Position numbers and translations under genes: made by a program. Under the pieces are notes generated by a model that was given only the letters and a program-made list of their open reading frames with translations, made no database searches and was not told the DNA's origin. A stretch of 64,000 nucleotides of DNA from Cenococcum geophilum 1.58 (taxonomy: Eukaryota > Ascomycota > Dothideomycetes > Gloniales > Gloniaceae). The DNA is taken from the NCBI GenBank assembly GCA_001692895.1, contig KV748186.1, forward strand, positions 983,785 to 1,047,784, written 5' to 3'. This document shows positions 1 through 64,000 of this stretch, piece after piece. Position 1 is the stretch's first letter, and every line of letters begins with the position of its first letter.

Positions 1-257
1 GCGAATTAATAGAAATATTTAAACGATTTTATTAATAATCCGGAACTTATAATAAATAGCTAAGTTAAAGACGGATGCAAATTTTAAGCTCTACACTAGC
101 GTCCTCTTTAGCCTCGCTGTATTTAAGCCTTATATATTATATATAAATCTAAATTAATAAGAAGTAAATATTATATAATCCTAAAACTAGAAATAAAAGA
201 AATAAATAAGACCAGATCTAGAAATATTGAAGAAGTTCCTATATAACAACTCCTATA
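1..257. other. AT-rich spacer
   Basis: No gene or repeat boundary is recognised here. The sequence is TpA-rich with scattered stops in all frames, as expected of RIP-degraded DNA. Its last two bases (TA, 256-257) are the target duplication of the adjoining foldback element. Confidence 0.5.
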
Positions 258-663
258 ACGTAGTCTGCGGGCTAGTGGCCCACGCGGGCAAGTGGCCCAC
301 CTCAAAACCTCACCAAAAATTAGAAAATTCACACCTTAATATCTCAACAACCACTTATTAAAAAAATTTAAAATTTTGGATTTGGGCTTTTATATATACT
401 CTGCAGCTTCTATTAAAGTTGCATAATTAATAGTTTAGTAGTTTTTAAGATATAGTAATTTGGCCTCGTTTTAGCCCCTAAATTTTAATATCTTAAAAAC
501 TACTAAACTATTTATTATGCAACTTTAATAGAAGCTGTAGAGTATATATAAAAGCCCAAATCCAAATTATTAGAATTTATTATTGAGTGGTTGTTGAGAT
601 ATTAAGGTGTATTTTCTAAGGTGGGCCACTTGCCCGCGTGGGCCACTAGCCCGCAGACTACGT
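258..663. mobile_element. Foldback MITE, ACGTA termini (406 bp)
   Basis: Almost the whole 406 bp is one inverted repeat. The left end reads ACGTAGTCTGCGGGCTAGTG and the right end is its complement; the arms continue inward for about 180 bp to a short central loop near 440-480. TA flanks both ends (256-257 and 664-665), as for Tc1/mariner-type target duplications. No coding capacity is seen. The GC-rich tips contrast with the AT-rich arms. The copy at 56113-56518 has the same length, similar termini and a similar internal arrangement, so the two look like diverged members of one family. The mobilising transposase is not identifiable. Confidence 0.85.
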
Positions 664-665
664 TA

Positions 666-2580
666 AACTTTATAACGACTTAAAGCCCCCTTATATATAT
701 TTAAAGAAGTCCCTATATAAACAGCCTTATAAGCGTAGCTATAAGTCTAAGCCCCCTTATATAACCTAACTACCCCTCCCTACTATACTGGAATAGATAA
801 ATAACCGCTATATATAATAAGTAGAGAAATAATTTAAATAAAAAGAAAACACTATAAATTTTTTTTTATATATCCTTAAGGTATAAATCTATAAGGACTG
901 TAGTCTTAAATATAACTAATAGTTACTAAGGCGGCATGCGTTCTAGGTCTATAAGATATTTAAAAAATCCTAGGTCACTAGCATAGATTTACCTTTTATT
1001 ATTGCTTTTAAGGTAATATATAAACTTATTTAAGGGAAGATATAAATTGTTATAAATGCTTTATAGCTCGCTATAAGTTAAGTAGGTAGTAACTCTGGCG
1101 AAAATAGTAAAATATTATTTTGTTTCACGATAGGCTAAACAAAAAGAGGCTAAAGTTTTAACCCTTTTACCAGCTTTTATTAGAACTCTTCTTTATATTT
1201 ATATCCTATACTTATAGATTTAGGACTATAAAGTTAAGGCCACCGTATTTAATTGTCGCCTATATAGCCTTATTGCTTAACACCCCTTTATTACTATCTG
1301 CCCCTATTTCTTAGTCTTTAGTACTAAAATGATTTTCTTCGCCATATAACGTCTCTGCGTCCCATTCTTAATCCTTATTACTAGAGTTACTCTCCTAACT
1401 AGTTAACGTTTCTATATTACCGTCGCTATCTCTAAAGTAGGTTTCTTTATCTATAAACGCCCACTTACTAGCTAACAATTTAGGGATACTATACTTATAA
1501 TGGGGTTGCGGGATACCACTTAAAGAGAAATTATGGTCAATATTATTAGGATATAAAACAAGCCTATAGACCTCTATACTGGCTACTTAGCGCCTTAAAT
1601 ATAAGTCCTCCCTTAGCGCAAGGCAGATTAGTAGGAGTTATTATACCGCCTATATAAGGCGGGGCATTTATAAAGGGCTTAGCTAGAATACTAATTAAAC
1701 CTCCCGGCAGCGCACTAATAGCTCCTTTACTATAGATTTGGAGTTAACATATAAGATTAACTAGCTAGGGTAAGTCTACTGCTTAAGCAGTATCTTGCTC
1801 CGTAAATAACAGGCGTTAAAAGTAAATTATAATACTATGCTTACTAAGGGAGGCGTTATTAGGGGATTATTGTTACCTTTTAGTTCTAGTTTATAACTTT
1901 ATACAAATTCCTCTAAACCCTACTAGGGTATACGGTGTCTGTTAGGGATTATTAGTTATTCGTATTTAGTAATAGCTTAGCTAATAGCTACTTCCTAATA
2001 ATGCCTTACTTATAGATTACTCCAGGCTCCTATAGTCTTAGGCGCAGATAATACGTAAGCTAAGAGTAATTATAGCTACTAAATATTGTACTACAGACAC
2101 CATATAACGTAGAAAAGGTTAATAGGTATACTCCGCCTTTCCCTTCTACCTTCTATCTTAACTCCGCCCTAAGAGAGAAATAGAATATAAATATCGTGCT
2201 CCTAGTTCTTATATACTATTAAATTAACTCACCTCTAAATCTAACCTCTTAACTATATATCCCTTACTATCTTTATAAGAATACTAGCCATTATATATAC
2301 TACCTTAATTAAGCTTAGATATATTGCTAATATAACCTATAGGTCCTTAATCATTACTATATACTACCGCCTTAAAGATAATATACTTAATCATTAACTT
2401 ACTAGAAACCTTAAATTATCCTAAAATTATATTAATAATAAAGACACGGTATCTACTAGTAGGGAGAAGAAACAATTATAGCTTTCTAACCCTATATAGA
2501 AATAGATACCTTATACGCCTGCTTAAACACCTAATAAGGTTAATTTTTACAAAAATAATAACAATATAATAATAATAATT
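666..2580 (-). pseudogene. Unidentified degraded coding-like region
   Basis: Between the first MITE and the LINE there are about 1.9 kb without a recognised family. On the minus strand, roughly 2450 to 1480, one frame reads for long stretches with comparatively few stops, most of them explicable as C-to-T changes. That suggests a former coding region of several hundred residues. No domain or catalytic motif was recognised. It could be a relict transposon gene or a host gene. The stretch 666-1480 shows nothing readable. Confidence 0.3.
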
Positions 2581-2599
2581 CATTGCTTAACGTCCGATT

Positions 2600-5500
2600 T
2601 AGATCCCTATTGGGCCTACGCGGACTACTCCTTATTTACATATAGGGAGAAAACTCTATTTAAGAAAAATGAGAAAACCCCGTGATCTATCTCCCCGCCT
2701 TTTAGGACTTGCCTACTTAGCGCCTATAAGTCGCCTATAGTGCTCTACTACCTTACTATTTAACCTCTTTAGGAACCACTGCTGCTATAATAAGCCTACG
2801 GACGCGCTAGTATTATAAACTATTACTCTACTATTATAGAGTTACTAGGGGGCACCTACTGCTCGCCCCCTTACCTTCTATTACTATTTCCCTTACAACC
2901 CGGAACTAATTTAGCATATTTTAACTAATAAGCCACTAAGTAACCGCCTTAAGGCCTTTTTATATTAAGAGCAGTGTATTATAGTTCTCTATACTAGCTG
3001 CTAAGAGTATTATTTCTTAATTAGTGCGTAGGGGGTATAGCAGTATTACGTGTTTTGGTATCTATCTTAGCCAGCCACATTTGCATCTTAGGCTACCTAC
3101 TAGAATACCCACCCAGTAAAGCCAATCTTTTAGTCCTATTATTCCTATTCTTAAGAGTATTNCTATTATATTTTCTGCCTTTATTAGGCCTTTTTAGAGC
3201 CCTTAGGTATTTACCCCCTATAGCGTTAACCATATTATAGCTTAGGTTTATTTTACCTAAGTTAGCCTCTATACCTTTAACTCCCATTTACCTCTCTAGT
3301 ATTAGTCCAACTAGTATTATATTATAGTAGATNGTTTCNTNGCGTTCTTATATATTCTACTTTAGCTCCTTTTTCTGTCTTACTATTATCTTTACTAACC
3401 TCTTATACGTCTCCCTTTCTCCTCTATATAGGCCTAGGCCCTAAAGCGGCACCATTCTTTTTTTACTTTTTTTACCTGTTTCTCTAATATCTCTTCCCTA
3501 TTTTAGGGTTATTAGTTTGTTCTTTTATAGGGCACCCTAAGGTCCCTCTATAGTTTACTTAGGCGTGTCTTAATATACTTTATAATATTAGAGTTACGTT
3601 TATTTTACGTCCTTTATATTACAGCGGCTTTAATATATAACTGTAGGGGGGGAATATTGGATTCCTTCTTAAGTAGTACTATGGCCGTTCGCTTGTACCC
3701 GCCTATAATACTTTAAAGGCAGGCTGTCTAGACCTTTTAAAGTAGTTTAAGAAGTAATTTAGGAGGGCCCTTCTTAGTTTCTCTAATGGCCTAAATACTG
3801 GATTTATATATTATAGTTGGCCGGACAACTGCTGTATATAGTAGGCGTAACCTCTAGAAGTATGGACCCTATATAGAATTAACAATCCTAAATAAAGCGA
3901 TAAACTATACTTAGCCTTTATGGGCCGCTTATACCGCATATACACTCTACCAGAGCTTACTATCTACCTATACTTCTAATACCCTTAGGCCCTAAACTAG
4001 TTAACCCCTAAAGCCTTAGATGCGAATTATATACTAAAGATCTGCAGATTAGTTGCGTTTTCTTATAAAATAGATTAGCTGGTATTTCTCTAGTAAGAAT
4101 TGGACTCTATAATATTTTGCCTATTTTATATAAGTATTATAGGCTTTCTCTAGTGTTCTGCAATTCTTTGCGGCTATTAGCCCGTATATAATTAGGTTTA
4201 TGTTATTAACAAAGCCTATCCCCTAGGTCGCCCCTTCCTTAAAGAAGTTAAGTAGGTTGCTTATAAAGAAAAGGAAGAGTATAGGCAAGAGGGGTAATCC
4301 TTATAGTATTCCTATTGCAACTGCAATAGGGGGGCTCTAGTATCCGCTAAAGACCAGTAATATTTCTTTCTGGCCTGTAAACCCTTAGATAAATTATATA
4401 ATCTATTCTAAGAAGCCCTTTACCCTAAGGATATACAGGAGATGCTTATGGGGTATATTATTATAGGCACCACTAATGTCTAGGCTAAGCATTAATACTA
4501 TAAAGTCCTTTCGCATCGCCTATATAGATTTAATAGTAGTAGCGAGTAGTGTAAGTGCTAATAGTGTTAAGCGGTTCTTTCTTGCCCCTATTTAGCTTTA
4601 TAGTAGTAGGGCGTATTCCTCTGCCGTATCTACTATGCGTTCCGCTATTACCCTTTCTAAGATCTTGCTAAGGGTATTTTCTAAGGCAATAGGGCGGTAG
4701 CTTCCTAGGATTAAGTAATCTACTTTACCTTCTTTTTATAGGACAACCGTTATTATAAATCTTTTAAGTTATGGGTAGTAGCCTATAGTAAAGCATGCTC
4801 TAGCTACATCTATAAGCTAAGGTACTATAAATAGCCCACAGGTTTTTAGGGCCTTATTTAGAATTCTATCTGGTCCTAGTACTATATTATTTAAAAGGCG
4901 GCTAATAGTTCTAGCTATTTCCTCTATTATTATATCGCTGTCGACCCATAAGCAAGTCACTAGTATTTCGCCCGTAATATTACTAAGGTCTACTAGAGCC
5001 GGTTAGGGGAAGAACCTTTCTATAAGGATCTTTACCTTTTTATTATTGTTATTTATAGCCTATAATTCTCCTGCTCTTTATAGGGGTAGTAGGTATAAGT
5101 CTTCTGCTAAGCGCCCTACCTTTTTCTTTACCTATTTTGCTATAGCCTAAAGGCCCTTATTATAGGGGAGGCTTAGGTTAGAAGTATGCTTATTTATAAA
5201 CCGTCTCCAGTTATTCCTTACTTCTTTTTTTAGGGTATTCTTTAGCTAGTTTCTTATATCTTTATATTATCTCTCGTCTTTAGGGTTATGGCTGCTTATA
5301 TATTTCCTTCTTGCTTATTATTAGCTGGTAACCAAAACTGCGCATTATATAGACTATGCATATCGCGTATAGGGGCCCAGTTTTAAGATCGGGCAGTGCT
5401 CTTCTAGCCTATTTTTAATCGCTGCCTAGATCCTTTCTAGTCTTCGGTTAATTTCCTTAGGGGTAGCCAATAAGCCTTGCTTGTTTGGTATTAGGTAGAT

Positions 5501-6380
5501 TTCTTCTAGATCTTAGAGTTATTATTTAACTATATTAAGGAAACTATTTGTCTTAAGCTTCCTTATTACATATCTTTTTTATTTAGTTACGCTTTAGTAT
5601 CTAGGTCTAGCTATATCTAAATAGGGATATAGTCTAAAGTAAGTGCCTATTCTTCTTTGGGGTTATACCTTTCGAGTCTCTAGTATAGGCCTTTATCTAT
5701 AAATATAAGGTTAATTATATTTCTAGCGGTGCCTTATTGCCATATAATTGCTCCTAGGGAGGTGGCTAGCTTAAGGCCCTAGATATCTATAGCTCTTAGT
5801 AGGCACTCTAACTATTAATCTATAGTAATATAGATACCTCCCTACCGTAGGTAGTAGAGGTTTATATCTCCTAGTAGGATAAACTCTATACCTTTGGTTT
5901 CTAGTAAGCTTATTACTAATATAATATTCTCTATTTATAGGACCCCTTTAACCCTAGGGTTATATACATTAATAATTTATACCGGTCCCCTATATATTTA
6001 GATTATTATAACTGTAATATCTAGGTTAACTGCCTACTATAACTATAAGGACAGGCTAATAGCCTTATTAATTATAAAGTATACGCGTATAGCTGCTTTT
6101 GGTTTATATAGAAGCTAAAATCCTTAGGGGCAGTATATTAATTGTATAAAGGTATTATAATATAGTTCTTGTATAGTAAGGATATAGTGTTTCTCTAGGT
6201 CTAAACTGTCTAGTAGGGGCCTTATAAGGTGGTGGTTTGTGTTGCCGCAGTTATACTATATAATGGATAGGTGGCGGACCCCTAGTAAGGGTCCTTTAAC
6301 TCTCCTTTGTTCCTTACTTCTTCTATTTCCACTTTCTTTAGGATATTTAAAGCTTCTATCTCTTATATCTATACCCTAGT
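2600..6380 (-). pseudogene. LINE ORF2: endonuclease, reverse transcriptase, RNase H (degraded)
   Basis: Minus-strand translation shows the domains of a Tad-type polyprotein. An endonuclease stretch containing QELYYNTFIQLIYCP and INVYNP lies near 6180-5950. The reverse transcriptase has YRPIALENTLSKILE near 4700-4655 and SLDISGAYNNIPHKHL near 4487-4440. The catalytic loop reads FVNNIN near 4215, where the family has a pair of aspartates; both are now asparagine, as RIP (G to A) would produce. NCRTLEKA and LLEKYQLIYF follow in the thumb. The RNase H remnant MGVKGIEAN lies at 3287-3261. Dozens of in-frame stops, mostly TAA and TAG, show that it is dead. Such ORF2 proteins nick target DNA and prime reverse transcription there. 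Confidence 0.8.
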
Positions 6381-6399
6381 TACTACTTATTTTATATAG

Positions 6400-8000
6400 A
6401 GCTTTCCATTCCTATATTTTATATTCCTATTAGCGCTTTTATATCTAAATCTGTTATTATTACCGGTTCTTCCCCTGTTTTTACTAGTTAGCTATATGCC
6501 CTTTATAGGTTAGCTGCGAATATTATATTTGCCGTATTAAGTCTAATTCTTAATTATCCTAGTCTTAAGCCTACTATCGCTATCTATAGNGGTCTTCCTA
6601 CGGGGCGTCCTCTCCCTTATATCCCCTGTGACCCTTATATCCCTAATTAGTCTAGTAATATCGCGCGGCGTCGCTTCTAGCCTATTAAGGCTTAAGATGG
6701 CTAGCCTAGCCCTCTAGTATTAAAGGTAGGAAACGCTAAGAAGGCGCCTGCGTCCCCCTAGCTTATTACCTGTTATTTCCATTCATATAACCTAGCGTGT
6801 AGTTATTCCCGCAGCTATTAAGCCCTTACCTTCCGTCTCCTATATTTAATGCAGTCTTCTCTCTCCTACGCCTTATATATGCTTCGGTGGCAGTTTACGC
6901 ATTTTATTTAGTCTTAATTTAAGCAATATCTCGTATTATAGGGGCCTATATAGTGGCTGTAGCACACCTATACTGCGTATATAGATTAGGTATATCCCCA
7001 TTATATACAGCAATAGCATTATTCTAGGCGTAGTCTGTGGTTATAGAGCCTTGTGTTATATATAAGGCCATTTATAATTATTCCTTTTTAGATAAGGAGT
7101 TTTTGTATTCCTAGTATATATATGCTAATAATAAGGGAGCTATACGTTTATTTGGCGTCTCCCTAGCGAGTCTTTAGCGACCCTTATATCCTCTCGTTAT
7201 TCTTATTATATACTTAGTTTGCATTTTCCTATTAAAGCTATTAAATTCGGGTAATTTTAAGTCCTAGTATAAGGCGTTCCGTTTATCTTACTATCTCCTA
7301 TATAATTACTGTATTGTCCGCCTAGCGTCCCTTTTCTACCCTAAAGCTTATAGAAACCGCTAGGACTTTAACTAGGTAATCCTTATGGAGTACTTTTATA
7401 CCAATACGTTCTCCTAGCCTATCCTCTACCCTTACGGCTCGTTCCTTTGCCTATTAGTCCTTTAGGGTAACTCTAATATCTCCACTCTTAAGGTATTGGA
7501 CTATAACAGTGTTATAGACCTCTTTATATATCTTTATAAGAACTTCTGTTTCTAATTGTCCCCTAAGCCCCTTTATTTATTCTATATTTAGTTATATTAT
7601 AATTATATACCCAGTTATTAACTTAAGGGGGGTAGGTTCCCTATACTATAAAAGCGCAGCTATAGCGGCCTAGGTACGGTTCGCCGATAAGGGGGGATTA
7701 TACTTATTTTTAATTTTACTTAGCCGTTAGAGGATTTAATTAAGGGTTTACTAAAGAGGCGCCTAAGGTTCGCTAGACTAGCGGAGCCATTCTACTAGCT
7801 GCATTAGTTCGTTATAGCTAATAGTTACTCCCCTATAATTCTGGATACTAAACGCGTCCAATAGGCTTTATATTTTATTAGATGCCTTCTTAATAGAGGT
7901 ATTTCCGCTTTATAGTATGGTATTCGCCCATCTTTATTGTAGAGGGCCATTGCTAGGCGTAGTTCTAGCGGTCACGCGCGAGTGCGAGCCACCGTCGTTT
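6400..8000 (-). pseudogene. LINE ORF1 (nucleic-acid-binding Gag-like protein), degraded
   Basis: This is the position expected for ORF1 of a Tad-like LINE, upstream of the endonuclease. Near 6985-6900 on the minus strand a Cys/His-rich stretch reads CYSHYIGPYNTRYC followed by CVNCHRS. It resembles the paired zinc knuckles near the C-terminus of these proteins but lacks a perfect CCHC spacing. The family binds the element RNA in the ribonucleoprotein particle. In-frame stops are numerous and no continuous frame survives, so the limits are approximate. Confidence 0.45.
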
Positions 8001-8110
8001 AACGTGTACCTCCCCTGCGATGCATATATCTTAGGGGGATTCTCTAGGTGTTTTTCAGGGTTCTTTTGGTTGGTTTTGGTCTTTTTAGGCCGGATGTAGC
8101 AAGAGCTCCT

Positions 8111-8604
8111 TTAAACGTTTCCACCTAATCTATATAATTAATAATAATATAAAGGGTAATATATAAGAGGATACGGAAATATACCCTAATTACCTTAAGG
8201 GACTAGAAGGCTACGGTAAAGTAAAGGTAAGCTTATATAAGCTAATAGAGGACAATAGCAAGGCTAAGATAAACTTATCTTAACTAAAAGAGAACTATAT
8301 TAAAGGTTTATCCTAGCTAATAGATATAGTTATAAGTCCTAAATATATATTACCGGTGCCTCTAGGTATATTTATAAGACATCTATATATTATTTAGCAA
8401 TACTAATAATTAAGCAGATAATGGTTTAGCCGATCTTACAACCCCTTTTAGGGTAGTAGCTCCCCTATATAAAGTATTAACAATTTCTAATACCACGATT
8501 TTAGGTAGATAAGTAAGGTATTTTATATTATAGTTACCTTCTTATTATATAATAGGGGACTTAAGATATCTCTAAAGCCCTAGTTATAAAGCAATTATAT
8601 CTAG
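8111..8604. other. Spacer; possible degraded plus-strand coding trace
   Basis: About 500 bp lie between the LINE 5' end and element A. A plus-strand frame at 8160-8300 reads moderately well but matches nothing I recognise. The last five bases, TCTAG (8600-8604), are the target duplication of element A, so this sequence and that after 16708 were once contiguous. Confidence 0.4.
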
Positions 8605-8814
8605 TATAACGGCTTATATAAATACTTCTAAACCAAAGCTTGTAGAATACTATCTTATAAAGATACTAAGCTAAAGAGAAGGAAAAGGGGTCGCTAGGAC
8701 CGATGTAAACAAATATATAGGGTAAGCTGCTAAGGCGCTAGCTTTGGGCGGGCTAATCGCAGGTCGGCAGAATATGGTAGAATTTAGCAGGTAACGTGCG
8801 ATAGCGCCGTTACA
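8605..8814 (-). repeat. Element A LTR (3' LTR in element orientation)
   Basis: A 210-bp LTR running from TATAACGGC to CGCCGTTACA on the plus strand. The TGTAAC/GTTACA inverted tips are visible with one RIP-type change. It matches 16494-16703 with about 14 differences, all transitions. Confidence 0.93.
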
Positions 8815-8815
8815 T

Positions 8816-8832
8816 CACCCCCCTCTTTAAAA
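8816..8832 (-). other. Polypurine tract of element A
   Basis: Immediately inside the LTR the minus strand reads a purine run ending in AAAGAGGGGGG, one to two bases from the LTR edge. This is where plus-strand synthesis is primed in LTR elements, and it fixes the orientation of element A as minus. Confidence 0.75.
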
Positions 8833-11800
8833 GAAAGCCTGCCTTTAGGCTTAGTTAGAAATAGGGTAGCACTAGGCTTATAAACGTAGGATTATAAAAT
8901 ATAAGATAAGGAGACAAAAAAGGATATAAGTACGTCTAGACTAAGTATAAAAAGGCGGTTATGGGCTAAGTGAAAGTACTAGGCTAAAAAGGGTAGCCGC
9001 TAAAAGTCTTAGCACGGATCTAACTAATTAGACAACTTCGACCGCCGGTTAAAGTTCCTTAACATCTGAAATTTTACGGTACTTGCAGAAAACGGCCGAA
9101 TATGGCAGAATTTGGCAGATAGCTGTATTAGGGCTTTAGGGCGTTTTTGTCCCTATATTCTTCCGGTAACTTATTATCTTTATTATACTAGCATTCCATC
9201 TATTTATCTAAGTACTTTAGGGGTCTAGGCGTATTAGGGTATTAATTATAAAACTCTTTAAGCTTCTAGGGGTAGCCTATAAAGTTCCATACAGGGTACT
9301 AGGTTAGGTTAGGATTGTAGCCCTTCTATTTAATATGGTATTTCAGCGTTCCCCGTACTAACTTATAGGCTAGTATTTTGTTAACCTCCTATTTATTATC
9401 ACTGTTTACTTAAACTAGTAGGGGGGGCTCATTCTTTTGTCTAGGTAATAGGTCATTTATAGCTTTCCGTAACTTATCTAGTAAGAAAATAGGGTAAACC
9501 CTAATTAAATCTGGGAGCTTTATCTTATATAAGTTACCTATCTTCTTAAGAACCTTATACGGTCCTGCTATCTAGTAGTCTAGCTTATAGCTAAGTCGTT
9601 TAGTCTTCTAATTCCTTATTATAACCTAGACTATATTACCAGAAACAAAGTCAGGCTCTTAATAGTATTTATTCGCCTGCTGTTCTATTAACCTCTAAGC
9701 TTTTTCTAGGTTCTCGTGGGCTACCGTCTAGGCTTCCTCTAATTATTTAGCGTACTGTTGGGCCTTAGTATAGGATAGCTTCTCTTATATAGTCTAGGGT
9801 TCTTCTGGCCTTTTTTAGTTAAAGCTTATACGAGGTAAGTATCCCATTTCCAGCTAAATTGGGGCAAACCCTATAGAGTTATGGGGTAGGGTTACTTGCG
9901 CGTAGTCTATTAAGGGTAGTAGTTTAGACTAGTTATTCTAGAAATAGTTAACGAAGGGCCTAAGCCTCTAGTCTAGGTACTAATTTACAATCTCCGTTTA
10001 GCCGTCTGTTTAGGGGTAATAAGCCATAGAAAGCTTTAGCTTAATACCTAAGATTTAGGTAAACTTATTCCAGAAGGCCAATATAAACTATAGCCTATAA
10101 TTAGATATAATAGTATTTAGTAGTCCGTAGATTTGGTAGACGTAATAGACATATAGCTAGGCTACCTCTTTAGTATTAATATTCTTATGATATGGAATTA
10201 AGAACGGGCGTTTACTAAAGCGGTTAACTATAACTATAACTATATTATATCCGTCACAGTCCCTAGGTAGTTCGTAGAAGTCTATAAAGATATACTACTA
10301 AAGGCGCTCTAGTATTGGGAGTGGCTTAAGTAGTCCTAGGGTCTTATCCCGTGGGATTATAGCTCTTTAGCAGTCTTCGCAGTTCCGTATATATCGATTA
10401 ATATCCGCAACCATTCTTAGCTAGTAGTAGCGGCAGTTAATAATTTTACGGGTCTTATTCTTGCTAGGGTATACTATAGAGACTTAGCAATAAGCTTCGC
10501 GGATTAGAGTAGTCTATAAATTGTTAATATTAGGGACTATAAGCCGCTCCTAGTATAGGAGTAATCCTTCCTCTATCTTAAAATTGGGGTCTTTCTTCGC
10601 GGCTTATTTACGGAGGGACCTTAGGGCATTAGCTATACGGTTTACCATTAAAAGGCGGTTAATTAGCCCTATTAGCTTATTTAAGGACTCCTCTATTAGT
10701 GCTAGCTTATTTTACTAGGAGTCTAGCTCCTTAAGAATCCGTAAGTTAAGCTATTCTATATAAAGGAGGGCGCGCGTCCAATATTAGGTCTTTAGCTTAT
10801 CTTAGGGTCCTATATCTTATTCTCTTTAGGTTAGGGCATTAGCCTTAGAGTTTTACTTACTAGAATAATATATAATTATAAAGAAGAACTAGGAGAGTAT
10901 TTTGGCCTACTAGGCTTATTATCTAGTAAGCCGCTTTATAGTTATAATGTACTTTAGGGCTTTATAATTTATATATATCCTAATCCGGGAGTTTATACCT
11001 TTAAGCTCTGCGCGCTATTAGGAGAGTAATTAAATAATAGCTAGCATTTCTTTATTATATACTTTATAGTTATACTTAGCTAGGTCTATTATTTTTAAGA
11101 AGAAAGTAATAGGGTACTATTCGCTGTCTAGATGTAATTATAATAGGATTCCCACTACGACCCTATTAGAGGCGTCCGTTTTTAATATTAATTTAAGGTC
11201 TGGGTTATAGTAATAAAGAATTAGGGAAGAGATAAGCCGATCCTTTATCTCTTTAAAGGCCTTTATACAGCTATTGTTAAAGATAAAAAGCGTGTCCTTC
11301 CTAATTAGTTATATAAGAGGTTTTGCCACAATTCTATAGTTACGGATAAACCGGCGGTAGAAGTTATAAAAACTAAGGAAGGATTAGATTCCTTTTACTA
11401 TATAGGGGGGCTTCTAGTTACGGATTACCTTTACCTTCTTAGGGTTAACTTTAATTCCTTCCGTAGTTACGATAAACCTAAGGTATTTTATACGTTTTAC
11501 CCCAAACTTATATTTCTTAATATCAACTTATAAACCCACGTTTTATAGTCTTTTTAGGACCTTCTTAACATAAACTTAATGCTTAAGTTTATTGTCTAAG
11601 TATATAAGAATATCGTCTAGGTATGCTATGTAGAACTCGTTAAGGTAATTAAAAAGAACGTCATTTATATACCTTTAGTACGTAGCTAGTCCGTTTATTA
11701 GTCTAAAAGGAAGAACTTTATATTTATAGGAACTATAACGGGTACGGAATGTTATTAAATCTTCGGATACGGGGTCTATCCTAATTTAGTAGAAAGCCTG

Positions 11801-13632
11801 GCGGATATTAAGTTTAGTAAAGATCTTTACCTAGCTTAGACGCGCAAGGGTCTTATTAATTAAAGGAATAGGATACTAATCCTTTTAAGTAATAGTATTT
11901 AGCTTCTAATAGTTAATGCAAAAGCAAAGGCCTCTATTAGGCTTTTTTATAAATAGGATAGGAGAAGTAAAAGGGGCTTAACTTGGCTCAATAAACCCTT
12001 TATCTAGGTTATTAATTAAGTACTACTTTATTGCTTTTAGTTTATCCGTTAATTATTAGTAAAGGGGGCTATAACCTAGCGAGTTATTGGCTTCTAATTA
12101 AATCTTATAATTGTATATCTGGTAAGGGGGTAACTTATCTAAAGCCGCCTTTAAGAATATATCCTTGTAATTTATATAAATAGTAAAAAGGAGGCGTTTA
12201 ACTAATTCCTTATCAGTCTCCTTAGCTAGCTCTTCCTCCCTATTATTAATAATTCGGTTAATCTTATATAGGCTCGTTATAAAGACCTTATTATCCTTCT
12301 AGTATATATTAAAGTAAAACGCTACCGCGCTAATTACGGCAATGTCTACGGCGGGGGGGTTATATAACAATAGGGGCATACGTAACTTTATATACTTCCG
12401 GGGTATTAGCATTATTATTACTCCTTTTAGCTCCTGTTGCATCTTTTAAAGGTTATCCCTTATATCCTATTAATACGTTCTTTTCTATACCGGTCAAATC
12501 TACGCGATTCGGACGTTGTCTACGTCACTATCTATCCTGCTTTTATACGTAGAGTTTTCTTTAAATATAGCGCTTCGGGAGAGTATCTTTATTAGTATAG
12601 AGTTCTTTCCAGCTTTACGGCGGGCGTCTTCTTAAGTAAAGGCTAGGTCACGGGCCCGGACATCCTACTAGTAGGTAGGGTCAGCCCTTATAGCTAGTGT
12701 CTTGCGGTCGGTTTGGATTTCCCTAATAAAAGAGGGTAACTTCGGTCTATCCTCCAGCCAAATAAACTGTCTTTATCGCACGTTTAGCCAAATATCAAAA
12801 TAGGATTTTTATTTTTATCTAAGGATTATATTATAGAACCCTAGGTCTAGGATACAAAAAGGGATACCATATTAGCGTTGTCTATTAAGAGCAATATATA
12901 ACTTTAAAACATAGGTAACCGGCTAACTAGCTTAGCCGTTATAGCCTTTTACCTAAACAGGCTTCTCTAGTTAAATAGCTTCTGCATTTAAAAATTTAGC
13001 AATATTATTTGCATAGGTAGTATTTATAAAGGCGAAGCTATTTGCTCTAGTATTAATAAGGGCAGTTATATTTACTCTATATCCATTTTAAGATACTATA
13101 TATAAAACGGTAAAATACTTTCCACCTATTAACTAACTAAAATTAATCTTTTTAAGATCAATAGGGTACCCTAGGGGGAAGTCTTTCCCTAGGGCTCTTC
13201 TTTTCCCAACTTATTAAACATTTCTCCTTCCTCTATTTCCTTAATATTACCTATATCCTTTAGCTCTAAGCAAGATAAGGTAAAGTAACCCTCCTTATTA
13301 TAGTTATAGTAAGTGGCCGAGGCAGGGTTAATTAGGGTATTGCGACGAATACTAGTTAAGGGTATAGTATATGGCTAGTTGGGCAAGGCCCGCCGGTGCA
13401 TAAATATAACCGCTTTTAGTATAAGAGCGGTCGTAGCTTATCTTCCTACTCTAGCTCCTATAGGTATAGCTAATAAGTTTTAATTATTCTAGGGTTACTT
13501 CTACTAATTAGGGCAGGTGTTAATTTACTTTAGTTCTAAATCTAGTAATAGGTAATAAGTTACAAGTCTATTATACGTTAGAAGGTCGTTTAAGGTTATA
13601 GCAATCTTCTCTTATAGCCGAATTATTAGCTT

Positions 13633-15528
13633 TTTTTTATTTTTTATTTTTTATCCATTGTATTATACTACGTACAATACTGCGCATGCAGCCTCTAGGC
13701 TATGGCGCTATAGTCCTATATACATGAATCCCTTAGGGCAGCTTAACATGTACTAGTAACTATGTCCTAGTAGTTTATAAGCCCCTAAACTAGGGGTTTA
13801 TAGTTCCTTAGTAAAATACTAAGTTANAAGCAACTACTAGGNAATGAGAAAACGGTAGAAAACTATAAGAAATAAGAAATCCTAACGCCTTTCCCTGTCC
13901 TTTTGTAATTTATTTCTGTCCTTTTGCTTACTAATATCTCTTTTCTAGGAGCCTAGTAGGAGTTACCTCCTATAGATCCTGCTGTTATTAGCCACTTTCT
14001 AGTAGCTATCCCTGTCCTACTTAGAAATAGGAAAAGCGCCTTCTCTTCCTTTTTGTGTACAAAATAGCTTCTTTAGAGAGAGAGAAGAGCCTAGTTTCTT
14101 TCGCATTTCTCTTCTTTCTTCCCTATATAGGTTGCAAGTCTAGTAGTAGATGTCTAGGGGTTTGTAGTGCTCTACATTCCCTAAAGCATCTACCTTCTTT
14201 ATCCTCTCCTATTTACTTTAGTAAAGGATTTGAAATAGCCTTTTCCTAGCTTTAGCTGGAAAGAAAGGCCGATTGTAGCCTTTTAGGAATATTTATCCTT
14301 AGGGCTTTAAGGAGAAAAGGAATGGCTTCCTTTACAGATCCTAGTATAGTGTTTTCCTTTATTCCTATTCTGCTGCCAGTTATTTTCCACTGTTCTAGTA
14401 TCTCTTCTCTTGCCGCTCTCCCTTATATAGGCTAAGGAGGTATAAGAAGATTGTAGTTTTTCTTCTAGAAAGGCCCTTTTTTGCCTAAGCTTATCTGCTA
14501 TTTCGTTCCCATAGATTCCTAGATGGCTAGGAACCCAGTAGAAGTTAATAGAGATCCCCTTACTAGCTAAGTAGGAACAGCTTTGCGTAATTTTAAAGAC
14601 TAGTTCTTGCCCCCCTATAAGAGAATTAAGCTGTAATCTCTTAATAGCCGCTTGGCTATCTATAAAGATATAGTAGACTTGTTTCTCTTCTAGTCTTTGT
14701 TGTTTTAGGTGTTCTAGGGCCCTATAGACTGCATAGAGCTCTGCGTCCATAATTTCCATATAGGGTCCTAGATTCCAGTTCGTTGCATATTTAATCCTAT
14801 TTCTCTCCCCTATTTTTACATATAGCAGCTGCATTTAATTTATTGTCTTTAGAGCCATCTGTATAGTATATATCTACTAGGTCCCACTCTAGGGATTCTT
14901 GTAAACTTTCTACTAGTCTTAGATGTTCTTGTGCAGCTTCTTCTTTACTACCCCTTGAGATAGAAAAGAATGCAGAGATAGGAGGAGACCACGGTTTTTG
15001 CCATTCTAGAGAGATTCTCTCTATTTTCCAGTTTTGAATTAGCTGCTGAACTCTAGAGGCTAAAGATAGTAGGCTGTTGTCTTTGGCTGTAAGAGTACTT
15101 TATAGTAGAGTTTTAGGGCTAGAACTAGAGCTAGAATTAGCTGCTAATTCGTCCTATCTTTGTTGATCTCTTCTATATAGACCTTCTTAATTACGTGGTT
15201 TTCCTTGAATTTTAGGATTCTTTAATGCGTAGTTATTGCAAAGCTTTTCAATCTTAATTCTAGGAGGAGGAATAGAGGCTTCGATCTCTACAGCTTGGCT
15301 AGGAGATCCTTAAACGCTCCTAGAACTAGTTTTAGGGCCTCGTTTTGTAGAGATTGGTACCTATCTAGTAGGTAGTCTCTAGATTTGCTTTTCCACCAGC
15401 ATTGTACACCGTAGTCTGCTATAGTGGTAACGCAAGCTATATAGAGCTGTCGTAGGGCTTGTAGAGATAGACCTCTTTGTATATTGCCTAGTCTTCTAAT
15501 TAAATAGAAGGCTGTTTTTGCTTTAGAG
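13633..15528 (-). mobile_element. 5'-truncated Tad-like LINE inserted in element A
   Basis: A 1.9-kb LINE 3' fragment flanked by a 13-bp target duplication GAATTATTAGCTT (13620-13632 and 15529-15541). Its 3' end is an A-rich tail on the minus strand made of TAAAAAA units (13633-13657). Its 5' end stops within the C-terminal part of the reverse transcriptase (minus-strand RGLSLQALRQLYIACVTTIA near 15475-15415). An RNase H and a C-terminal tail follow. It is far less RIP-mutated than the gag around it, so it arrived later or was too short to be efficiently recognised. It belongs to a different subfamily from the LINE at 2580-8110. Confidence 0.9.
14307..14880 (-). pseudogene. RNase H domain of truncated LINE
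   Basis: The RNase H of a Tad-like LINE. One open frame of 175 codons (14834-14307) carries the conserved residues: E32 in MDAELYAVYRALE, D59 in YIFIDSQAAI, and H104, N110 and D114 in WVPSHLGIYGNEIADK. The first catalytic aspartate lies just upstream as YYTDGSKDN (about 14880-14850) in a different frame, so a small frameshift separates it from the rest. The remaining tail towards 14055 is in yet another frame and reads like the usual LINE C-terminus (VEHY, REERREMRKKLGSSLSLKKLF). RNase H removes the RNA template after first-strand synthesis. The 5' truncation means no complete ORF2 exists here. Confidence 0.88.
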
Positions 15529-16340
15529 GAATTATTAGCTTATTATATAAGTCTAATTAGTAGTTCTTAAGGGGAACCTAGCCTTCTCCTATAAGGTATA
15601 GAAATTAAGTCTAGAATTTAGCAAAGGGTTAGTTCGGTTTTATTATTAGGCGATTATAGTCATACCAGGCGTCCTATACTTTGTTTAGGTTAACATAAAT
15701 AGCCACTAGGTGCTATATTATCTCATTAATAGATATAAATCGGACAGGGGAATCGTCCTTAAACTTAGCTTAAAGGTGCCGTTAGGCGTCCCCAGTGGTT
15801 TAACTAAAAAGGTAAAGCATTTTGGCTTCCTTAGAAAGGAAATAGTTATAGTTAACGCGAAGTTTTCCTTATACTTAAATCCTCTAATTCTTAAAAATAG
15901 GGTCTATCCCGTCGGACAGTAGTTAGGGGTTAGGGAGCTTAACGGACTTTACTTACTTTATCATTATATCTATACTCCCTAGTATATCGCATTTAGTAGA
16001 GTAAGCATATTAGCTAGGGCTTTAAGAAGGGGAAGCTGGGCCATTTTATAGGGCCGCAAGGCTCTCTAGGATCTCTTATAGGGTCTCTTATATATTTCTT
16101 GCCTTAAGACAATCAGCTTCCTAACTAGCTATAAGGGCGCAAATCTACTCGCGTACGTCTACAACGTTATCGTTGTCTTTAATTTCTAATCCTAATTAAA
16201 TCTTAGGTTCCTCTTAGGTAGAGGCAGCTCTCTTAAATAAGCTTACTTTAGGTACCATTGTTAGCTTCCTAGGGTTTGTTAGTATTATATACTTTAGTTT
16301 TAATTCCAGGGGTGCAGGTCTAGTCCTATTTAGCTTATAA

Positions 16341-16477
16341 GGTGGGATATTATCTAGGCCTTCCTAGGCAATATAGAGTTATTTTAGTGTCTAAGTATAG
16401 CGCGTTAACGCGTCGTTATAGACGAAGTTTTTTTCTTTTAGGGTGGGATATTATTAAGGCCTTCCCAGGCAATATAG
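16341..16477. repeat. Direct repeat pair in element A leader
   Basis: Two 36-bp copies (16341-16376 and 16442-16477), beginning GGTGGGATATTAT and containing AGGCCTTCC, lie near the gag-proximal LTR. They differ at few positions. This looks like a small duplication in the untranslated leader or early gag. Confidence 0.7.
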
Positions 16478-16493
16478 GGAGAGCTTAGTATAA

Positions 16494-16703
16494 TATAACG
16501 GCTTATACAAATGCTTCTAAACCGAAGCTTATAGAATGCTATCTTACAAAGATACTAAGCTAAAGAGAAGGAAAAGGGGTCGCTAGGACCGATATAAACA
16601 AATATATAGGGTGAGCCGCCAAGGCGCTAGCTTTAGGCGGGCTAATCGCAGGTCGGCAGAATATGGCAGAATTTGGCAGGTAATGTGCGATAGCGCCGTT
16701 ACA
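16494..16703 (-). repeat. Element A LTR (5' LTR in element orientation)
   Basis: The second 210-bp LTR of element A, followed directly by the TCTAG duplication. It retains more CpG and CpA than the left LTR, so the two copies were hit unequally by RIP. Related in its AAGCTT/GATACTAAGCTAA core to the solo LTR at 43325-43510. Confidence 0.93.
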
Positions 16704-16844
16704 TCTAGGTTTAGCCCTATTATAGTAATATACTAGTATCCTACCTAGGTTTCAGCCGTGGATATACTACTAAAGAGACTTATATTATACTATACTAGGA
16801 ATCCCTATCTCCTTTACTATTATACTAAGATACATACAATACTA
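16704..16844. other. Spacer between element A and MITE
   Basis: Contains the second TCTAG duplication (16704-16708). It is the continuation of the pre-insertion sequence that ends at 8604. No gene is recognised. Confidence 0.5.
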
Positions 16845-17292
16845 GGACAAAAGTCTTCGCGTTAAAGCGATTTAACACCAAAACTCACTATATTCGCACC
16901 ACAATTTCTATAACTATAAATTATAAATTAATTTTCATAATTTTAATAATTTTAATAATTAAAAATAAGTAATATTTCTAAAAATCTACGTATTTAGATT
17001 CTTATTTAATAAAGAATTAATTTAAATCAATATACTTCAAAGTTAAGTATTGTAAAATTTAAGCGAATTTGTATATAAAATGCTCCTTTTTTAATCTTCT
17101 CTAACTTTACTATATAATAATATTTTGCCACATTATTAGAATAAAATTCTATAATTATAAAATTTTAATAGTAGTAAAAAATAATTAATACTTTTAATAG
17201 CAGCTTAATAAATTAATGTTATTGTGGTAAAATATAGCTGTGTTTTAGGTGAGTTTTGGTGTAAAATCGCTTAGACGCGAAGACTTTTGTCC
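16845..17292. mobile_element. MITE with GGACAAAAG termini (448 bp)
   Basis: Inverted ends of about 45 bp. The left begins GGACAAAAGTCTTCGCGT and runs to AACACCAAAACTCAC; the right is the complement, ending GACTTTTGTCC. The interior is over 80% A+T and has no coding frame. The left flank is TA and the right flank CA, so the target duplication is uncertain. It does not share the ACGTA tips of the other foldbacks and is best seen as a separate non-autonomous family. Confidence 0.75.
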
Positions 17293-17710
17293 CATGACTG
17301 TAAACCACTTAAAGATGTTATAATGGAAATAGCTAAAAGGGGTAAACTGTGTAAGTAAGGAGAGTAACTAGGAGAAGTATTAAAGGATCTATTAAAAGGG
17401 ATATAAAGGAGAATAGTACGTAAGAAAAAGGCGGATTATACTAGAGATAGAGATTCTAAAAAGTCTAAGAAATAAGAAATTTCTTATAAAGATTTTCGTA
17501 ATCACGTTTATCTCTTTTAGCATTTATTAAGGATTAAGGCGTTAATTAGGATTTCCTTAGCTTGGTATTTTATTTCTATCTAGTTACTTCTATATTAAGA
17601 ATCTCTTATAATTATCCGCACGTAAATAAACAAATTCTTATATATTGGATTGAAGTTAGAGACTCGCTTATAGCAAGCAAGCTTAATAAGTCCTCCACCT
17701 TTATATAGTA
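17293..17710. other. Spacer
   Basis: RIP-degraded AT-rich DNA between two MITEs. Nothing recognised except the TA (17709-17710) duplicated by the next element. Confidence 0.4.
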
Positions 17711-17948
17711 ACGTATTTGACCACTTATCCGCAAATACCAGTCATCTACACACCCTATTAAAATCGACTTTATAAAGGCTTAAAAATTATTTATTTTAAA
17801 TAGACTGCTTTAAAAGAGCTAGTTTACCTTCTTACTAAAGCTTCTAGAGGTTCTATATTAATGCCATTAATGATTTTATAGAAGACGCGTCGCGATTTTA
17901 GTAGGGTGCGTAGATAACTAGTATTTGCGGATAAGTGGTTAAATACAT
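17711..17948. mobile_element. MITE, ACGTA termini (238 bp)
   Basis: Inverted ends of about 55 bp. The left begins ACGTATTTGACCACTTATCC and the right is its complement with an ATGTA tip, a RIP-type change. TA is present at both flanks (17709-17710 and 17949-17950). The internal 120 bp are AT-rich and non-coding. The ACGTA tip and TA target link it to the 406-bp foldbacks, although the rest of the arm differs. Confidence 0.82.
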
Positions 17949-18516
17949 TATACTTAGCAGTAATAAGTCAGCCACCCTATAACTTACTTAGTCCTTAAAG
18001 GTCGTCGCTTTTCAATCCGGATGTTTTAAAATTAACCTTTATTAACCCTTTAACCTAGTTAAAATATACTAAAGTCTTCTTAACTAGAACAGAATAGAAC
18101 CTTTCCTTTAAAATAGTTAGCATATTCTATAGTAATAAAGAGAAGAAGCTTACTAGGTCTTATAGGTTTAGAGGCTATAAAGGTTAATTTATGGACGTAT
18201 AAATATAAAATCGACTATTACGCTATATAAGGATATAGCAATCTACGTTAAAGTGTCGCTTTAATTTATTAGCCTTTTCTAAGAAGGTCCCCTTTTACTT
18301 TTAAAAATTCTTATTTATAGCTCGCTTTAATCTCAATAGTAATCTTTGCTTTAGATACATAACTATAATAAATAATTAATAGCTTAGTAGCTCTCTGGTA
18401 TTTTTATAGAATAATTAGCGTATAGGTTAACTCTAAATTTTATATTAATAAGGTGGGAATATTAAGAATAAATACAGGATATATCCCTTAATGTTGGCCT
18501 AAGTTGCGACTCTAAA
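17949..18516. other. Spacer, no gene seen
   Basis: RIP-degraded intergenic DNA. No readable frame of significance, no repeat boundary. Confidence 0.35.
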
Positions 18517-18972
18517 AACTAAATCTTACTCTAAGAACTAGGTCTAATTTTAAAGACTCTATTCTGATTTTAGAGACCGTATAATTCTATTTTTAGGAAA
18601 TGGGCTAGTTAACTATTAGGAACGCCTACTAAGCTAAACACACCAAATATAGCTAAAAAGGTATCCCTACACTGTTAAAATCGCGCGTAGAGTGTTCTTA
18701 AGGTCGCGCACGGGCCACATCTACACGGCTAACGAGATAGTGTAAGCGGCTTAATAGTTTTGGAAGAGAGTAAGTATAGGGCTATTTTTATTCTAGCTTA
18801 AATTAAGATTCTAAAACTAAATCCAATTCTAAAGTTAAGGTCTTAATTCCAGTTCTAGGATATAGCTAATTAACTGCTATAAAAAGGGCGCGATCCCGAA
18901 AACTAGATTCTGTTTTAAGAAACTAGATCCTAATTTCAGGAAATAGGTCAATTAACCGCTGTAAAAAGAGGC
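18517..18972. repeat. Nested degenerate minisatellite
   Basis: Two scales of repetition. A roughly 20-bp unit resembling AACTAGATCCTAATTTCAGG recurs several times (from 18517, 18811 and 18900). The 20-mers are grouped into blocks, each ending in a GGAAAT-GG-C-A-TTAAC-GCTGTAAAAAG-type segment (about 18597-18630, 18852-18890 and 18942-18972). The last two blocks are adjacent, at about 80 bp. A less degraded stretch of unique sequence at 18690-18750 separates the first block from them. No coding role is apparent. Confidence 0.65.
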
Positions 18973-19800
18973 TGACTGTCTATATTAGTATATTAGGTTT
19001 AGCTTATTTTAAAACCAGTCACGTAATTATATATAGGCGCTTATATAACCAACCCTAGTTAACCTGCTTTTAGAAGCCCTTTTAGCCTTACTATATTAGA
19101 GCCTTACGCGTTTTAAAATAAACTAAAACTAGTCCTTATAGCTTAGTATTTAACTAAGCCCTATAAAGCCTTAGTTTAAGCCATATTAAATTAGCTTAAC
19201 TTTTCTATACCCAATCTTTAATTATCCCTATATTCGCTCTTACCTTACTTCCTTCCTTACTTTTCTCCCTAGTTATTTCCTTATTGCAAAACGCGCTTAA
19301 TATATTCTTAACCTCCCTATACTTATCTACTATTAACCATCCGTTATATACTAGCCTCTTTAATCTTCCCTCCTCGCCTACTTACTTACCTACTACGTCA
19401 GCCCTCCCAATATAACCTTTGGCGCGTTTTCTCGCAATAGAAAATTTCTTTAAATTAAAGATAATTAAAATAAAGCCTATTAGAGAAGGACCAAATAGCT
19501 TTCGCAATTTATTTAACTTAACTTATTAAAATCTAGATATCCCTAGCTCTTTAGACTTATTACGCTAGATAGGCGATAAAGGTAATTATTAATTTGTCTG
19601 TTATAAGTTCTCTCTAACACATATAGGATTTAAAAATCTTATAGTTAACCTTATTCTGGCATTATAAAACCTTCCCGCTGCTTAACTACTGCTATTTAGC
19701 GCTAGCTATAGTAATCTTCTTTATAACCTTGTTTAATTTAGCTCCTTAGTTAATTCTAATAACTTTAATATTTAACGGTTTACCCTTCTCCTAAAACAGT
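18973..19800 (+). promoter_or_regulatory. Candidate upstream region of the kinase pseudogene
   Basis: Contains TATA-like runs at 19033-19060 and a pyrimidine-rich tract at about 19195-19290, of the kind often found before fungal transcription starts. It lies about 0.5-0.8 kb before the first recognisable kinase codons. No start signal can be proved and the gene downstream is dead, so this is inference from composition and position only. Confidence 0.3.
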
Positions 19801-21870
19801 TATTAATTGCGAATTAGATAAGGACGTTTAGAGTAATACTATCGCCACTATAATAAAGTCTATACCTTTCCCCCAACCGCTACTATTCTATATTTAAACC
19901 CTATATTAACGCAATATAAGCAGCTTTTCTAACTCGTCTAAATATAGGAAATACGTGGATAATGTTCTAAAGGAGGAGCTTAGCCCTCTTTACGTTGGGA
20001 TTCCTAACTTATATAAAGCATTCTTTAGCAAAGTAGAAGGCCTTAAGGCAGTAAGCGCTGCCGTTTTTAAGAAATATAAGGAAGGGGATAATCTATTATA
20101 CGCTAAGAAGGGCGGCTGGCGTAACTGGCCTAAAGGCGCAAAAGAAAGTAAAGTCCTAGAGTAGTTTAATAAGTTAATTAAATTATTTCTAGACTTCGTA
20201 AAGGAGTACGGGTTCGCTCCTAAGATATAACAAAGACTAGTATAGTATATTTAGCAGCCCTTATAAGGATCTACGGCCGACCAAAAGCTAGATATCAGTT
20301 TTATAAATAATTTAATAGCCGGCGAAAGCTCCTAACACTATTAGTTGTATATACTTGTACTAGGAGAGCTAAAGAGTAATTTAAATAATAATATAGCCTT
20401 AAAAGCATAGTTTGATTTAGGAAAATATATAAGAGAAGTCTTCGCTACTTAGGATACTTATCGCTTTATCCTAGGCTTTACCCTCTATAGATCTATTATA
20501 TAGTTATAGGAGTATAACTAGGTAGGAGGTATTATATCTTTATTATTCAATATTAATAAAGATGGACTATAATTTACCTCGGCGATATTAGGATTCCTCT
20601 AGATAAATAAGGAATAGCTTAGATTCAACCCTACTATCCTAATATTAGACGGCAACTAATATATTAAAATTGTACGTAAGGGTTAGACCGAGCGTCTTAT
20701 CCTTAATTATCCTTAACGAAGTTATAAAGCAGGCACGCTATATTGCTAGTTAAGCAATAACTTACTAGAAAGCATACCGTAAAGGTAACATCTTTAAGGC
20801 ACCCCTTATTATTAAAGACTTATAGCAGTACCTAGAGCGCGAGGAAGAAGGCAACCTACTGCGTAAGGTAATAGAGAAAGAAGTAGTTAATATGGCTAGG
20901 TACTATTACTATAAGACTATTTATATAAGTAGACAAGATAATAATATCTTTAATATCTATAAGGGGTTAGATATTACTAAAGCAATAAACTATAAGCTAG
21001 AAGGCTTAATAATACCTTTAAAACTAACTAGAGTATAAGGCAGTATAAGGATAGGCCGAAGTACTAAAAAGAGATCTTCTAGCTATACCTTATTACCGCC
21101 TAGTAAGCGCACGTATTCGACCTCTCCGATTAAGTACCCTATTATATAAAATTAAGTATATTAACACGTTATTACTTATAACTATAAAAAGGCTCTTTAT
21201 AAGGTAAGCTCTTAGGCTACAATGCTTACTACGCTAAAGGGTAGTATTAAAGAATACGAGTCTTTATATACGCAGGCTGGCATCCTCTAATATAACATTT
21301 TAATAGGCAACCTCTTAATAAACAAGGAAGACGATAATCCTTCTTAACAATCCTTCTTAATTGACCTTAATCTTGCGATTAAAGAGCGACGGGAAGGGCC
21401 TTTAGGAGTATAGGGCAAGACTAGTATAAGAGCGTTTATAGTAATTAGAGTGCTTCTTAGTAAGAAACACTCCTTTAGGTATAATCTAGAGTTGTTCTTT
21501 TAGGGGCTTTTTTAGATATATATATACTATAACAGGCTAGGTAAAGATATCAGTATAACTAAGTTTAAGTGCTAGAACTATAAGAATACTATAAAGCTAG
21601 CTAAGTTAAAGTCTGGGCTAGTAAGTAGGGAGAGGCATTTTCTTAACTATACTAAGATATTTACGCCTTACTATAAACCGCTAATTCTATAGGTTAATAA
21701 GCTGTAAAAGGTAGTTTTCCTAATAAATGGGAGGTAGGAGAAGGAAGATAGGGGGCTTTATTCCTAGATAAAAGAAATTCTTTAGCAAGTATAGAAGGAT
21801 CTAAAGGTGTCGGTAGGTTAGATAGAATAATATTTTACTCTTTTATGCTCTTCTACTATATATAAGTAAA
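19800..21870 (+). pseudogene. FunK1 fungal-type protein kinase, RIP-killed
   Basis: A relict of the FunK1 family (fungal-type kinase domain), proteins usually of 600-900 residues with a divergent kinase fold. N-terminal family sequence is clear at 19955-20160 (LYVGIPNLYKAFF, then GGWRNWPKGAKE). A central part reads LGKYIREVFAT and RFILGFTLYRSI (about 20410-20500). The catalytic half includes LLINKEDDNPS (about 21316-21348), LIDLNLAIKERREGP (about 21357-21400, where the family has DLDLAIK), KHSFRYNLELFF (about 21468-21503) and LAKLKSGLVSRE (about 21598-21635). Dozens of stops, nearly all TAG or TAA at expected Gln or Trp codons, interrupt it; small frame changes are also likely. Long in-frame stretches survive between stops. 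FunK1 families are expanded in many fungi; their substrates are mostly unknown. The start is unclear, because readable sequence extends above 19955. Confidence 0.85.
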
Positions 21871-21936
21871 GTTTTGCTAAGATTTAGGTAGGGGCTTATA
21901 GCTAGCGGCTAAGGCGTAGGCCGTCTTATTGTATGT

Positions 21937-22083
21937 TATACCCTCCTATTAATTCCGGTTATTAGCGCAGCCACATCTATATAGCCTTACTTTCCCTTAA
22001 ATAGTAAAAATACTAAAACTTCCCCTATAAAAAGGCCGTATAAACGTAGCTACGCTAACAACCGGAATTAATAGGAGGGTATA
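21937..22083. mobile_element. Small foldback MITE (147 bp)
   Basis: Two arms of about 55 bp form a near-perfect inverted repeat. The left reads TATACCCTCCTATTAATTCC and the right is its complement ending GGGTATA. The mismatches between arms are transitions. The loop is about 35 bp. The outermost TA may be the target duplication. It sits just after the kinase pseudogene and could form a strong hairpin. No coding. Confidence 0.82.
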
Positions 22084-22149
22084 GAATCTCCGCCCTTATC
22101 TAGCCGCTAAGTCTTATAAGGCATAACGACTACAATTAATAGGTCTGCG

Positions 22150-22350
22150 CGTATGGGCCCTAAAACTAAAAATAAGACGCCATAAAGCACGGGCGCCTAG
22201 ATAAAAAGTGACGCTATAAAGCACGGGCGCTTAAATAGAAAGTGACCCTAAAGTATGGGCTCCGGCCTAAAAGTAATCTAAAGTTCAAGCTCCTAACTAT
22301 AAGAATTCTAAAGTATAAGTATCCGGGCTAAAAACAAGACGCCCTAAAAT
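22150..22350. repeat. 34-bp minisatellite
   Basis: About six degenerate tandem units of roughly 34 bp. The two best copies start at 22176 and 22210 (GACGCCATAAAGCACGGGCG and GACGCTATAAAGCACGGGCG); later units decay and shorten. The array ends within a few bases of the element C insertion point (AAATG, 22347-22351). Confidence 0.8.
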
Positions 22351-22351
22351 G

Positions 22352-22557
22352 TGTTACGAACGCTTTAAGTACAATGTTATGACTACTTGGAGAAGAGTCG
22401 GAAGAAGCTAGTTAGTTAATATAAGCACGGTCTAAGATGGAACCCGTAGAACTATATGACGAGGAATAGTAAGCAGAGTCACGTGATATAATCTATGTAA
22501 TCTGTGTATTCTGTAAGATCTGTAACAGAGTAAACAGAGTAGATAGAGCAGATAGAG
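22352..22557 (+). repeat. Element C 5' LTR, first part
   Basis: The first 206 bp of the 421-bp LTR, beginning TGTTACGAACGC. It ends with TAGAG (22553-22557), which was duplicated when element B inserted. The second part is 31023-31237. Confidence 0.92.
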
Positions 22558-22719
22558 TGTTACAGGACGGGGTAGTGGCTATAAGACGTATGTATTCGAG
22601 GAGTCTACAAGACGTTGCGCGATCGATCGTAAGGGTTGAGGGCGTAAGGAGGTGATATACCTACGCGTAGCTGATATAAGCTGTATGCGAGGTGTATGCG
22701 AGAGCACGGGGCTCTCCTA

Positions 22720-24833
22720 CCGTGCTTCATCGCGTAACGCCCGGGCCCGCGTGACGCCCACAAAACCAAAAATCGGCAACTTTTCAACACCCAATATCTC
22801 TACCAATATGGACCCTCTTGAGGCTGCGCTGGCATCATTGGAATCGCTAAGACCTAGAGAAAAACCTAACTACGCTGTAACTGCAAGAAAGTTTGGTATT
22901 AATCGCTCTACGCTATCACGGCGTCATAAAGGCGTTTAGGGTACCCATGCCACGAAGTGCGAGAATCAACGACTACTCAACATAATATAAGAGAAGGAGC
23001 TTATATAATATATTGATAAGCTTTACGCAAGAGGCCTACCACCTATAAGACAAATGATACGAAATTTCGTATTAGAAATAGGTGGTAAAGAACCTAACAA
23101 GAACTGGGTTAATCGATTAATTAAGCGACACGACATTGATCTTGTATCACGATGGACATCTGGCATAGACGCCTCCCGCAAACGAGCTGATTCAGCCTTT
23201 AAATACTCACTATATTTTAAGCTCTTACGGCAAAAATTTGAGCAATATAATATTGATCCACGGCATATATATAATATGGATAAGAAGGGCTTTTTAATTG
23301 GTATACTGTCCAAAATAAAAAGGATCTTCTCCCGACGTCGATATAAAGAGGGGGGCATTAAGCAGATTATATAGGATGGCAATTGCGAGTGGATTATAAC
23401 GATAGCTTATATCTACGCTGACGGAACTTCTCTCACACCTGCGCTAATTTATTAAGCTGCTTCTAGCAATATATAAGACACCTAGTTATAGGATTTTGAT
23501 CCTGTAAAGCATAAGACCTTTTTCTCCTTATCTCCCTCTAGATGGACAAACAATTAAATAGGGCTATTATAGCTTAAATAGGTGTTTAATCGCGAGATAA
23601 AAGCAAAGGTACGTTAATTTTATCGACTTCTAATACTAGATGGCCATGGATCGCATGTCATAATGGAATTTATTAAGTTTTGTAACGATAATAAGATCCT
23701 CCTAGCTATATATCCACCCCATTCAACCCATACGCTACAGCCTCTTGACGTTTGTATGTTCAAACCTCTCTCATCTGCGTACTCAGCTAAACTGGCCGAC
23801 TTTATGGATAGATGCTAAGGACTATCATTAATCACAAAAAGAGACTTTTTCTGTATGTTTAATAAGGCCTAGCAGACCTTATTTAAGTCTAAGACTATCC
23901 TTAAGGCCTTTAAAACGACTAGTTTATCACCATTTAATCCCCAAGTAATCCTTAATTAATTTAATGTTAATTAGAAGAACCGGCCATCTTTAAGTAAGAG
24001 TATAAGCTCAGTGCTTAGTGCTTTAGATTAGAGGAAGATTAAATGACTTTTACGTATAGCTGTCAATAATATATACAATAAAGAATCACGACAGCTTAGT
24101 TAGACGGTCCACTTAATCTCAGCACGTTGTACGCTCCTTTAGCATAAAAATAAGCGCCTCAAGGAAGCTCTTATTAATAAAAAGCGCCGTTAGCAGCGTA
24201 GCAAGCCTCTCCTACTTAAAGCGCCCCTAGAATATAATAGTAGTGCAGTCTTCTAGTCGCCAAACAAAGTTAAAGACGCGCGCGATTGTCAAGCTCAAAA
24301 AGAGGCCAACGAAAAGGCTCTACAGCTTTAAAAAGATAAGGAGACTAAGCGCAAGGAGGCTAAAAAGACTAAAAAGGCGCGTATGCTAGAGGAGAGGAAG
24401 CGTATAAGGGCTACTGCGAAGGAGATTTAATTGCAGAAGGAGCAGGTCAAGAAGGCTTAGCGCGAGGAGGTAAAGATCGCTCGGCAGGTTAATTAATAGC
24501 TAAAAAATGATCTTAAACAGGCCAAGAAATGCAAGAAGAAGGTTATTACACCTATAGCTAGTGATTAGGAGGATATTAATGTTGATTTATTATCTATTAA
24601 AGATATAGGGCCTCTACTAGGTAGGACCCGGCGCAGTAGGCAAATTAACCTCCCGCAGAGGTATCGCATATAGTTTATTATTGCTAATAGAGTCTCTAAG
24701 TTCTCCTAATTGCTACACCAAAAAATCTGATTAATTTATCATATATATGTGGCTGCAGAGCTTCAAAAGTTGATGGAGTTTTATCTGAAAATCGGGCGTC
24801 ACGTAGGCCCGGGTGTTACGCGATGAAATACGG
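22720..24833 (+). mobile_element. Fot1/pogo-type DNA transposon (2114 bp)
   Basis: A Tc1/mariner-superfamily element with 40-bp inverted ends starting CCGTGCTTCATCGCG and a TA target duplication (22718-22719 and 24834-24835). The ends differ at five positions, all transitions. The empty site CTCCTATGGAGG survives in the other LTR of element B (about 30983-30994), proving both boundaries. It carries a single transposase gene spanning almost its whole length. Structure is complete, but the gene is full of stops, so it cannot make its own transposase. It is the youngest proven layer of this nest. Confidence 0.96.
22808..24730 (+). pseudogene. Fot1-like transposase, DD35D, multiple stops
   Basis: 641 codons in one uninterrupted frame from ATG (22808) to TGA (24728-24730), without net frameshift, but with roughly 25-30 internal TAG/TAA codons, mostly at expected Gln or Trp positions, as RIP produces. 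The N-terminus is a helix-turn-helix (NYAVTARKFGINRSTLSRRH, residues about 18-41), followed by a CENP-B-like DNA-binding region (PPIRQMIRNF and NKNWVNRLIKRHDI, about 78-112). The catalytic triad is visible and intact: D158 in IYNMDKKGF, D278 in LILDGHGSH, D314 in LQPLDV. The last two are separated by 35 residues, as in Fot1. The C-terminal third is a Lys/Arg/Glu-rich coiled-coil-like tail. The family cuts at the terminal repeats and integrates at TA. Confidence 0.93.
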
Positions 24834-24866
24834 TATGGAGGCCCCTGCGGTGGGGTTCCGTAACAC

Positions 24867-24879
24867 TACCCCCCCTCCT
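24867..24879 (-). other. Polypurine tract of element B
   Basis: On the minus strand GGAGGGGGGGTAG lies directly against the LTR. It marks the plus-strand priming site and confirms the minus orientation of element B. Confidence 0.78.
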
Positions 24880-25097
24880 ATAGAGGCAGAGCTTCGGCGA
24901 CGCTGTGGTTACTATATATATATAGAAGGGACACTTAGGGTATAGAAAAGAAGAAAGGGGGGTATTGCTAAAGGCTTGAAATAATGTTATATAATAAGGC
25001 TTGGTATCTAAGAATCCGACCAATTAGATAACTTTAACCGCCGGTCGAAGTTCCTGGACATCTCAACGATATTCCGGTCATGTAATCGCACTTTACC

Positions 25098-25126
25098 GCA
25101 ATCTGACGGCAATCTGACGGCAATTT
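25098..25126. repeat. Short tandem repeat in element B 3' region
   Basis: The 11-bp unit AATCTGACGGC occurs twice in tandem, followed by a partial third copy (CAATTTGCC). It lies in the untranslated region of element B beside a block shared with element A. Confidence 0.5.
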
Positions 25127-28100
25127 GCCCCTATATAGTAATATATAACGGTTTAACTCTATAAGGGCTCCTATAGAGGATTAGGTATAAAATCTCTGCT
25201 TAGGCCCGGTTTCTGTAGGTTCGTATAGTAAAAGTCGCTAATTAGATCCTTTGCATTTTCGAAGTCTTCTTATAGTTGCCATTCTGGCTAATCTATGTTA
25301 AATCCTGTGTATATAGCTCTGTAGTAGAGCTGTCGTCCTCTGCCTTTGCTAAAGTATTTAGAGTTGATAATTTGTTTAACGGTCTACTCCTTATAGTTCT
25401 TGTCTTCGTTCTTATCTCAAATTAGTACTAGTGGGGGTTTAAGCTATATCTACCCCGGTAAGAGGTTAGGCTAGTAAAGGTATAGTAGCTATAGGTAAAA
25501 TATAGGCTATATCCCGTGGGTGGCTAGGGTAGGCAAAAGCTCTAGCTCGTATACGGCTCCCCTATTAATAACTCGTTTAATTAGATAGGGGCTGAGGTTC
25601 TTATAATTAAGTGACTTTATAGGCCTCTGCATAGAGATATTGTGTGCATCTAGCTATACCTAGTCGCCAACACGCATCTCCGGTGGTGGCGTTCTATAAT
25701 AGTCGGCGAAGTAGGCCTACTTTACTTAAGCCCAGGCCATTTCTCCCTTATAGTAGTTAAGTAGGTTTTTTATACGGTCTATATACTGGTCGGTAAGTAG
25801 CATCTTAAGGCGTTTTCTATATAGCAGTTTTTTATTAATAGGTTCTAGTGGTTCTATGCTAGATTAGGGGTAATATTCCTTATTCGCGAAGAACGGGGTA
25901 AGTCCTATAGTAGTTAAGACGTAGTTATTCGCTACGAATTTACCTAGTAGGAGGTAATCTACCCAGTTATCTTAACTATAGGCGACTACCTATTATAGGT
26001 ACGCTTTTATGCTAGCGTTAGCGTTTTCTGGTTACCTAGTAGTTTTATAGTGAAAGGATATAGATATCTTAACGGAGATGCCAAGGCGTTAGCAGATTCG
26101 TCTCTATATATTAGAGCCAAACTATATACCTCGGTCGGACGTAATCGAGTTAGGTAACCTATATAATCGGTAGATTTCGCGGAGGAAGGCGTTAGTAACG
26201 TTGCTAACGGCTACGCCTTTGGTTGGGACGTAGTGGCGCTCTTTTATAAGTCGGTATATTATTATAAAGATGTTCTTATAGGTACGGCCATATCGCTTAT
26301 AGGGTGGTAGGTTAATAACGAAATCTATGGCGATATCTACCCATCGTCGTATAGGTACTAGTAGAGGGTGTAGTAGTCCTTAGTACTTTATATTAAAGGC
26401 CTTAGCGCGCTTATAACCGTAGTAGGCGCCTATAAAGCGTTTAACTAAGTCTATTATTTTAGGCTAGAAGTAGTATTGGCTAAGAAGCTTATAGGTTCCT
26501 CCTCTGCCTAAATGGCCGCTTAATTAGAGGTTATAGGCCATTTAGATTAGTTGCTGTTATAGATTTTCTAAGTTAGGGACGAATAGATAGCCTCTATAAT
26601 AGAGCCTATTCTCTTTTACTTTTAAGGCTGCTATATTAATCTAGCCTAAGCTTTAAAGTTTAGTTAGCAGCGTATAGGCGCTAGCGGTCTTTGCGGCAAT
26701 AAGTTAATATAGTAATGGGTCAACAGAGGTGTTATATGCCGTAGTAATAAGCTTGTTAATTTTGGGAGGTAATTCTAGTTCTATGGTGTGGAGCTAAGGT
26801 ACAGTTAGCTCTATTATAGGTAGCATACCTAGGGCCAAATTCCGTGCTTTTAGGATCGTCTATTATTGGAACTGGTTATAAAGGTCATCTTTAGACTAAG
26901 GAAGGTCTTATAAGCGGCGTGTTAGGCTATTAGGCTTAGTACCTTATACTCCTAGCCTATATACGATTTTAAAGTTAAAACTAGAGAGGAACTCGTTCCA
27001 GTATGCTTAGCGTCGGTTTAGCTGTTTTATAGTTATAAAGTACTTAAGGTTACGATAATCCGTAAGGACTTTAGTTGGCTAGTTAGGTTCTGCTAAGAAG
27101 AGTTCTAATTAGAATTCCTTAAACGCTTATATAATTGCGAGAAGTTCCTTATTATAGATTTTGTAGTTATATTCTTATAGTATAAGCTTAGATAAATAGA
27201 ATGCAACTAGGTGGAGGAAACCGTTATTACCTATCTAAGAGAGGACGCCTGCATTAACGTGGTCTAAGGAGTTAGTTTTAAGATAGAGTTATCGTCCTGG
27301 TATAAAGTGAGCTAGGATAGGTGCTTTAGTAAAAGCATCTTTAAGGTCTTAAAACGCCTTCTCGCATTTAGGCGTCCAGATAAAACGTAAATATGTTTTT
27401 CTTCCTTTTACGGAAAGGCCCTTTGTTCGCATTATTGCTATAAGTAGTGCTATAACACCCAAGAAGTTATATATAAATTTTCAATAGAAGTTAGTGAAAC
27501 TAAGGAAAGCTTATACGTCTTTAATGCAGTTAGGGGTTTGCTATTTAGTAATTATGTATACCTTTTTAGGGTCTATATAGACACCCTTAGTAGTAATAAT
27601 TAATCTAAGGTATTTTACTTCTGTAACTAAGAATTCGCACTTCTTTAAATTAATATAAAGTCCTACGTCCCTAAGGCGCTATAGGACCTTTTAAACGTGC
27701 TTAGTATACTTAAAAGGGTTATTACTATAAATAAGTATATTATTTAGGTACGCAGAGCAGAAGTTGTTAAGGTAGTCCTGTAAGGCGTTATTAATATAGC
27801 TTTAGAAGCTGCCTGGGCCGTTATATACGCCAAAGGGCATAACGGTATATTTGAATTGGCTAAAGCGCGATACAAATGCGGTTTTCCATTCGTTACCTTC
27901 TTGTATTTAGAGGTAGTTAAAGGCGGCGATAATATTAAGCTTAGTATAGATTTTGGCTTAGCTAAGCCGCTTAAGAGTCTCACGTATAAGCGGTATAGGG
28001 TATCAGTTCTTAATCGTAATAGCGTTAAGTCCTCTATAGTTAATGTAAAATTAAATACCTCCTCCTAGCTTCTTAGTAAGGAGGATAGGGGCGGCTGCTA

Positions 28101-30825
28101 GGGACATGCTAGGGCGAATAAACCCTTTGTTAAGGTGTTCGTCAATATACTTTTTAATAACTAGAAGTTCGTCTTTTAATATTAGATAGGGTCTCTTATA
28201 GGGTGGCGTTTTTCCTTATTTAATATTAATGGCATAGTTATTAGGTTAATGTAGGGGGAGTATATCTACGCTCTTTTGTAAGCACACGTTAATAAAGTTA
28301 TAGTACCTCTTAGGGAGGAGCTTGCGGAGTTCCTTATTAGTAAGTCCTTTTTTAAGCTTTATAAACTTCTTAAAGTCTAAAGGTAAAAGTCCATAGAGTT
28401 CTGCGGGGGCATTATTTTCTAAAAGGTCGACTATATCTATCCTGTTACTATAGAGGACGTAGTCCTATTCTTTATTAAGCTTATATAGTCGTAATTAGGA
28501 GGCTGCGGTAATGGTTTAGCCTTTCCTACGTGCTATGCGGTAGAAGGCCGCAGCACTTACGTAGTGGTAGTTAGTCGTAGGTAGGGTAATAAGGGGTTCC
28601 TTAGGTTAGTATCCTGGGGAATAGATAGAGGCGGCTAGGCCATATCCTAGGTAGGTCTCTCTACAGTATTTAAAGTTAAAGGTTACTTCTCTCTTTTTCC
28701 AGTTAATGGCGGGGTTGTATTATTTAAGCTAGTTCATTTCAAGGATAATAGGGTAGTTAGTAAGTAGTATAATATAGGCCCAGAGTTCTTCCTAGTGCCC
28801 ATTTATATCTAGGTGAAGTTATGCCATATAGGTAATCTTCTATACGGTATAACTACCGTTAGTGAGTTATAGGGCGCGGGCTTTAATAAGGGGTAAGGTA
28901 GGTAGGTTATAAGTACACACAAATTAAGTATCTATAAATTTATTAGTAGCTCCGCAATTAATTATAGAACGGCTTTTATATTATTTTTTAGCAGTAGTTC
29001 CTATTACAGGTAAAACTATCTGTTTCCGTCTATTTATCTTTACTAAGTTATCTATTAAGCAGGCCGATATATAGATCCCCTTATTATTAGGGCGTCCTAA
29101 CCTACAACTTAGGGCTAGGACTTAGCGTTTTCTATTTCCGTATCTAACTCTACCGCTGTTACTACGTCTTCGTCTTATACGGTAGTGGTATATAGCAACG
29201 TATTTAGTGTTTAAGGTACTAGGTTAAGTATTAGGCGGCAGCTACTAAACCTAACCATTAGGCAGTTTAGGCTATAGCTATAACAGCCTTCTTAACGACA
29301 TCTATAGCAACGCTTTAGCTTTTAAAGTAGCTCGCGTTCTCTATCTAGTAGCTTCTACGGGAAGGTTGGTATGGAAAGGTCGATATTAGGACTAGTAGTA
29401 TTACTTAGGGTAGTGGGCGTCAGTGGTTTAGTAGGTCCGGAGGGCTTCTATAGAGAGGTCTTCAGGCAGGGGTTTATAGTAGCGATCTAATTTAGTCGTC
29501 GTTTAATCTTCTGTATAGCTGCTACCATATTATAAATATTATTATAGTTATAGCTGGCGGCTGCGTAACTAAGGTAATAAGTGACTTTTTTAAGGAGATC
29601 TTCCTAGTCTTTAGTATTATCTCGGGTAAGGGCTCTAGTATATTCCTAGAATTTAACATAGAACTTATTAAATAATTTAGTAGGGCTTATCTTTAGGGCA
29701 CGTAGTTTAGCTTAGTTAGTGGCTAGTAGGTTATAGTTACGGTATATTAGGTCGAGATCGTTAAGGACTTCTTAATAGGACTACCACTTTTAGGGGCTAT
29801 TAGTCTCCCATTAGGCGAAGAGTCTGTTAAATAGTATACCCTTTATTCGCCCAATAATATAGCCAATCTTAATATCTTCCGTAGGAAAAAGGCAGGCGCT
29901 CTAAGTTAGTTTCTCGCGGATTTATATCTTCTAGTGGCTATATTCTTTGCGGTCTTCTTAAAAAACTAGGGGATTAGGGTAACGTATATTAGACCCTATA
30001 GTGGCAGCTTAGGTTTGGTCGTTATAGCTTTTGTCATCGCTTTAGTAGGGGTTTCTATTAGGTAAGGCTGCTCGGCGCTAACCCTCCGTTAAGCGTTAAG
30101 TAGGTAAAGTTACCAGGGGCGTAGAGACTTAAGTGGCGTTATATACAGTAGAGAGGTGTCTAGCGTTATTACGAATATACTCATTAAGCTAAGATTATAG
30201 GTATTTAATTATACCTTCTCTTTCAGTAACCGTAGCAATAAGTATAATCTCAGCCTTCTTTAACTGTTGGACGTCGCGTTTAGATACGCAGAGGTCGTCT
30301 TTAGTTTCTTAACGCGTATTATCGGTAAGCGCCTCACAAGCTTATAGGTCTTAGATAATATCGCGATCTTAAGCAGCACGCATCTCGGCTTATGTAAGCT
30401 TTAGGTAGTAGTTCTATAGAAGGCGGTAGTATTTATCGGGTTCTCATGCTACCATTTTTATAAACATCTCGGCGTCTCATATTTCGATTTTAATAGGTAG
30501 TAGCCCTTCCGCTTACTTGTCCGTAGTTATATAGTCAATAAAAAATAAGACATTGTCGGTATCCATCTCCTTAGGGGTTAAGGCTAGGGCTAATAAATCA
30601 AATTCTCCTGGGATTAATTGGCGTCGTAGGTTAAGTATAGGTATTAGATTATTCTTTAGGTTTGACATAGTGGCTAGTAAGGAATATCATCTTACTATCG
30701 TAGGTTCCTTAGAAGTATAAAGTGAGGTAACTTATAGGTACGCTGCTTCTGGCAGCGCCTATAGTATTATAGAGACGTAGAATTGGTCGTAGGCTAGGTG
30801 TTAGTGGTAAAAAGGCGCAACGTAA

Positions 30826-31017
30826 TATCACGGGATGGGGCAGTGGCTACAAGACGTATGTATTCAAGGAGTCTACAAGACGTTACGCGATCGATCGTAA
30901 GGGTCGAGGGCGTAAGGAGGTGATATACCTACGCGTAGCTGACATAAGCTGTACGCGAGGTGTACGTAAGAGCACGGGGCTCTCCTATGGAGGCCCCTGC
31001 GGTGGGGTTCCGTAACA
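30826..31017 (-). repeat. Element B LTR, intact copy (5' LTR in element orientation)
   Basis: 192 bp, ending TTCCGTAACA against the TAGAG duplication. It holds the uninterrupted TA where the other copy received Fot1. It is CpG-rich (includes GCGATCGATCG) and less RIP-mutated than the interior of the element. Confidence 0.93.
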
Positions 31018-31022
31018 TAGAG

Positions 31023-31237
31023 TAACGACTTTCATAGGAGTACGGTTATGTATTTAAGGACCCTTAGTCCCTACCTAGATAGTTCCTTCCTTATAGTAAT
31101 TCTTAGAATATAATTAGAGTTAATCTATTAGGTAACTACTCCACTAGTTATTATTATGTTGTTAACTTACTTATAATACCTATATACCTAGCCTATTAAT
31201 AAGTCTACCGTAGTTTCTACTATAAGGCTCCGTTATA
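31023..31237 (+). repeat. Element C 5' LTR, second part
   Basis: 215 bp completing the 421-bp LTR begun at 22352. It is colinear with 38635-38849 and ends CCGTTATA where the 3' LTR ends CCGTTACA. Confidence 0.92.
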
Positions 31238-34200
31238 TAATTACTACCTTAGTTATAGTTTTAATAAGTTAAACAGTATGCCACCAAAAGCAGCTACTAT
31301 AACGCCATTAACGGCGGCAACTATGTTAGGATTAGGTAACGACACTAGTATAGCAAACACTAACTTATAATAGCCTGTAATAGTAGGATAGTTATAAATA
31401 ATAGTTAATTAGTTAACGGGAGATAATACGGCACTTAAAAATAGGATTAATAGGATAGGAGTAGTAAAGGTTAAGTTACTATTAATTAAAAGATTCTCGG
31501 GAGAAAAATTAAAGCTTAAGGGATTTCTTACGCAAATACACTTTAAGGTTATGTAAGAAGGAGTAAAGCTAGTAATAATTATAGATTAAGTAGCATATAC
31601 AGGATTGTTCTTATTAGGAAGAGTACTTAAATAGTTTAAGCCTTACCTTATAGAGATATAAGTAAATGGAATAATAATAATAAATTAAGAAGTACGGTTT
31701 ATATTTTTAAGCTAGAATAGATTTGTAAAGCGACTTATATAAATATTTAGGGACCTAAAAGTAATAACTATAGCGGAAAGGAAGCTTTAGAACCTAATAT
31801 AATAAACTTTAGCAATTAAATATATAATATAATTCTAAACGCTAGCTATATAACTTAAGTGGAACAATAAGGCGCTTATGGCATAGTATAAATAGGGACT
31901 TAAGACTAAAGTCCAGAATGTAATTATTTTAATAGAAGATGCGGACACCCTAAGGGAATTAATAGATTAAGCAATTAAGATTAATAATAAGATCTTCTAA
32001 AGGGAATAGGCTAAGAGGGGCTAGGATAGAGTTCTATAATTATATAAGACGTAAAGCACGCAATAACTAAAGCTAAATTAGAAATTATGGTATAGCGCAG
32101 AGCTAATAGACCTAAGTAGTACTAAAGAAACCTATAAAAGATAGAGTAAGAAACTATAGAAACCTAGAGGTTAAGGATTAAGCAATTATAGGACTAAGGA
32201 GTATAGGCTAAATTAAGGATCTTAGTAGTAGAAGACGTTTGAGCGAACTCTATAGTAAAAATAATAGTTTAAAGATAGAGCTTATATAAATTGCGGAAAA
32301 TAGGGTTATTTTACTAGAGATTATAGAAGTGGTTAGAGTTATTACGCAGTAAAGGGAACTAGACTAGTAGTATATAACACATATATATAGAGGAATAATA
32401 GTGCGCTATAAGGAACAAAAGAGTATTTAATTAGAAGTTTCGCGTTTTATTATAATAACGTATACTAAATTTATAAAGACGCTAAGTATAGTATAAGCTA
32501 TTAGCTATAAGAGCTAAAGTTAAGAGAACTTAAAGGAACTAAAGAGTTAAATAAGGAATAAGATTAACTCTATAAGCTAGATTAAGATATTATAGTAATA
32601 TACGGATAAAAATTAGTAATAATAATAATAGAGTTAGAGTACTTATTAATTAACAGCAATAAGGATAGTAAAGGGACTAACTAGGGGTATCTAAACCTTA
32701 ATAACGTAATAGAAGCAGAGACTAAGACCGCTATAGAGTAAGGTTTAGTAATAGGTATTATAACACTATTAGATACGGCATCTATTACTTTATAAGATAG
32801 AAGGAGCAATATCTAGAGATAATTAAGTAAGTAAACAACTGCTAGTGCTAGCTTACCACTTAATAAAGGCAAAAGGCTAAAGGCTTAAGATTCTTAAGAT
32901 AAGATAAGAAATAACTAAGATTCTTAAAATAAAATAAGGTATGCTTATAGACCTATAATAGACAATAACCGATAGAGTAGAGTAGTAGCTTAGTTTAAAA
33001 ATATATGAATAAGCTTAGGATAAGTGTTCCTAACAGTATAAGACTTTTAAGACGAGATAAGTAAGATCTAGGACTCTTAAGACGAGATAAGGACACTAGT
33101 AAAGCCTAATTAGACTAAGGCTGAAGCTAAGCTTAAGTTAGAAGCAAGCTTAGAATTAAAAAATCTAAGGGATTAAAAATTCGGAGTATAAATTAGAATA
33201 CCTATAAGTAAGAAGCAAGGAGCTTCTTTATAGATTAGAGAATCTATAATATAAATAGTAGTTAAATTAGGAGACAGATATATAGACCTAGAGGACTTAC
33301 TAGTTAAATAAGATATTTAGACTAAAGATTAAGAGTTTAATACTAAGATTAAGAAGTAAGAAAACTTTAAGGATCCACTTATAAAACGCGAAAAGAAAGA
33401 AACTATAGAGAAGTTTAGAGTAAGAATTACCTTATAGTAAGAATAGAAACTAGATAAAAGATCTAGTATATTAGGATATATAAGGGACAGAGCACCCATA
33501 TAAAGAATTACTAATAGGCCGAGAGTAGGCATATTAAGAGCTAAATAGCTTACCGAATTAGAAAGTAAAGAGGATTTAGGGATTTCTACTAGGTTCAAAG
33601 AACGATATATAAAGGGCTATTATAACGTAGTAATAAGAAGATACTTCCTTATAAACAAGCCGTATATACTCTAGCAGCTATACTAAAAGTAGTATAAACA
33701 GCAACATAATAATAAGTGGGAAGATTTCTATATATAGTTAGACGAAAAAGTTATCTAAGACCACTTAATTACGGAAAAGCGATAAACTATATTAAGGGAG
33801 TATTAATTATAATATTAAAGGATCTAGAGGAACGATTAAAGGACTAGAAAAGTAAGAAACGCGTCTTAATACCTATAAATAAAGTTGTAATATTTAGATT
33901 AGTATAATAAAGGTTTAAACTTAAAGATAAAAATAAGTTAAGAGTTAACCTAAAGCACCTAGCGCACTATACGCTATTATGGATTGCATATATAGATAAT
34001 ATATATAAAATACACAAAAATCCAAAAGAAAAGAATCGGAAATACCCTATAAGGATATACTAGATAATAGATAAACAATAGTATAGGAATACTAAGTATA
34101 TACACGGCTAGCATTTAGCAGAAGTCTAAGAGGAAGGAGATTTAATACTTTAACCAGGAAAATTCCTTACGGAAGAATACTTAGATAGATAATAATAGTA

Positions 34201-34574
34201 GGAATATCTAAAGAACACCTATCTATAGTATATTAAAGATAAAAAACGAACTATGTATTAGCTAAAGAATAAGCTAAGTATAATAGGATTAAGCAGCTAA
34301 TAGTTAGGAAAAGTAGAGGCCTATAGGACTAGAGGGAGCTAGTAGTAGAGCCTTAGACCCTTAAAGGAATTTAAGGACGATACCTAAATCTAAGAATCTA
34401 ATAGTAAGATTAATAGTTTAAAGTATTAGTAGATAGTAGAGCAATAAGGAACCATATTTTACTAATAGCAGTTAAAAGGATAGGGCTACTATACAGGCAG
34501 AAAGAGCACTTTTACCTATTAATAACAATTTTAGGAGATCTAATAGCCTATAGAGGAGGTATTATTAATCTTAA

Positions 34575-34640
34575 AANAGGACNNATTTAGNTAACNATTA
34601 AAGGNANATANATTAAGATNTCTTTTAATATANTACNATT
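34575..34640. other. Cluster of ambiguous bases in element C
   Basis: About a dozen N calls are scattered singly here, with further clusters at 34930-35010 and 37300-37370. Isolated Ns inside a multi-copy element suggest unresolved consensus positions, not a gap. Reading of element C is uncertain at those places. Confidence 0.8.
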
Positions 34641-37600
34641 AGGGAATAATAAGGCAGTATTAGGAATACCTTAGTTACAGGAATATAATCTAAAAATTAA
34701 TTAGGTTATAGGTTAGGTTAATATTAGAGATATATAACAACATAAGATGTAATAATAAACTAAGTTAGTATAGTACTAAGTTAGAGTAATATATAAAGAG
34801 ACCAATTAAGAATTAAGCTATATACTAAAAAGATACCATAAGTATAGTAAAAAGCTATAGTTACTAGAGAGTAAAAAGCTATTAGATTATATAGTATAGG
34901 ACTATAAGATAGAGTTAGAACTAGGAATAAGTNTAAGGTTCTNNCTAACNTATAAGNTNACNNAANANNAGTTANNAGCACTTAANGAGTTTATCTAANA
35001 NAANNTNTAAAAGGGATATATTAGACTATTATAGTTATTAGCAGGATATCTAGTACTATTTATACCAAAGAAGAATAGGAAACTTAGGCTATATATTAAC
35101 TATAGATAGTTAAACAGCATTACTAGAAAGGATAGGTATCCTTTACCCTTAATTAGCGAAATCTAAGATAGGATTAGTAATGCGTAAATCTTTATAAAGA
35201 TAGATCTAAGATAGGCGTACTATTAGATTAGAATTAAGGAAGGTAATAAATAAAAGGCAGCCTTTAGGTCAAAGGAAGGACTATATAAACTATTAGTTAT
35301 ATAATTTGGGCTTATAAATATACTAGCAATATTTTAGAAGCGTATTAATAATATATTAAGAGAATATTTAGATGAATTTGTTATAGTATACCTTAACAAT
35401 ATTATTATCTACTTAATAAATAAGGAAGAATATAGAGAACACGTTAAATGGGTTTTAAAGAGACTATAAGAAGAATAGATGCTAGTAGTAATTAAGAAAT
35501 GCGAGTTCTTTACTAAGAAAACCAATTTTATTAGATTTATTATTAAACTAGGCTAACTTAGTATAGATCTAAAGAAGATTAAGGCTATAGTAAATTAGTA
35601 AGAACTAGAGAATATAATATAGTTAAGGTTATTCCTAGGGTTCTGCAATTACTATAGAAGGTTTATAGCTTAATAGTTAAAAAAAATATTAAGCCACTTA
35701 CGAGATTAATAAAGAAGGAAGAACTATAGGTATAGGGAGAGGAATAAAAGGAACTATTTAAGAAGATTAAATAGTTATTTACCTAGGAACCAGTCCTTAA
35801 AATCTACTAACTATAGTTAGAGATAGTAGTTAAAACGGATATATTAGACTATGCACTAAAAGCGTACTTTCTATAGAAATATTAAGATGGATGGCACCTA
35901 GTGGTATACTATAGTTAAAAAAAATAACACTACTGGAACTAAACTATAACATCTATAATAAGGAGTTATTAGGTATAGTTATAGTATTAAAGGAATAGAG
36001 ATTATTCTTATAAGGTATAGAGAAACTATTTATAGTTAAAACGGATTATAAGAACCTAACGGGGTTCCTAATAATAAAAGAACTTAATTATAGATAGGTT
36101 AGATAGGCGGAAATGCTTACGGAATACTATTTTAAAATTTAGTATATTAAGGGTATAGAGAATACACAAGTAAATGCTTTAAGTAGAAAGACTAAACTAT
36201 AAAATAATAAAAAGCCATTAGGGGCTTTATTGCGAAAAGATATAGATAGACTAATTAGATATAATTACCCAAAGATTATAGCAATATAAGAAGAGAAGAT
36301 CTATAAATTACTAGAGAGTAACTAGATATAAAAGATCCTAGACGCATAAATAAAGGATTTAGACTTAGAATAGTATAAAAATTAAAAAGTAATGTATATA
36401 CTAAGAACTATTATAAAGGAGTTTATTAAGTTATTTTATAAAGGATTAACTTAAGGATATAATGGAGCTATAGGCTTAGTGTTAAGACTTTAAGAAGAGT
36501 ATATTATTAATGGAATTTAGGAACTAGCTAGGTAAGTTATAAAAGAATATCTAGATTGCTAAAGGAATAAATTAATAAGGTATAAACTATATAAAGAACT
36601 ACAACCTATTAAAATACCAAAGAGACTATAGGAGGTTATATTATAGGACTTTATTATTAAGTTACTAAAGTTAAGAGACCCTATTACCAGATAAGATTAT
36701 AATGTAATCTTAGTAATAATAGACAAGCTTATAAAGTGGGGGTACTTTATAGCATATACAGAAGAAATATTAGCAGAAGATGTCGCTAGAATTTATATTA
36801 AAGAAGTATTTGTAAAATACGGAGCACTAGGCAAAATTATATTAGATAGAGATTTAAGATTTATAGTAGCATTCTAGGAAGTATTCTTAGCAGAGTAAGG
36901 AGTTAAAGTAGTAACTTCTACCGCATATTATCTATAGACAGATAGTTAAACGGAAAGATTAAATTAGACACTAGAATAGTATCTAAGGCACTATATTAAT
37001 TATACACAAAATAATTAGGTATCGCTATTACTAGTTATATAGTTTGTATATAATATAACACTATAAAAGGGAATAGGTATATTACTATTTAAGGCGAATT
37101 ACGGATATAAGCTAAGGACTTTACTATTGCTATAATAAGTAAAGAAGATAAGTAGTATAGCTAAGTAAAGAATAAAGAGTTTAATGGACCTTTATATAGA
37201 CCTTATAGAAACAGCTAAGGTAGTATAGCAAAGAATAAAAAAGTACTACGATGCTAAGAGATCTAAGGGACTAGATCTTAAGGAGGGAGATAAAGTATAG
37301 NTACTATATAAAAATTTTAANAGTTAANNANTAAGTAAGAANTTNGACNATNTTANACTAGNACCTTTNNAAATTATATAAAGGATTTTACTGGTTATAT
37401 TTAAGTTAAACCTACTAGCTAAAATAAAGATCTACCCTATATAATATATTGCAATACTAGAGCTAGTATATAGGAATATTAAGCCACTGGTCTATAAGGC
37501 AGATATATATAGAGGATAAGAAGAAGATAAATAGTAAGTTTTAAGAGTTGTTAGTTATAAGGATGTAGATAATAAAATATAGTATAAAGTAAAGTGGATA

Positions 37601-38412
37601 GGCTATAATAAGACTACCTAGAAGCTATTAAAAAATTTAAAAAAACGCTATAGGAAAGGTATAGGAGTATTAAAAGAAAAAAGGTTAGGCAATATTAATA
37701 AAGAGGAATTACTAAAGAATAAGTTACCTAAGGGGGACCTAGAAAAAACAACTACTAAACTACTTAGAGTTATTTCCTTCTTTATTAGAAGAGAATCCGT
37801 TTTTTTATTACTAAGTTCCTATAGATCTTATTTTATAAGCTTCTACTCCTTAAAATAAACTTTCTCGCGAACTTTCTTAAGATAAATTAGCTAAGTAGAC
37901 GTAGCAAGATAAGAATTAAGAGTACGTTGTTAAGTATTGGCAGCCTCTTTTTTAGCGTTATATAAATAATAAAGTTCCACTAAAGCGACGGATAACTTAT
38001 TATTAAGCTTTATAGCAGTAAATTAAATATAAAACCCTATAGTAAATTACTTAGGGAACTTAAAGACTATTAAGAGTTATAGGACGCGTATACTTAGTAT
38101 TAGAAATTAAGCGAACATCGTAAGATAATTAAATATTTACTTTAGTATACTTTAAGTAAGAAGAGGGTTGCTAAGATAAAGGATTTACTAACGTAACGTA
38201 AACTAACCCCTCTTTTATATAACAAGAATACGGAGATGGTATTACTTTACTAAGTAATAGTATGGAAGAAACTATACGCGTATAATAAAGAGTTAAGGAA
38301 GAAAAAGAGGCTTTAGGTATTATAAGTAACGATATTAACTAAATTAATTAGATGGATATTATACCTCTAGTAAACAACTTAAAGATACTAGGTATCTTTA
38401 AGGACAAAGATA

Positions 38413-38428
38413 AAGAGGAGGGAGATGG
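38413..38428 (+). other. Polypurine tract of element C
   Basis: A purine-rich run AGAGGAGGGAGATGG lies directly upstream of the 3' LTR. This fits plus-strand orientation. Confidence 0.7.
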
Positions 38429-38849
38429 TGTTATAAACGCTTTAAGTATAATATTATAACTACTTAAAGAAGAGTTAGAAGAAGCTAATTAGTTAATATA
38501 AATATGGTCTAAGATAGAACCTATAGAACTATATAACAATGAATAGTAAGCAGAGTTATATAATATAATCTGTGTAATCTATATAATCTGCGAGATCTGT
38601 AATAGAGTAAATAGAGTAGATAGAGTAGATAGAGTAATAACTTTTATAGGAGTACGGTTATGTATTTAAGGACCCTTAGTCCCTACCTAGATAGTTCCTT
38701 TCTTATAGTAATTCTTAGAATATAATTAGAGTTAATCTATTAGGTAACTACTCCACTAGTTATTATTACGTTATTAACTTACTTGTAATACCTATACACC
38801 TAGCCTATTAACGAGTCTACCGTAGTTCCTGCTACAAGGCTCCGTTACA
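38429..38849 (+). repeat. Element C 3' LTR
   Basis: 421 bp, TGTTATAAACGC to CTCCGTTACA, followed by the AAATG duplication. It is the uninterrupted version of the LTR split by element B and shows the empty site (GATAGAGTAATAAC). Confidence 0.93.
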
Positions 38850-38854
38850 AAATG

Positions 38855-41800
38855 TAATGCTCTTTAGTTAGGCCACTAAGGTTTATTATAGGGGACTAAC
38901 TAAATATTATCTAAAGCCGACTATATCTAGTTTAAGCATTAAGTAAAGAAGTAAAATAAAATAAAACCGTATCCTAAAAGTATGCTAGCCGTATGCGTAT
39001 ACATATATATCGCGGCCCTCGTTCGTTTATATAGATACTCTTCGCCGCTATTATAATAAAATTAATAACTCTCCTTTAGTATATCTTAACTACTTATATA
39101 TTTATCTACCTAAGTTTCTACTTCTATTTTTATTTTTATAATAGAAAACAGAAAGTAATACAACAAGCTTTAGTACTAGTAGCCCTCCTCTTATTGCCCT
39201 AATTTATTTCTACTATTGTTTTAGTTATTATTAATGCATTTCGGGATTATATATACTGTATATTAAACTATAATTTATTTTTAGGCCAGAAATAAAACTA
39301 ATATCCTATTATAGCTAACGCAAGATTATCGCTTATTATTTTATACGGGTTTATAACTATTCCTCTAATTATTAAAGTAATTTATAAAGTAAATTTATAG
39401 AGGGGTAAAGCTAATAAATATAGTATACGTCGCTAAACAATATTCTTTTAAAAGTTGATAGTGGTAAGCCGATTTTTACGGGGGTTAGGGCAGTAGTGTT
39501 CTTATTAAAGATAGCACTCTTTAAACTATAGGTTCTCCCTATATACTCTCCTAATCTCTCCCTCTAACCTATATCTATAGTTTAATTGCTAAAGTAGGCT
39601 ATATATCCCTTCTACAGAGTTCCTACTTTTAGTTTATATTAGAGGTTGGCCTTATTAGCCTTAAAAAGATCTTTATTACCTATATATATTTAATTCTCCT
39701 TAGAAGCTGTATTAGAAAGTAGCCTAATTTTATAAACTATTAAGGCTCCTACTGCTAAGAATTGCTTAATTTATTTACTATAGAGCATAACAACCCTATT
39801 TAAAGGCTTACTATAATAGTTCTTATAAACGCTATTATAGTACTCCCTATCCTAGCGTATATAGTACTAGTAGCTACTTATAAGGACTATAATATCCCTT
39901 TTATAACGGTAAACTTCTCCTTATAGTATATTAAATTTATTACTAACTAGCTAAAGTTTTAAATTGCCTATATTAACTGGAGAAGACCCTAGTAAATTAT
40001 AGCGCGAACACCTTCTATTACCCTAACTAGTTTATTACCCTTTTATCCCTCCTACTATAAAGGGTTAGATAATAGCCAAACTGCTTTTATAGGCCCTTTG
40101 CGGTTTTCTTACTCTTTCTTAAAAAATAGTATATATTAAGATTTTTATTACGCGCGAGATAGGACAGAAACAATTGCAATATAAGGAGATTAGTATACAC
40201 TAGGCTTAACGCCGCTTAATTAGGACTTTTAGTATCTTTAGTTATTAATGTCTTACTAAATCTATATATACTATTTCTAACGGCTTTCTTATATCTAATG
40301 TGTTGGTTATATATTAAGATATAACAGTATAATTATTTTAGCCTTACCTACTTTTGTTATTAAAATGGATTTAGTATATAGCCTCTAATAAAAATATACG
40401 GTACTAAATATATATTTATTTAGGGCTTACGCCTTATATAGACTTATAGGCGCCTTCTATAGGTTCTTATAATCCTCGCCTATATCCCTTATCTATTATC
40501 TACTTTACCTACATTCTTTAATCCTTACTAACTAAACGGGTATATAGAAGAGCCCTATAAAAGTCACGTTAGATTAACTTTAGGAACGCCTAAAAGCTTA
40601 GGTTTTTTTATATACACGTTATTATAACTATTGCTACTAGCCTTGCCTTAAAAATATAGGACAATTAATTATTATAGTGCGGCTATCTAAAACCTGTCCT
40701 AAGCTACAGAAACAGTACATTGCCCATATTAGTAGGTAATTAGAAAAAAAGAATTTCTTTATAATTCCCACTCTTAGATATATTAATTCTATCTTGCTAT
40801 ATAAAGTAATATAAAACTATCCTAGCTACTATTAAGTTAATTTCGTAATACACCTTAACTACGTTACTTAAATTTTAGCTTACTAGATGCCTTAATTAAT
40901 AGGCGCCTTAGCTAAATCGCACGGCCGCTCTAATTTAATAATATCTTCTTCGTCTGTATTAACTTAGGATTAGTTAGAGTTAAACTTAGCTAGGCTTTCC
41001 TAAGGAATACTTTAATATGCTAAAGGTAATTAATAGTCAATATACCGATTTTTATCCCCCTAGTTAAACGCCTAGTTAGTTAATTATATAAGGTAGCATC
41101 TTCTACGTCTAGGGTATAGGCGTTATAGTCTAAGAAAGTTTAGGGGGCTTCTTATAAAGATAAATATACACATTTTTCCTAAACAACTATATAGAGATAA
41201 GGAGGCTTTATAATAGAGTAAGGGGGATTTATAAGGAAGTAAGGGAGCCTTATAAGTAAGCGAGGGAGTAAAAGAGCTATATAAAGAAGTTAGTAAAAAC
41301 GGCTTAGCTGGCAGATATATATATAAAGTTAAGCCGTTTAAGAAACTATATTCTAAATCTATTAACTAAGATTTAGATTTTATTTATAGAATATATTCTA
41401 AAAACAAAATTAATAAATTTAGAAACTGGGATATAAATATATATTTATTATAATTTAGGTTAAGTAGGAATATACGGCGAATAATTATAAAGTAAAATAG
41501 TATTATATTATTTAATATCTAATAAATATTATATCTTGCTAGCGTAAAATTATATATCTCCTCCTCCGTTATTTCTCTCTCTTTTATATTTTAGGCTCTT
41601 TCCTATACCTATAGGATAAACTCCATAGATTTTGTCTAAGTAACTTTATAACTTACGAGAATTTTAGGAGGTATACTTATATACCAGACAGTCTGCTAGC
41701 CCCTTAGGTAACTTATTTATATACTAATTAATATATACGTTAAAGTAACGCGGCTTTAGAAATTGTTAATATTCTAATTAGCTAAAGCAAAATGGGCAGC

Positions 41801-42640
41801 GCCTAGTAATAGCGATAATTCCGTAAGTATATACGAGGCCGCAGAATATAGGAGGGGTTTAAAGGTAGCCAGAATAATAATTAGCCTAATTTAAGTCTAA
41901 TTCTATTTATAGAGAACATTTATAGCAGAAATATACGCTTGTTAGTAAAGTTAGCTTATATAGAACGCCATAGTCCTAGAAAAGGTGTATAACTTTATTA
42001 GAATCCTATTAAAAAGATAAGTAAACGCCTTCCTGTACTAAGCTAAAGTCTTACCTTAGGAGGCACTTTTTGCACTATAGATAGCAACCTATAATATCTA
42101 GCTTAGCCTTTAGAAAATAAACGGCATATTATACGCTATTTGCCATTTCCACTAACGGTTAAATAACTTCACTAAGGGTATAATGCCAATTACGATAGAA
42201 GCTGTAAATAACTTCATATCTTAAGGGCTTATATTTTAGTAGACATTTAAGGTTTTAAGGTAATTCGATATCCCTAAGCTTAGCTTTAAAAGTTTAAGTA
42301 CTAGTAACCTCTATAGGAACTAAGTTTAACTATAAAAGGCTTAAAATTTGCTTTTCTTATCCTCTTGCCAATATAACTAGCTTAGTAATAGCTTATCTAA
42401 TAGCTTCTATTAGTTTTAAAATATTAGTATAGAACTGCATAAATAATATATTGCCTTACTTTTCCACGCGTTTGCTTCTTTCCTATAGGCTCTATAATTA
42501 TCCTTTAGTAAGGCCGTTAATATACGCTTATAGCACCCGCGTTTTGCGAGCTCTTTAATTATATCTTATAGCACTACTGGTTTTATTACAGAGTTGGCCG
42601 CTACACTCCCTATAGGGTATATTGGTTATAGTATAGGAAC
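38855..42640 (-). pseudogene. Unidentified degraded coding-like region
   Basis: After element C about 450 bp are featureless. From about 42620 down to 39300 the minus strand shows long stretches in which one frame is readable between RIP-type stops, for example VIKPVVL and IIKELAKRGCYKRILTALL near 42600-42520, DYNAYTLDVEDATLYN near 41135-41090, and YIGRTYSLKSAIFNKNTT near 39545-39490. Together they suggest one or more former genes of large size, up to about 1000 codons. I recognise no domain. It could be a large transposon protein or a host gene. The frames are not shown to be one gene. Confidence 0.35.
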
Positions 42641-42649
42641 CTTATCTAT

Positions 42650-45200
42650 ATCCGCATTAAAGGATAATTAAAAGAATTTATTTAAGGTATTAAATTGGAG
42701 TAGAGATAGATTTAATATAAGGAAAATAACCCCTATAAAATAGCGTTATATAACGCATAACTAGGAGTTACTCGCGATAGTTATAGTAATAAAGTACTAG
42801 CGATATTATTATATAGGAAGTAATTACCCTATTAAAGTCCTTATAGACTATAATAACCTAAAATACTTTATAACTATAAAGGTGTTAAGTAGTTAATAAG
42901 CTAGATAGGTAGAGGTACTATTATAGTACGATTTTAAAATTATATACCGCCTAAAAAAGATAAATCCCACTAATAGGTTATTAAGATATCTAGATTATAA
43001 GATAGGAAGGATCTAGGACAGTATAGGGGAAATAATCCCTATATTATAAAATTTGCTTAGGAAGAAAAAAGACTCTTTTCCTAAAACTATAGAATTTTAT
43101 AATAGGGTAGAGGTCCTAGTAATATAGCTATAAAATATAGTTATAGACTAAATTATAGGCCAGGCAGACGTTATAAAGTTAGTATACTTTAGAATTAGCG
43201 AGAATTCTACGGGATATGCTAGGGGTGTCGCGGCACCTTTAACTTAATAGCGTATTAGCTACGAGTATCCAGATCTAAGGGAAATAGGTAAGATACCTAT
43301 CTATAGTATAGCATACTATATAACTGTGACGGCGCTGGGGCACTGCCCCTGCGACGTCTACATGCAGCCTAGTCAGGGGCTCGCTTGGAGACTTGGCTCG
43401 TGTATATAGACCTAGCCCTTCCTCGACCTTCTTCTGCTCCTTAGCTTAGTATCTTCGTAATACAGCATTCTACAAGCTTCGGTTCAGAGGCATTTGTACG
43501 AGCCGTAACAATAACGGTAGGAGAATCTACTAGTACTAATAGTTTAAAATATCTTATACTACGCCTTATATTTATAATGGCGGCAGGCGAAATAGAAGTA
43601 AGTAATCTATATAAAACCTTTTTAGATCTTCTTCTTTAAGTATAATAAAGGGACGCCTTTATTTTTAGGGAGAGGTAGAAAAATATAGTAGAGACTAATT
43701 TAGCCGGAGTTACTAAGAAGCTATAGTAGCAAGACTAAAAGGGTCTATTACGCTTTAAGGGTGCTATATATATCCTAAAGGACTAAGCGGTTTAAGATAA
43801 AATTCTAAAGGTTTTCTATAATAACCCTCTTAGGGGTTACTACGGTGCTAACAGAACCCTTAAGGCCGTTTAAAGGAAATACTTTTAAGATAGAATATCT
43901 AAAGAGGTTAAGGACTATATATTAAGATATAATACGTGCTAAAGGGTATAGATATCTAGATATCGCCTATATAGCGAGTTATTAGTACTTCCTATTCCGT
44001 AGGGACTTATATTAGAATTAATAATAATTTTTATAATAGGCTTACCCCCTACTAAAATAAGAACGGAAGAGGTTGCTAACGCTATTCTAGTAATTATTAA
44101 TAGATATATAAAGTTCTTAGGGTACTTTGCTGTTATAATAATAATTATAATAGTAGAACTAGTAGACCTGTTTTTAAAATAGTAGCTCTTATTTAGCATA
44201 CTAAGGGGAATTATATTTAATAGAGGTACTATATTTAATAGCGTATTCTAGTCTTTATTCTATCTCTTATTAAAAATATAGCAAAGAATAAGTACCGCCT
44301 TTTACTTATAAATAAATAGGCTAATAGAGCGTCTAAATATGTTATTAGAACACTACCTCCGCTACTATATTAATTATTAATAGGATAATTAGATATTATA
44401 GTTAGCTTTAATATAATATATATATAATATAAGCATCTATAGCAGTATAAAAATAACCCCTTATAAAGTATTATTTGGGGTAAAAGCAAATAACCCCTAG
44501 AATATTAAAGATATTATTCCTAAAAGGGAGGCACTAGCAGCGTCTAAGAGAATTAAGTAAATAAGAATTCGTAAATAAGAACTTAAAAAGCAATTACTAG
44601 ACGCCTAGGCTATATAAAAAAGGTACTATAATAAAAAATATATTCTAAAAGAATTTAAGATAGGAGACGAAGTCTTACTATTTATAAAAAATATCCGAAT
44701 AAAATGTATTAAAAAGAAGCTGGATTACTAGTAGCTCGGACCCTTTAAGATAGTTAAAAAAAACTAAAGGAAATTAAGCCTATAAATTAGAATTACCAAA
44801 ATTATACCTAATATATCCTATATCCTATATTTTATATTTCCTTACTAAAGCTATACTAGAGAAAAGATAGTGTAGAACCGTTACTATTTAGCGAAATTAA
44901 TAGGGAACTAGAATGGAATATAGAAGATATTTTAGACTAAAGATAGCGCTAAAAAAAAAGCGCGAATTTTTAGTTTGCTAGAAAGGATACTTTTAGGCGT
45001 ATAATAGTTAGGAACCTAAGGAGCACCTTTAGCTAGGATATAATATAGTAATTAAAACCTTCCTAAGGACTAAAGGTAAAGATTTAGTAACGGTTCTAGA
45101 TATACCACAGATAAGATAATAGGGAAGACCCCATAAATTAAAACTATAAGGTTAAGTATAGGTATTAAGAACGGAAACGTTTTACTATTATAATAGGGAT
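42650..45200 (+). mobile_element. Gypsy element D, 5'-truncated pol fragment, broken
   Basis: A Ty3/Gypsy chromovirus-like relict on the plus strand. It begins abruptly within RNase H (about 42700-42960), continues through the integrase zinc-binding and core regions (about 43780-44700) and ends with a C-terminal tail (to about 45120). No reverse transcriptase, gag or LTR was found to the left, so it is a truncated copy. A solo LTR of another family interrupts it at 43325-43510. Dozens of breaks. The relation to sequence after 45200 is unproven. Confidence 0.75.
43325..43510 (-). repeat. Solo LTR related to element A, well preserved
   Basis: 186 bp running TGTGACGGCG to GAGCCGTAACA on the plus strand, flanked by a perfect 5-bp duplication ATAAC (43320-43324 and 43511-43515). 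The minus-strand core (AACCGAAGCTTGTAGAATGC, then GATACTAAGCTAA) matches the LTRs of element A, so it is a sister family in minus orientation. GC content is far higher than that of the surroundings, with no obvious RIP. It is a young insertion reduced to one LTR by recombination. Confidence 0.93.
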
Positions 45201-45639
45201 CCTAGAACCCTATAAGGGGAAGCCTATAAAATTTATAGGAGAACCACTAGGGATACTATCTAAAGAAGACGCTATTTAAGAATGAGTAGTAGCAATATAA
45301 GAAAAGGCCTTAAGGATTTAGAAGGACCCCCTAGGGATAAAAAGAGAGTATCTGGTCTAGCACCGGAGATATATAGTAGAGTTAATAGTACAAAGAGAAG
45401 TAAAGGACAGCCTATAAAGAATTAAAAAAATTTAAAAAAAATTATAAAGCACCTATAGAAATACTACCCGTTTATTATATATAGGGATTATAATAGTATA
45501 CTGCCTTTATATAAATTATCACTAAAGCTTAGAATAAAGGCATCCCTAAAGTATAAAGTTAATTCCTAATAATAGGGCATTCTAGAGGTACCCGAGAAGC
45601 ACTATATAAAGCTATTCTATAAAAAGAAAGAAAGAGCTA

Positions 45640-46640
45640 GATAATAACTTAAATACTAGTAGCAGTAATAGAAGCCTCCCCTTCTATCTTAACGGTATTA
45701 TTAGCTCCTCTATCCCTAGAAGCATTAGCACTTCCACTAATATTCTTCTTAGAATAATGGGTACTAGAAGGACTAGCACGGGCAGGAGACTAGTAAGGAG
45801 AACGTTTATCTAGACTTTTATTGCTATCCTTAGTATCTTTAGGCTTTAAATTAGTATCTAAGCAGGGATCTAAAAGCCGTTAGCTAAGAGAATTAGTATA
45901 GTTCCTAAATATATTACTAGAGAAACTTACCTAGCTAGAAAGGCCCGTGTAAGAGTGCAAATGTTATTATTTATAAGGGTAAGCTACTTATATATACGCT
46001 CTTAGACACTATATATCCGAGATTATTACATCTCTATAGTAGTAGAAACCCTTATTAAATTAAAGAGCCTATAAGTAAAGGTAGATACCTTCTATCTCTA
46101 TCTATTACTATTTAAATATAAGCGGAAATTCCAGATAGCGCGATAGAGCTTGTAAGTTTTACGCGTATAGATAGTAGGGATCTAATATAATTAGTAAAAT
46201 TTAGAATAGGATAGAATGGAAAATACTAAAACGTAGGTCTTTCTTCTACTACGGCAATGGGAATACTTAGATTTGTTTTTACTGGAGTAAGGCATCTTAT
46301 AGGCGTGGGATAGGTCTAATATAAGCGCGTAAACGCAATAACGGTAGCACTTTAGAGAAATTACCGTAGGAGTAATAGAGGTGGTTTAGGATGGCACTAA
46401 AATAATACCACCGCTAGTCTAGGGACGCGTAGTATAACCTTAAGCTATTATAAGAGAATACTATAAAGAGTTAGTATTATTAATAGAGATAAAATAGGGA
46501 TCCTATTACTTATAGATGTGTTATAAGAAGAGAATAAAGCAATTATAAAAGAATAGCTAGAGATATAGAAGCTGAAAGTGAAGATATAGAAGAAATAGTC
46601 TGTTAAAAGGCGAGACGAATAGTATTATTAATAAAAAGAC
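45640..46640 (-). pseudogene. Degraded cysteine-rich frame antisense to element D pol
   Basis: Reading leftwards from about 46620, minus-strand frames give a cysteine-containing segment near 46345-46220 (CYRYCVYALI, then KYSHCRSRRKTYVLVFSI) and a Ser/Lys/Asp-rich tail near 45860-45680 (KPKDTKDSNKSLDKRSP, SGSANASRDRGANN). This resembles an arrangement of paired cysteines followed by a low-complexity tail. I do not recognise the family. It lies downstream of the D integrase and on the opposite strand, as does a similar frame in element H. Many stops. Confidence 0.4.
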
Positions 46641-48008
46641 GCGTAAGAGGCGACAGCTTATAAACTGGAAGAAAATTAAAATAAAGACGTTATTATTAGA
46701 ACCTATTTTAGATGAATAAAGATAGTAGCTTATGGATATATTGCATAAGATAACCTCCAGATCAACTTATAATAAACTCTTATAATAAGAAAGGTAAATC
46801 CTATCTAATTTTTATTATTATTATTTTAGTTCTATTATAAAGGTATTATAAGGAGCTATAGTAGGAGAAGAGTAGAGGAACTAAGGATAAAGTAAGGTTC
46901 TACGCTAGTAAAGAACTAGCTATAAGCCGTATTATAGAGTACCTTTCTACTAAGAATTTTCCCTAGTGGTTTTAGCTAGAACTCTATAAAAGCTTAGTAG
47001 AGGCGAAGTCTTAGAGGACTAAGACCCTTAAAGGGGAGGTAATTATAACGGAGTTCCCTAGAAGGTACATATTAGATAAGATAAAAGGAGGTCTTATCTA
47101 TATTCTATCTACGTCCTAAAAGACATAGTTAGACAGATAAGGGGTAAAGGGTTTTGCTAGCGTCTTAGAAGGATTATATAGGGAGCTAGTTCTCCTCTAG
47201 AGAAGAACTAGCAATTAGTCTCTAAATAGAAGAGGTTAGAAAGTATTTATCCTTTATTTGTAAGGATTGTTCTACCTTAACTTATCTTCTACTTACCTAT
47301 AACTCTTATTCTACACTATTAATTAGATAATTATACGTTCCGGTTAGACTGGCCTCTTATAACTATACTTATTTAGTATAATAACAGCTATCTTATTACT
47401 TATTAAGAGGTTCTTATAGCGGCAATTAGCACCCGCCTTTAAGATAAGCCGTATTTATAGGTTTAAGATAATCTATAATAGGGTTGTTACGGGCTAATCC
47501 TAAAGCCGTTCCCTTGCGGTTTAATAGAGGGCGATAAAAGGGTTCTGTATCTTAGATAGTATAGCAATAAACTATAAAATAGTTGCATTTAGCTAGGTAT
47601 TAGGATAGGCCTATAGCTAAACATCTATGGTATAACTAGGGTTATAAAAGTAGAGTTACGTATACTACGGAGTAATATTAGGAGGAGGCTTTAACGGGCC
47701 CTATAGATAGTAAAGCTTACTATATATCTATAAGTAATTTAGGCTGCTATAGGCTATACTATAGTTAGTAACGGTATAGTTTACGGACGTAAAAGCTAAT
47801 GCTGCATTATATACGCGGAGCCGCTCCCTAAACTACCTAATAGAAGTATTACGCGACTTTAAAAGATTATATAGATGTTCTAGCGGAGGTTTATATTACT
47901 ATACTTATAGTAGGCTTTAAACTATAGATTGCTAGGCAGTAATATACTAACACGTTTATTAATCCAATATAGGGCCGTATAGAAGTTATAGGTAACGTCT
48001 ATAGAACC
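46641..48008. other. Unidentified degraded region
   Basis: A plus-strand stretch at about 46850-47230 reads fairly well (EYLSTKNFP, KGEVIITEFPRRYILDKI, GFASVLEGLYRELVLLQR) but matches no family known to me. The rest to 48008 has no sustained frame. It may be the tail of element D or an independent relict. Confidence 0.3.
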
Positions 48009-48213
48009 AAGATCTAGCTGCTCCGTAATATAGCGGATGGTAGTAATAGGACTACAATCTAGCTGCTCCGCGATAGGGCGGACAGTGATAGGTCGCGGCT
48101 AAATTAATACGGGCGGCCGCGGCTAGATTGATACGGAAGGTCGCGGCTAGATTAATATGGGCGGTATAAGGGGAGAAGCAGCGGCGGAAGCAGCGGCAGA
48201 AGCAGTAGCGGCT
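48009..48213. repeat. GC-rich minisatellites
   Basis: Three adjoining repeats. First, two copies of a roughly 44-bp unit starting ATCTAGCTGCTCCG (48009 and about 48056). Second, three perfect-length 24-bp units (48091-48114, 48115-48138, 48139-48162) of the type GGTCGCGGCTAGATTAATAC. Third, a trinucleotide-like GCA/GCG run (48174-48213). The GC richness is striking against the AT-rich surroundings. Confidence 0.85.
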
Positions 48214-48630
48214 ATAGTTTAGTTTATAGACAGCGGAAGGTCCGGTAAAGGTCGGCAGGACTATTTATTTCTTTTCTCCTATATATATATAGTGTTAGAA
48301 AGGTAATAAGTTATTAAAAAAGAGTAAAGAATTAACCCTATAAGAGTTACAGGTCTTATACAGAGCTTTATAACAGTTTGTTACAAACTTAGTAGAAGAG
48401 CAATATTAGTTACAGCTAGTACAAAACATACAATTGGAAGGCATTTAGGTAGTAGGTAGGAAGTAGTAACTAAGGTAGAAGATAGAAAGCAGTAAGGGGT
48501 AGGAAAGAAGAGCTTATAAGGTCACGATTACGAATTTAATAGGGTAATACGTAAGGCAGCACGTCCCCCTATTAGGTAACTAGTTTTTTTTTAAACTAAT
48601 TAAACTCTTAGGTTTAACCCAAATTTAGTA
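48214..48630. other. Less-degraded spacer
   Basis: A TATATATATATA run (48281-48292) and moderately GC-rich sequence including GGTCACGATTACG and GGCAGCACGTCCCCC lie before relict E. It might be an LTR or leader remnant, but no matching partner was found in the window. Confidence 0.35.
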
Positions 48631-49561
48631 TATATAAAAATTGCTTTTAGCTTATCTATTAATTATTAGTAGAGGGGGCTATAGCTTAGTAAGTTATTGG
48701 CTTCTAATTAAATATTATAATTATATATCTGGTAAGGGGTAACTTATTTAAAACCGCTTTTAAAAATACATCCTTATAGTTTATATAGATAGTAAGAAGG
48801 AGGCGTTTAACTAGTTTCTCGTTAGTTCCCTTAGCTAACTCTTCTTCCCTATTATTAATAATTTGATTAATCTTATATAAGCTTGTTATAAAGACCTTAT
48901 TATCCTTCCAGCATATATTAAAGTAAAACACTATAGTACTAATTACGGCGATATTTACTATAGGGGGGTTATATAATAATAGGGGCGTATATAGCCTTAG
49001 GGGCTTCTAGGGTACTAGCATTATTATTACTCCTTTTAGCTCCTATTGTATCTTTTAAAGGTTATCTCTTATATCCTATTAATACGTTCTTTTCTATACT
49101 AGTTAGATCTGCCTAATTTAGATATTATCTACATTACTACCTATTCCACTACTATATATAAAGTCCTCTTTAAACATAGTACTTTAAAAGAGTATCTTTA
49201 TTAGTATAGAGTTTTTTCTAGCTTTACGGCAGGCGTCTTTTTAAGTAAAGGCTAGGTTACGGGCCTGGACGTCTTACTAGTAGATAGGGTTAGTCTTTAT
49301 GGTTAGTATCTTATAGTTAGTTTGGATTTCCCTAATAAAGGAGGGTACTTTTAGTCTATCCTCTAGCCAGATAAATTATCTTTATTATATATTTAGCTAA
49401 ATATTAAAATAGGATATCTATTTTCGGCTAAGGATTATATTATAGGATTCTAGGTCTAAGATATAAAAAGGGATACTATATAATTTTAAGATATAGGTAA
49501 CCGGCTAACCGGCTTAGTTATTATAGCCTTTTATCTAAATAGGCTTCTCTAGTTAGGTAGC

Positions 49562-49829
49562 TGTTCGTACTAACTTAATAGTATAAGTAAGTCGTATCCA
49601 CGGGCACGAAATACATGTAGTATCGTATGCTTGTTTAGATGGTAACTGTCAATTATATAAAGCAGACTACGTAGTCTATATACTAATGCACCTCCCCCCT
49701 AATTAGTTAGTGCTTTATAAGTGCACTAGACGTATAAGCGAGTGGTTGGTGCACTAAACGCGTAAACGCGTACCTGGTATACCAAACGCGTAAGCACGCG
49801 TTTAGTACAACAGGTACTATAATTATACA
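49562..49829 (-). repeat. Element F LTR (3' LTR in element orientation)
   Basis: 268 bp from TGTTCGTACTAAC to AATTATACA. It contains CpG-rich repeated AACGCGTAA motifs in its right third. It matches 55724-55991 with scattered transitions. Confidence 0.93.
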
Positions 49830-50080
49830 CTAGCAGTACTTAAAAAATGAAACCACCTGTGTATAGCCTCCGTAATTGCTTTAATAAAACTATAGAACAT
49901 AAAGGAAAATACATAGGAAATCTCCCCAAGGTGCCATCTAGGCTGCCTTCCAAACGGTGCCCTAAGCTGGCCGTAAGTTCTGCTTACAGTCCGTAAAATG
50001 AACCGTATGGCCTTTTAATAGGCAGTAGACGAGCTATAAGTCAGATTTTAAGGGCCGCTAAGGCGCTAGTGCTAAGCGAA

Positions 50081-50123
50081 CTAATGGCGATTTTCCATCC
50101 CGGGGATGGAAAATCGTAATTAG
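50081..50123. repeat. Perfect-core hairpin in element F
   Basis: A 43-bp palindrome centred on CCCGGGG, with arms CGATTTTCCATCCC and GGATGGAAAATCG. The outer CTAAT/ATTAG also pairs. It lies between the Copia coding end and the LTR, in an untranslated position. It has escaped RIP better than its flanks. Confidence 0.85.
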
Positions 50124-53100
50124 TCAATTCAACCACCCTATAAAATTCGGCAGGTTACGTAAGTCCACTAACTTCCACCGTAGCTTTCTACCGTTTTCTA
50201 CCTATACTGTATAACAAGCCGTACGGCCTTCTAACGGGCCGTAAACATACTATAGGTGCTCCGTTAGTCCCGTTCTACCCATTCTATAACTTTTAGGTTA
50301 AGCTTATTCGTGTTAATTAGGGTTTTAAGGGCTTAATACGGCTTTGCCTTAGTTATGGCGTCCGCTAGGTTGTCTCTACTACTGATCCATTTAACCTCTG
50401 TAATCTCACGTCGTTTATAGGCCTAATATAAGCACATTAGGTCGACTATAAGCCTCTTCTCTTATATTATACCTAGTTTAACTAGGCAGTCATAAAGGGA
50501 CTTTAAATTAGTATATAAAACTAGGGGTAACTGCTCTAGTTATAGAATCTTCTAGACTATTAATTTAATTATAGCTGCTATATTAAATCCATAAGCTAGT
50601 ATATATAGTTTAGAAGCTAGTACACTATAGGTTACTTATTTGCACTTAATTAAAGACTAGTGCAGTATATTTATGTCCTAATTGCGGTCCGTAAGTATAA
50701 TTATAAAGCTAATTTGTAATAATAGGTCTTTATTATTAGTAAAGGAGGCGTCCGTAAATGCTAGTAGGCTAAGGGAATTTAGGTCTAGTGGTATAAAAGT
50801 AAGTCCCCTTACTGCATTATCAATTTGCCACTAAATGCGCTTATTAAGCTGTTTAATATTTTCTTCTTACAGATCTACTGCCTGGGCCGTAAAGGATAAG
50901 TTATAGGCAGATTTAGGTTGGCAGACTATAGTAATATAGGCGCCTCTTGCACGCTGTGTAGTATATTAATCCTTTATATTTACGGTCTTACGGGTCTCTC
51001 CGTGGGAACTAGTAAGGTCCGTAGGCTTTGCTATAATAAGCTTTAGGTTTTAAGCTTAGCGTTCCTAAGTTAGCTTAATTAGGTTACCCTTTTATGTAAT
51101 TAGGCCTTTATTAAACTTAATTGGATTTTACTTAGTTAACTGCTCTCGCAGCTTTACTAAGAACTTGGCCTTTTATAGTTTAGTTTCTTTAGCGTCTATA
51201 AAGGTCTAGTCTGCTAGGAATAGGGTATTATCTGTTTAAAGTCCAATAATACTAAGGCCGTTTAATGGGCTATATAGGAGGCAGGGGTCGTAGGTTAACT
51301 GTTCTATTTTAAGCTTATTAATATAATGCTAGTGGTACGTCTTAAACCAGTGGTTTCTAGCTTTTGGTACTCCGTAAAGAGGTTTTATAACCTATAAAAT
51401 TATTCCTGGTTATAAGTTAAGCTTATAAGGTAATCATATAAAGATGTCCCTACTTAGGTAAGTATTAGACTGCACGTAGGCTTGTAAGATATCCCGTAAG
51501 TATAGGGCTACGGGTTTAGTTTACTATAGTCCTAGCGCAAGTATAAGTATAATTTATTAGCTAACTTATTAAATTGTAGGCGATTGCGTAAGGACTAAGT
51601 CCTTTCCCTTATTGTTATAAGCTTATATAATAAGCCTTAATTTCTTAAAGGCTTTATTAGTACTAGGGTGCTTAATCTTNTTAATAAAGNNTAAGTTAAA
51701 TATANNGANNCCTTNCNNGANNTCTTTCTCTATTATAACCGCAAAGACACCCTTTTTAAGTAGTCCGTTAATCTCTTTATGTTATAAGTCCGTAAACGGG
51801 GTTTCCTATACTAGAACTAATATATCCGCAGGCGGAGATTGCCTTATAGATATTCCTGCGGAGGTTAGGTGATTTTCTATTATAGTATTCTTAGTTATGG
51901 GGTGCTTTTAGGGGCATCCTTAACTACGCTTTATAGTAGGTTTAGTAGGTTTAGTAGGTTTCTAGGGGACTTCTAGGATAGGTAAGGGTGCTTCCAGTTT
52001 ATCTAATTCGGCAGGTGCTTTCGGTTCGTCTAGTTTAATAGGTACTTCTAGTTCGTCTAGTTTAACGTCATAGGTGTTTTCAGGCCGAAAGTAGGGTTTT
52101 ACGGACGTGCTTCTAAAGCTGGTTAGCCTACTAGGAAGCTATATACAGTACGTCTCGTTTTCTACAGCTAGTAGATAATAAGGTCCATTCCAACTATCGC
52201 TTTTACACTATATAAGGACTTTAGAGTTAAGCAGGAGGTTATATACTAGGGTTATATTAGGTCCGTTATGGTAGTACAGGGCGTTATTAATAGCTTACTT
52301 AGCCCGTAGCTTAACTATTTTAGTTATTACCTTCCGTATTATAGCTGCTTGTTCTATAATAGATAGGGCAGGAGGGCCTAAGTTACTTATTCTTAGGTAG
52401 GCTCTATAAACCAAGAGGGTGGGTACTAGTCCGTTAGGGCCAGCGGTGTTGTTAATAGCTTTTACGGCCATCTATAAAGCTAGTTCCTTTTAGATGTCCT
52501 TATACTCGTCTATAATAATCTAGTAAGCTCTCTATAAGGCTAGGTAAGCTTGCTTAATAAGCCTAATAGACTAGTACGCCTTAACTAGAATAGCTTTTAT
52601 TAATATAGCTATAGCCGTAGCATACTGCTAGAATTCCTTACTAATAAAGTTCCTACCGGCGTCGTGGGTAATATACTACGGAGGTCTGACGTATATATTA
52701 ATCTAGCAGGTCCATAAAATATCCCAAGTATATTTTATAGATATATTTTGCAACTAATAGGCGGCTTAATAGTAGGTTACCTCGTTAATTATATATAATA
52801 CTAGACTGCCGTTAATATACATAATGTCTATATATACTAAGTAGTTAAAGTTAAGGTCCTTATAAAGGGTAAACTTAAATTAGCCTAGGGAACGTCCGTA
52901 TTTCTAGCAAAAGGAGCAGTATTTAGTTAGGTGGTTAATTGCCTTCCTATTAACATCATTATATCTAGAGCGTTTAAGAACTCTATATAGCTTTTTAGCT
53001 AACAGGTGGCCGAAACAGCGGTATAGGCGGTAGATCTTAGTACTAGTAAGGTAGTATAGGTTATAGTCGAAAGATTCCTAAATATAGGTTTATAAAGTCT

Positions 53101-54633
53101 CTCCCTATATAAGGAACGGGTGTCCAAATTATCGTATAATTAGTAGGGTAATATACTTGCTTCCTAGGGCAGTTGCGGGGCCAATTAGGGTGTCTGTAAC
53201 ATTATTATAGTATACCTATAACTTATCTATATCTATAAGATAGAGTAAGAAGGGGGTATCCGCTTTTACTATATAGAAGTTAACTAGGCTAATTAGAGTC
53301 TTAACTTTAACTAATCTAATTAATGCGGTTAAGTTAATACCAAATTAGACGTTTACGGCCCCAGTTTGCGTAATATTAATGTCCGTATTATTATTTGTAG
53401 TGGTCCTATATATAAGATATTATCCGTAGCCTGCGGTAGACTTCTTAGAGGTACCTATATTAATTATAATACCGTAGAATTCCTTAGGGGTATAGCGTTC
53501 TATAGTAATATATGTAAATAGGTTCTACTTATAATCTATAACATTTATAATAGGGGTACTTACGGAATAGTTTTTGGGCGCAACTAAGTGTATAAAGGAA
53601 CGGTCGGCTAATACGGTCGTAATATTAAAGGCTTGGCTATTCGTAAAAGGTCTAAAAGTGGTTAGAAATGTCTCTAAGGTCTTTTATTTCTAAGTATTTA
53701 AGTTAAAGTTAATTATAAGGGCTTCTATTAACTTATTAGGGGGCTCTTCTACTTCCTTTCCTTTATATTCTAAAATAAACTAGTTAATATAGCTATTAAG
53801 TCTCTTCCTAGACTTATTACGTTCTTCCCAGGTATGCCTTATAGACTAATATCCTTTCTTACCGTATATAAAGCACTTCTGGCTAGTTTGTCTGTGGGGG
53901 TATGTTTTTATATAGAGGTTACTATAGGGGTTATGGGTAGGACTTGGTCAGTACGGGTACTGCTAGCAGTAGCGGCGGTCCGTAAAGTAGACATCTAAGT
54001 CTGTTTGTGGATATTAAATATCCGTAATAAAGGCTTAAGTGCTGCCTAGTGGGTTTAAGACTTTATACATTATAATAGAGGAGCGTAGGTTATTAATAAG
54101 GCCAGCTAAGGTATCTATAGGCTTATAGTAGGCGTACTTATAGGGCTTTACTTCCTAGTAGGCTGTAATAAGTTTATTATATAAGAAGTCGTCTGTTTAA
54201 AGCTTAGTATTAAGGCCGTGCTATAGGTGCCGAAGGTCTTTAATAAGAATTTGCAGGCACTCTATAGTCGATTTTTTAGTGTTCTTATTAATTACGGTCT
54301 ATAGCTTAGTCGCATTCCATTAAGTAAGAATATCACGCTTATATTCCGGTCCTTTAAAGTAGTTACGCGTAGCTTTACATAGCTTATTAAAGGGAACACT
54401 AAGGGGGTTGCTCTTAAGGTTAGTATAATAGTGGTTAAGTACTAGGCCGCGCAGTATAGTGGAGTAGGCTTAGCTAAATTTCTATTTAGGAATATTAGCC
54501 TTCTAATAGAGGTCCGTAAAGATAGTAAGTTTAAAGTTAAAGTTATCGTTTTTACTGCTATACTTAGATTTGTCGGTATAGAGCTTAGCCAGATTAGCTA
54601 GCTCCTTACCGTAGGTTTTTACTTAGGTGGGTT

Positions 54634-54788
54634 GCGGATCTATAACTTGCGGATCTATAGCTTGCAGATATATAGCTTACGGATCTGTAACTTAAATAAT
54701 AGGGGTAATTTAGTCCGTATTTTGGTTTATAGGGGTATTATAGTCCGTAATTTAGGTTATAGGGGTATTATAGTCCGTAACTTAAGTA
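54634..54788. repeat. Two tandem arrays in element F gag
   Basis: Four 15-bp units of the type GCGGATCTATAACTT (54634-54693) are followed by three 30-bp units of the type ATAGGGGTATTATAGTCCG (54699-54728, 54729-54758, 54759-54788). Unit lengths are multiples of three, consistent with repeats inside a coding region. The plus-strand frame across them is a by-product of the repetition. Confidence 0.88.
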
Positions 54789-55723
54789 TTAGGTATACTT
54801 TAGCCAGTAAAATTAATTCTAATGCCACTTGGGTTTATAAAACAAATTCGGTTAAATGGGTTAGCTATAAGGCTAGAGATTCTATTAAGTTTAAAGGAGG
54901 TAAAGAGGTTACTAGTTTTAATATAATCTAAGATCTGCTCTTTAGTCTATTTTGTTTAGTCCTCCTTATATAGTGTGTTATATAGAGACTATATAACAGT
55001 AACTCGTTTATCCCTTTTAACCTATACGTCTTAGTAACGTAAAAGGGTTTGTAGGTTATAGATAGTAGTAGGGTTATAAGCCTTAAAAATAGCTTCCGTA
55101 AAGTCCGTAAAGTCTTCCTTATATTACTCCCATAGGTTGTCATTTATAAGCTTAAAGTGTCTATATTTAAGGATTTTAAAGCTAATATAGTTATTAACGT
55201 CATTTATAGACGTAACGTCGACGCCTTATCTCTACTTCTTTTAACCTTCGCTGGCTTGCTTACTAATATCTGCCATATTATATAGTACGTAGTAGGTGGT
55301 AGAGGTCTTATAGGGTCCGTAAAGGCGGTTAGTAGGTCCGTGGTAGTTTATAGAAGGGTAAGAGGTCTCCGTAATAGTCCATAAAGGTAATTAATGGGTC
55401 CGTAACGGTTCGTAAAAGGGTAGAGGGTCTCCGTAAGGGGTCTAAAAAGACATCGGAGGTATTAAAAGAGGGTGTAGTAGGAATAGGGGTTTAAGGTTTA
55501 AAGAGGTTAAGGATAAGGGTTCCGTATAAGTCTATATTTACGTCTATAACTTCTAGTAACTATACTAAGACTTAACTAAGTATATAGGGTTAGTAATAGT
55601 CCGTAATTCCTAACTTCTAACCTTCTAGCAGGTTGTACTAGGAGTCTAAACGGGTAGTTACTATTAAGTATTGCTTGGGGGAGGTGTTAAGTAATTACTA
55701 ATCTATACGCGCTTACTAATTAG

Positions 55724-55991
55724 TGTTTATACTAACTTAATAGCATAAGTAAGTCGTATCTACGGGCACGAAATACATATAGTATTATATGCTTGTTTAG
55801 ATAGTAACTATTAATTATATAAAGCAGACTACGTGGTCTATATACTAATGCACCTCCCCCCTAATTAGTTAGTGCTTTATAAGTGCACCAGACACGTAAG
55901 CGAGTGGTTAGTGCACTAAACGCGTAAACGCGTACCTGGTGTACCGAACGCGTAAGCACGCGTTTGGTATAATAGGTGCTGTAATTATACA
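55724..55991 (-). repeat. Element F LTR (5' LTR in element orientation)
   Basis: The second 268-bp LTR, TGTTTATACTAAC to AATTATACA, bordered by the GTAGC duplication at 55992-55996. Confidence 0.93.
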
Positions 55992-56112
55992 GTAGCTTTT
56001 GTATTTAGAAACCTAGCAACATTATTTATATAGGCAGTATTTATAAAAGCAAAGCTATTTACTCTAGTATTAATAAGGGCGGTTATATTAACTCTATATC
56101 CATTTTAAGATA

Positions 56113-56518
56113 ACGTATTCTACCAGCGAGCCGGCCACTTCAAAATACACCAAAAAGGCGATATTTTAACCTTAAATATCTTAACCACTACTTAATAATA
56201 TTTTCTGAAAATTTAAATATAAGCTCTTATATACCTATTTTAGTGTATATTATAATACTAAAGCGTATAGCTTGGTGGTTATTATAATATAGAGTTTAGG
56301 GGTTAAAAATAGAGANATTTTTAAATATCTTAACAACTACCGGAGCGCATACTCTTATATTGTAATAAGTACTAAAATAGGTATATAAAAGCTTATATTT
56401 AAATTTTTAGAAAATATTATTAAGTAGTGGTTGAGATATTTAAGATTAAAATATCGCCTTTTTGGTGTATTTGAAGTGGCCGGCTCGGTGGGGTGGCCGG
56501 CTCGCTGGTAGAATACGT
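56113..56518. mobile_element. Foldback MITE in relict E (406 bp)
   Basis: A long inverted repeat with ends ACGTATTCTACCAGCGAGCC and its complement, almost symmetrical up to a central loop near 56270-56330. The flanks are TA (56111-56112) and TG (56519-56520), probably one TA duplication. Element A supplies the empty site (AAGATACTATATA at about 13090). Length is identical to the MITE at 258-663, and the arms share the order ACGTA tip, GGCC-rich segment, TTAA-ATCT-AACCAC segment and TTATATAC segment. One ambiguous base lies in the loop. Confidence 0.9.
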
Positions 56519-56915
56519 TGCTATATATAGAACTATAAAATACTTTCCACCTATTAACTAACTAAGATTAATCTCTTTAAGATCGATAGGGTACCCTAGG
56601 GGGGAGTCTTTCCCTAGGGTTCTTCTTTTCCCAACTTATTAAACATTTCTCCTTTCTCTATCTCCTTAATATTACCTATATTCTTTAACTTTAGGCAAAA
56701 TAAAACAAAATAACCCTCTTTATTATAGTTATAGCATATAGCCGAGGTAGGGTTAATTAGGGTATTATAACGAGTACTAATTAATAGTATATTATATAGC
56801 TAGTTAGGCGAGGCTCGCTAGTACGTAAATATAACTGCTTTTAGTATAAAAGCCGTTATAACTTATCTTCCTACTCCGGCTCTTATAGGTATAGTTAATA
56901 AGTTTTAACTACTAT

Positions 56916-56941
56916 AAGCCATTTTTTATTAATTAGAATGG
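56916..56941. other. Junction between relict E and element G
   Basis: A short sequence (TATAAGCCATTTTTTATTAA and on) not found in element A, between the truncation of E and the presumed LTR of G. Its origin is unclear. Confidence 0.4.
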
Positions 56942-59900
56942 TGTTAGGCCGTAGAGACGCACTTGCCGTAACCGGCTTAGCGTAGGCAAGGCGTAGGCGA
57001 GGCGCCTATAAAATATAGTTACCTCACACCAGAGAACAGCAGAATTTAGTTCTATAGTTTTACTCCATTAAGAACCAGATACCTATTGCATTCCGCTACT
57101 ATTATTATATTACTATATACCCTTAGGGCCTTAGCGTCCTAATAGTTCTAAATTCTTATCCCTTTTTAGGGGTAGCGGTTTAGCAATACCGCGGTCTACT
57201 AAGGCTGCGACTATATAGCGACAGCCTTCTATTAAAAAGACGACCTATATTTATTAACTGTATTATAGTCTATTAACCTAATAGCGAGACGCGGGCGTAA
57301 CGTTAGTATAGTGTGTAGTACTAAGTTTGGGGATCGGCCTTAGGATAATATAGGCGGACTTACGTCCTAAATAGAACTAAAAGCTATGGGCGAGGATACT
57401 ATATAGGAAGAAATACGACGACTAGAGAATAAGAAGCTATAACTCCTAGAGTAAGGAAAACTATAGTTGTTTAGAGAGGAGGTGGAAATGCTAAGACGGC
57501 GTTAATGCGGTAAGGTAATATTAACTCCCATTCCTAACCTAGACCCACTACCTTAAAGTATCCTATTAGAGTACTTAAATAGTAGCTTAATATATCTAAA
57601 TCCTAAATAGAAGGCTACTAATATAATAGGCACTCCGTTAAAACAGGCCGTTAAAATAAAAAATTACTCTATATTACAGTAAGACTATATAAGAGCACTA
57701 AGACTTCCGCGATAGCTTAAAGCTAGTATTTTACTTAGAGGCTAACGCCTTCGCGAATAAAAATACTAAAGTTATATTTATTATATAATATATAAAGGGG
57801 ACTAATAAAACCCTTTAGCTATAATATAAAGATAACTATTTAGATATATAGTTTGCCTAGGAGGAGCTAACAGAATTCCTACTTAATTAGATTAAAAGCC
57901 CTATTAATTAAGAACTCTTTATAGCCCTAATATATATAAGGGTAATATAGCGAACTAATTAACCTATAAATAAGTTTTCTACTTACCTAACCTCCTTAAA
58001 AGTATAAATTAACCCTCCTTATAATGTAAAGCATCTAATAATATACCTATTTGCGAAGCTATAGCTATAGCTACAGCTTACTATTACTAACTATTAGAAA
58101 TTCCTATAAACTTAAGATTAGCTAGTTTCCCTAGCTACCCTATTAGAGGAAAACTAGAAGAGCGTAAGCGCCCTATAGGCTAAAAGTAATAGGCGCGCCG
58201 CGAACTTAAATATAAAGACTACCCTATTAGGTAACTTAGGGAAAGTAAACTCTAAGACTACCGCCAGTAACGCGATAGCAGGGCGAAGTAATACCGCTAG
58301 GGGTTTAACCTAACCTAAGGAGAACTGCAAAAATTGTGGTAAGCTAGAATATGAGTAGTAATAGTGCTTAGAGTAGTAATAGTAATAGCAGCCGCCTTCT
58401 AATAGTATAAGCGCTATTTCTACGCTAGGAAAAGGTAGGCGCCCTTAGAGCCCCTTATACCTATAGGGCGTAAGCTATTACTATCTTAAAAAAAGTCTTA
58501 TTTAAGTAAATCTAGAAGGAGACCTTAGTAATACTTAATCTTAGCGCTAAAGTAAATATAATTAACTAGCGATTTACTATAAAGTATAACTTTAAGACAC
58601 TAAATATAGAATTACCTACCTACTCCTAGTTAAATAAAACTTAGGTATATTACTATAAAGCCTATAAAGTACTACTAAGAATAAAAAATAACTAGGGCAA
58701 GATTGGGGAAGTAACTCTTATATACTATAAAATAGCTAACGCATCCCCTATTATTACCCTAGGTATACTAGGGTTAAAAAAGGCCTAACTTCTTATCGAT
58801 TATAAAGTAAAGGCGTAGCGATAAAAGCTAAATGGCTCGTCCCTATTACTATAAACCCTTAAGGGTTTTGCGGAGTCTCTCTAGAGAGAATCTAGGGTTT
58901 TCGCCCTAGTAATTACTAGATTAATACCTAGTAAGATAACGGCAGCTTACTGGTCCTTCCCTTATAGTTGGGAAAAGTTAGTAATATCTTCTTATATAAA
59001 GAAGTAGGGAAGCTACCCTAATATTACTAAGGTAACTATATTATTAACCTAAAATAGGGATAGGAGGTCCTATATAGACCGCTCTATAACCTTTTAGTTA
59101 AGGAGCTAAAGGTACTTAGGGAGTATTTAGATAACGCCTTAGCTAAAGGTTAGATCTAACTAAGTACTAGTTTTATAGGGGTACCTATCTTATTTATACC
59201 TAAAAAGGATAAAAAGCTATAGCTCTATATAGACTATAAAGGCCTTAATAAGGTAACAATTAAGAATTATCTTATACTACCATTAATTAGTAAAACCTTA
59301 GACCGCTTAATAGGTTCTAAAATCTTTATTAAGTTAAACCTAATAAATACGTATTACCGCCTTTATATCTATTAGGGCGATAAGTAAAAGATAGCGTTCC
59401 GCCTGCGTTACAGCTACTTTAAGTATTTAGTTTTACCTTTTAGGCTAACTAACGGACCAGCGACCTTTTAGGGCTATATTAATTAAGCCTTATTAAAACT
59501 GGTAGACGTCTTTTATATAGTCTACCTTAATAATATTCTAATTTTCTTTAAAAATCTAGAGGAATACTAGCGCTATATACTAGAAGTGCTATATAGGTTA
59601 TAATAATATTAACTATATATAAACTTTAAAAAGTATAGGTTTAGTATATAAAAGGTTAAGTTTCTAGAATATATTATTAGTTCTAAAGGTATAGTAATAG
59701 ATTCTAGCTAGGTAGAAGCTATTACTAAATAGTAGAGCCCTTAATTCTATAGGGATGTCTAGGTCTTCTTAGGTTTTGCTAACTTCTATTACTAGTTTAT
59801 TAATAAATACTTTACTATTATAAAGCCTATTACTAATCTCCTAAAGGGAGTAAAAAACGGCTATAAAGCTAGGCCTTTTAGTTAGCTAAAAAAAAAGGCG

Positions 59901-61214
59901 GAGTAGGTAATACGCTGGTTCTATAACACCTTTATAACAGCGCCGCTCCTATAATACTATACGCTAGGCCTACTAACCTAGTTAAAAACTAATGCCTTAA
60001 TATAAGGCCTAGTAGCTATTATATTATAGCTATTTAAAGATAGCCTTTAGTATCTAATACCCTTTTAATTTAGAAAGCTTTTACTAGTAGAGCGTAATTA
60101 TAAGACCTATAATTAGGAGCTACTAGCTATTATAAAAGCTTTTAAGTATTAGAGATACTATATTAAGGGGCTATTAAGCTGCCTAAAAGTGCTTATAGAT
60201 TATAATAATCTAAAGGGTTTTATAAAAGTAAAAGCCCTTAATAGACGGTAAGCTAGATAGGCTATAGTATTAGCTACCTATAACTTTATTATTAAGTATA
60301 GGGTAGGAAAAATAAACCTTATAGACGTGCTGTTAAGGTAACCCCTAGGCGTAGGGGTCCGCTAAAAAAGATACTATACTACTACTACTTTAAAGGACTT
60401 TAGGAATATAAGGCTACTAACCTAAGATAAAAGTTTTATTAGGTATATAGGAAAGCAAGCCTTCTATAAAGGTATTGTTTTTATAGCTATAAGCTAGTAA
60501 CCTAATAGCGGTATACCTAGGTAATAAGTATTATAGTTTAACTAGGTAACCTATATATATACCGTTAAGTAGCGTATAATAAGGACCTAAGTTAGAGAAG
60601 TAAGTACTTAAGAGAGTGCTTATAAGTCTAGTACGGAAACAGTTATTAAGCTTATTAAAGGACTTTAAATTAAAAAATAACTTTATGCTATAAAAGCGCA
60701 GCAATAGCGTAAATACGGCAAGATACCGTTAACGCGCCTACTTAAAGCTAGTATAGTAGTTTAATTCCGCTAGACTACTTTATTACCACAGGAGGTTATA
60801 TATACCCCTAGACCCAGCAGTTTATATAAAGCTCCTATAGATCTACTATAATAATGCTCTAGCTAGCTACTTTAGTAAGAAAAAGACTCTAAATCTACTC
60901 TCGTATAAGTACTACTAGCTTAGTATAAATATAGACGTTATAAACTATATCTCTACCTATAATATATACTAATATATATACACGCCTTAATATTACCCTT
61001 ATAGCGAGCTTTAAGCGCTACCTTACCTAGACTAGCCGTGGCAGGAGATTATAATAGACTTTATTATAGGCCTACTACCTAGTAGATAAGGTAATAGTGT
61101 ATATAACATAATATATATAGTAGTTAACCGCTATATTAAAATAGCCTTATATCTACTAATAGTAAAAACTATTACTATAACTAAACTTATAGATATCTTC
61201 CTTAATAAAGTAGT
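56942..61214 (+). mobile_element. Gypsy element G, 3' side cut by element H, broken
   Basis: A Ty3/Gypsy element on the plus strand. A probable LTR start TGTTAGGCCG lies at 56942, and a CpG-rich promoter-like stretch follows with a TATA box (CCTATAAAATATAG, about 57003-57016). Then gag (about 57370-58500, with a zinc knuckle near 58325-58380), protease (about 58530-58800), reverse transcriptase (about 59150-59700), RNase H (about 60060-60330) and integrase zinc-binding and core regions (about 60450-61210). The sequence stops within the integrase where the LTR of element H begins. The LTR length cannot be fixed, because the other copy is outside the window. Dozens of breaks. Confidence 0.85.
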
Positions 61215-61429
61215 TGTGAGGGGATCTTATAGACAGGGGGCTATAAGGACACGATTGGAATAAGATAGATTAGTGAGAGAGACGAATCCTTAAGGAGGTA
61301 AGGCCTCTAAGATCGTGGAGACTATATACTACGGGCACGTGCCTCCGGCACGTGACCGGCGACCATCCGAGGGGCGTCCGGGGGTTGTCCTGAGGGCAAC
61401 CCGAGGTATCCGCAATAATATCCCTTACA
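61215..61429 (-). repeat. Element H LTR (3' LTR in element orientation)
   Basis: 215 bp, TGTGAGGGGATC to ATCCCTTACA, GC-rich and largely free of RIP. It contains CACGTGCC/GGCACGTG as a hairpin with two E-box-like CACGTG sites (61336-61354) and a second stem GGGTTGTCC/GGGCAACCC (about 61382-61402). The promoter of LTR elements lies in the LTR; binding by a bHLH factor is only an inference from the motif. Confidence 0.85.
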
Positions 61430-61430
61430 T

Positions 61431-61445
61431 TGCCCCCCCCCTTCT
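61431..61445 (-). other. Polypurine tract of element H
   Basis: Minus-strand AAGGGGGGGGGCAA lies directly inside the LTR. It sets the orientation of H as minus. Confidence 0.75.
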
Positions 61446-62479
61446 TACGGTCGGCCCCCGATCGCCATTACCTTATGGTAGGGAGATTATAAGGGCTTAT
61501 CCCGGAAGAGGTTCGGAGAGATATTGGAGAGGTGTTGGTATGCCGCTGTATATTATCTATCTATCTAACCCCTACTTTAAACTCCTAAAAAACCTTAATA
61601 AGGGAAAAACGTAACTAGAGAAAAGACGTAAGGATTACTAGGAGACCTATTAGAAGTCTACTAGAAGCATACCGGTAACTACCTAGGCTAATATAGGGAT
61701 TTTTATATAACTCTGCTTCTAAGCCTTTATGCCGGTTTATAATTAATTACAAGTGTTATAGGCAATTTAATGTTCCAATATAGTTCTATAGAACCTTTTG
61801 GTATAGGATTTAACGTACAGAGCCTTAGCTTGCCGTCGTCTTTAACTACTAAGATATGGTCTATAATTCTTTCTTATAATCCTTTTCTTATAATCCTTTA
61901 CGTCACTAACATATTACTCCCGTATTTGCCCTTAGGCTATTAGATACGGTTAAGGTATTAATTAGTCAGTTAAAGAGACTTATCTCTTAAGATTTAGTAT
62001 ATATAGTTTTAAATCTGGTGGTCCTATGCCGTATATTTAGCGTAGCTCTACTACCTAGCAAATAGGGACATTTCGCGATAGCAATTGTAGCTATTATACG
62101 ATTGTTAAGAACGTCTATGACGTTATTCTTTAATACTATAGTATTATTTTAGGTCTAATTTAACCTATATACGTCTTTAATTTAATGTCTTAATTGCCTT
62201 CCCCTGGCTGCGTAGTTAGTTTTTATAAGAAAGTAATAGTTAAATGACTTATACGCGTGTTTCCTTCCTTCTAAATAGCGCTATTGTAACGGAGTTATAT
62301 CGGTAAGGTTGCGGCTATTTACCGGAAGGGTATTGGACAGTAAAGTATAAGGACACCTTTGCTTATTAAGCAGCTCCTTTTCCTTAACACCTTACTTTCC
62401 CATTATTAACCTTCGTCCAATTTTGGACGTATCTTCGATATATTATTAAGATTTTCTTCTTTTCCATTAATAATTCAAT

Positions 62480-63800
62480 ATGCCTCTTCGTTCTCCTGCT
62501 AACTACTCTTCTAAGTAGATTTTACAGCGTATCCTAGCCCTACCTTTGCATATAAAACCCCAACCTCCGCTAACTCGCAACTAGTGCTGGTCCTGCCTAA
62601 ATAATTTTGCCTACACGTCTTCGAAAGACTAGAAATCTGATAATAGGATTCTAAAGGCTTGTAATAAGACGCACTGCGTTAGATCCAATACCTTTAGTCC
62701 TTATAATCGATGCATACGTACTAAGAGCGGTAGTTGCGTTAAGGTAAGCTTTTCTATTCTTAATAGATTTCCATTGCTGACTTTAAGCTTTAATAGCCTG
62801 GGCCTAAGTGGCGACGTTCCTTTAATGTCTTTAACTACTACATCGCCCAGGCTCTCTCTTATTCTAGCGTAAATGCTAAACGACTTAGCCGAATTTAAGA
62901 CTATGCTACGGCTATCTACACTGCCTATAATTCCTAGTAAGCCAGCCAGTAACGCCTAATATAAGAGTAAGGTTGGTATACTAAGGATAGGGTAAAAGAT
63001 AGGGGTAATAAGAAGAAGGTTGCTATCTACTATAGGAAGGAGTTTACATATACGCGTTAAGTTTCAAAAGAGCATAATATAATACGTTATTAGGTAGGTT
63101 ACCCTTCAGATACCTACTAGATAGGTAACTAATAGTTACTGTAGTAAGGTCTTGGTGGTTCTAAACTATATTAGCCAGCTAATATCTCTGTTTATTCTAG
63201 GCTTAAGCGTATCTTTATTGACTATAAGCTTACGCCGTAAGAGCTTCGTTAGTATTGGTTTGGACCTAATATTAGTGTTAAGCGTTTAAGAGTCTCTGCT
63301 CTAGCTATACCTTATTGTCCTACCCCTGTTTTTATACCTACTCATACGCCTACTAAGGCATCTAGATCCCATTCTTATCAGCCATCACTTAGTGGCCCGA
63401 TAGATACTAATCCTACTCCTAATAATAAGGCGTAGTGGCTTTTTAGATTGGGCATTTATAGTTTAGACTTTTAGGATTCGTTCTTATATATAGTAGTAAT
63501 CAAGGACCTTAATTAGGTGCTTAGGAAGGCCTTATAAGGCTTTTAGAAAGGGCTTAGAAGCCCTAGGAATAATATTCCTAATATAGATTAATAAATAGGA
63601 ATGCAATTCTAGCAAAATGCCCTATTAACTCTATGCTATATACATAAAAAGGCTAAGGACCCGTCCTGCCTTAAGCTGTAGCCCTATCCCTATAGTTTCC
63701 GGAGCCTATCCGTTCCATATCCGATTTAACCTATTTACTCTTTTTACAAGCTTTCTTTATAGGTCGCGATAACACCATAGTATTAGAGCGCTTTCTACGA
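62480..63800 (+). pseudogene. Degraded cysteine-rich frame antisense to element H pol
   Basis: From ATG at 62480 (MPLRSPANYSSK) a plus-strand frame can be followed with relatively few stops for about 430 codons. Residues about 35-100 are cysteine-rich (CWSCLNNFAY, ACNKTHC, YNRCIRTKSGSCVKVSFSI). The remainder has no recognised domain. AT-rich and pyrimidine-rich DNA precedes the ATG. It lies in the interval between the H integrase end and its 3' LTR, on the opposite strand. It may be an accessory gene of the element or a host gene or other relict trapped there. I do not recognise the family. The stops make it a pseudogene. Confidence 0.5.
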
Positions 63801-63829
63801 CTTATAAATTATAAACCTTAGTCCTAATA

Positions 63830-64000
63830 TTCTTTTAGAATATCTTTATAATAATTAAGGTAATCCTCTGGTTCCTATATAGAGTCCTTAGCGGGCTAGC
63901 CTAGCCATTTAACTTTAAATTAAAGCTTGTTCTTAACAGACTTATAGCGTAGTATAGCTTTAACCTCATACCGCTCGCCCACCACTTTAGGGTGTTCAAT
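63830..64000 (-). pseudogene. Element H integrase C-terminal chromodomain (partial)
   Basis: Reading leftwards from the window edge, the minus strand gives a chromodomain-like stretch (VVGERYEVKAILRYKS, KVKWLG, then EPEDYLNYYKDI). Chromodomains at the integrase end direct chromoviral Gypsy elements to marked chromatin. The frame is cut by the window edge and broken. Confidence 0.75.

Follow-up and report, generated by a model that had tools for sequence, protein, structure and literature searches.

When transposable elements come to lie inside one another, does the mutation load of each layer record how long ago it arrived? The question is raised by a stack of insertions in the window, by which is meant the whole 64,000-nucleotide stretch of Cenococcum geophilum DNA analysed here. 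The original prediction placed a Fot1-like transposon in an LTR of a Gypsy element (B), and B in the 5' LTR of a second Gypsy element (C). It regarded the order C, then B, then Fot1 as proven, and it read the stack as a relative clock for RIP, each younger layer being less mutated than the one around it. The order can be confirmed from the junctions; the clock has to be judged together with a pattern of scars that C elements share.

C is a Gypsy-type element on the plus strand (22352-38849), bounded as predicted by two matching copies of AAATG (22347-22351 and 38850-38854). Its 5' LTR is in two parts. The outer (left) part, 22352-22557, gives a gap-free alignment to 38429-38634, and the inner (right) part, 31023-31237, gives another to 38635-38849, so that together they cover the plus-strand 3' LTR (38429-38849), which is the uninterrupted counterpart of the B site. 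Between the parts lies B, a Gypsy-type element on the minus strand (22558-31017) flanked by matching TAGAG copies (22553-22557 and 31018-31022). The left LTR of B is itself interrupted by the Fot1/pogo-like DNA transposon, on the plus strand (22720-24833) between two TA dinucleotides (22718-22719 and 24834-24835). The outer part of this LTR (22558-22719, minus) aligns to 30826-30987, its last 30 bp (24836-24865, minus) are identical to 30988-31017, and the right LTR of B (30826-31017, minus) carries the uninterrupted TA. When rejoined, the halves thus align end to end with their partners: C matches its 3' LTR at 375 of 421 positions with no gaps, the rest being 44 transitions and 2 transversions, and B matches its right LTR at 178 of 192, again with no gaps, the 14 differences all being transitions. 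The same LTR pairs come up in a self-BLAST of the window at E values of 3e-9 to 2e-91, so their pairing is not due to chance. The target duplications, the gap-free halves and the uninterrupted counterparts together establish that C inserted first, B next and Fot1 last.

All three elements are dead, and no stop-free frame of 150 aa is found across the whole nest. B and C share with Ty3/Gypsy elements the 5-bp duplications and LTRs starting with TGTTAC, with LTRs of 192 bp in B and 421 bp in C. Both may also have had reverse transcriptase ahead of integrase: the order of the pieces fits, but the reverse transcriptase match is weak in B and both matches are weak in C. They differ from intact Ty3/Gypsy elements in being heavily broken, and the domains of C are only weakly recognisable. 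In the internal region of B (24866-30825, minus), an integrase-like piece at 26125-26379 on the minus strand matches Ty3 Gag-Pol (4.1e-9), preceded by an RVT_1 piece at 27544-27678, also on the minus strand, which is weak and below the cut-off (E 0.008). A purine tract, in the minus reading, adjoins the left LTR. Together with the integrase-like piece it places B on the minus strand, so the LTR split by the Fot1-like element is the 3' LTR of B and the right one its 5' LTR. The internal region of C (31238-38428, plus) shows heavy C-to-T mutation. Its best matches are to reverse transcriptase/ribonuclease H at 35338-35466 (E 0.24) and to Ty3 Gag-Pol at 36695-36874 (E 0.31), both weak, and a polypurine stretch stands just before 38429. 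In Pfam, six of the seven B and C pieces submitted had no match, and those from C had none at all. Rfam at gathering thresholds likewise had no match anywhere in the window.

The Fot1-like element is 2114 bp long, with terminal inverted repeats whose first and last 40 bp are 88% alike inversely. It contains transposase pieces that score above the curated Pfam cut-offs (HTH_Tnp_Tc5, 1.4e-5; DDE_1, 7.3e-11). It thus shares with the Fot1/pogo elements of fungi the TA duplication, a length of about 2.1 kb, the inverted ends, a Tc5-type DNA-binding domain and DDE_1 pieces. It differs from them in its broken frame, the longest stop-free stretch of 127 aa marking a decayed copy, and in having only one close relative found in the genome (92-93%).

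C was also said to lie against a minisatellite. Tandem units of 34 and 30 bp are indeed present in a few degenerate copies at 22176-22333, on the left side of C only, but they are part of a dispersed repeat that resumes at 38855. This outermost repeat has a left piece at 22099-22346 (left end approximate) and a right piece at 38855-42717 (right end approximate); matches of 86-92% identity, in two or more pieces, cover positions 1-3863 of the right-flank query. The prediction of an uninterrupted copy in the same window for every layer holds for Fot1 and B, which have their partner LTRs. For C, self-BLAST of the window (E up to 1e-8) revealed no second copy of the target, and the empty site is found elsewhere in the genome. 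When the 600 bases of joined flanks were searched against 177.2 Mb of genome, 13 of the 16 matches ran across the junction as a single alignment, and seven of these began at query positions 48-50; of the other three, two are the window's own halves and one is a further fragment. Since C sits inside a fourth, dispersed repeat, the nest has at least four levels.

What, then, do the mutations record? C LTRs are high-copy, with 5602 first-look candidates in the genome (the C interior has 3593), and 20 C elements were probed at both ends (10 further listed elements lie outside this sample). Nine of them have matching 5-bp duplications and make up, with the window copy, a set of 10 LTR pairs. Ten others were left out with the C LTR absent or partial at one or both ends, and one (L075) with an incomplete 5' alignment and unmatched flanks. 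The window's C partner LTRs and their kin differ almost only by transitions (437 against 9 transversions over the 10 pairs), most often in a CpA context (240 of 437). Speaking against an edge effect, 13 of 20 LTRs still have their own partner as the nearest sequence. Polarity was scored as retention of C/G, with the C-to-T direction assumed without an outgroup. On this score, the 5' LTR retains C/G at 217 sites against 52 in the left half of the LTR, and at 63 against 105 in the right half (Fisher p 7e-20 for the difference between halves). Leaving out the window pair gives 188/50 and 60/95 (p 7e-16). Retention correlates negatively with position in the LTR in all 10 pairs (label swap, 1/1024), and in the last tenth the 3' LTR retains C/G at 42 of 47 sites. 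The window pair follows suit: in the outer part, 22352-22557, the 5' LTR retains C/G at 27 of 30 transition differences, and over 31023-31237 the 3' LTR does so at 9 of 14. Thus, in each of the 10 usable elements, the part of an LTR that faces outward mostly retains C/G and the part that faces inward is T/A, the exceptions being confined to the right halves of one reversed pair (L079, 9 vs 7) and one tied pair (L107, 11 each). In B the polarity is not clear (4 pairs, 30 sites, correlation -0.17), and its LTRs are only 192 bp long and little diverged.

Divergence between copies is a cruder measure. Among 22 sequences including the window copy, picked by LTR similarity, transitions at the C 3' end are low in the outer 200 bp; 26 of the 29 other top matches to the window 3' LTR adjoin the 3' internal end of C, and are therefore 3' LTRs. 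At the C 5' end, four sequences show no outward fall, the values over the outer 200 bp being 0.123 and 0.115. For the right end of B, five copies give transitions of 7-14% internally and 1.5-2.6% within the LTR. These profiles are mixed and carry no weight as support. Judging from the LTR pairs, the balance tips towards a RIP that weakens over some 200-300 bp as the outer boundary of a C element is approached, leaving mirror-image scars on the two partners.

A model for the whole locus can be proposed on this basis. Its insertions are shown by the junctions: C landed in a dispersed repeat that was already there, B in the 5' LTR of C, and the Fot1/pogo-like element in the 3' LTR of B. RIP (repeat-induced point mutation) would then have acted on each copy after its insertion to produce C-to-T changes. 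The repeats of this large, repeat-rich genome carry CpA-favoured C-to-T scars like those of ascomycetes with RIP. The load would depend mainly on the family of the element, on the supply of close relatives as partners and on how far a site lies from the outer edge. The homology-sensing step would sum identity across a few hundred base pairs; near the end of a duplicated block there would be less mutation, because matching DNA is present on one side only, and the outward part of an LTR would be spared as the inward part is mutated. We consider this reading, in which four or more levels of dead elements bear RIP-type scars whose load depends on family, partners and edge distance under an edge-sensitive search for homology, to be quite likely.

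Its most serious competitor keeps the same geometry. Mutation or heterochromatin spreading outward from the internal region, rather than weaker pairing at the edge, could have hit the inner LTR parts, since every LTR borders with its inner side on an internal region of heavy mutation, and leakage of RIP into flanks is reported (PMC7296669). High-copy LTRs should, however, be targets in their own right. This objection does not decide between the two models, and we rate outward spreading as possible, though clearly the less probable of the two.

The clock fares worse. If C, B and Fot1 differed through unequal exposure times, the load should fall with each younger layer. This is what (CA+TG)/(AC+GT) indicates (0.33, 0.45 and 1.00 for C, B and Fot1), as does CpA o/e (0.32, 0.42 and 0.71), and C has 46 LTR differences in 421 positions against 14 in 192 for B. 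The order is nonetheless broken by the product index TA/AT (1.63, 1.84 and 1.20) and by the composite RIP index (1.30, 1.39 and 0.20), and the LTR divergences of C and B do not differ significantly (Fisher p 0.19). The right flank, although older than C, is mutated about like it ((CA+TG)/(AC+GT) 0.36 vs 0.33; GC 0.29 vs 0.28). In two reverse nests, with C inside B, the younger C has a lower GC than its older host both times (0.334 vs 0.371 and 0.289 vs 0.368), CpA o/e in C and host being 0.31 vs 0.44 in one nest and 0.47 vs 0.42 in the other. Transition divergence between copies is close, at 10.2% for B and 11.4-11.8% for C, although transversion divergence differs. For B this comparison used five of seven other LTR loci (L004 and L007 have no B interior beside the LTR) and dropped two of four further pieces with fewer than 600 aligned sites; for C, it covered 21 of 26 3'-LTR loci. 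Transversions, which RIP does not make, do favour the clock's order, pointing to a greater age of the C copies than of the B copies. There is also the strong position effect within a single element. Finally, the Fot1-like element is short of partners: with a single close relative found, its light mutation may reflect the lack of a RIP partner.

The claim that younger layers are less mutated is therefore contradicted on several counts, and unequal exposure is an improbable account of the differences. On the indices, the reverse nests and the between-copy divergence, RIP was rejected as a clock across families. Its load is a poor clock because it also depends on family, on the number of close relatives and on distance from the outer edge, and layers of different families cannot then be ranked by age. 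Within one family there is a hint that the idea holds. Both hosts fall below both guests in CpA o/e in B as in C (n=2 each), and GC is lower in B hosts and overlapping in C. The stretches compared differ in part, and L020, one of the four nests, was judged by adjacency alone. The nests are too few to rely on.

Two further accounts concern the gradient alone. Deamination during reverse transcription, of the APOBEC type, typically leaves gradients and C-to-T or G-to-A changes, which would suit the scars without any chromosomal RIP. Yet the strands are roughly balanced: summed over pairs, mutated sites number 128 C and 152 G in the 3' LTR, and 85 C and 72 G in the 5' LTR. Partner LTRs are also normally identical at the start, because both are copied from one template. 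Strand-biased editing was rejected on the balanced counts and is very unlikely. Selection on the outer parts, for example on a promoter in the outer 5' LTR, would agree with retention being strongest in the 5' LTR's left half, but it is hardly credible and was rejected. Promoter selection should limit retention to the 5' LTR, yet the 3' LTR also keeps C/G at its outer right end (42 of 47 sites in the last tenth), and the window copy is dead, with no stop-free frame of 150 aa across the nest.

The preferred reading, of RIP weakening towards the edges, can be set against known systems. In Zymoseptoria tritici (Mycosphaerella graminicola), PMC4522978 describes 78 putative nested LTR retrotransposon clusters, which share with this locus stacked elements, target duplications and a RIP-like process. 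It cautions that LTR ages may be inflated by RIP, and includes one element with a mutated interior and identical LTRs. By comparison with the clusters as described there, each of the three inserted layers here has an uninterrupted counterpart, and where two LTRs differ is shown to depend on position. In Neurospora crassa constructs of perfect and interspersed homology, mutations lie near the repeat centre and homology is integrated over several hundred bp (PMC4858203). Unlike those artificial repeats, the insertions here are natural, and the partner LTR of the same element serves as an internal control. De novo RIP mutations in Z. tritici are likewise uneven along LTR elements, but they are reported to be most frequent at the distal ends (PMC10294615), whereas here the outermost part of each C LTR is the least mutated; the two fit together uneasily. 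No report of mirror-image LTR scars was found in the open-licence literature searched, which included PMC5816826, PMC10787394, PMC7296669, PMC12543289, PMC10294615, PMC4522978 and PMC4858203.

The nest itself is a clean but ordinary example. For dating in a genome with RIP, its lesson is that insertions of different families cannot be ranked safely by a RIP index or by LTR divergence, nesting order and transversions being the safer guides. Since RIP may fade towards element edges, LTR divergence would reflect position as well as time; if so, dating by LTR divergence measures edge geometry in part, and partner LTRs amount to a natural experiment on how RIP recognises where homology stops. Being identical at birth and unlike only in their outward side, paired LTRs lend themselves to a simple test, across the genome, of the distance over which homology sensing extends inward from a repeat's edge.

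As defined, RIP belongs to the sexual phase and requires the methyltransferase, properties that sequence does not show; its action here is a probable one. In the genome, L069 and L070 are long DNA_methylase frames, and a short, broken match (L072) accompanies them. One of the long frames resembles the enzyme of 9baq/9bap (7e-164) and the other is a second DNA_methylase; the two are putative RID and DIM-2 enzymes.

All three insertions of the nest, with their duplicated target sites, proved exact to the base, and the two split LTRs realign without gaps, all as the original prediction had it. The Fot1/pogo-like transposon (22720-24833) sits in an LTR of B (22558-31017), which is itself inserted into the 5' LTR of C (22352-38849), B and C being Gypsy-type LTR retrotransposons with LTRs of 192 and 421 bp, respectively. 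The Fot1-like element has inverted ends of 40 bp and retains parts of a Tc5-type DNA-binding domain and of a DDE_1 transposase. B lies on the minus strand and keeps a Ty3-like integrase piece (4.1e-9), and C lies on the plus strand, with protein pieces weakly matching Ty3 Gag-Pol (E 0.31) and reverse transcriptase/ribonuclease H (E 0.24). No frame that overlaps 22300-38900 runs 150 aa without a stop, so the three layers all appear dead. Single N letters are scattered and form clusters at 34577-34637, 34933-35007, 37301-37370 and 51680-51722, the first three inside C. The nest is genuine and of an ordinary kind; nested clusters have been described both in Z. tritici and in other fungi (PMC4522978).

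Self-comparison of the window found no second copy of the C target. The joined C flanks have 16 matches across the genome, 13 of which span the junction in a single alignment, the rest being the window's own two halves and one additional fragment. The target of C was thus an older dispersed repeat, the fourth and outermost level, whose right part extends to about 42717 and which contains the degenerate short tandem units at 22176-22333. Near about 41988, adjoining matches lie 228-244 bases apart in ten other places, with no such spacing in the window, which suggests a deletion in the window copy. Immediately left of the repeat's start there is a 52-nt inverted repeat (87%; 21937-21988 and 22032-22083).

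The mirror-image scars on the C LTRs are the part worth pursuing. In the window pair, the 5' copy retains C/G at 27 of 30 transition differences in the left half; in the right half it is the 3' copy that does so, at 9 of 14. Twenty other C elements, selected for resemblance in the internal region, were probed at their two ends, and nine of them gave a complete pair of LTRs flanked by matching 5-bp duplications. Over the resulting ten pairs, C/G is kept in the 5' LTR by 217:52 in left halves and in the 3' LTR by 105:63 in right halves (p 7e-20). All ten are concordant on the left; on the right, one (L079) runs in the opposite direction and another (L107) is tied. By tenths, the 5' LTR retains C/G at 34/41 differences at its left end and 5/47 at its right. 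The correlation with position is negative in every pair, its pooled value is the most extreme among 1024 label swaps, and the gradient is present in CpA, CpC and CpG contexts and weaker in CpT. Needing no assumed direction of change, a further comparison shows that 26 of 29 other top matches to the window C 3' LTR are 3' LTRs, these being the matches returned as loci out of 39 other full-length matches listed. Of the 20 paired LTRs, 13 are closest to their own partner and 7 to the same end of another element; mean identity is 0.894 between partners, 0.827 and 0.824 for same ends across elements, and 0.813 for opposite ends. The short B LTRs (four pairs, 30 sites, correlation -0.17) neither confirm nor exclude a gradient, and a between-copy profile of the C 5' end, from four sequences, did not display the fall toward the edge.

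Partner LTRs are identical at the start, and the differences between those of C therefore arose after insertion. RIP would have made them, weakening toward the end of the duplicated block. In the best explanation, which we hold likely, the RIP scars of this multi-level nest are set largely by family, partner number and distance from the outer edge; that RIP declines toward the outer boundary of C elements, leaving mirror-image scars on the two LTRs, is the reading toward which we lean. Outward spread from the C internal region is a live alternative cause of the gradient. Weakening of RIP at the edge agrees with N. crassa constructs, in which mutations are reported around the centre of compound repeats, with homology integrated over several hundred bp (PMC4858203). 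The sparing of the outer C LTR is in real tension with Z. tritici, where a de novo RIP peak is reported at the ends of LTR elements (PMC10294615); LTRs may be hot overall, with their outermost part cooler.

RIP load had also been proposed as a clock, falling from C to B to Fot1. From C internal through B internal to Fot1, the substrate measures alone take the predicted order, with (CA+TG)/(AC+GT) at 0.33, 0.45 and 1.00 and CpA o/e at 0.32, 0.42 and 0.71. TA/AT (1.63, 1.84, 1.20) and the composite index (1.30, 1.39, 0.20) are out of order, and LTR divergence is 46/421 in C and 14/192 in B, not a significant difference (p 0.19). Insertions occur in both orders, C lying inside B at L011/L113 (duplication TCTAG) and L019/L114 (GTTTA). 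In these two reverse nests GC is 0.334 and 0.289 in the younger C, against 0.371 and 0.368 in the older B, so that low GC goes with family rather than age; CpA o/e is 0.47 vs 0.42 in the first and 0.31 vs 0.44 in the second. Within each family the data hint at ageing, with CpA o/e at 0.42 and 0.44 in B hosts, 0.46 (L020, classed as a nest by adjacency alone) and 0.49-0.59 (window) in B guests, 0.28 (window) and 0.30 (L020) in C hosts, and 0.47 and 0.31 in C guests. In B, GC sets the hosts apart from the guests; in C it does not, the L020 host being higher (0.311) than the L019 guest (0.289). Across families the clock is unsupported, and we regard it as improbable.

The genome comprises 177,193,698 bases in 162 contigs, and the window is 983785-1047784 of contig C11. 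Every layer has relatives elsewhere in it: a first-look search gave 1505 candidates matching the B LTR, 5602 matching the C LTR and 38 matching the Fot1-like element. About 40 were scored per search, so these counts are not copy numbers. It also contains two long cytosine methyltransferase frames, of the sort that RIP would need, which are candidates for RID and DIM-2. Between the window's B and five other copies (L002, L003, L005, L006, L008) there are 764 transitions (10.2%) and no transversions in 7488 sites; two more B pieces contribute another 166 transitions, with 1 transversion, in 1612 sites. The five copies, compared with 24866-30825 of the window, mark a recent burst with nearly all divergence RIP-like. 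Relative to the window's C, 21 other copies differ by 11.4% transitions, and their transversions total 512 in 31014 sites; 15 carry 25-42 transversions each, part of which sit in a variable stretch that may be misaligned. The six with the fewest have 22 over 8849 sites and 11.8% transitions, a selection that biases the C figure downward; against 0/7488 in B, Fisher p is 2e-6. Transversions thus agree with C copies being older than B copies, the transition loads being close.

A single relative of the Fot1-like element exceeds 80% identity in a match longer than 100 bases, other long matches reaching at most 73%. Across 2114 sites the two differ by 162 transitions and 5 transversions, and since the window copy retains C/G at 119 of the 162, it was probably mutated too, but less. 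Inside this close relative (L040, contig C13, about 839494-839777) are 283 extra bases that start with ATTTA, with another ATTTA after them; by eye they are CpA-rich, unlike RIP-scarred DNA.

Elsewhere in the window, two long near-palindromes at 256-665 and 56123-56491 align with themselves in reverse complement over 432 and 379 bases, respectively, at about 82%, and are possibly foldback elements. Four blocks of 12030-13483 are repeated in 48640-56908 at 83-88% identity; the window has two copies of this further dispersed element.
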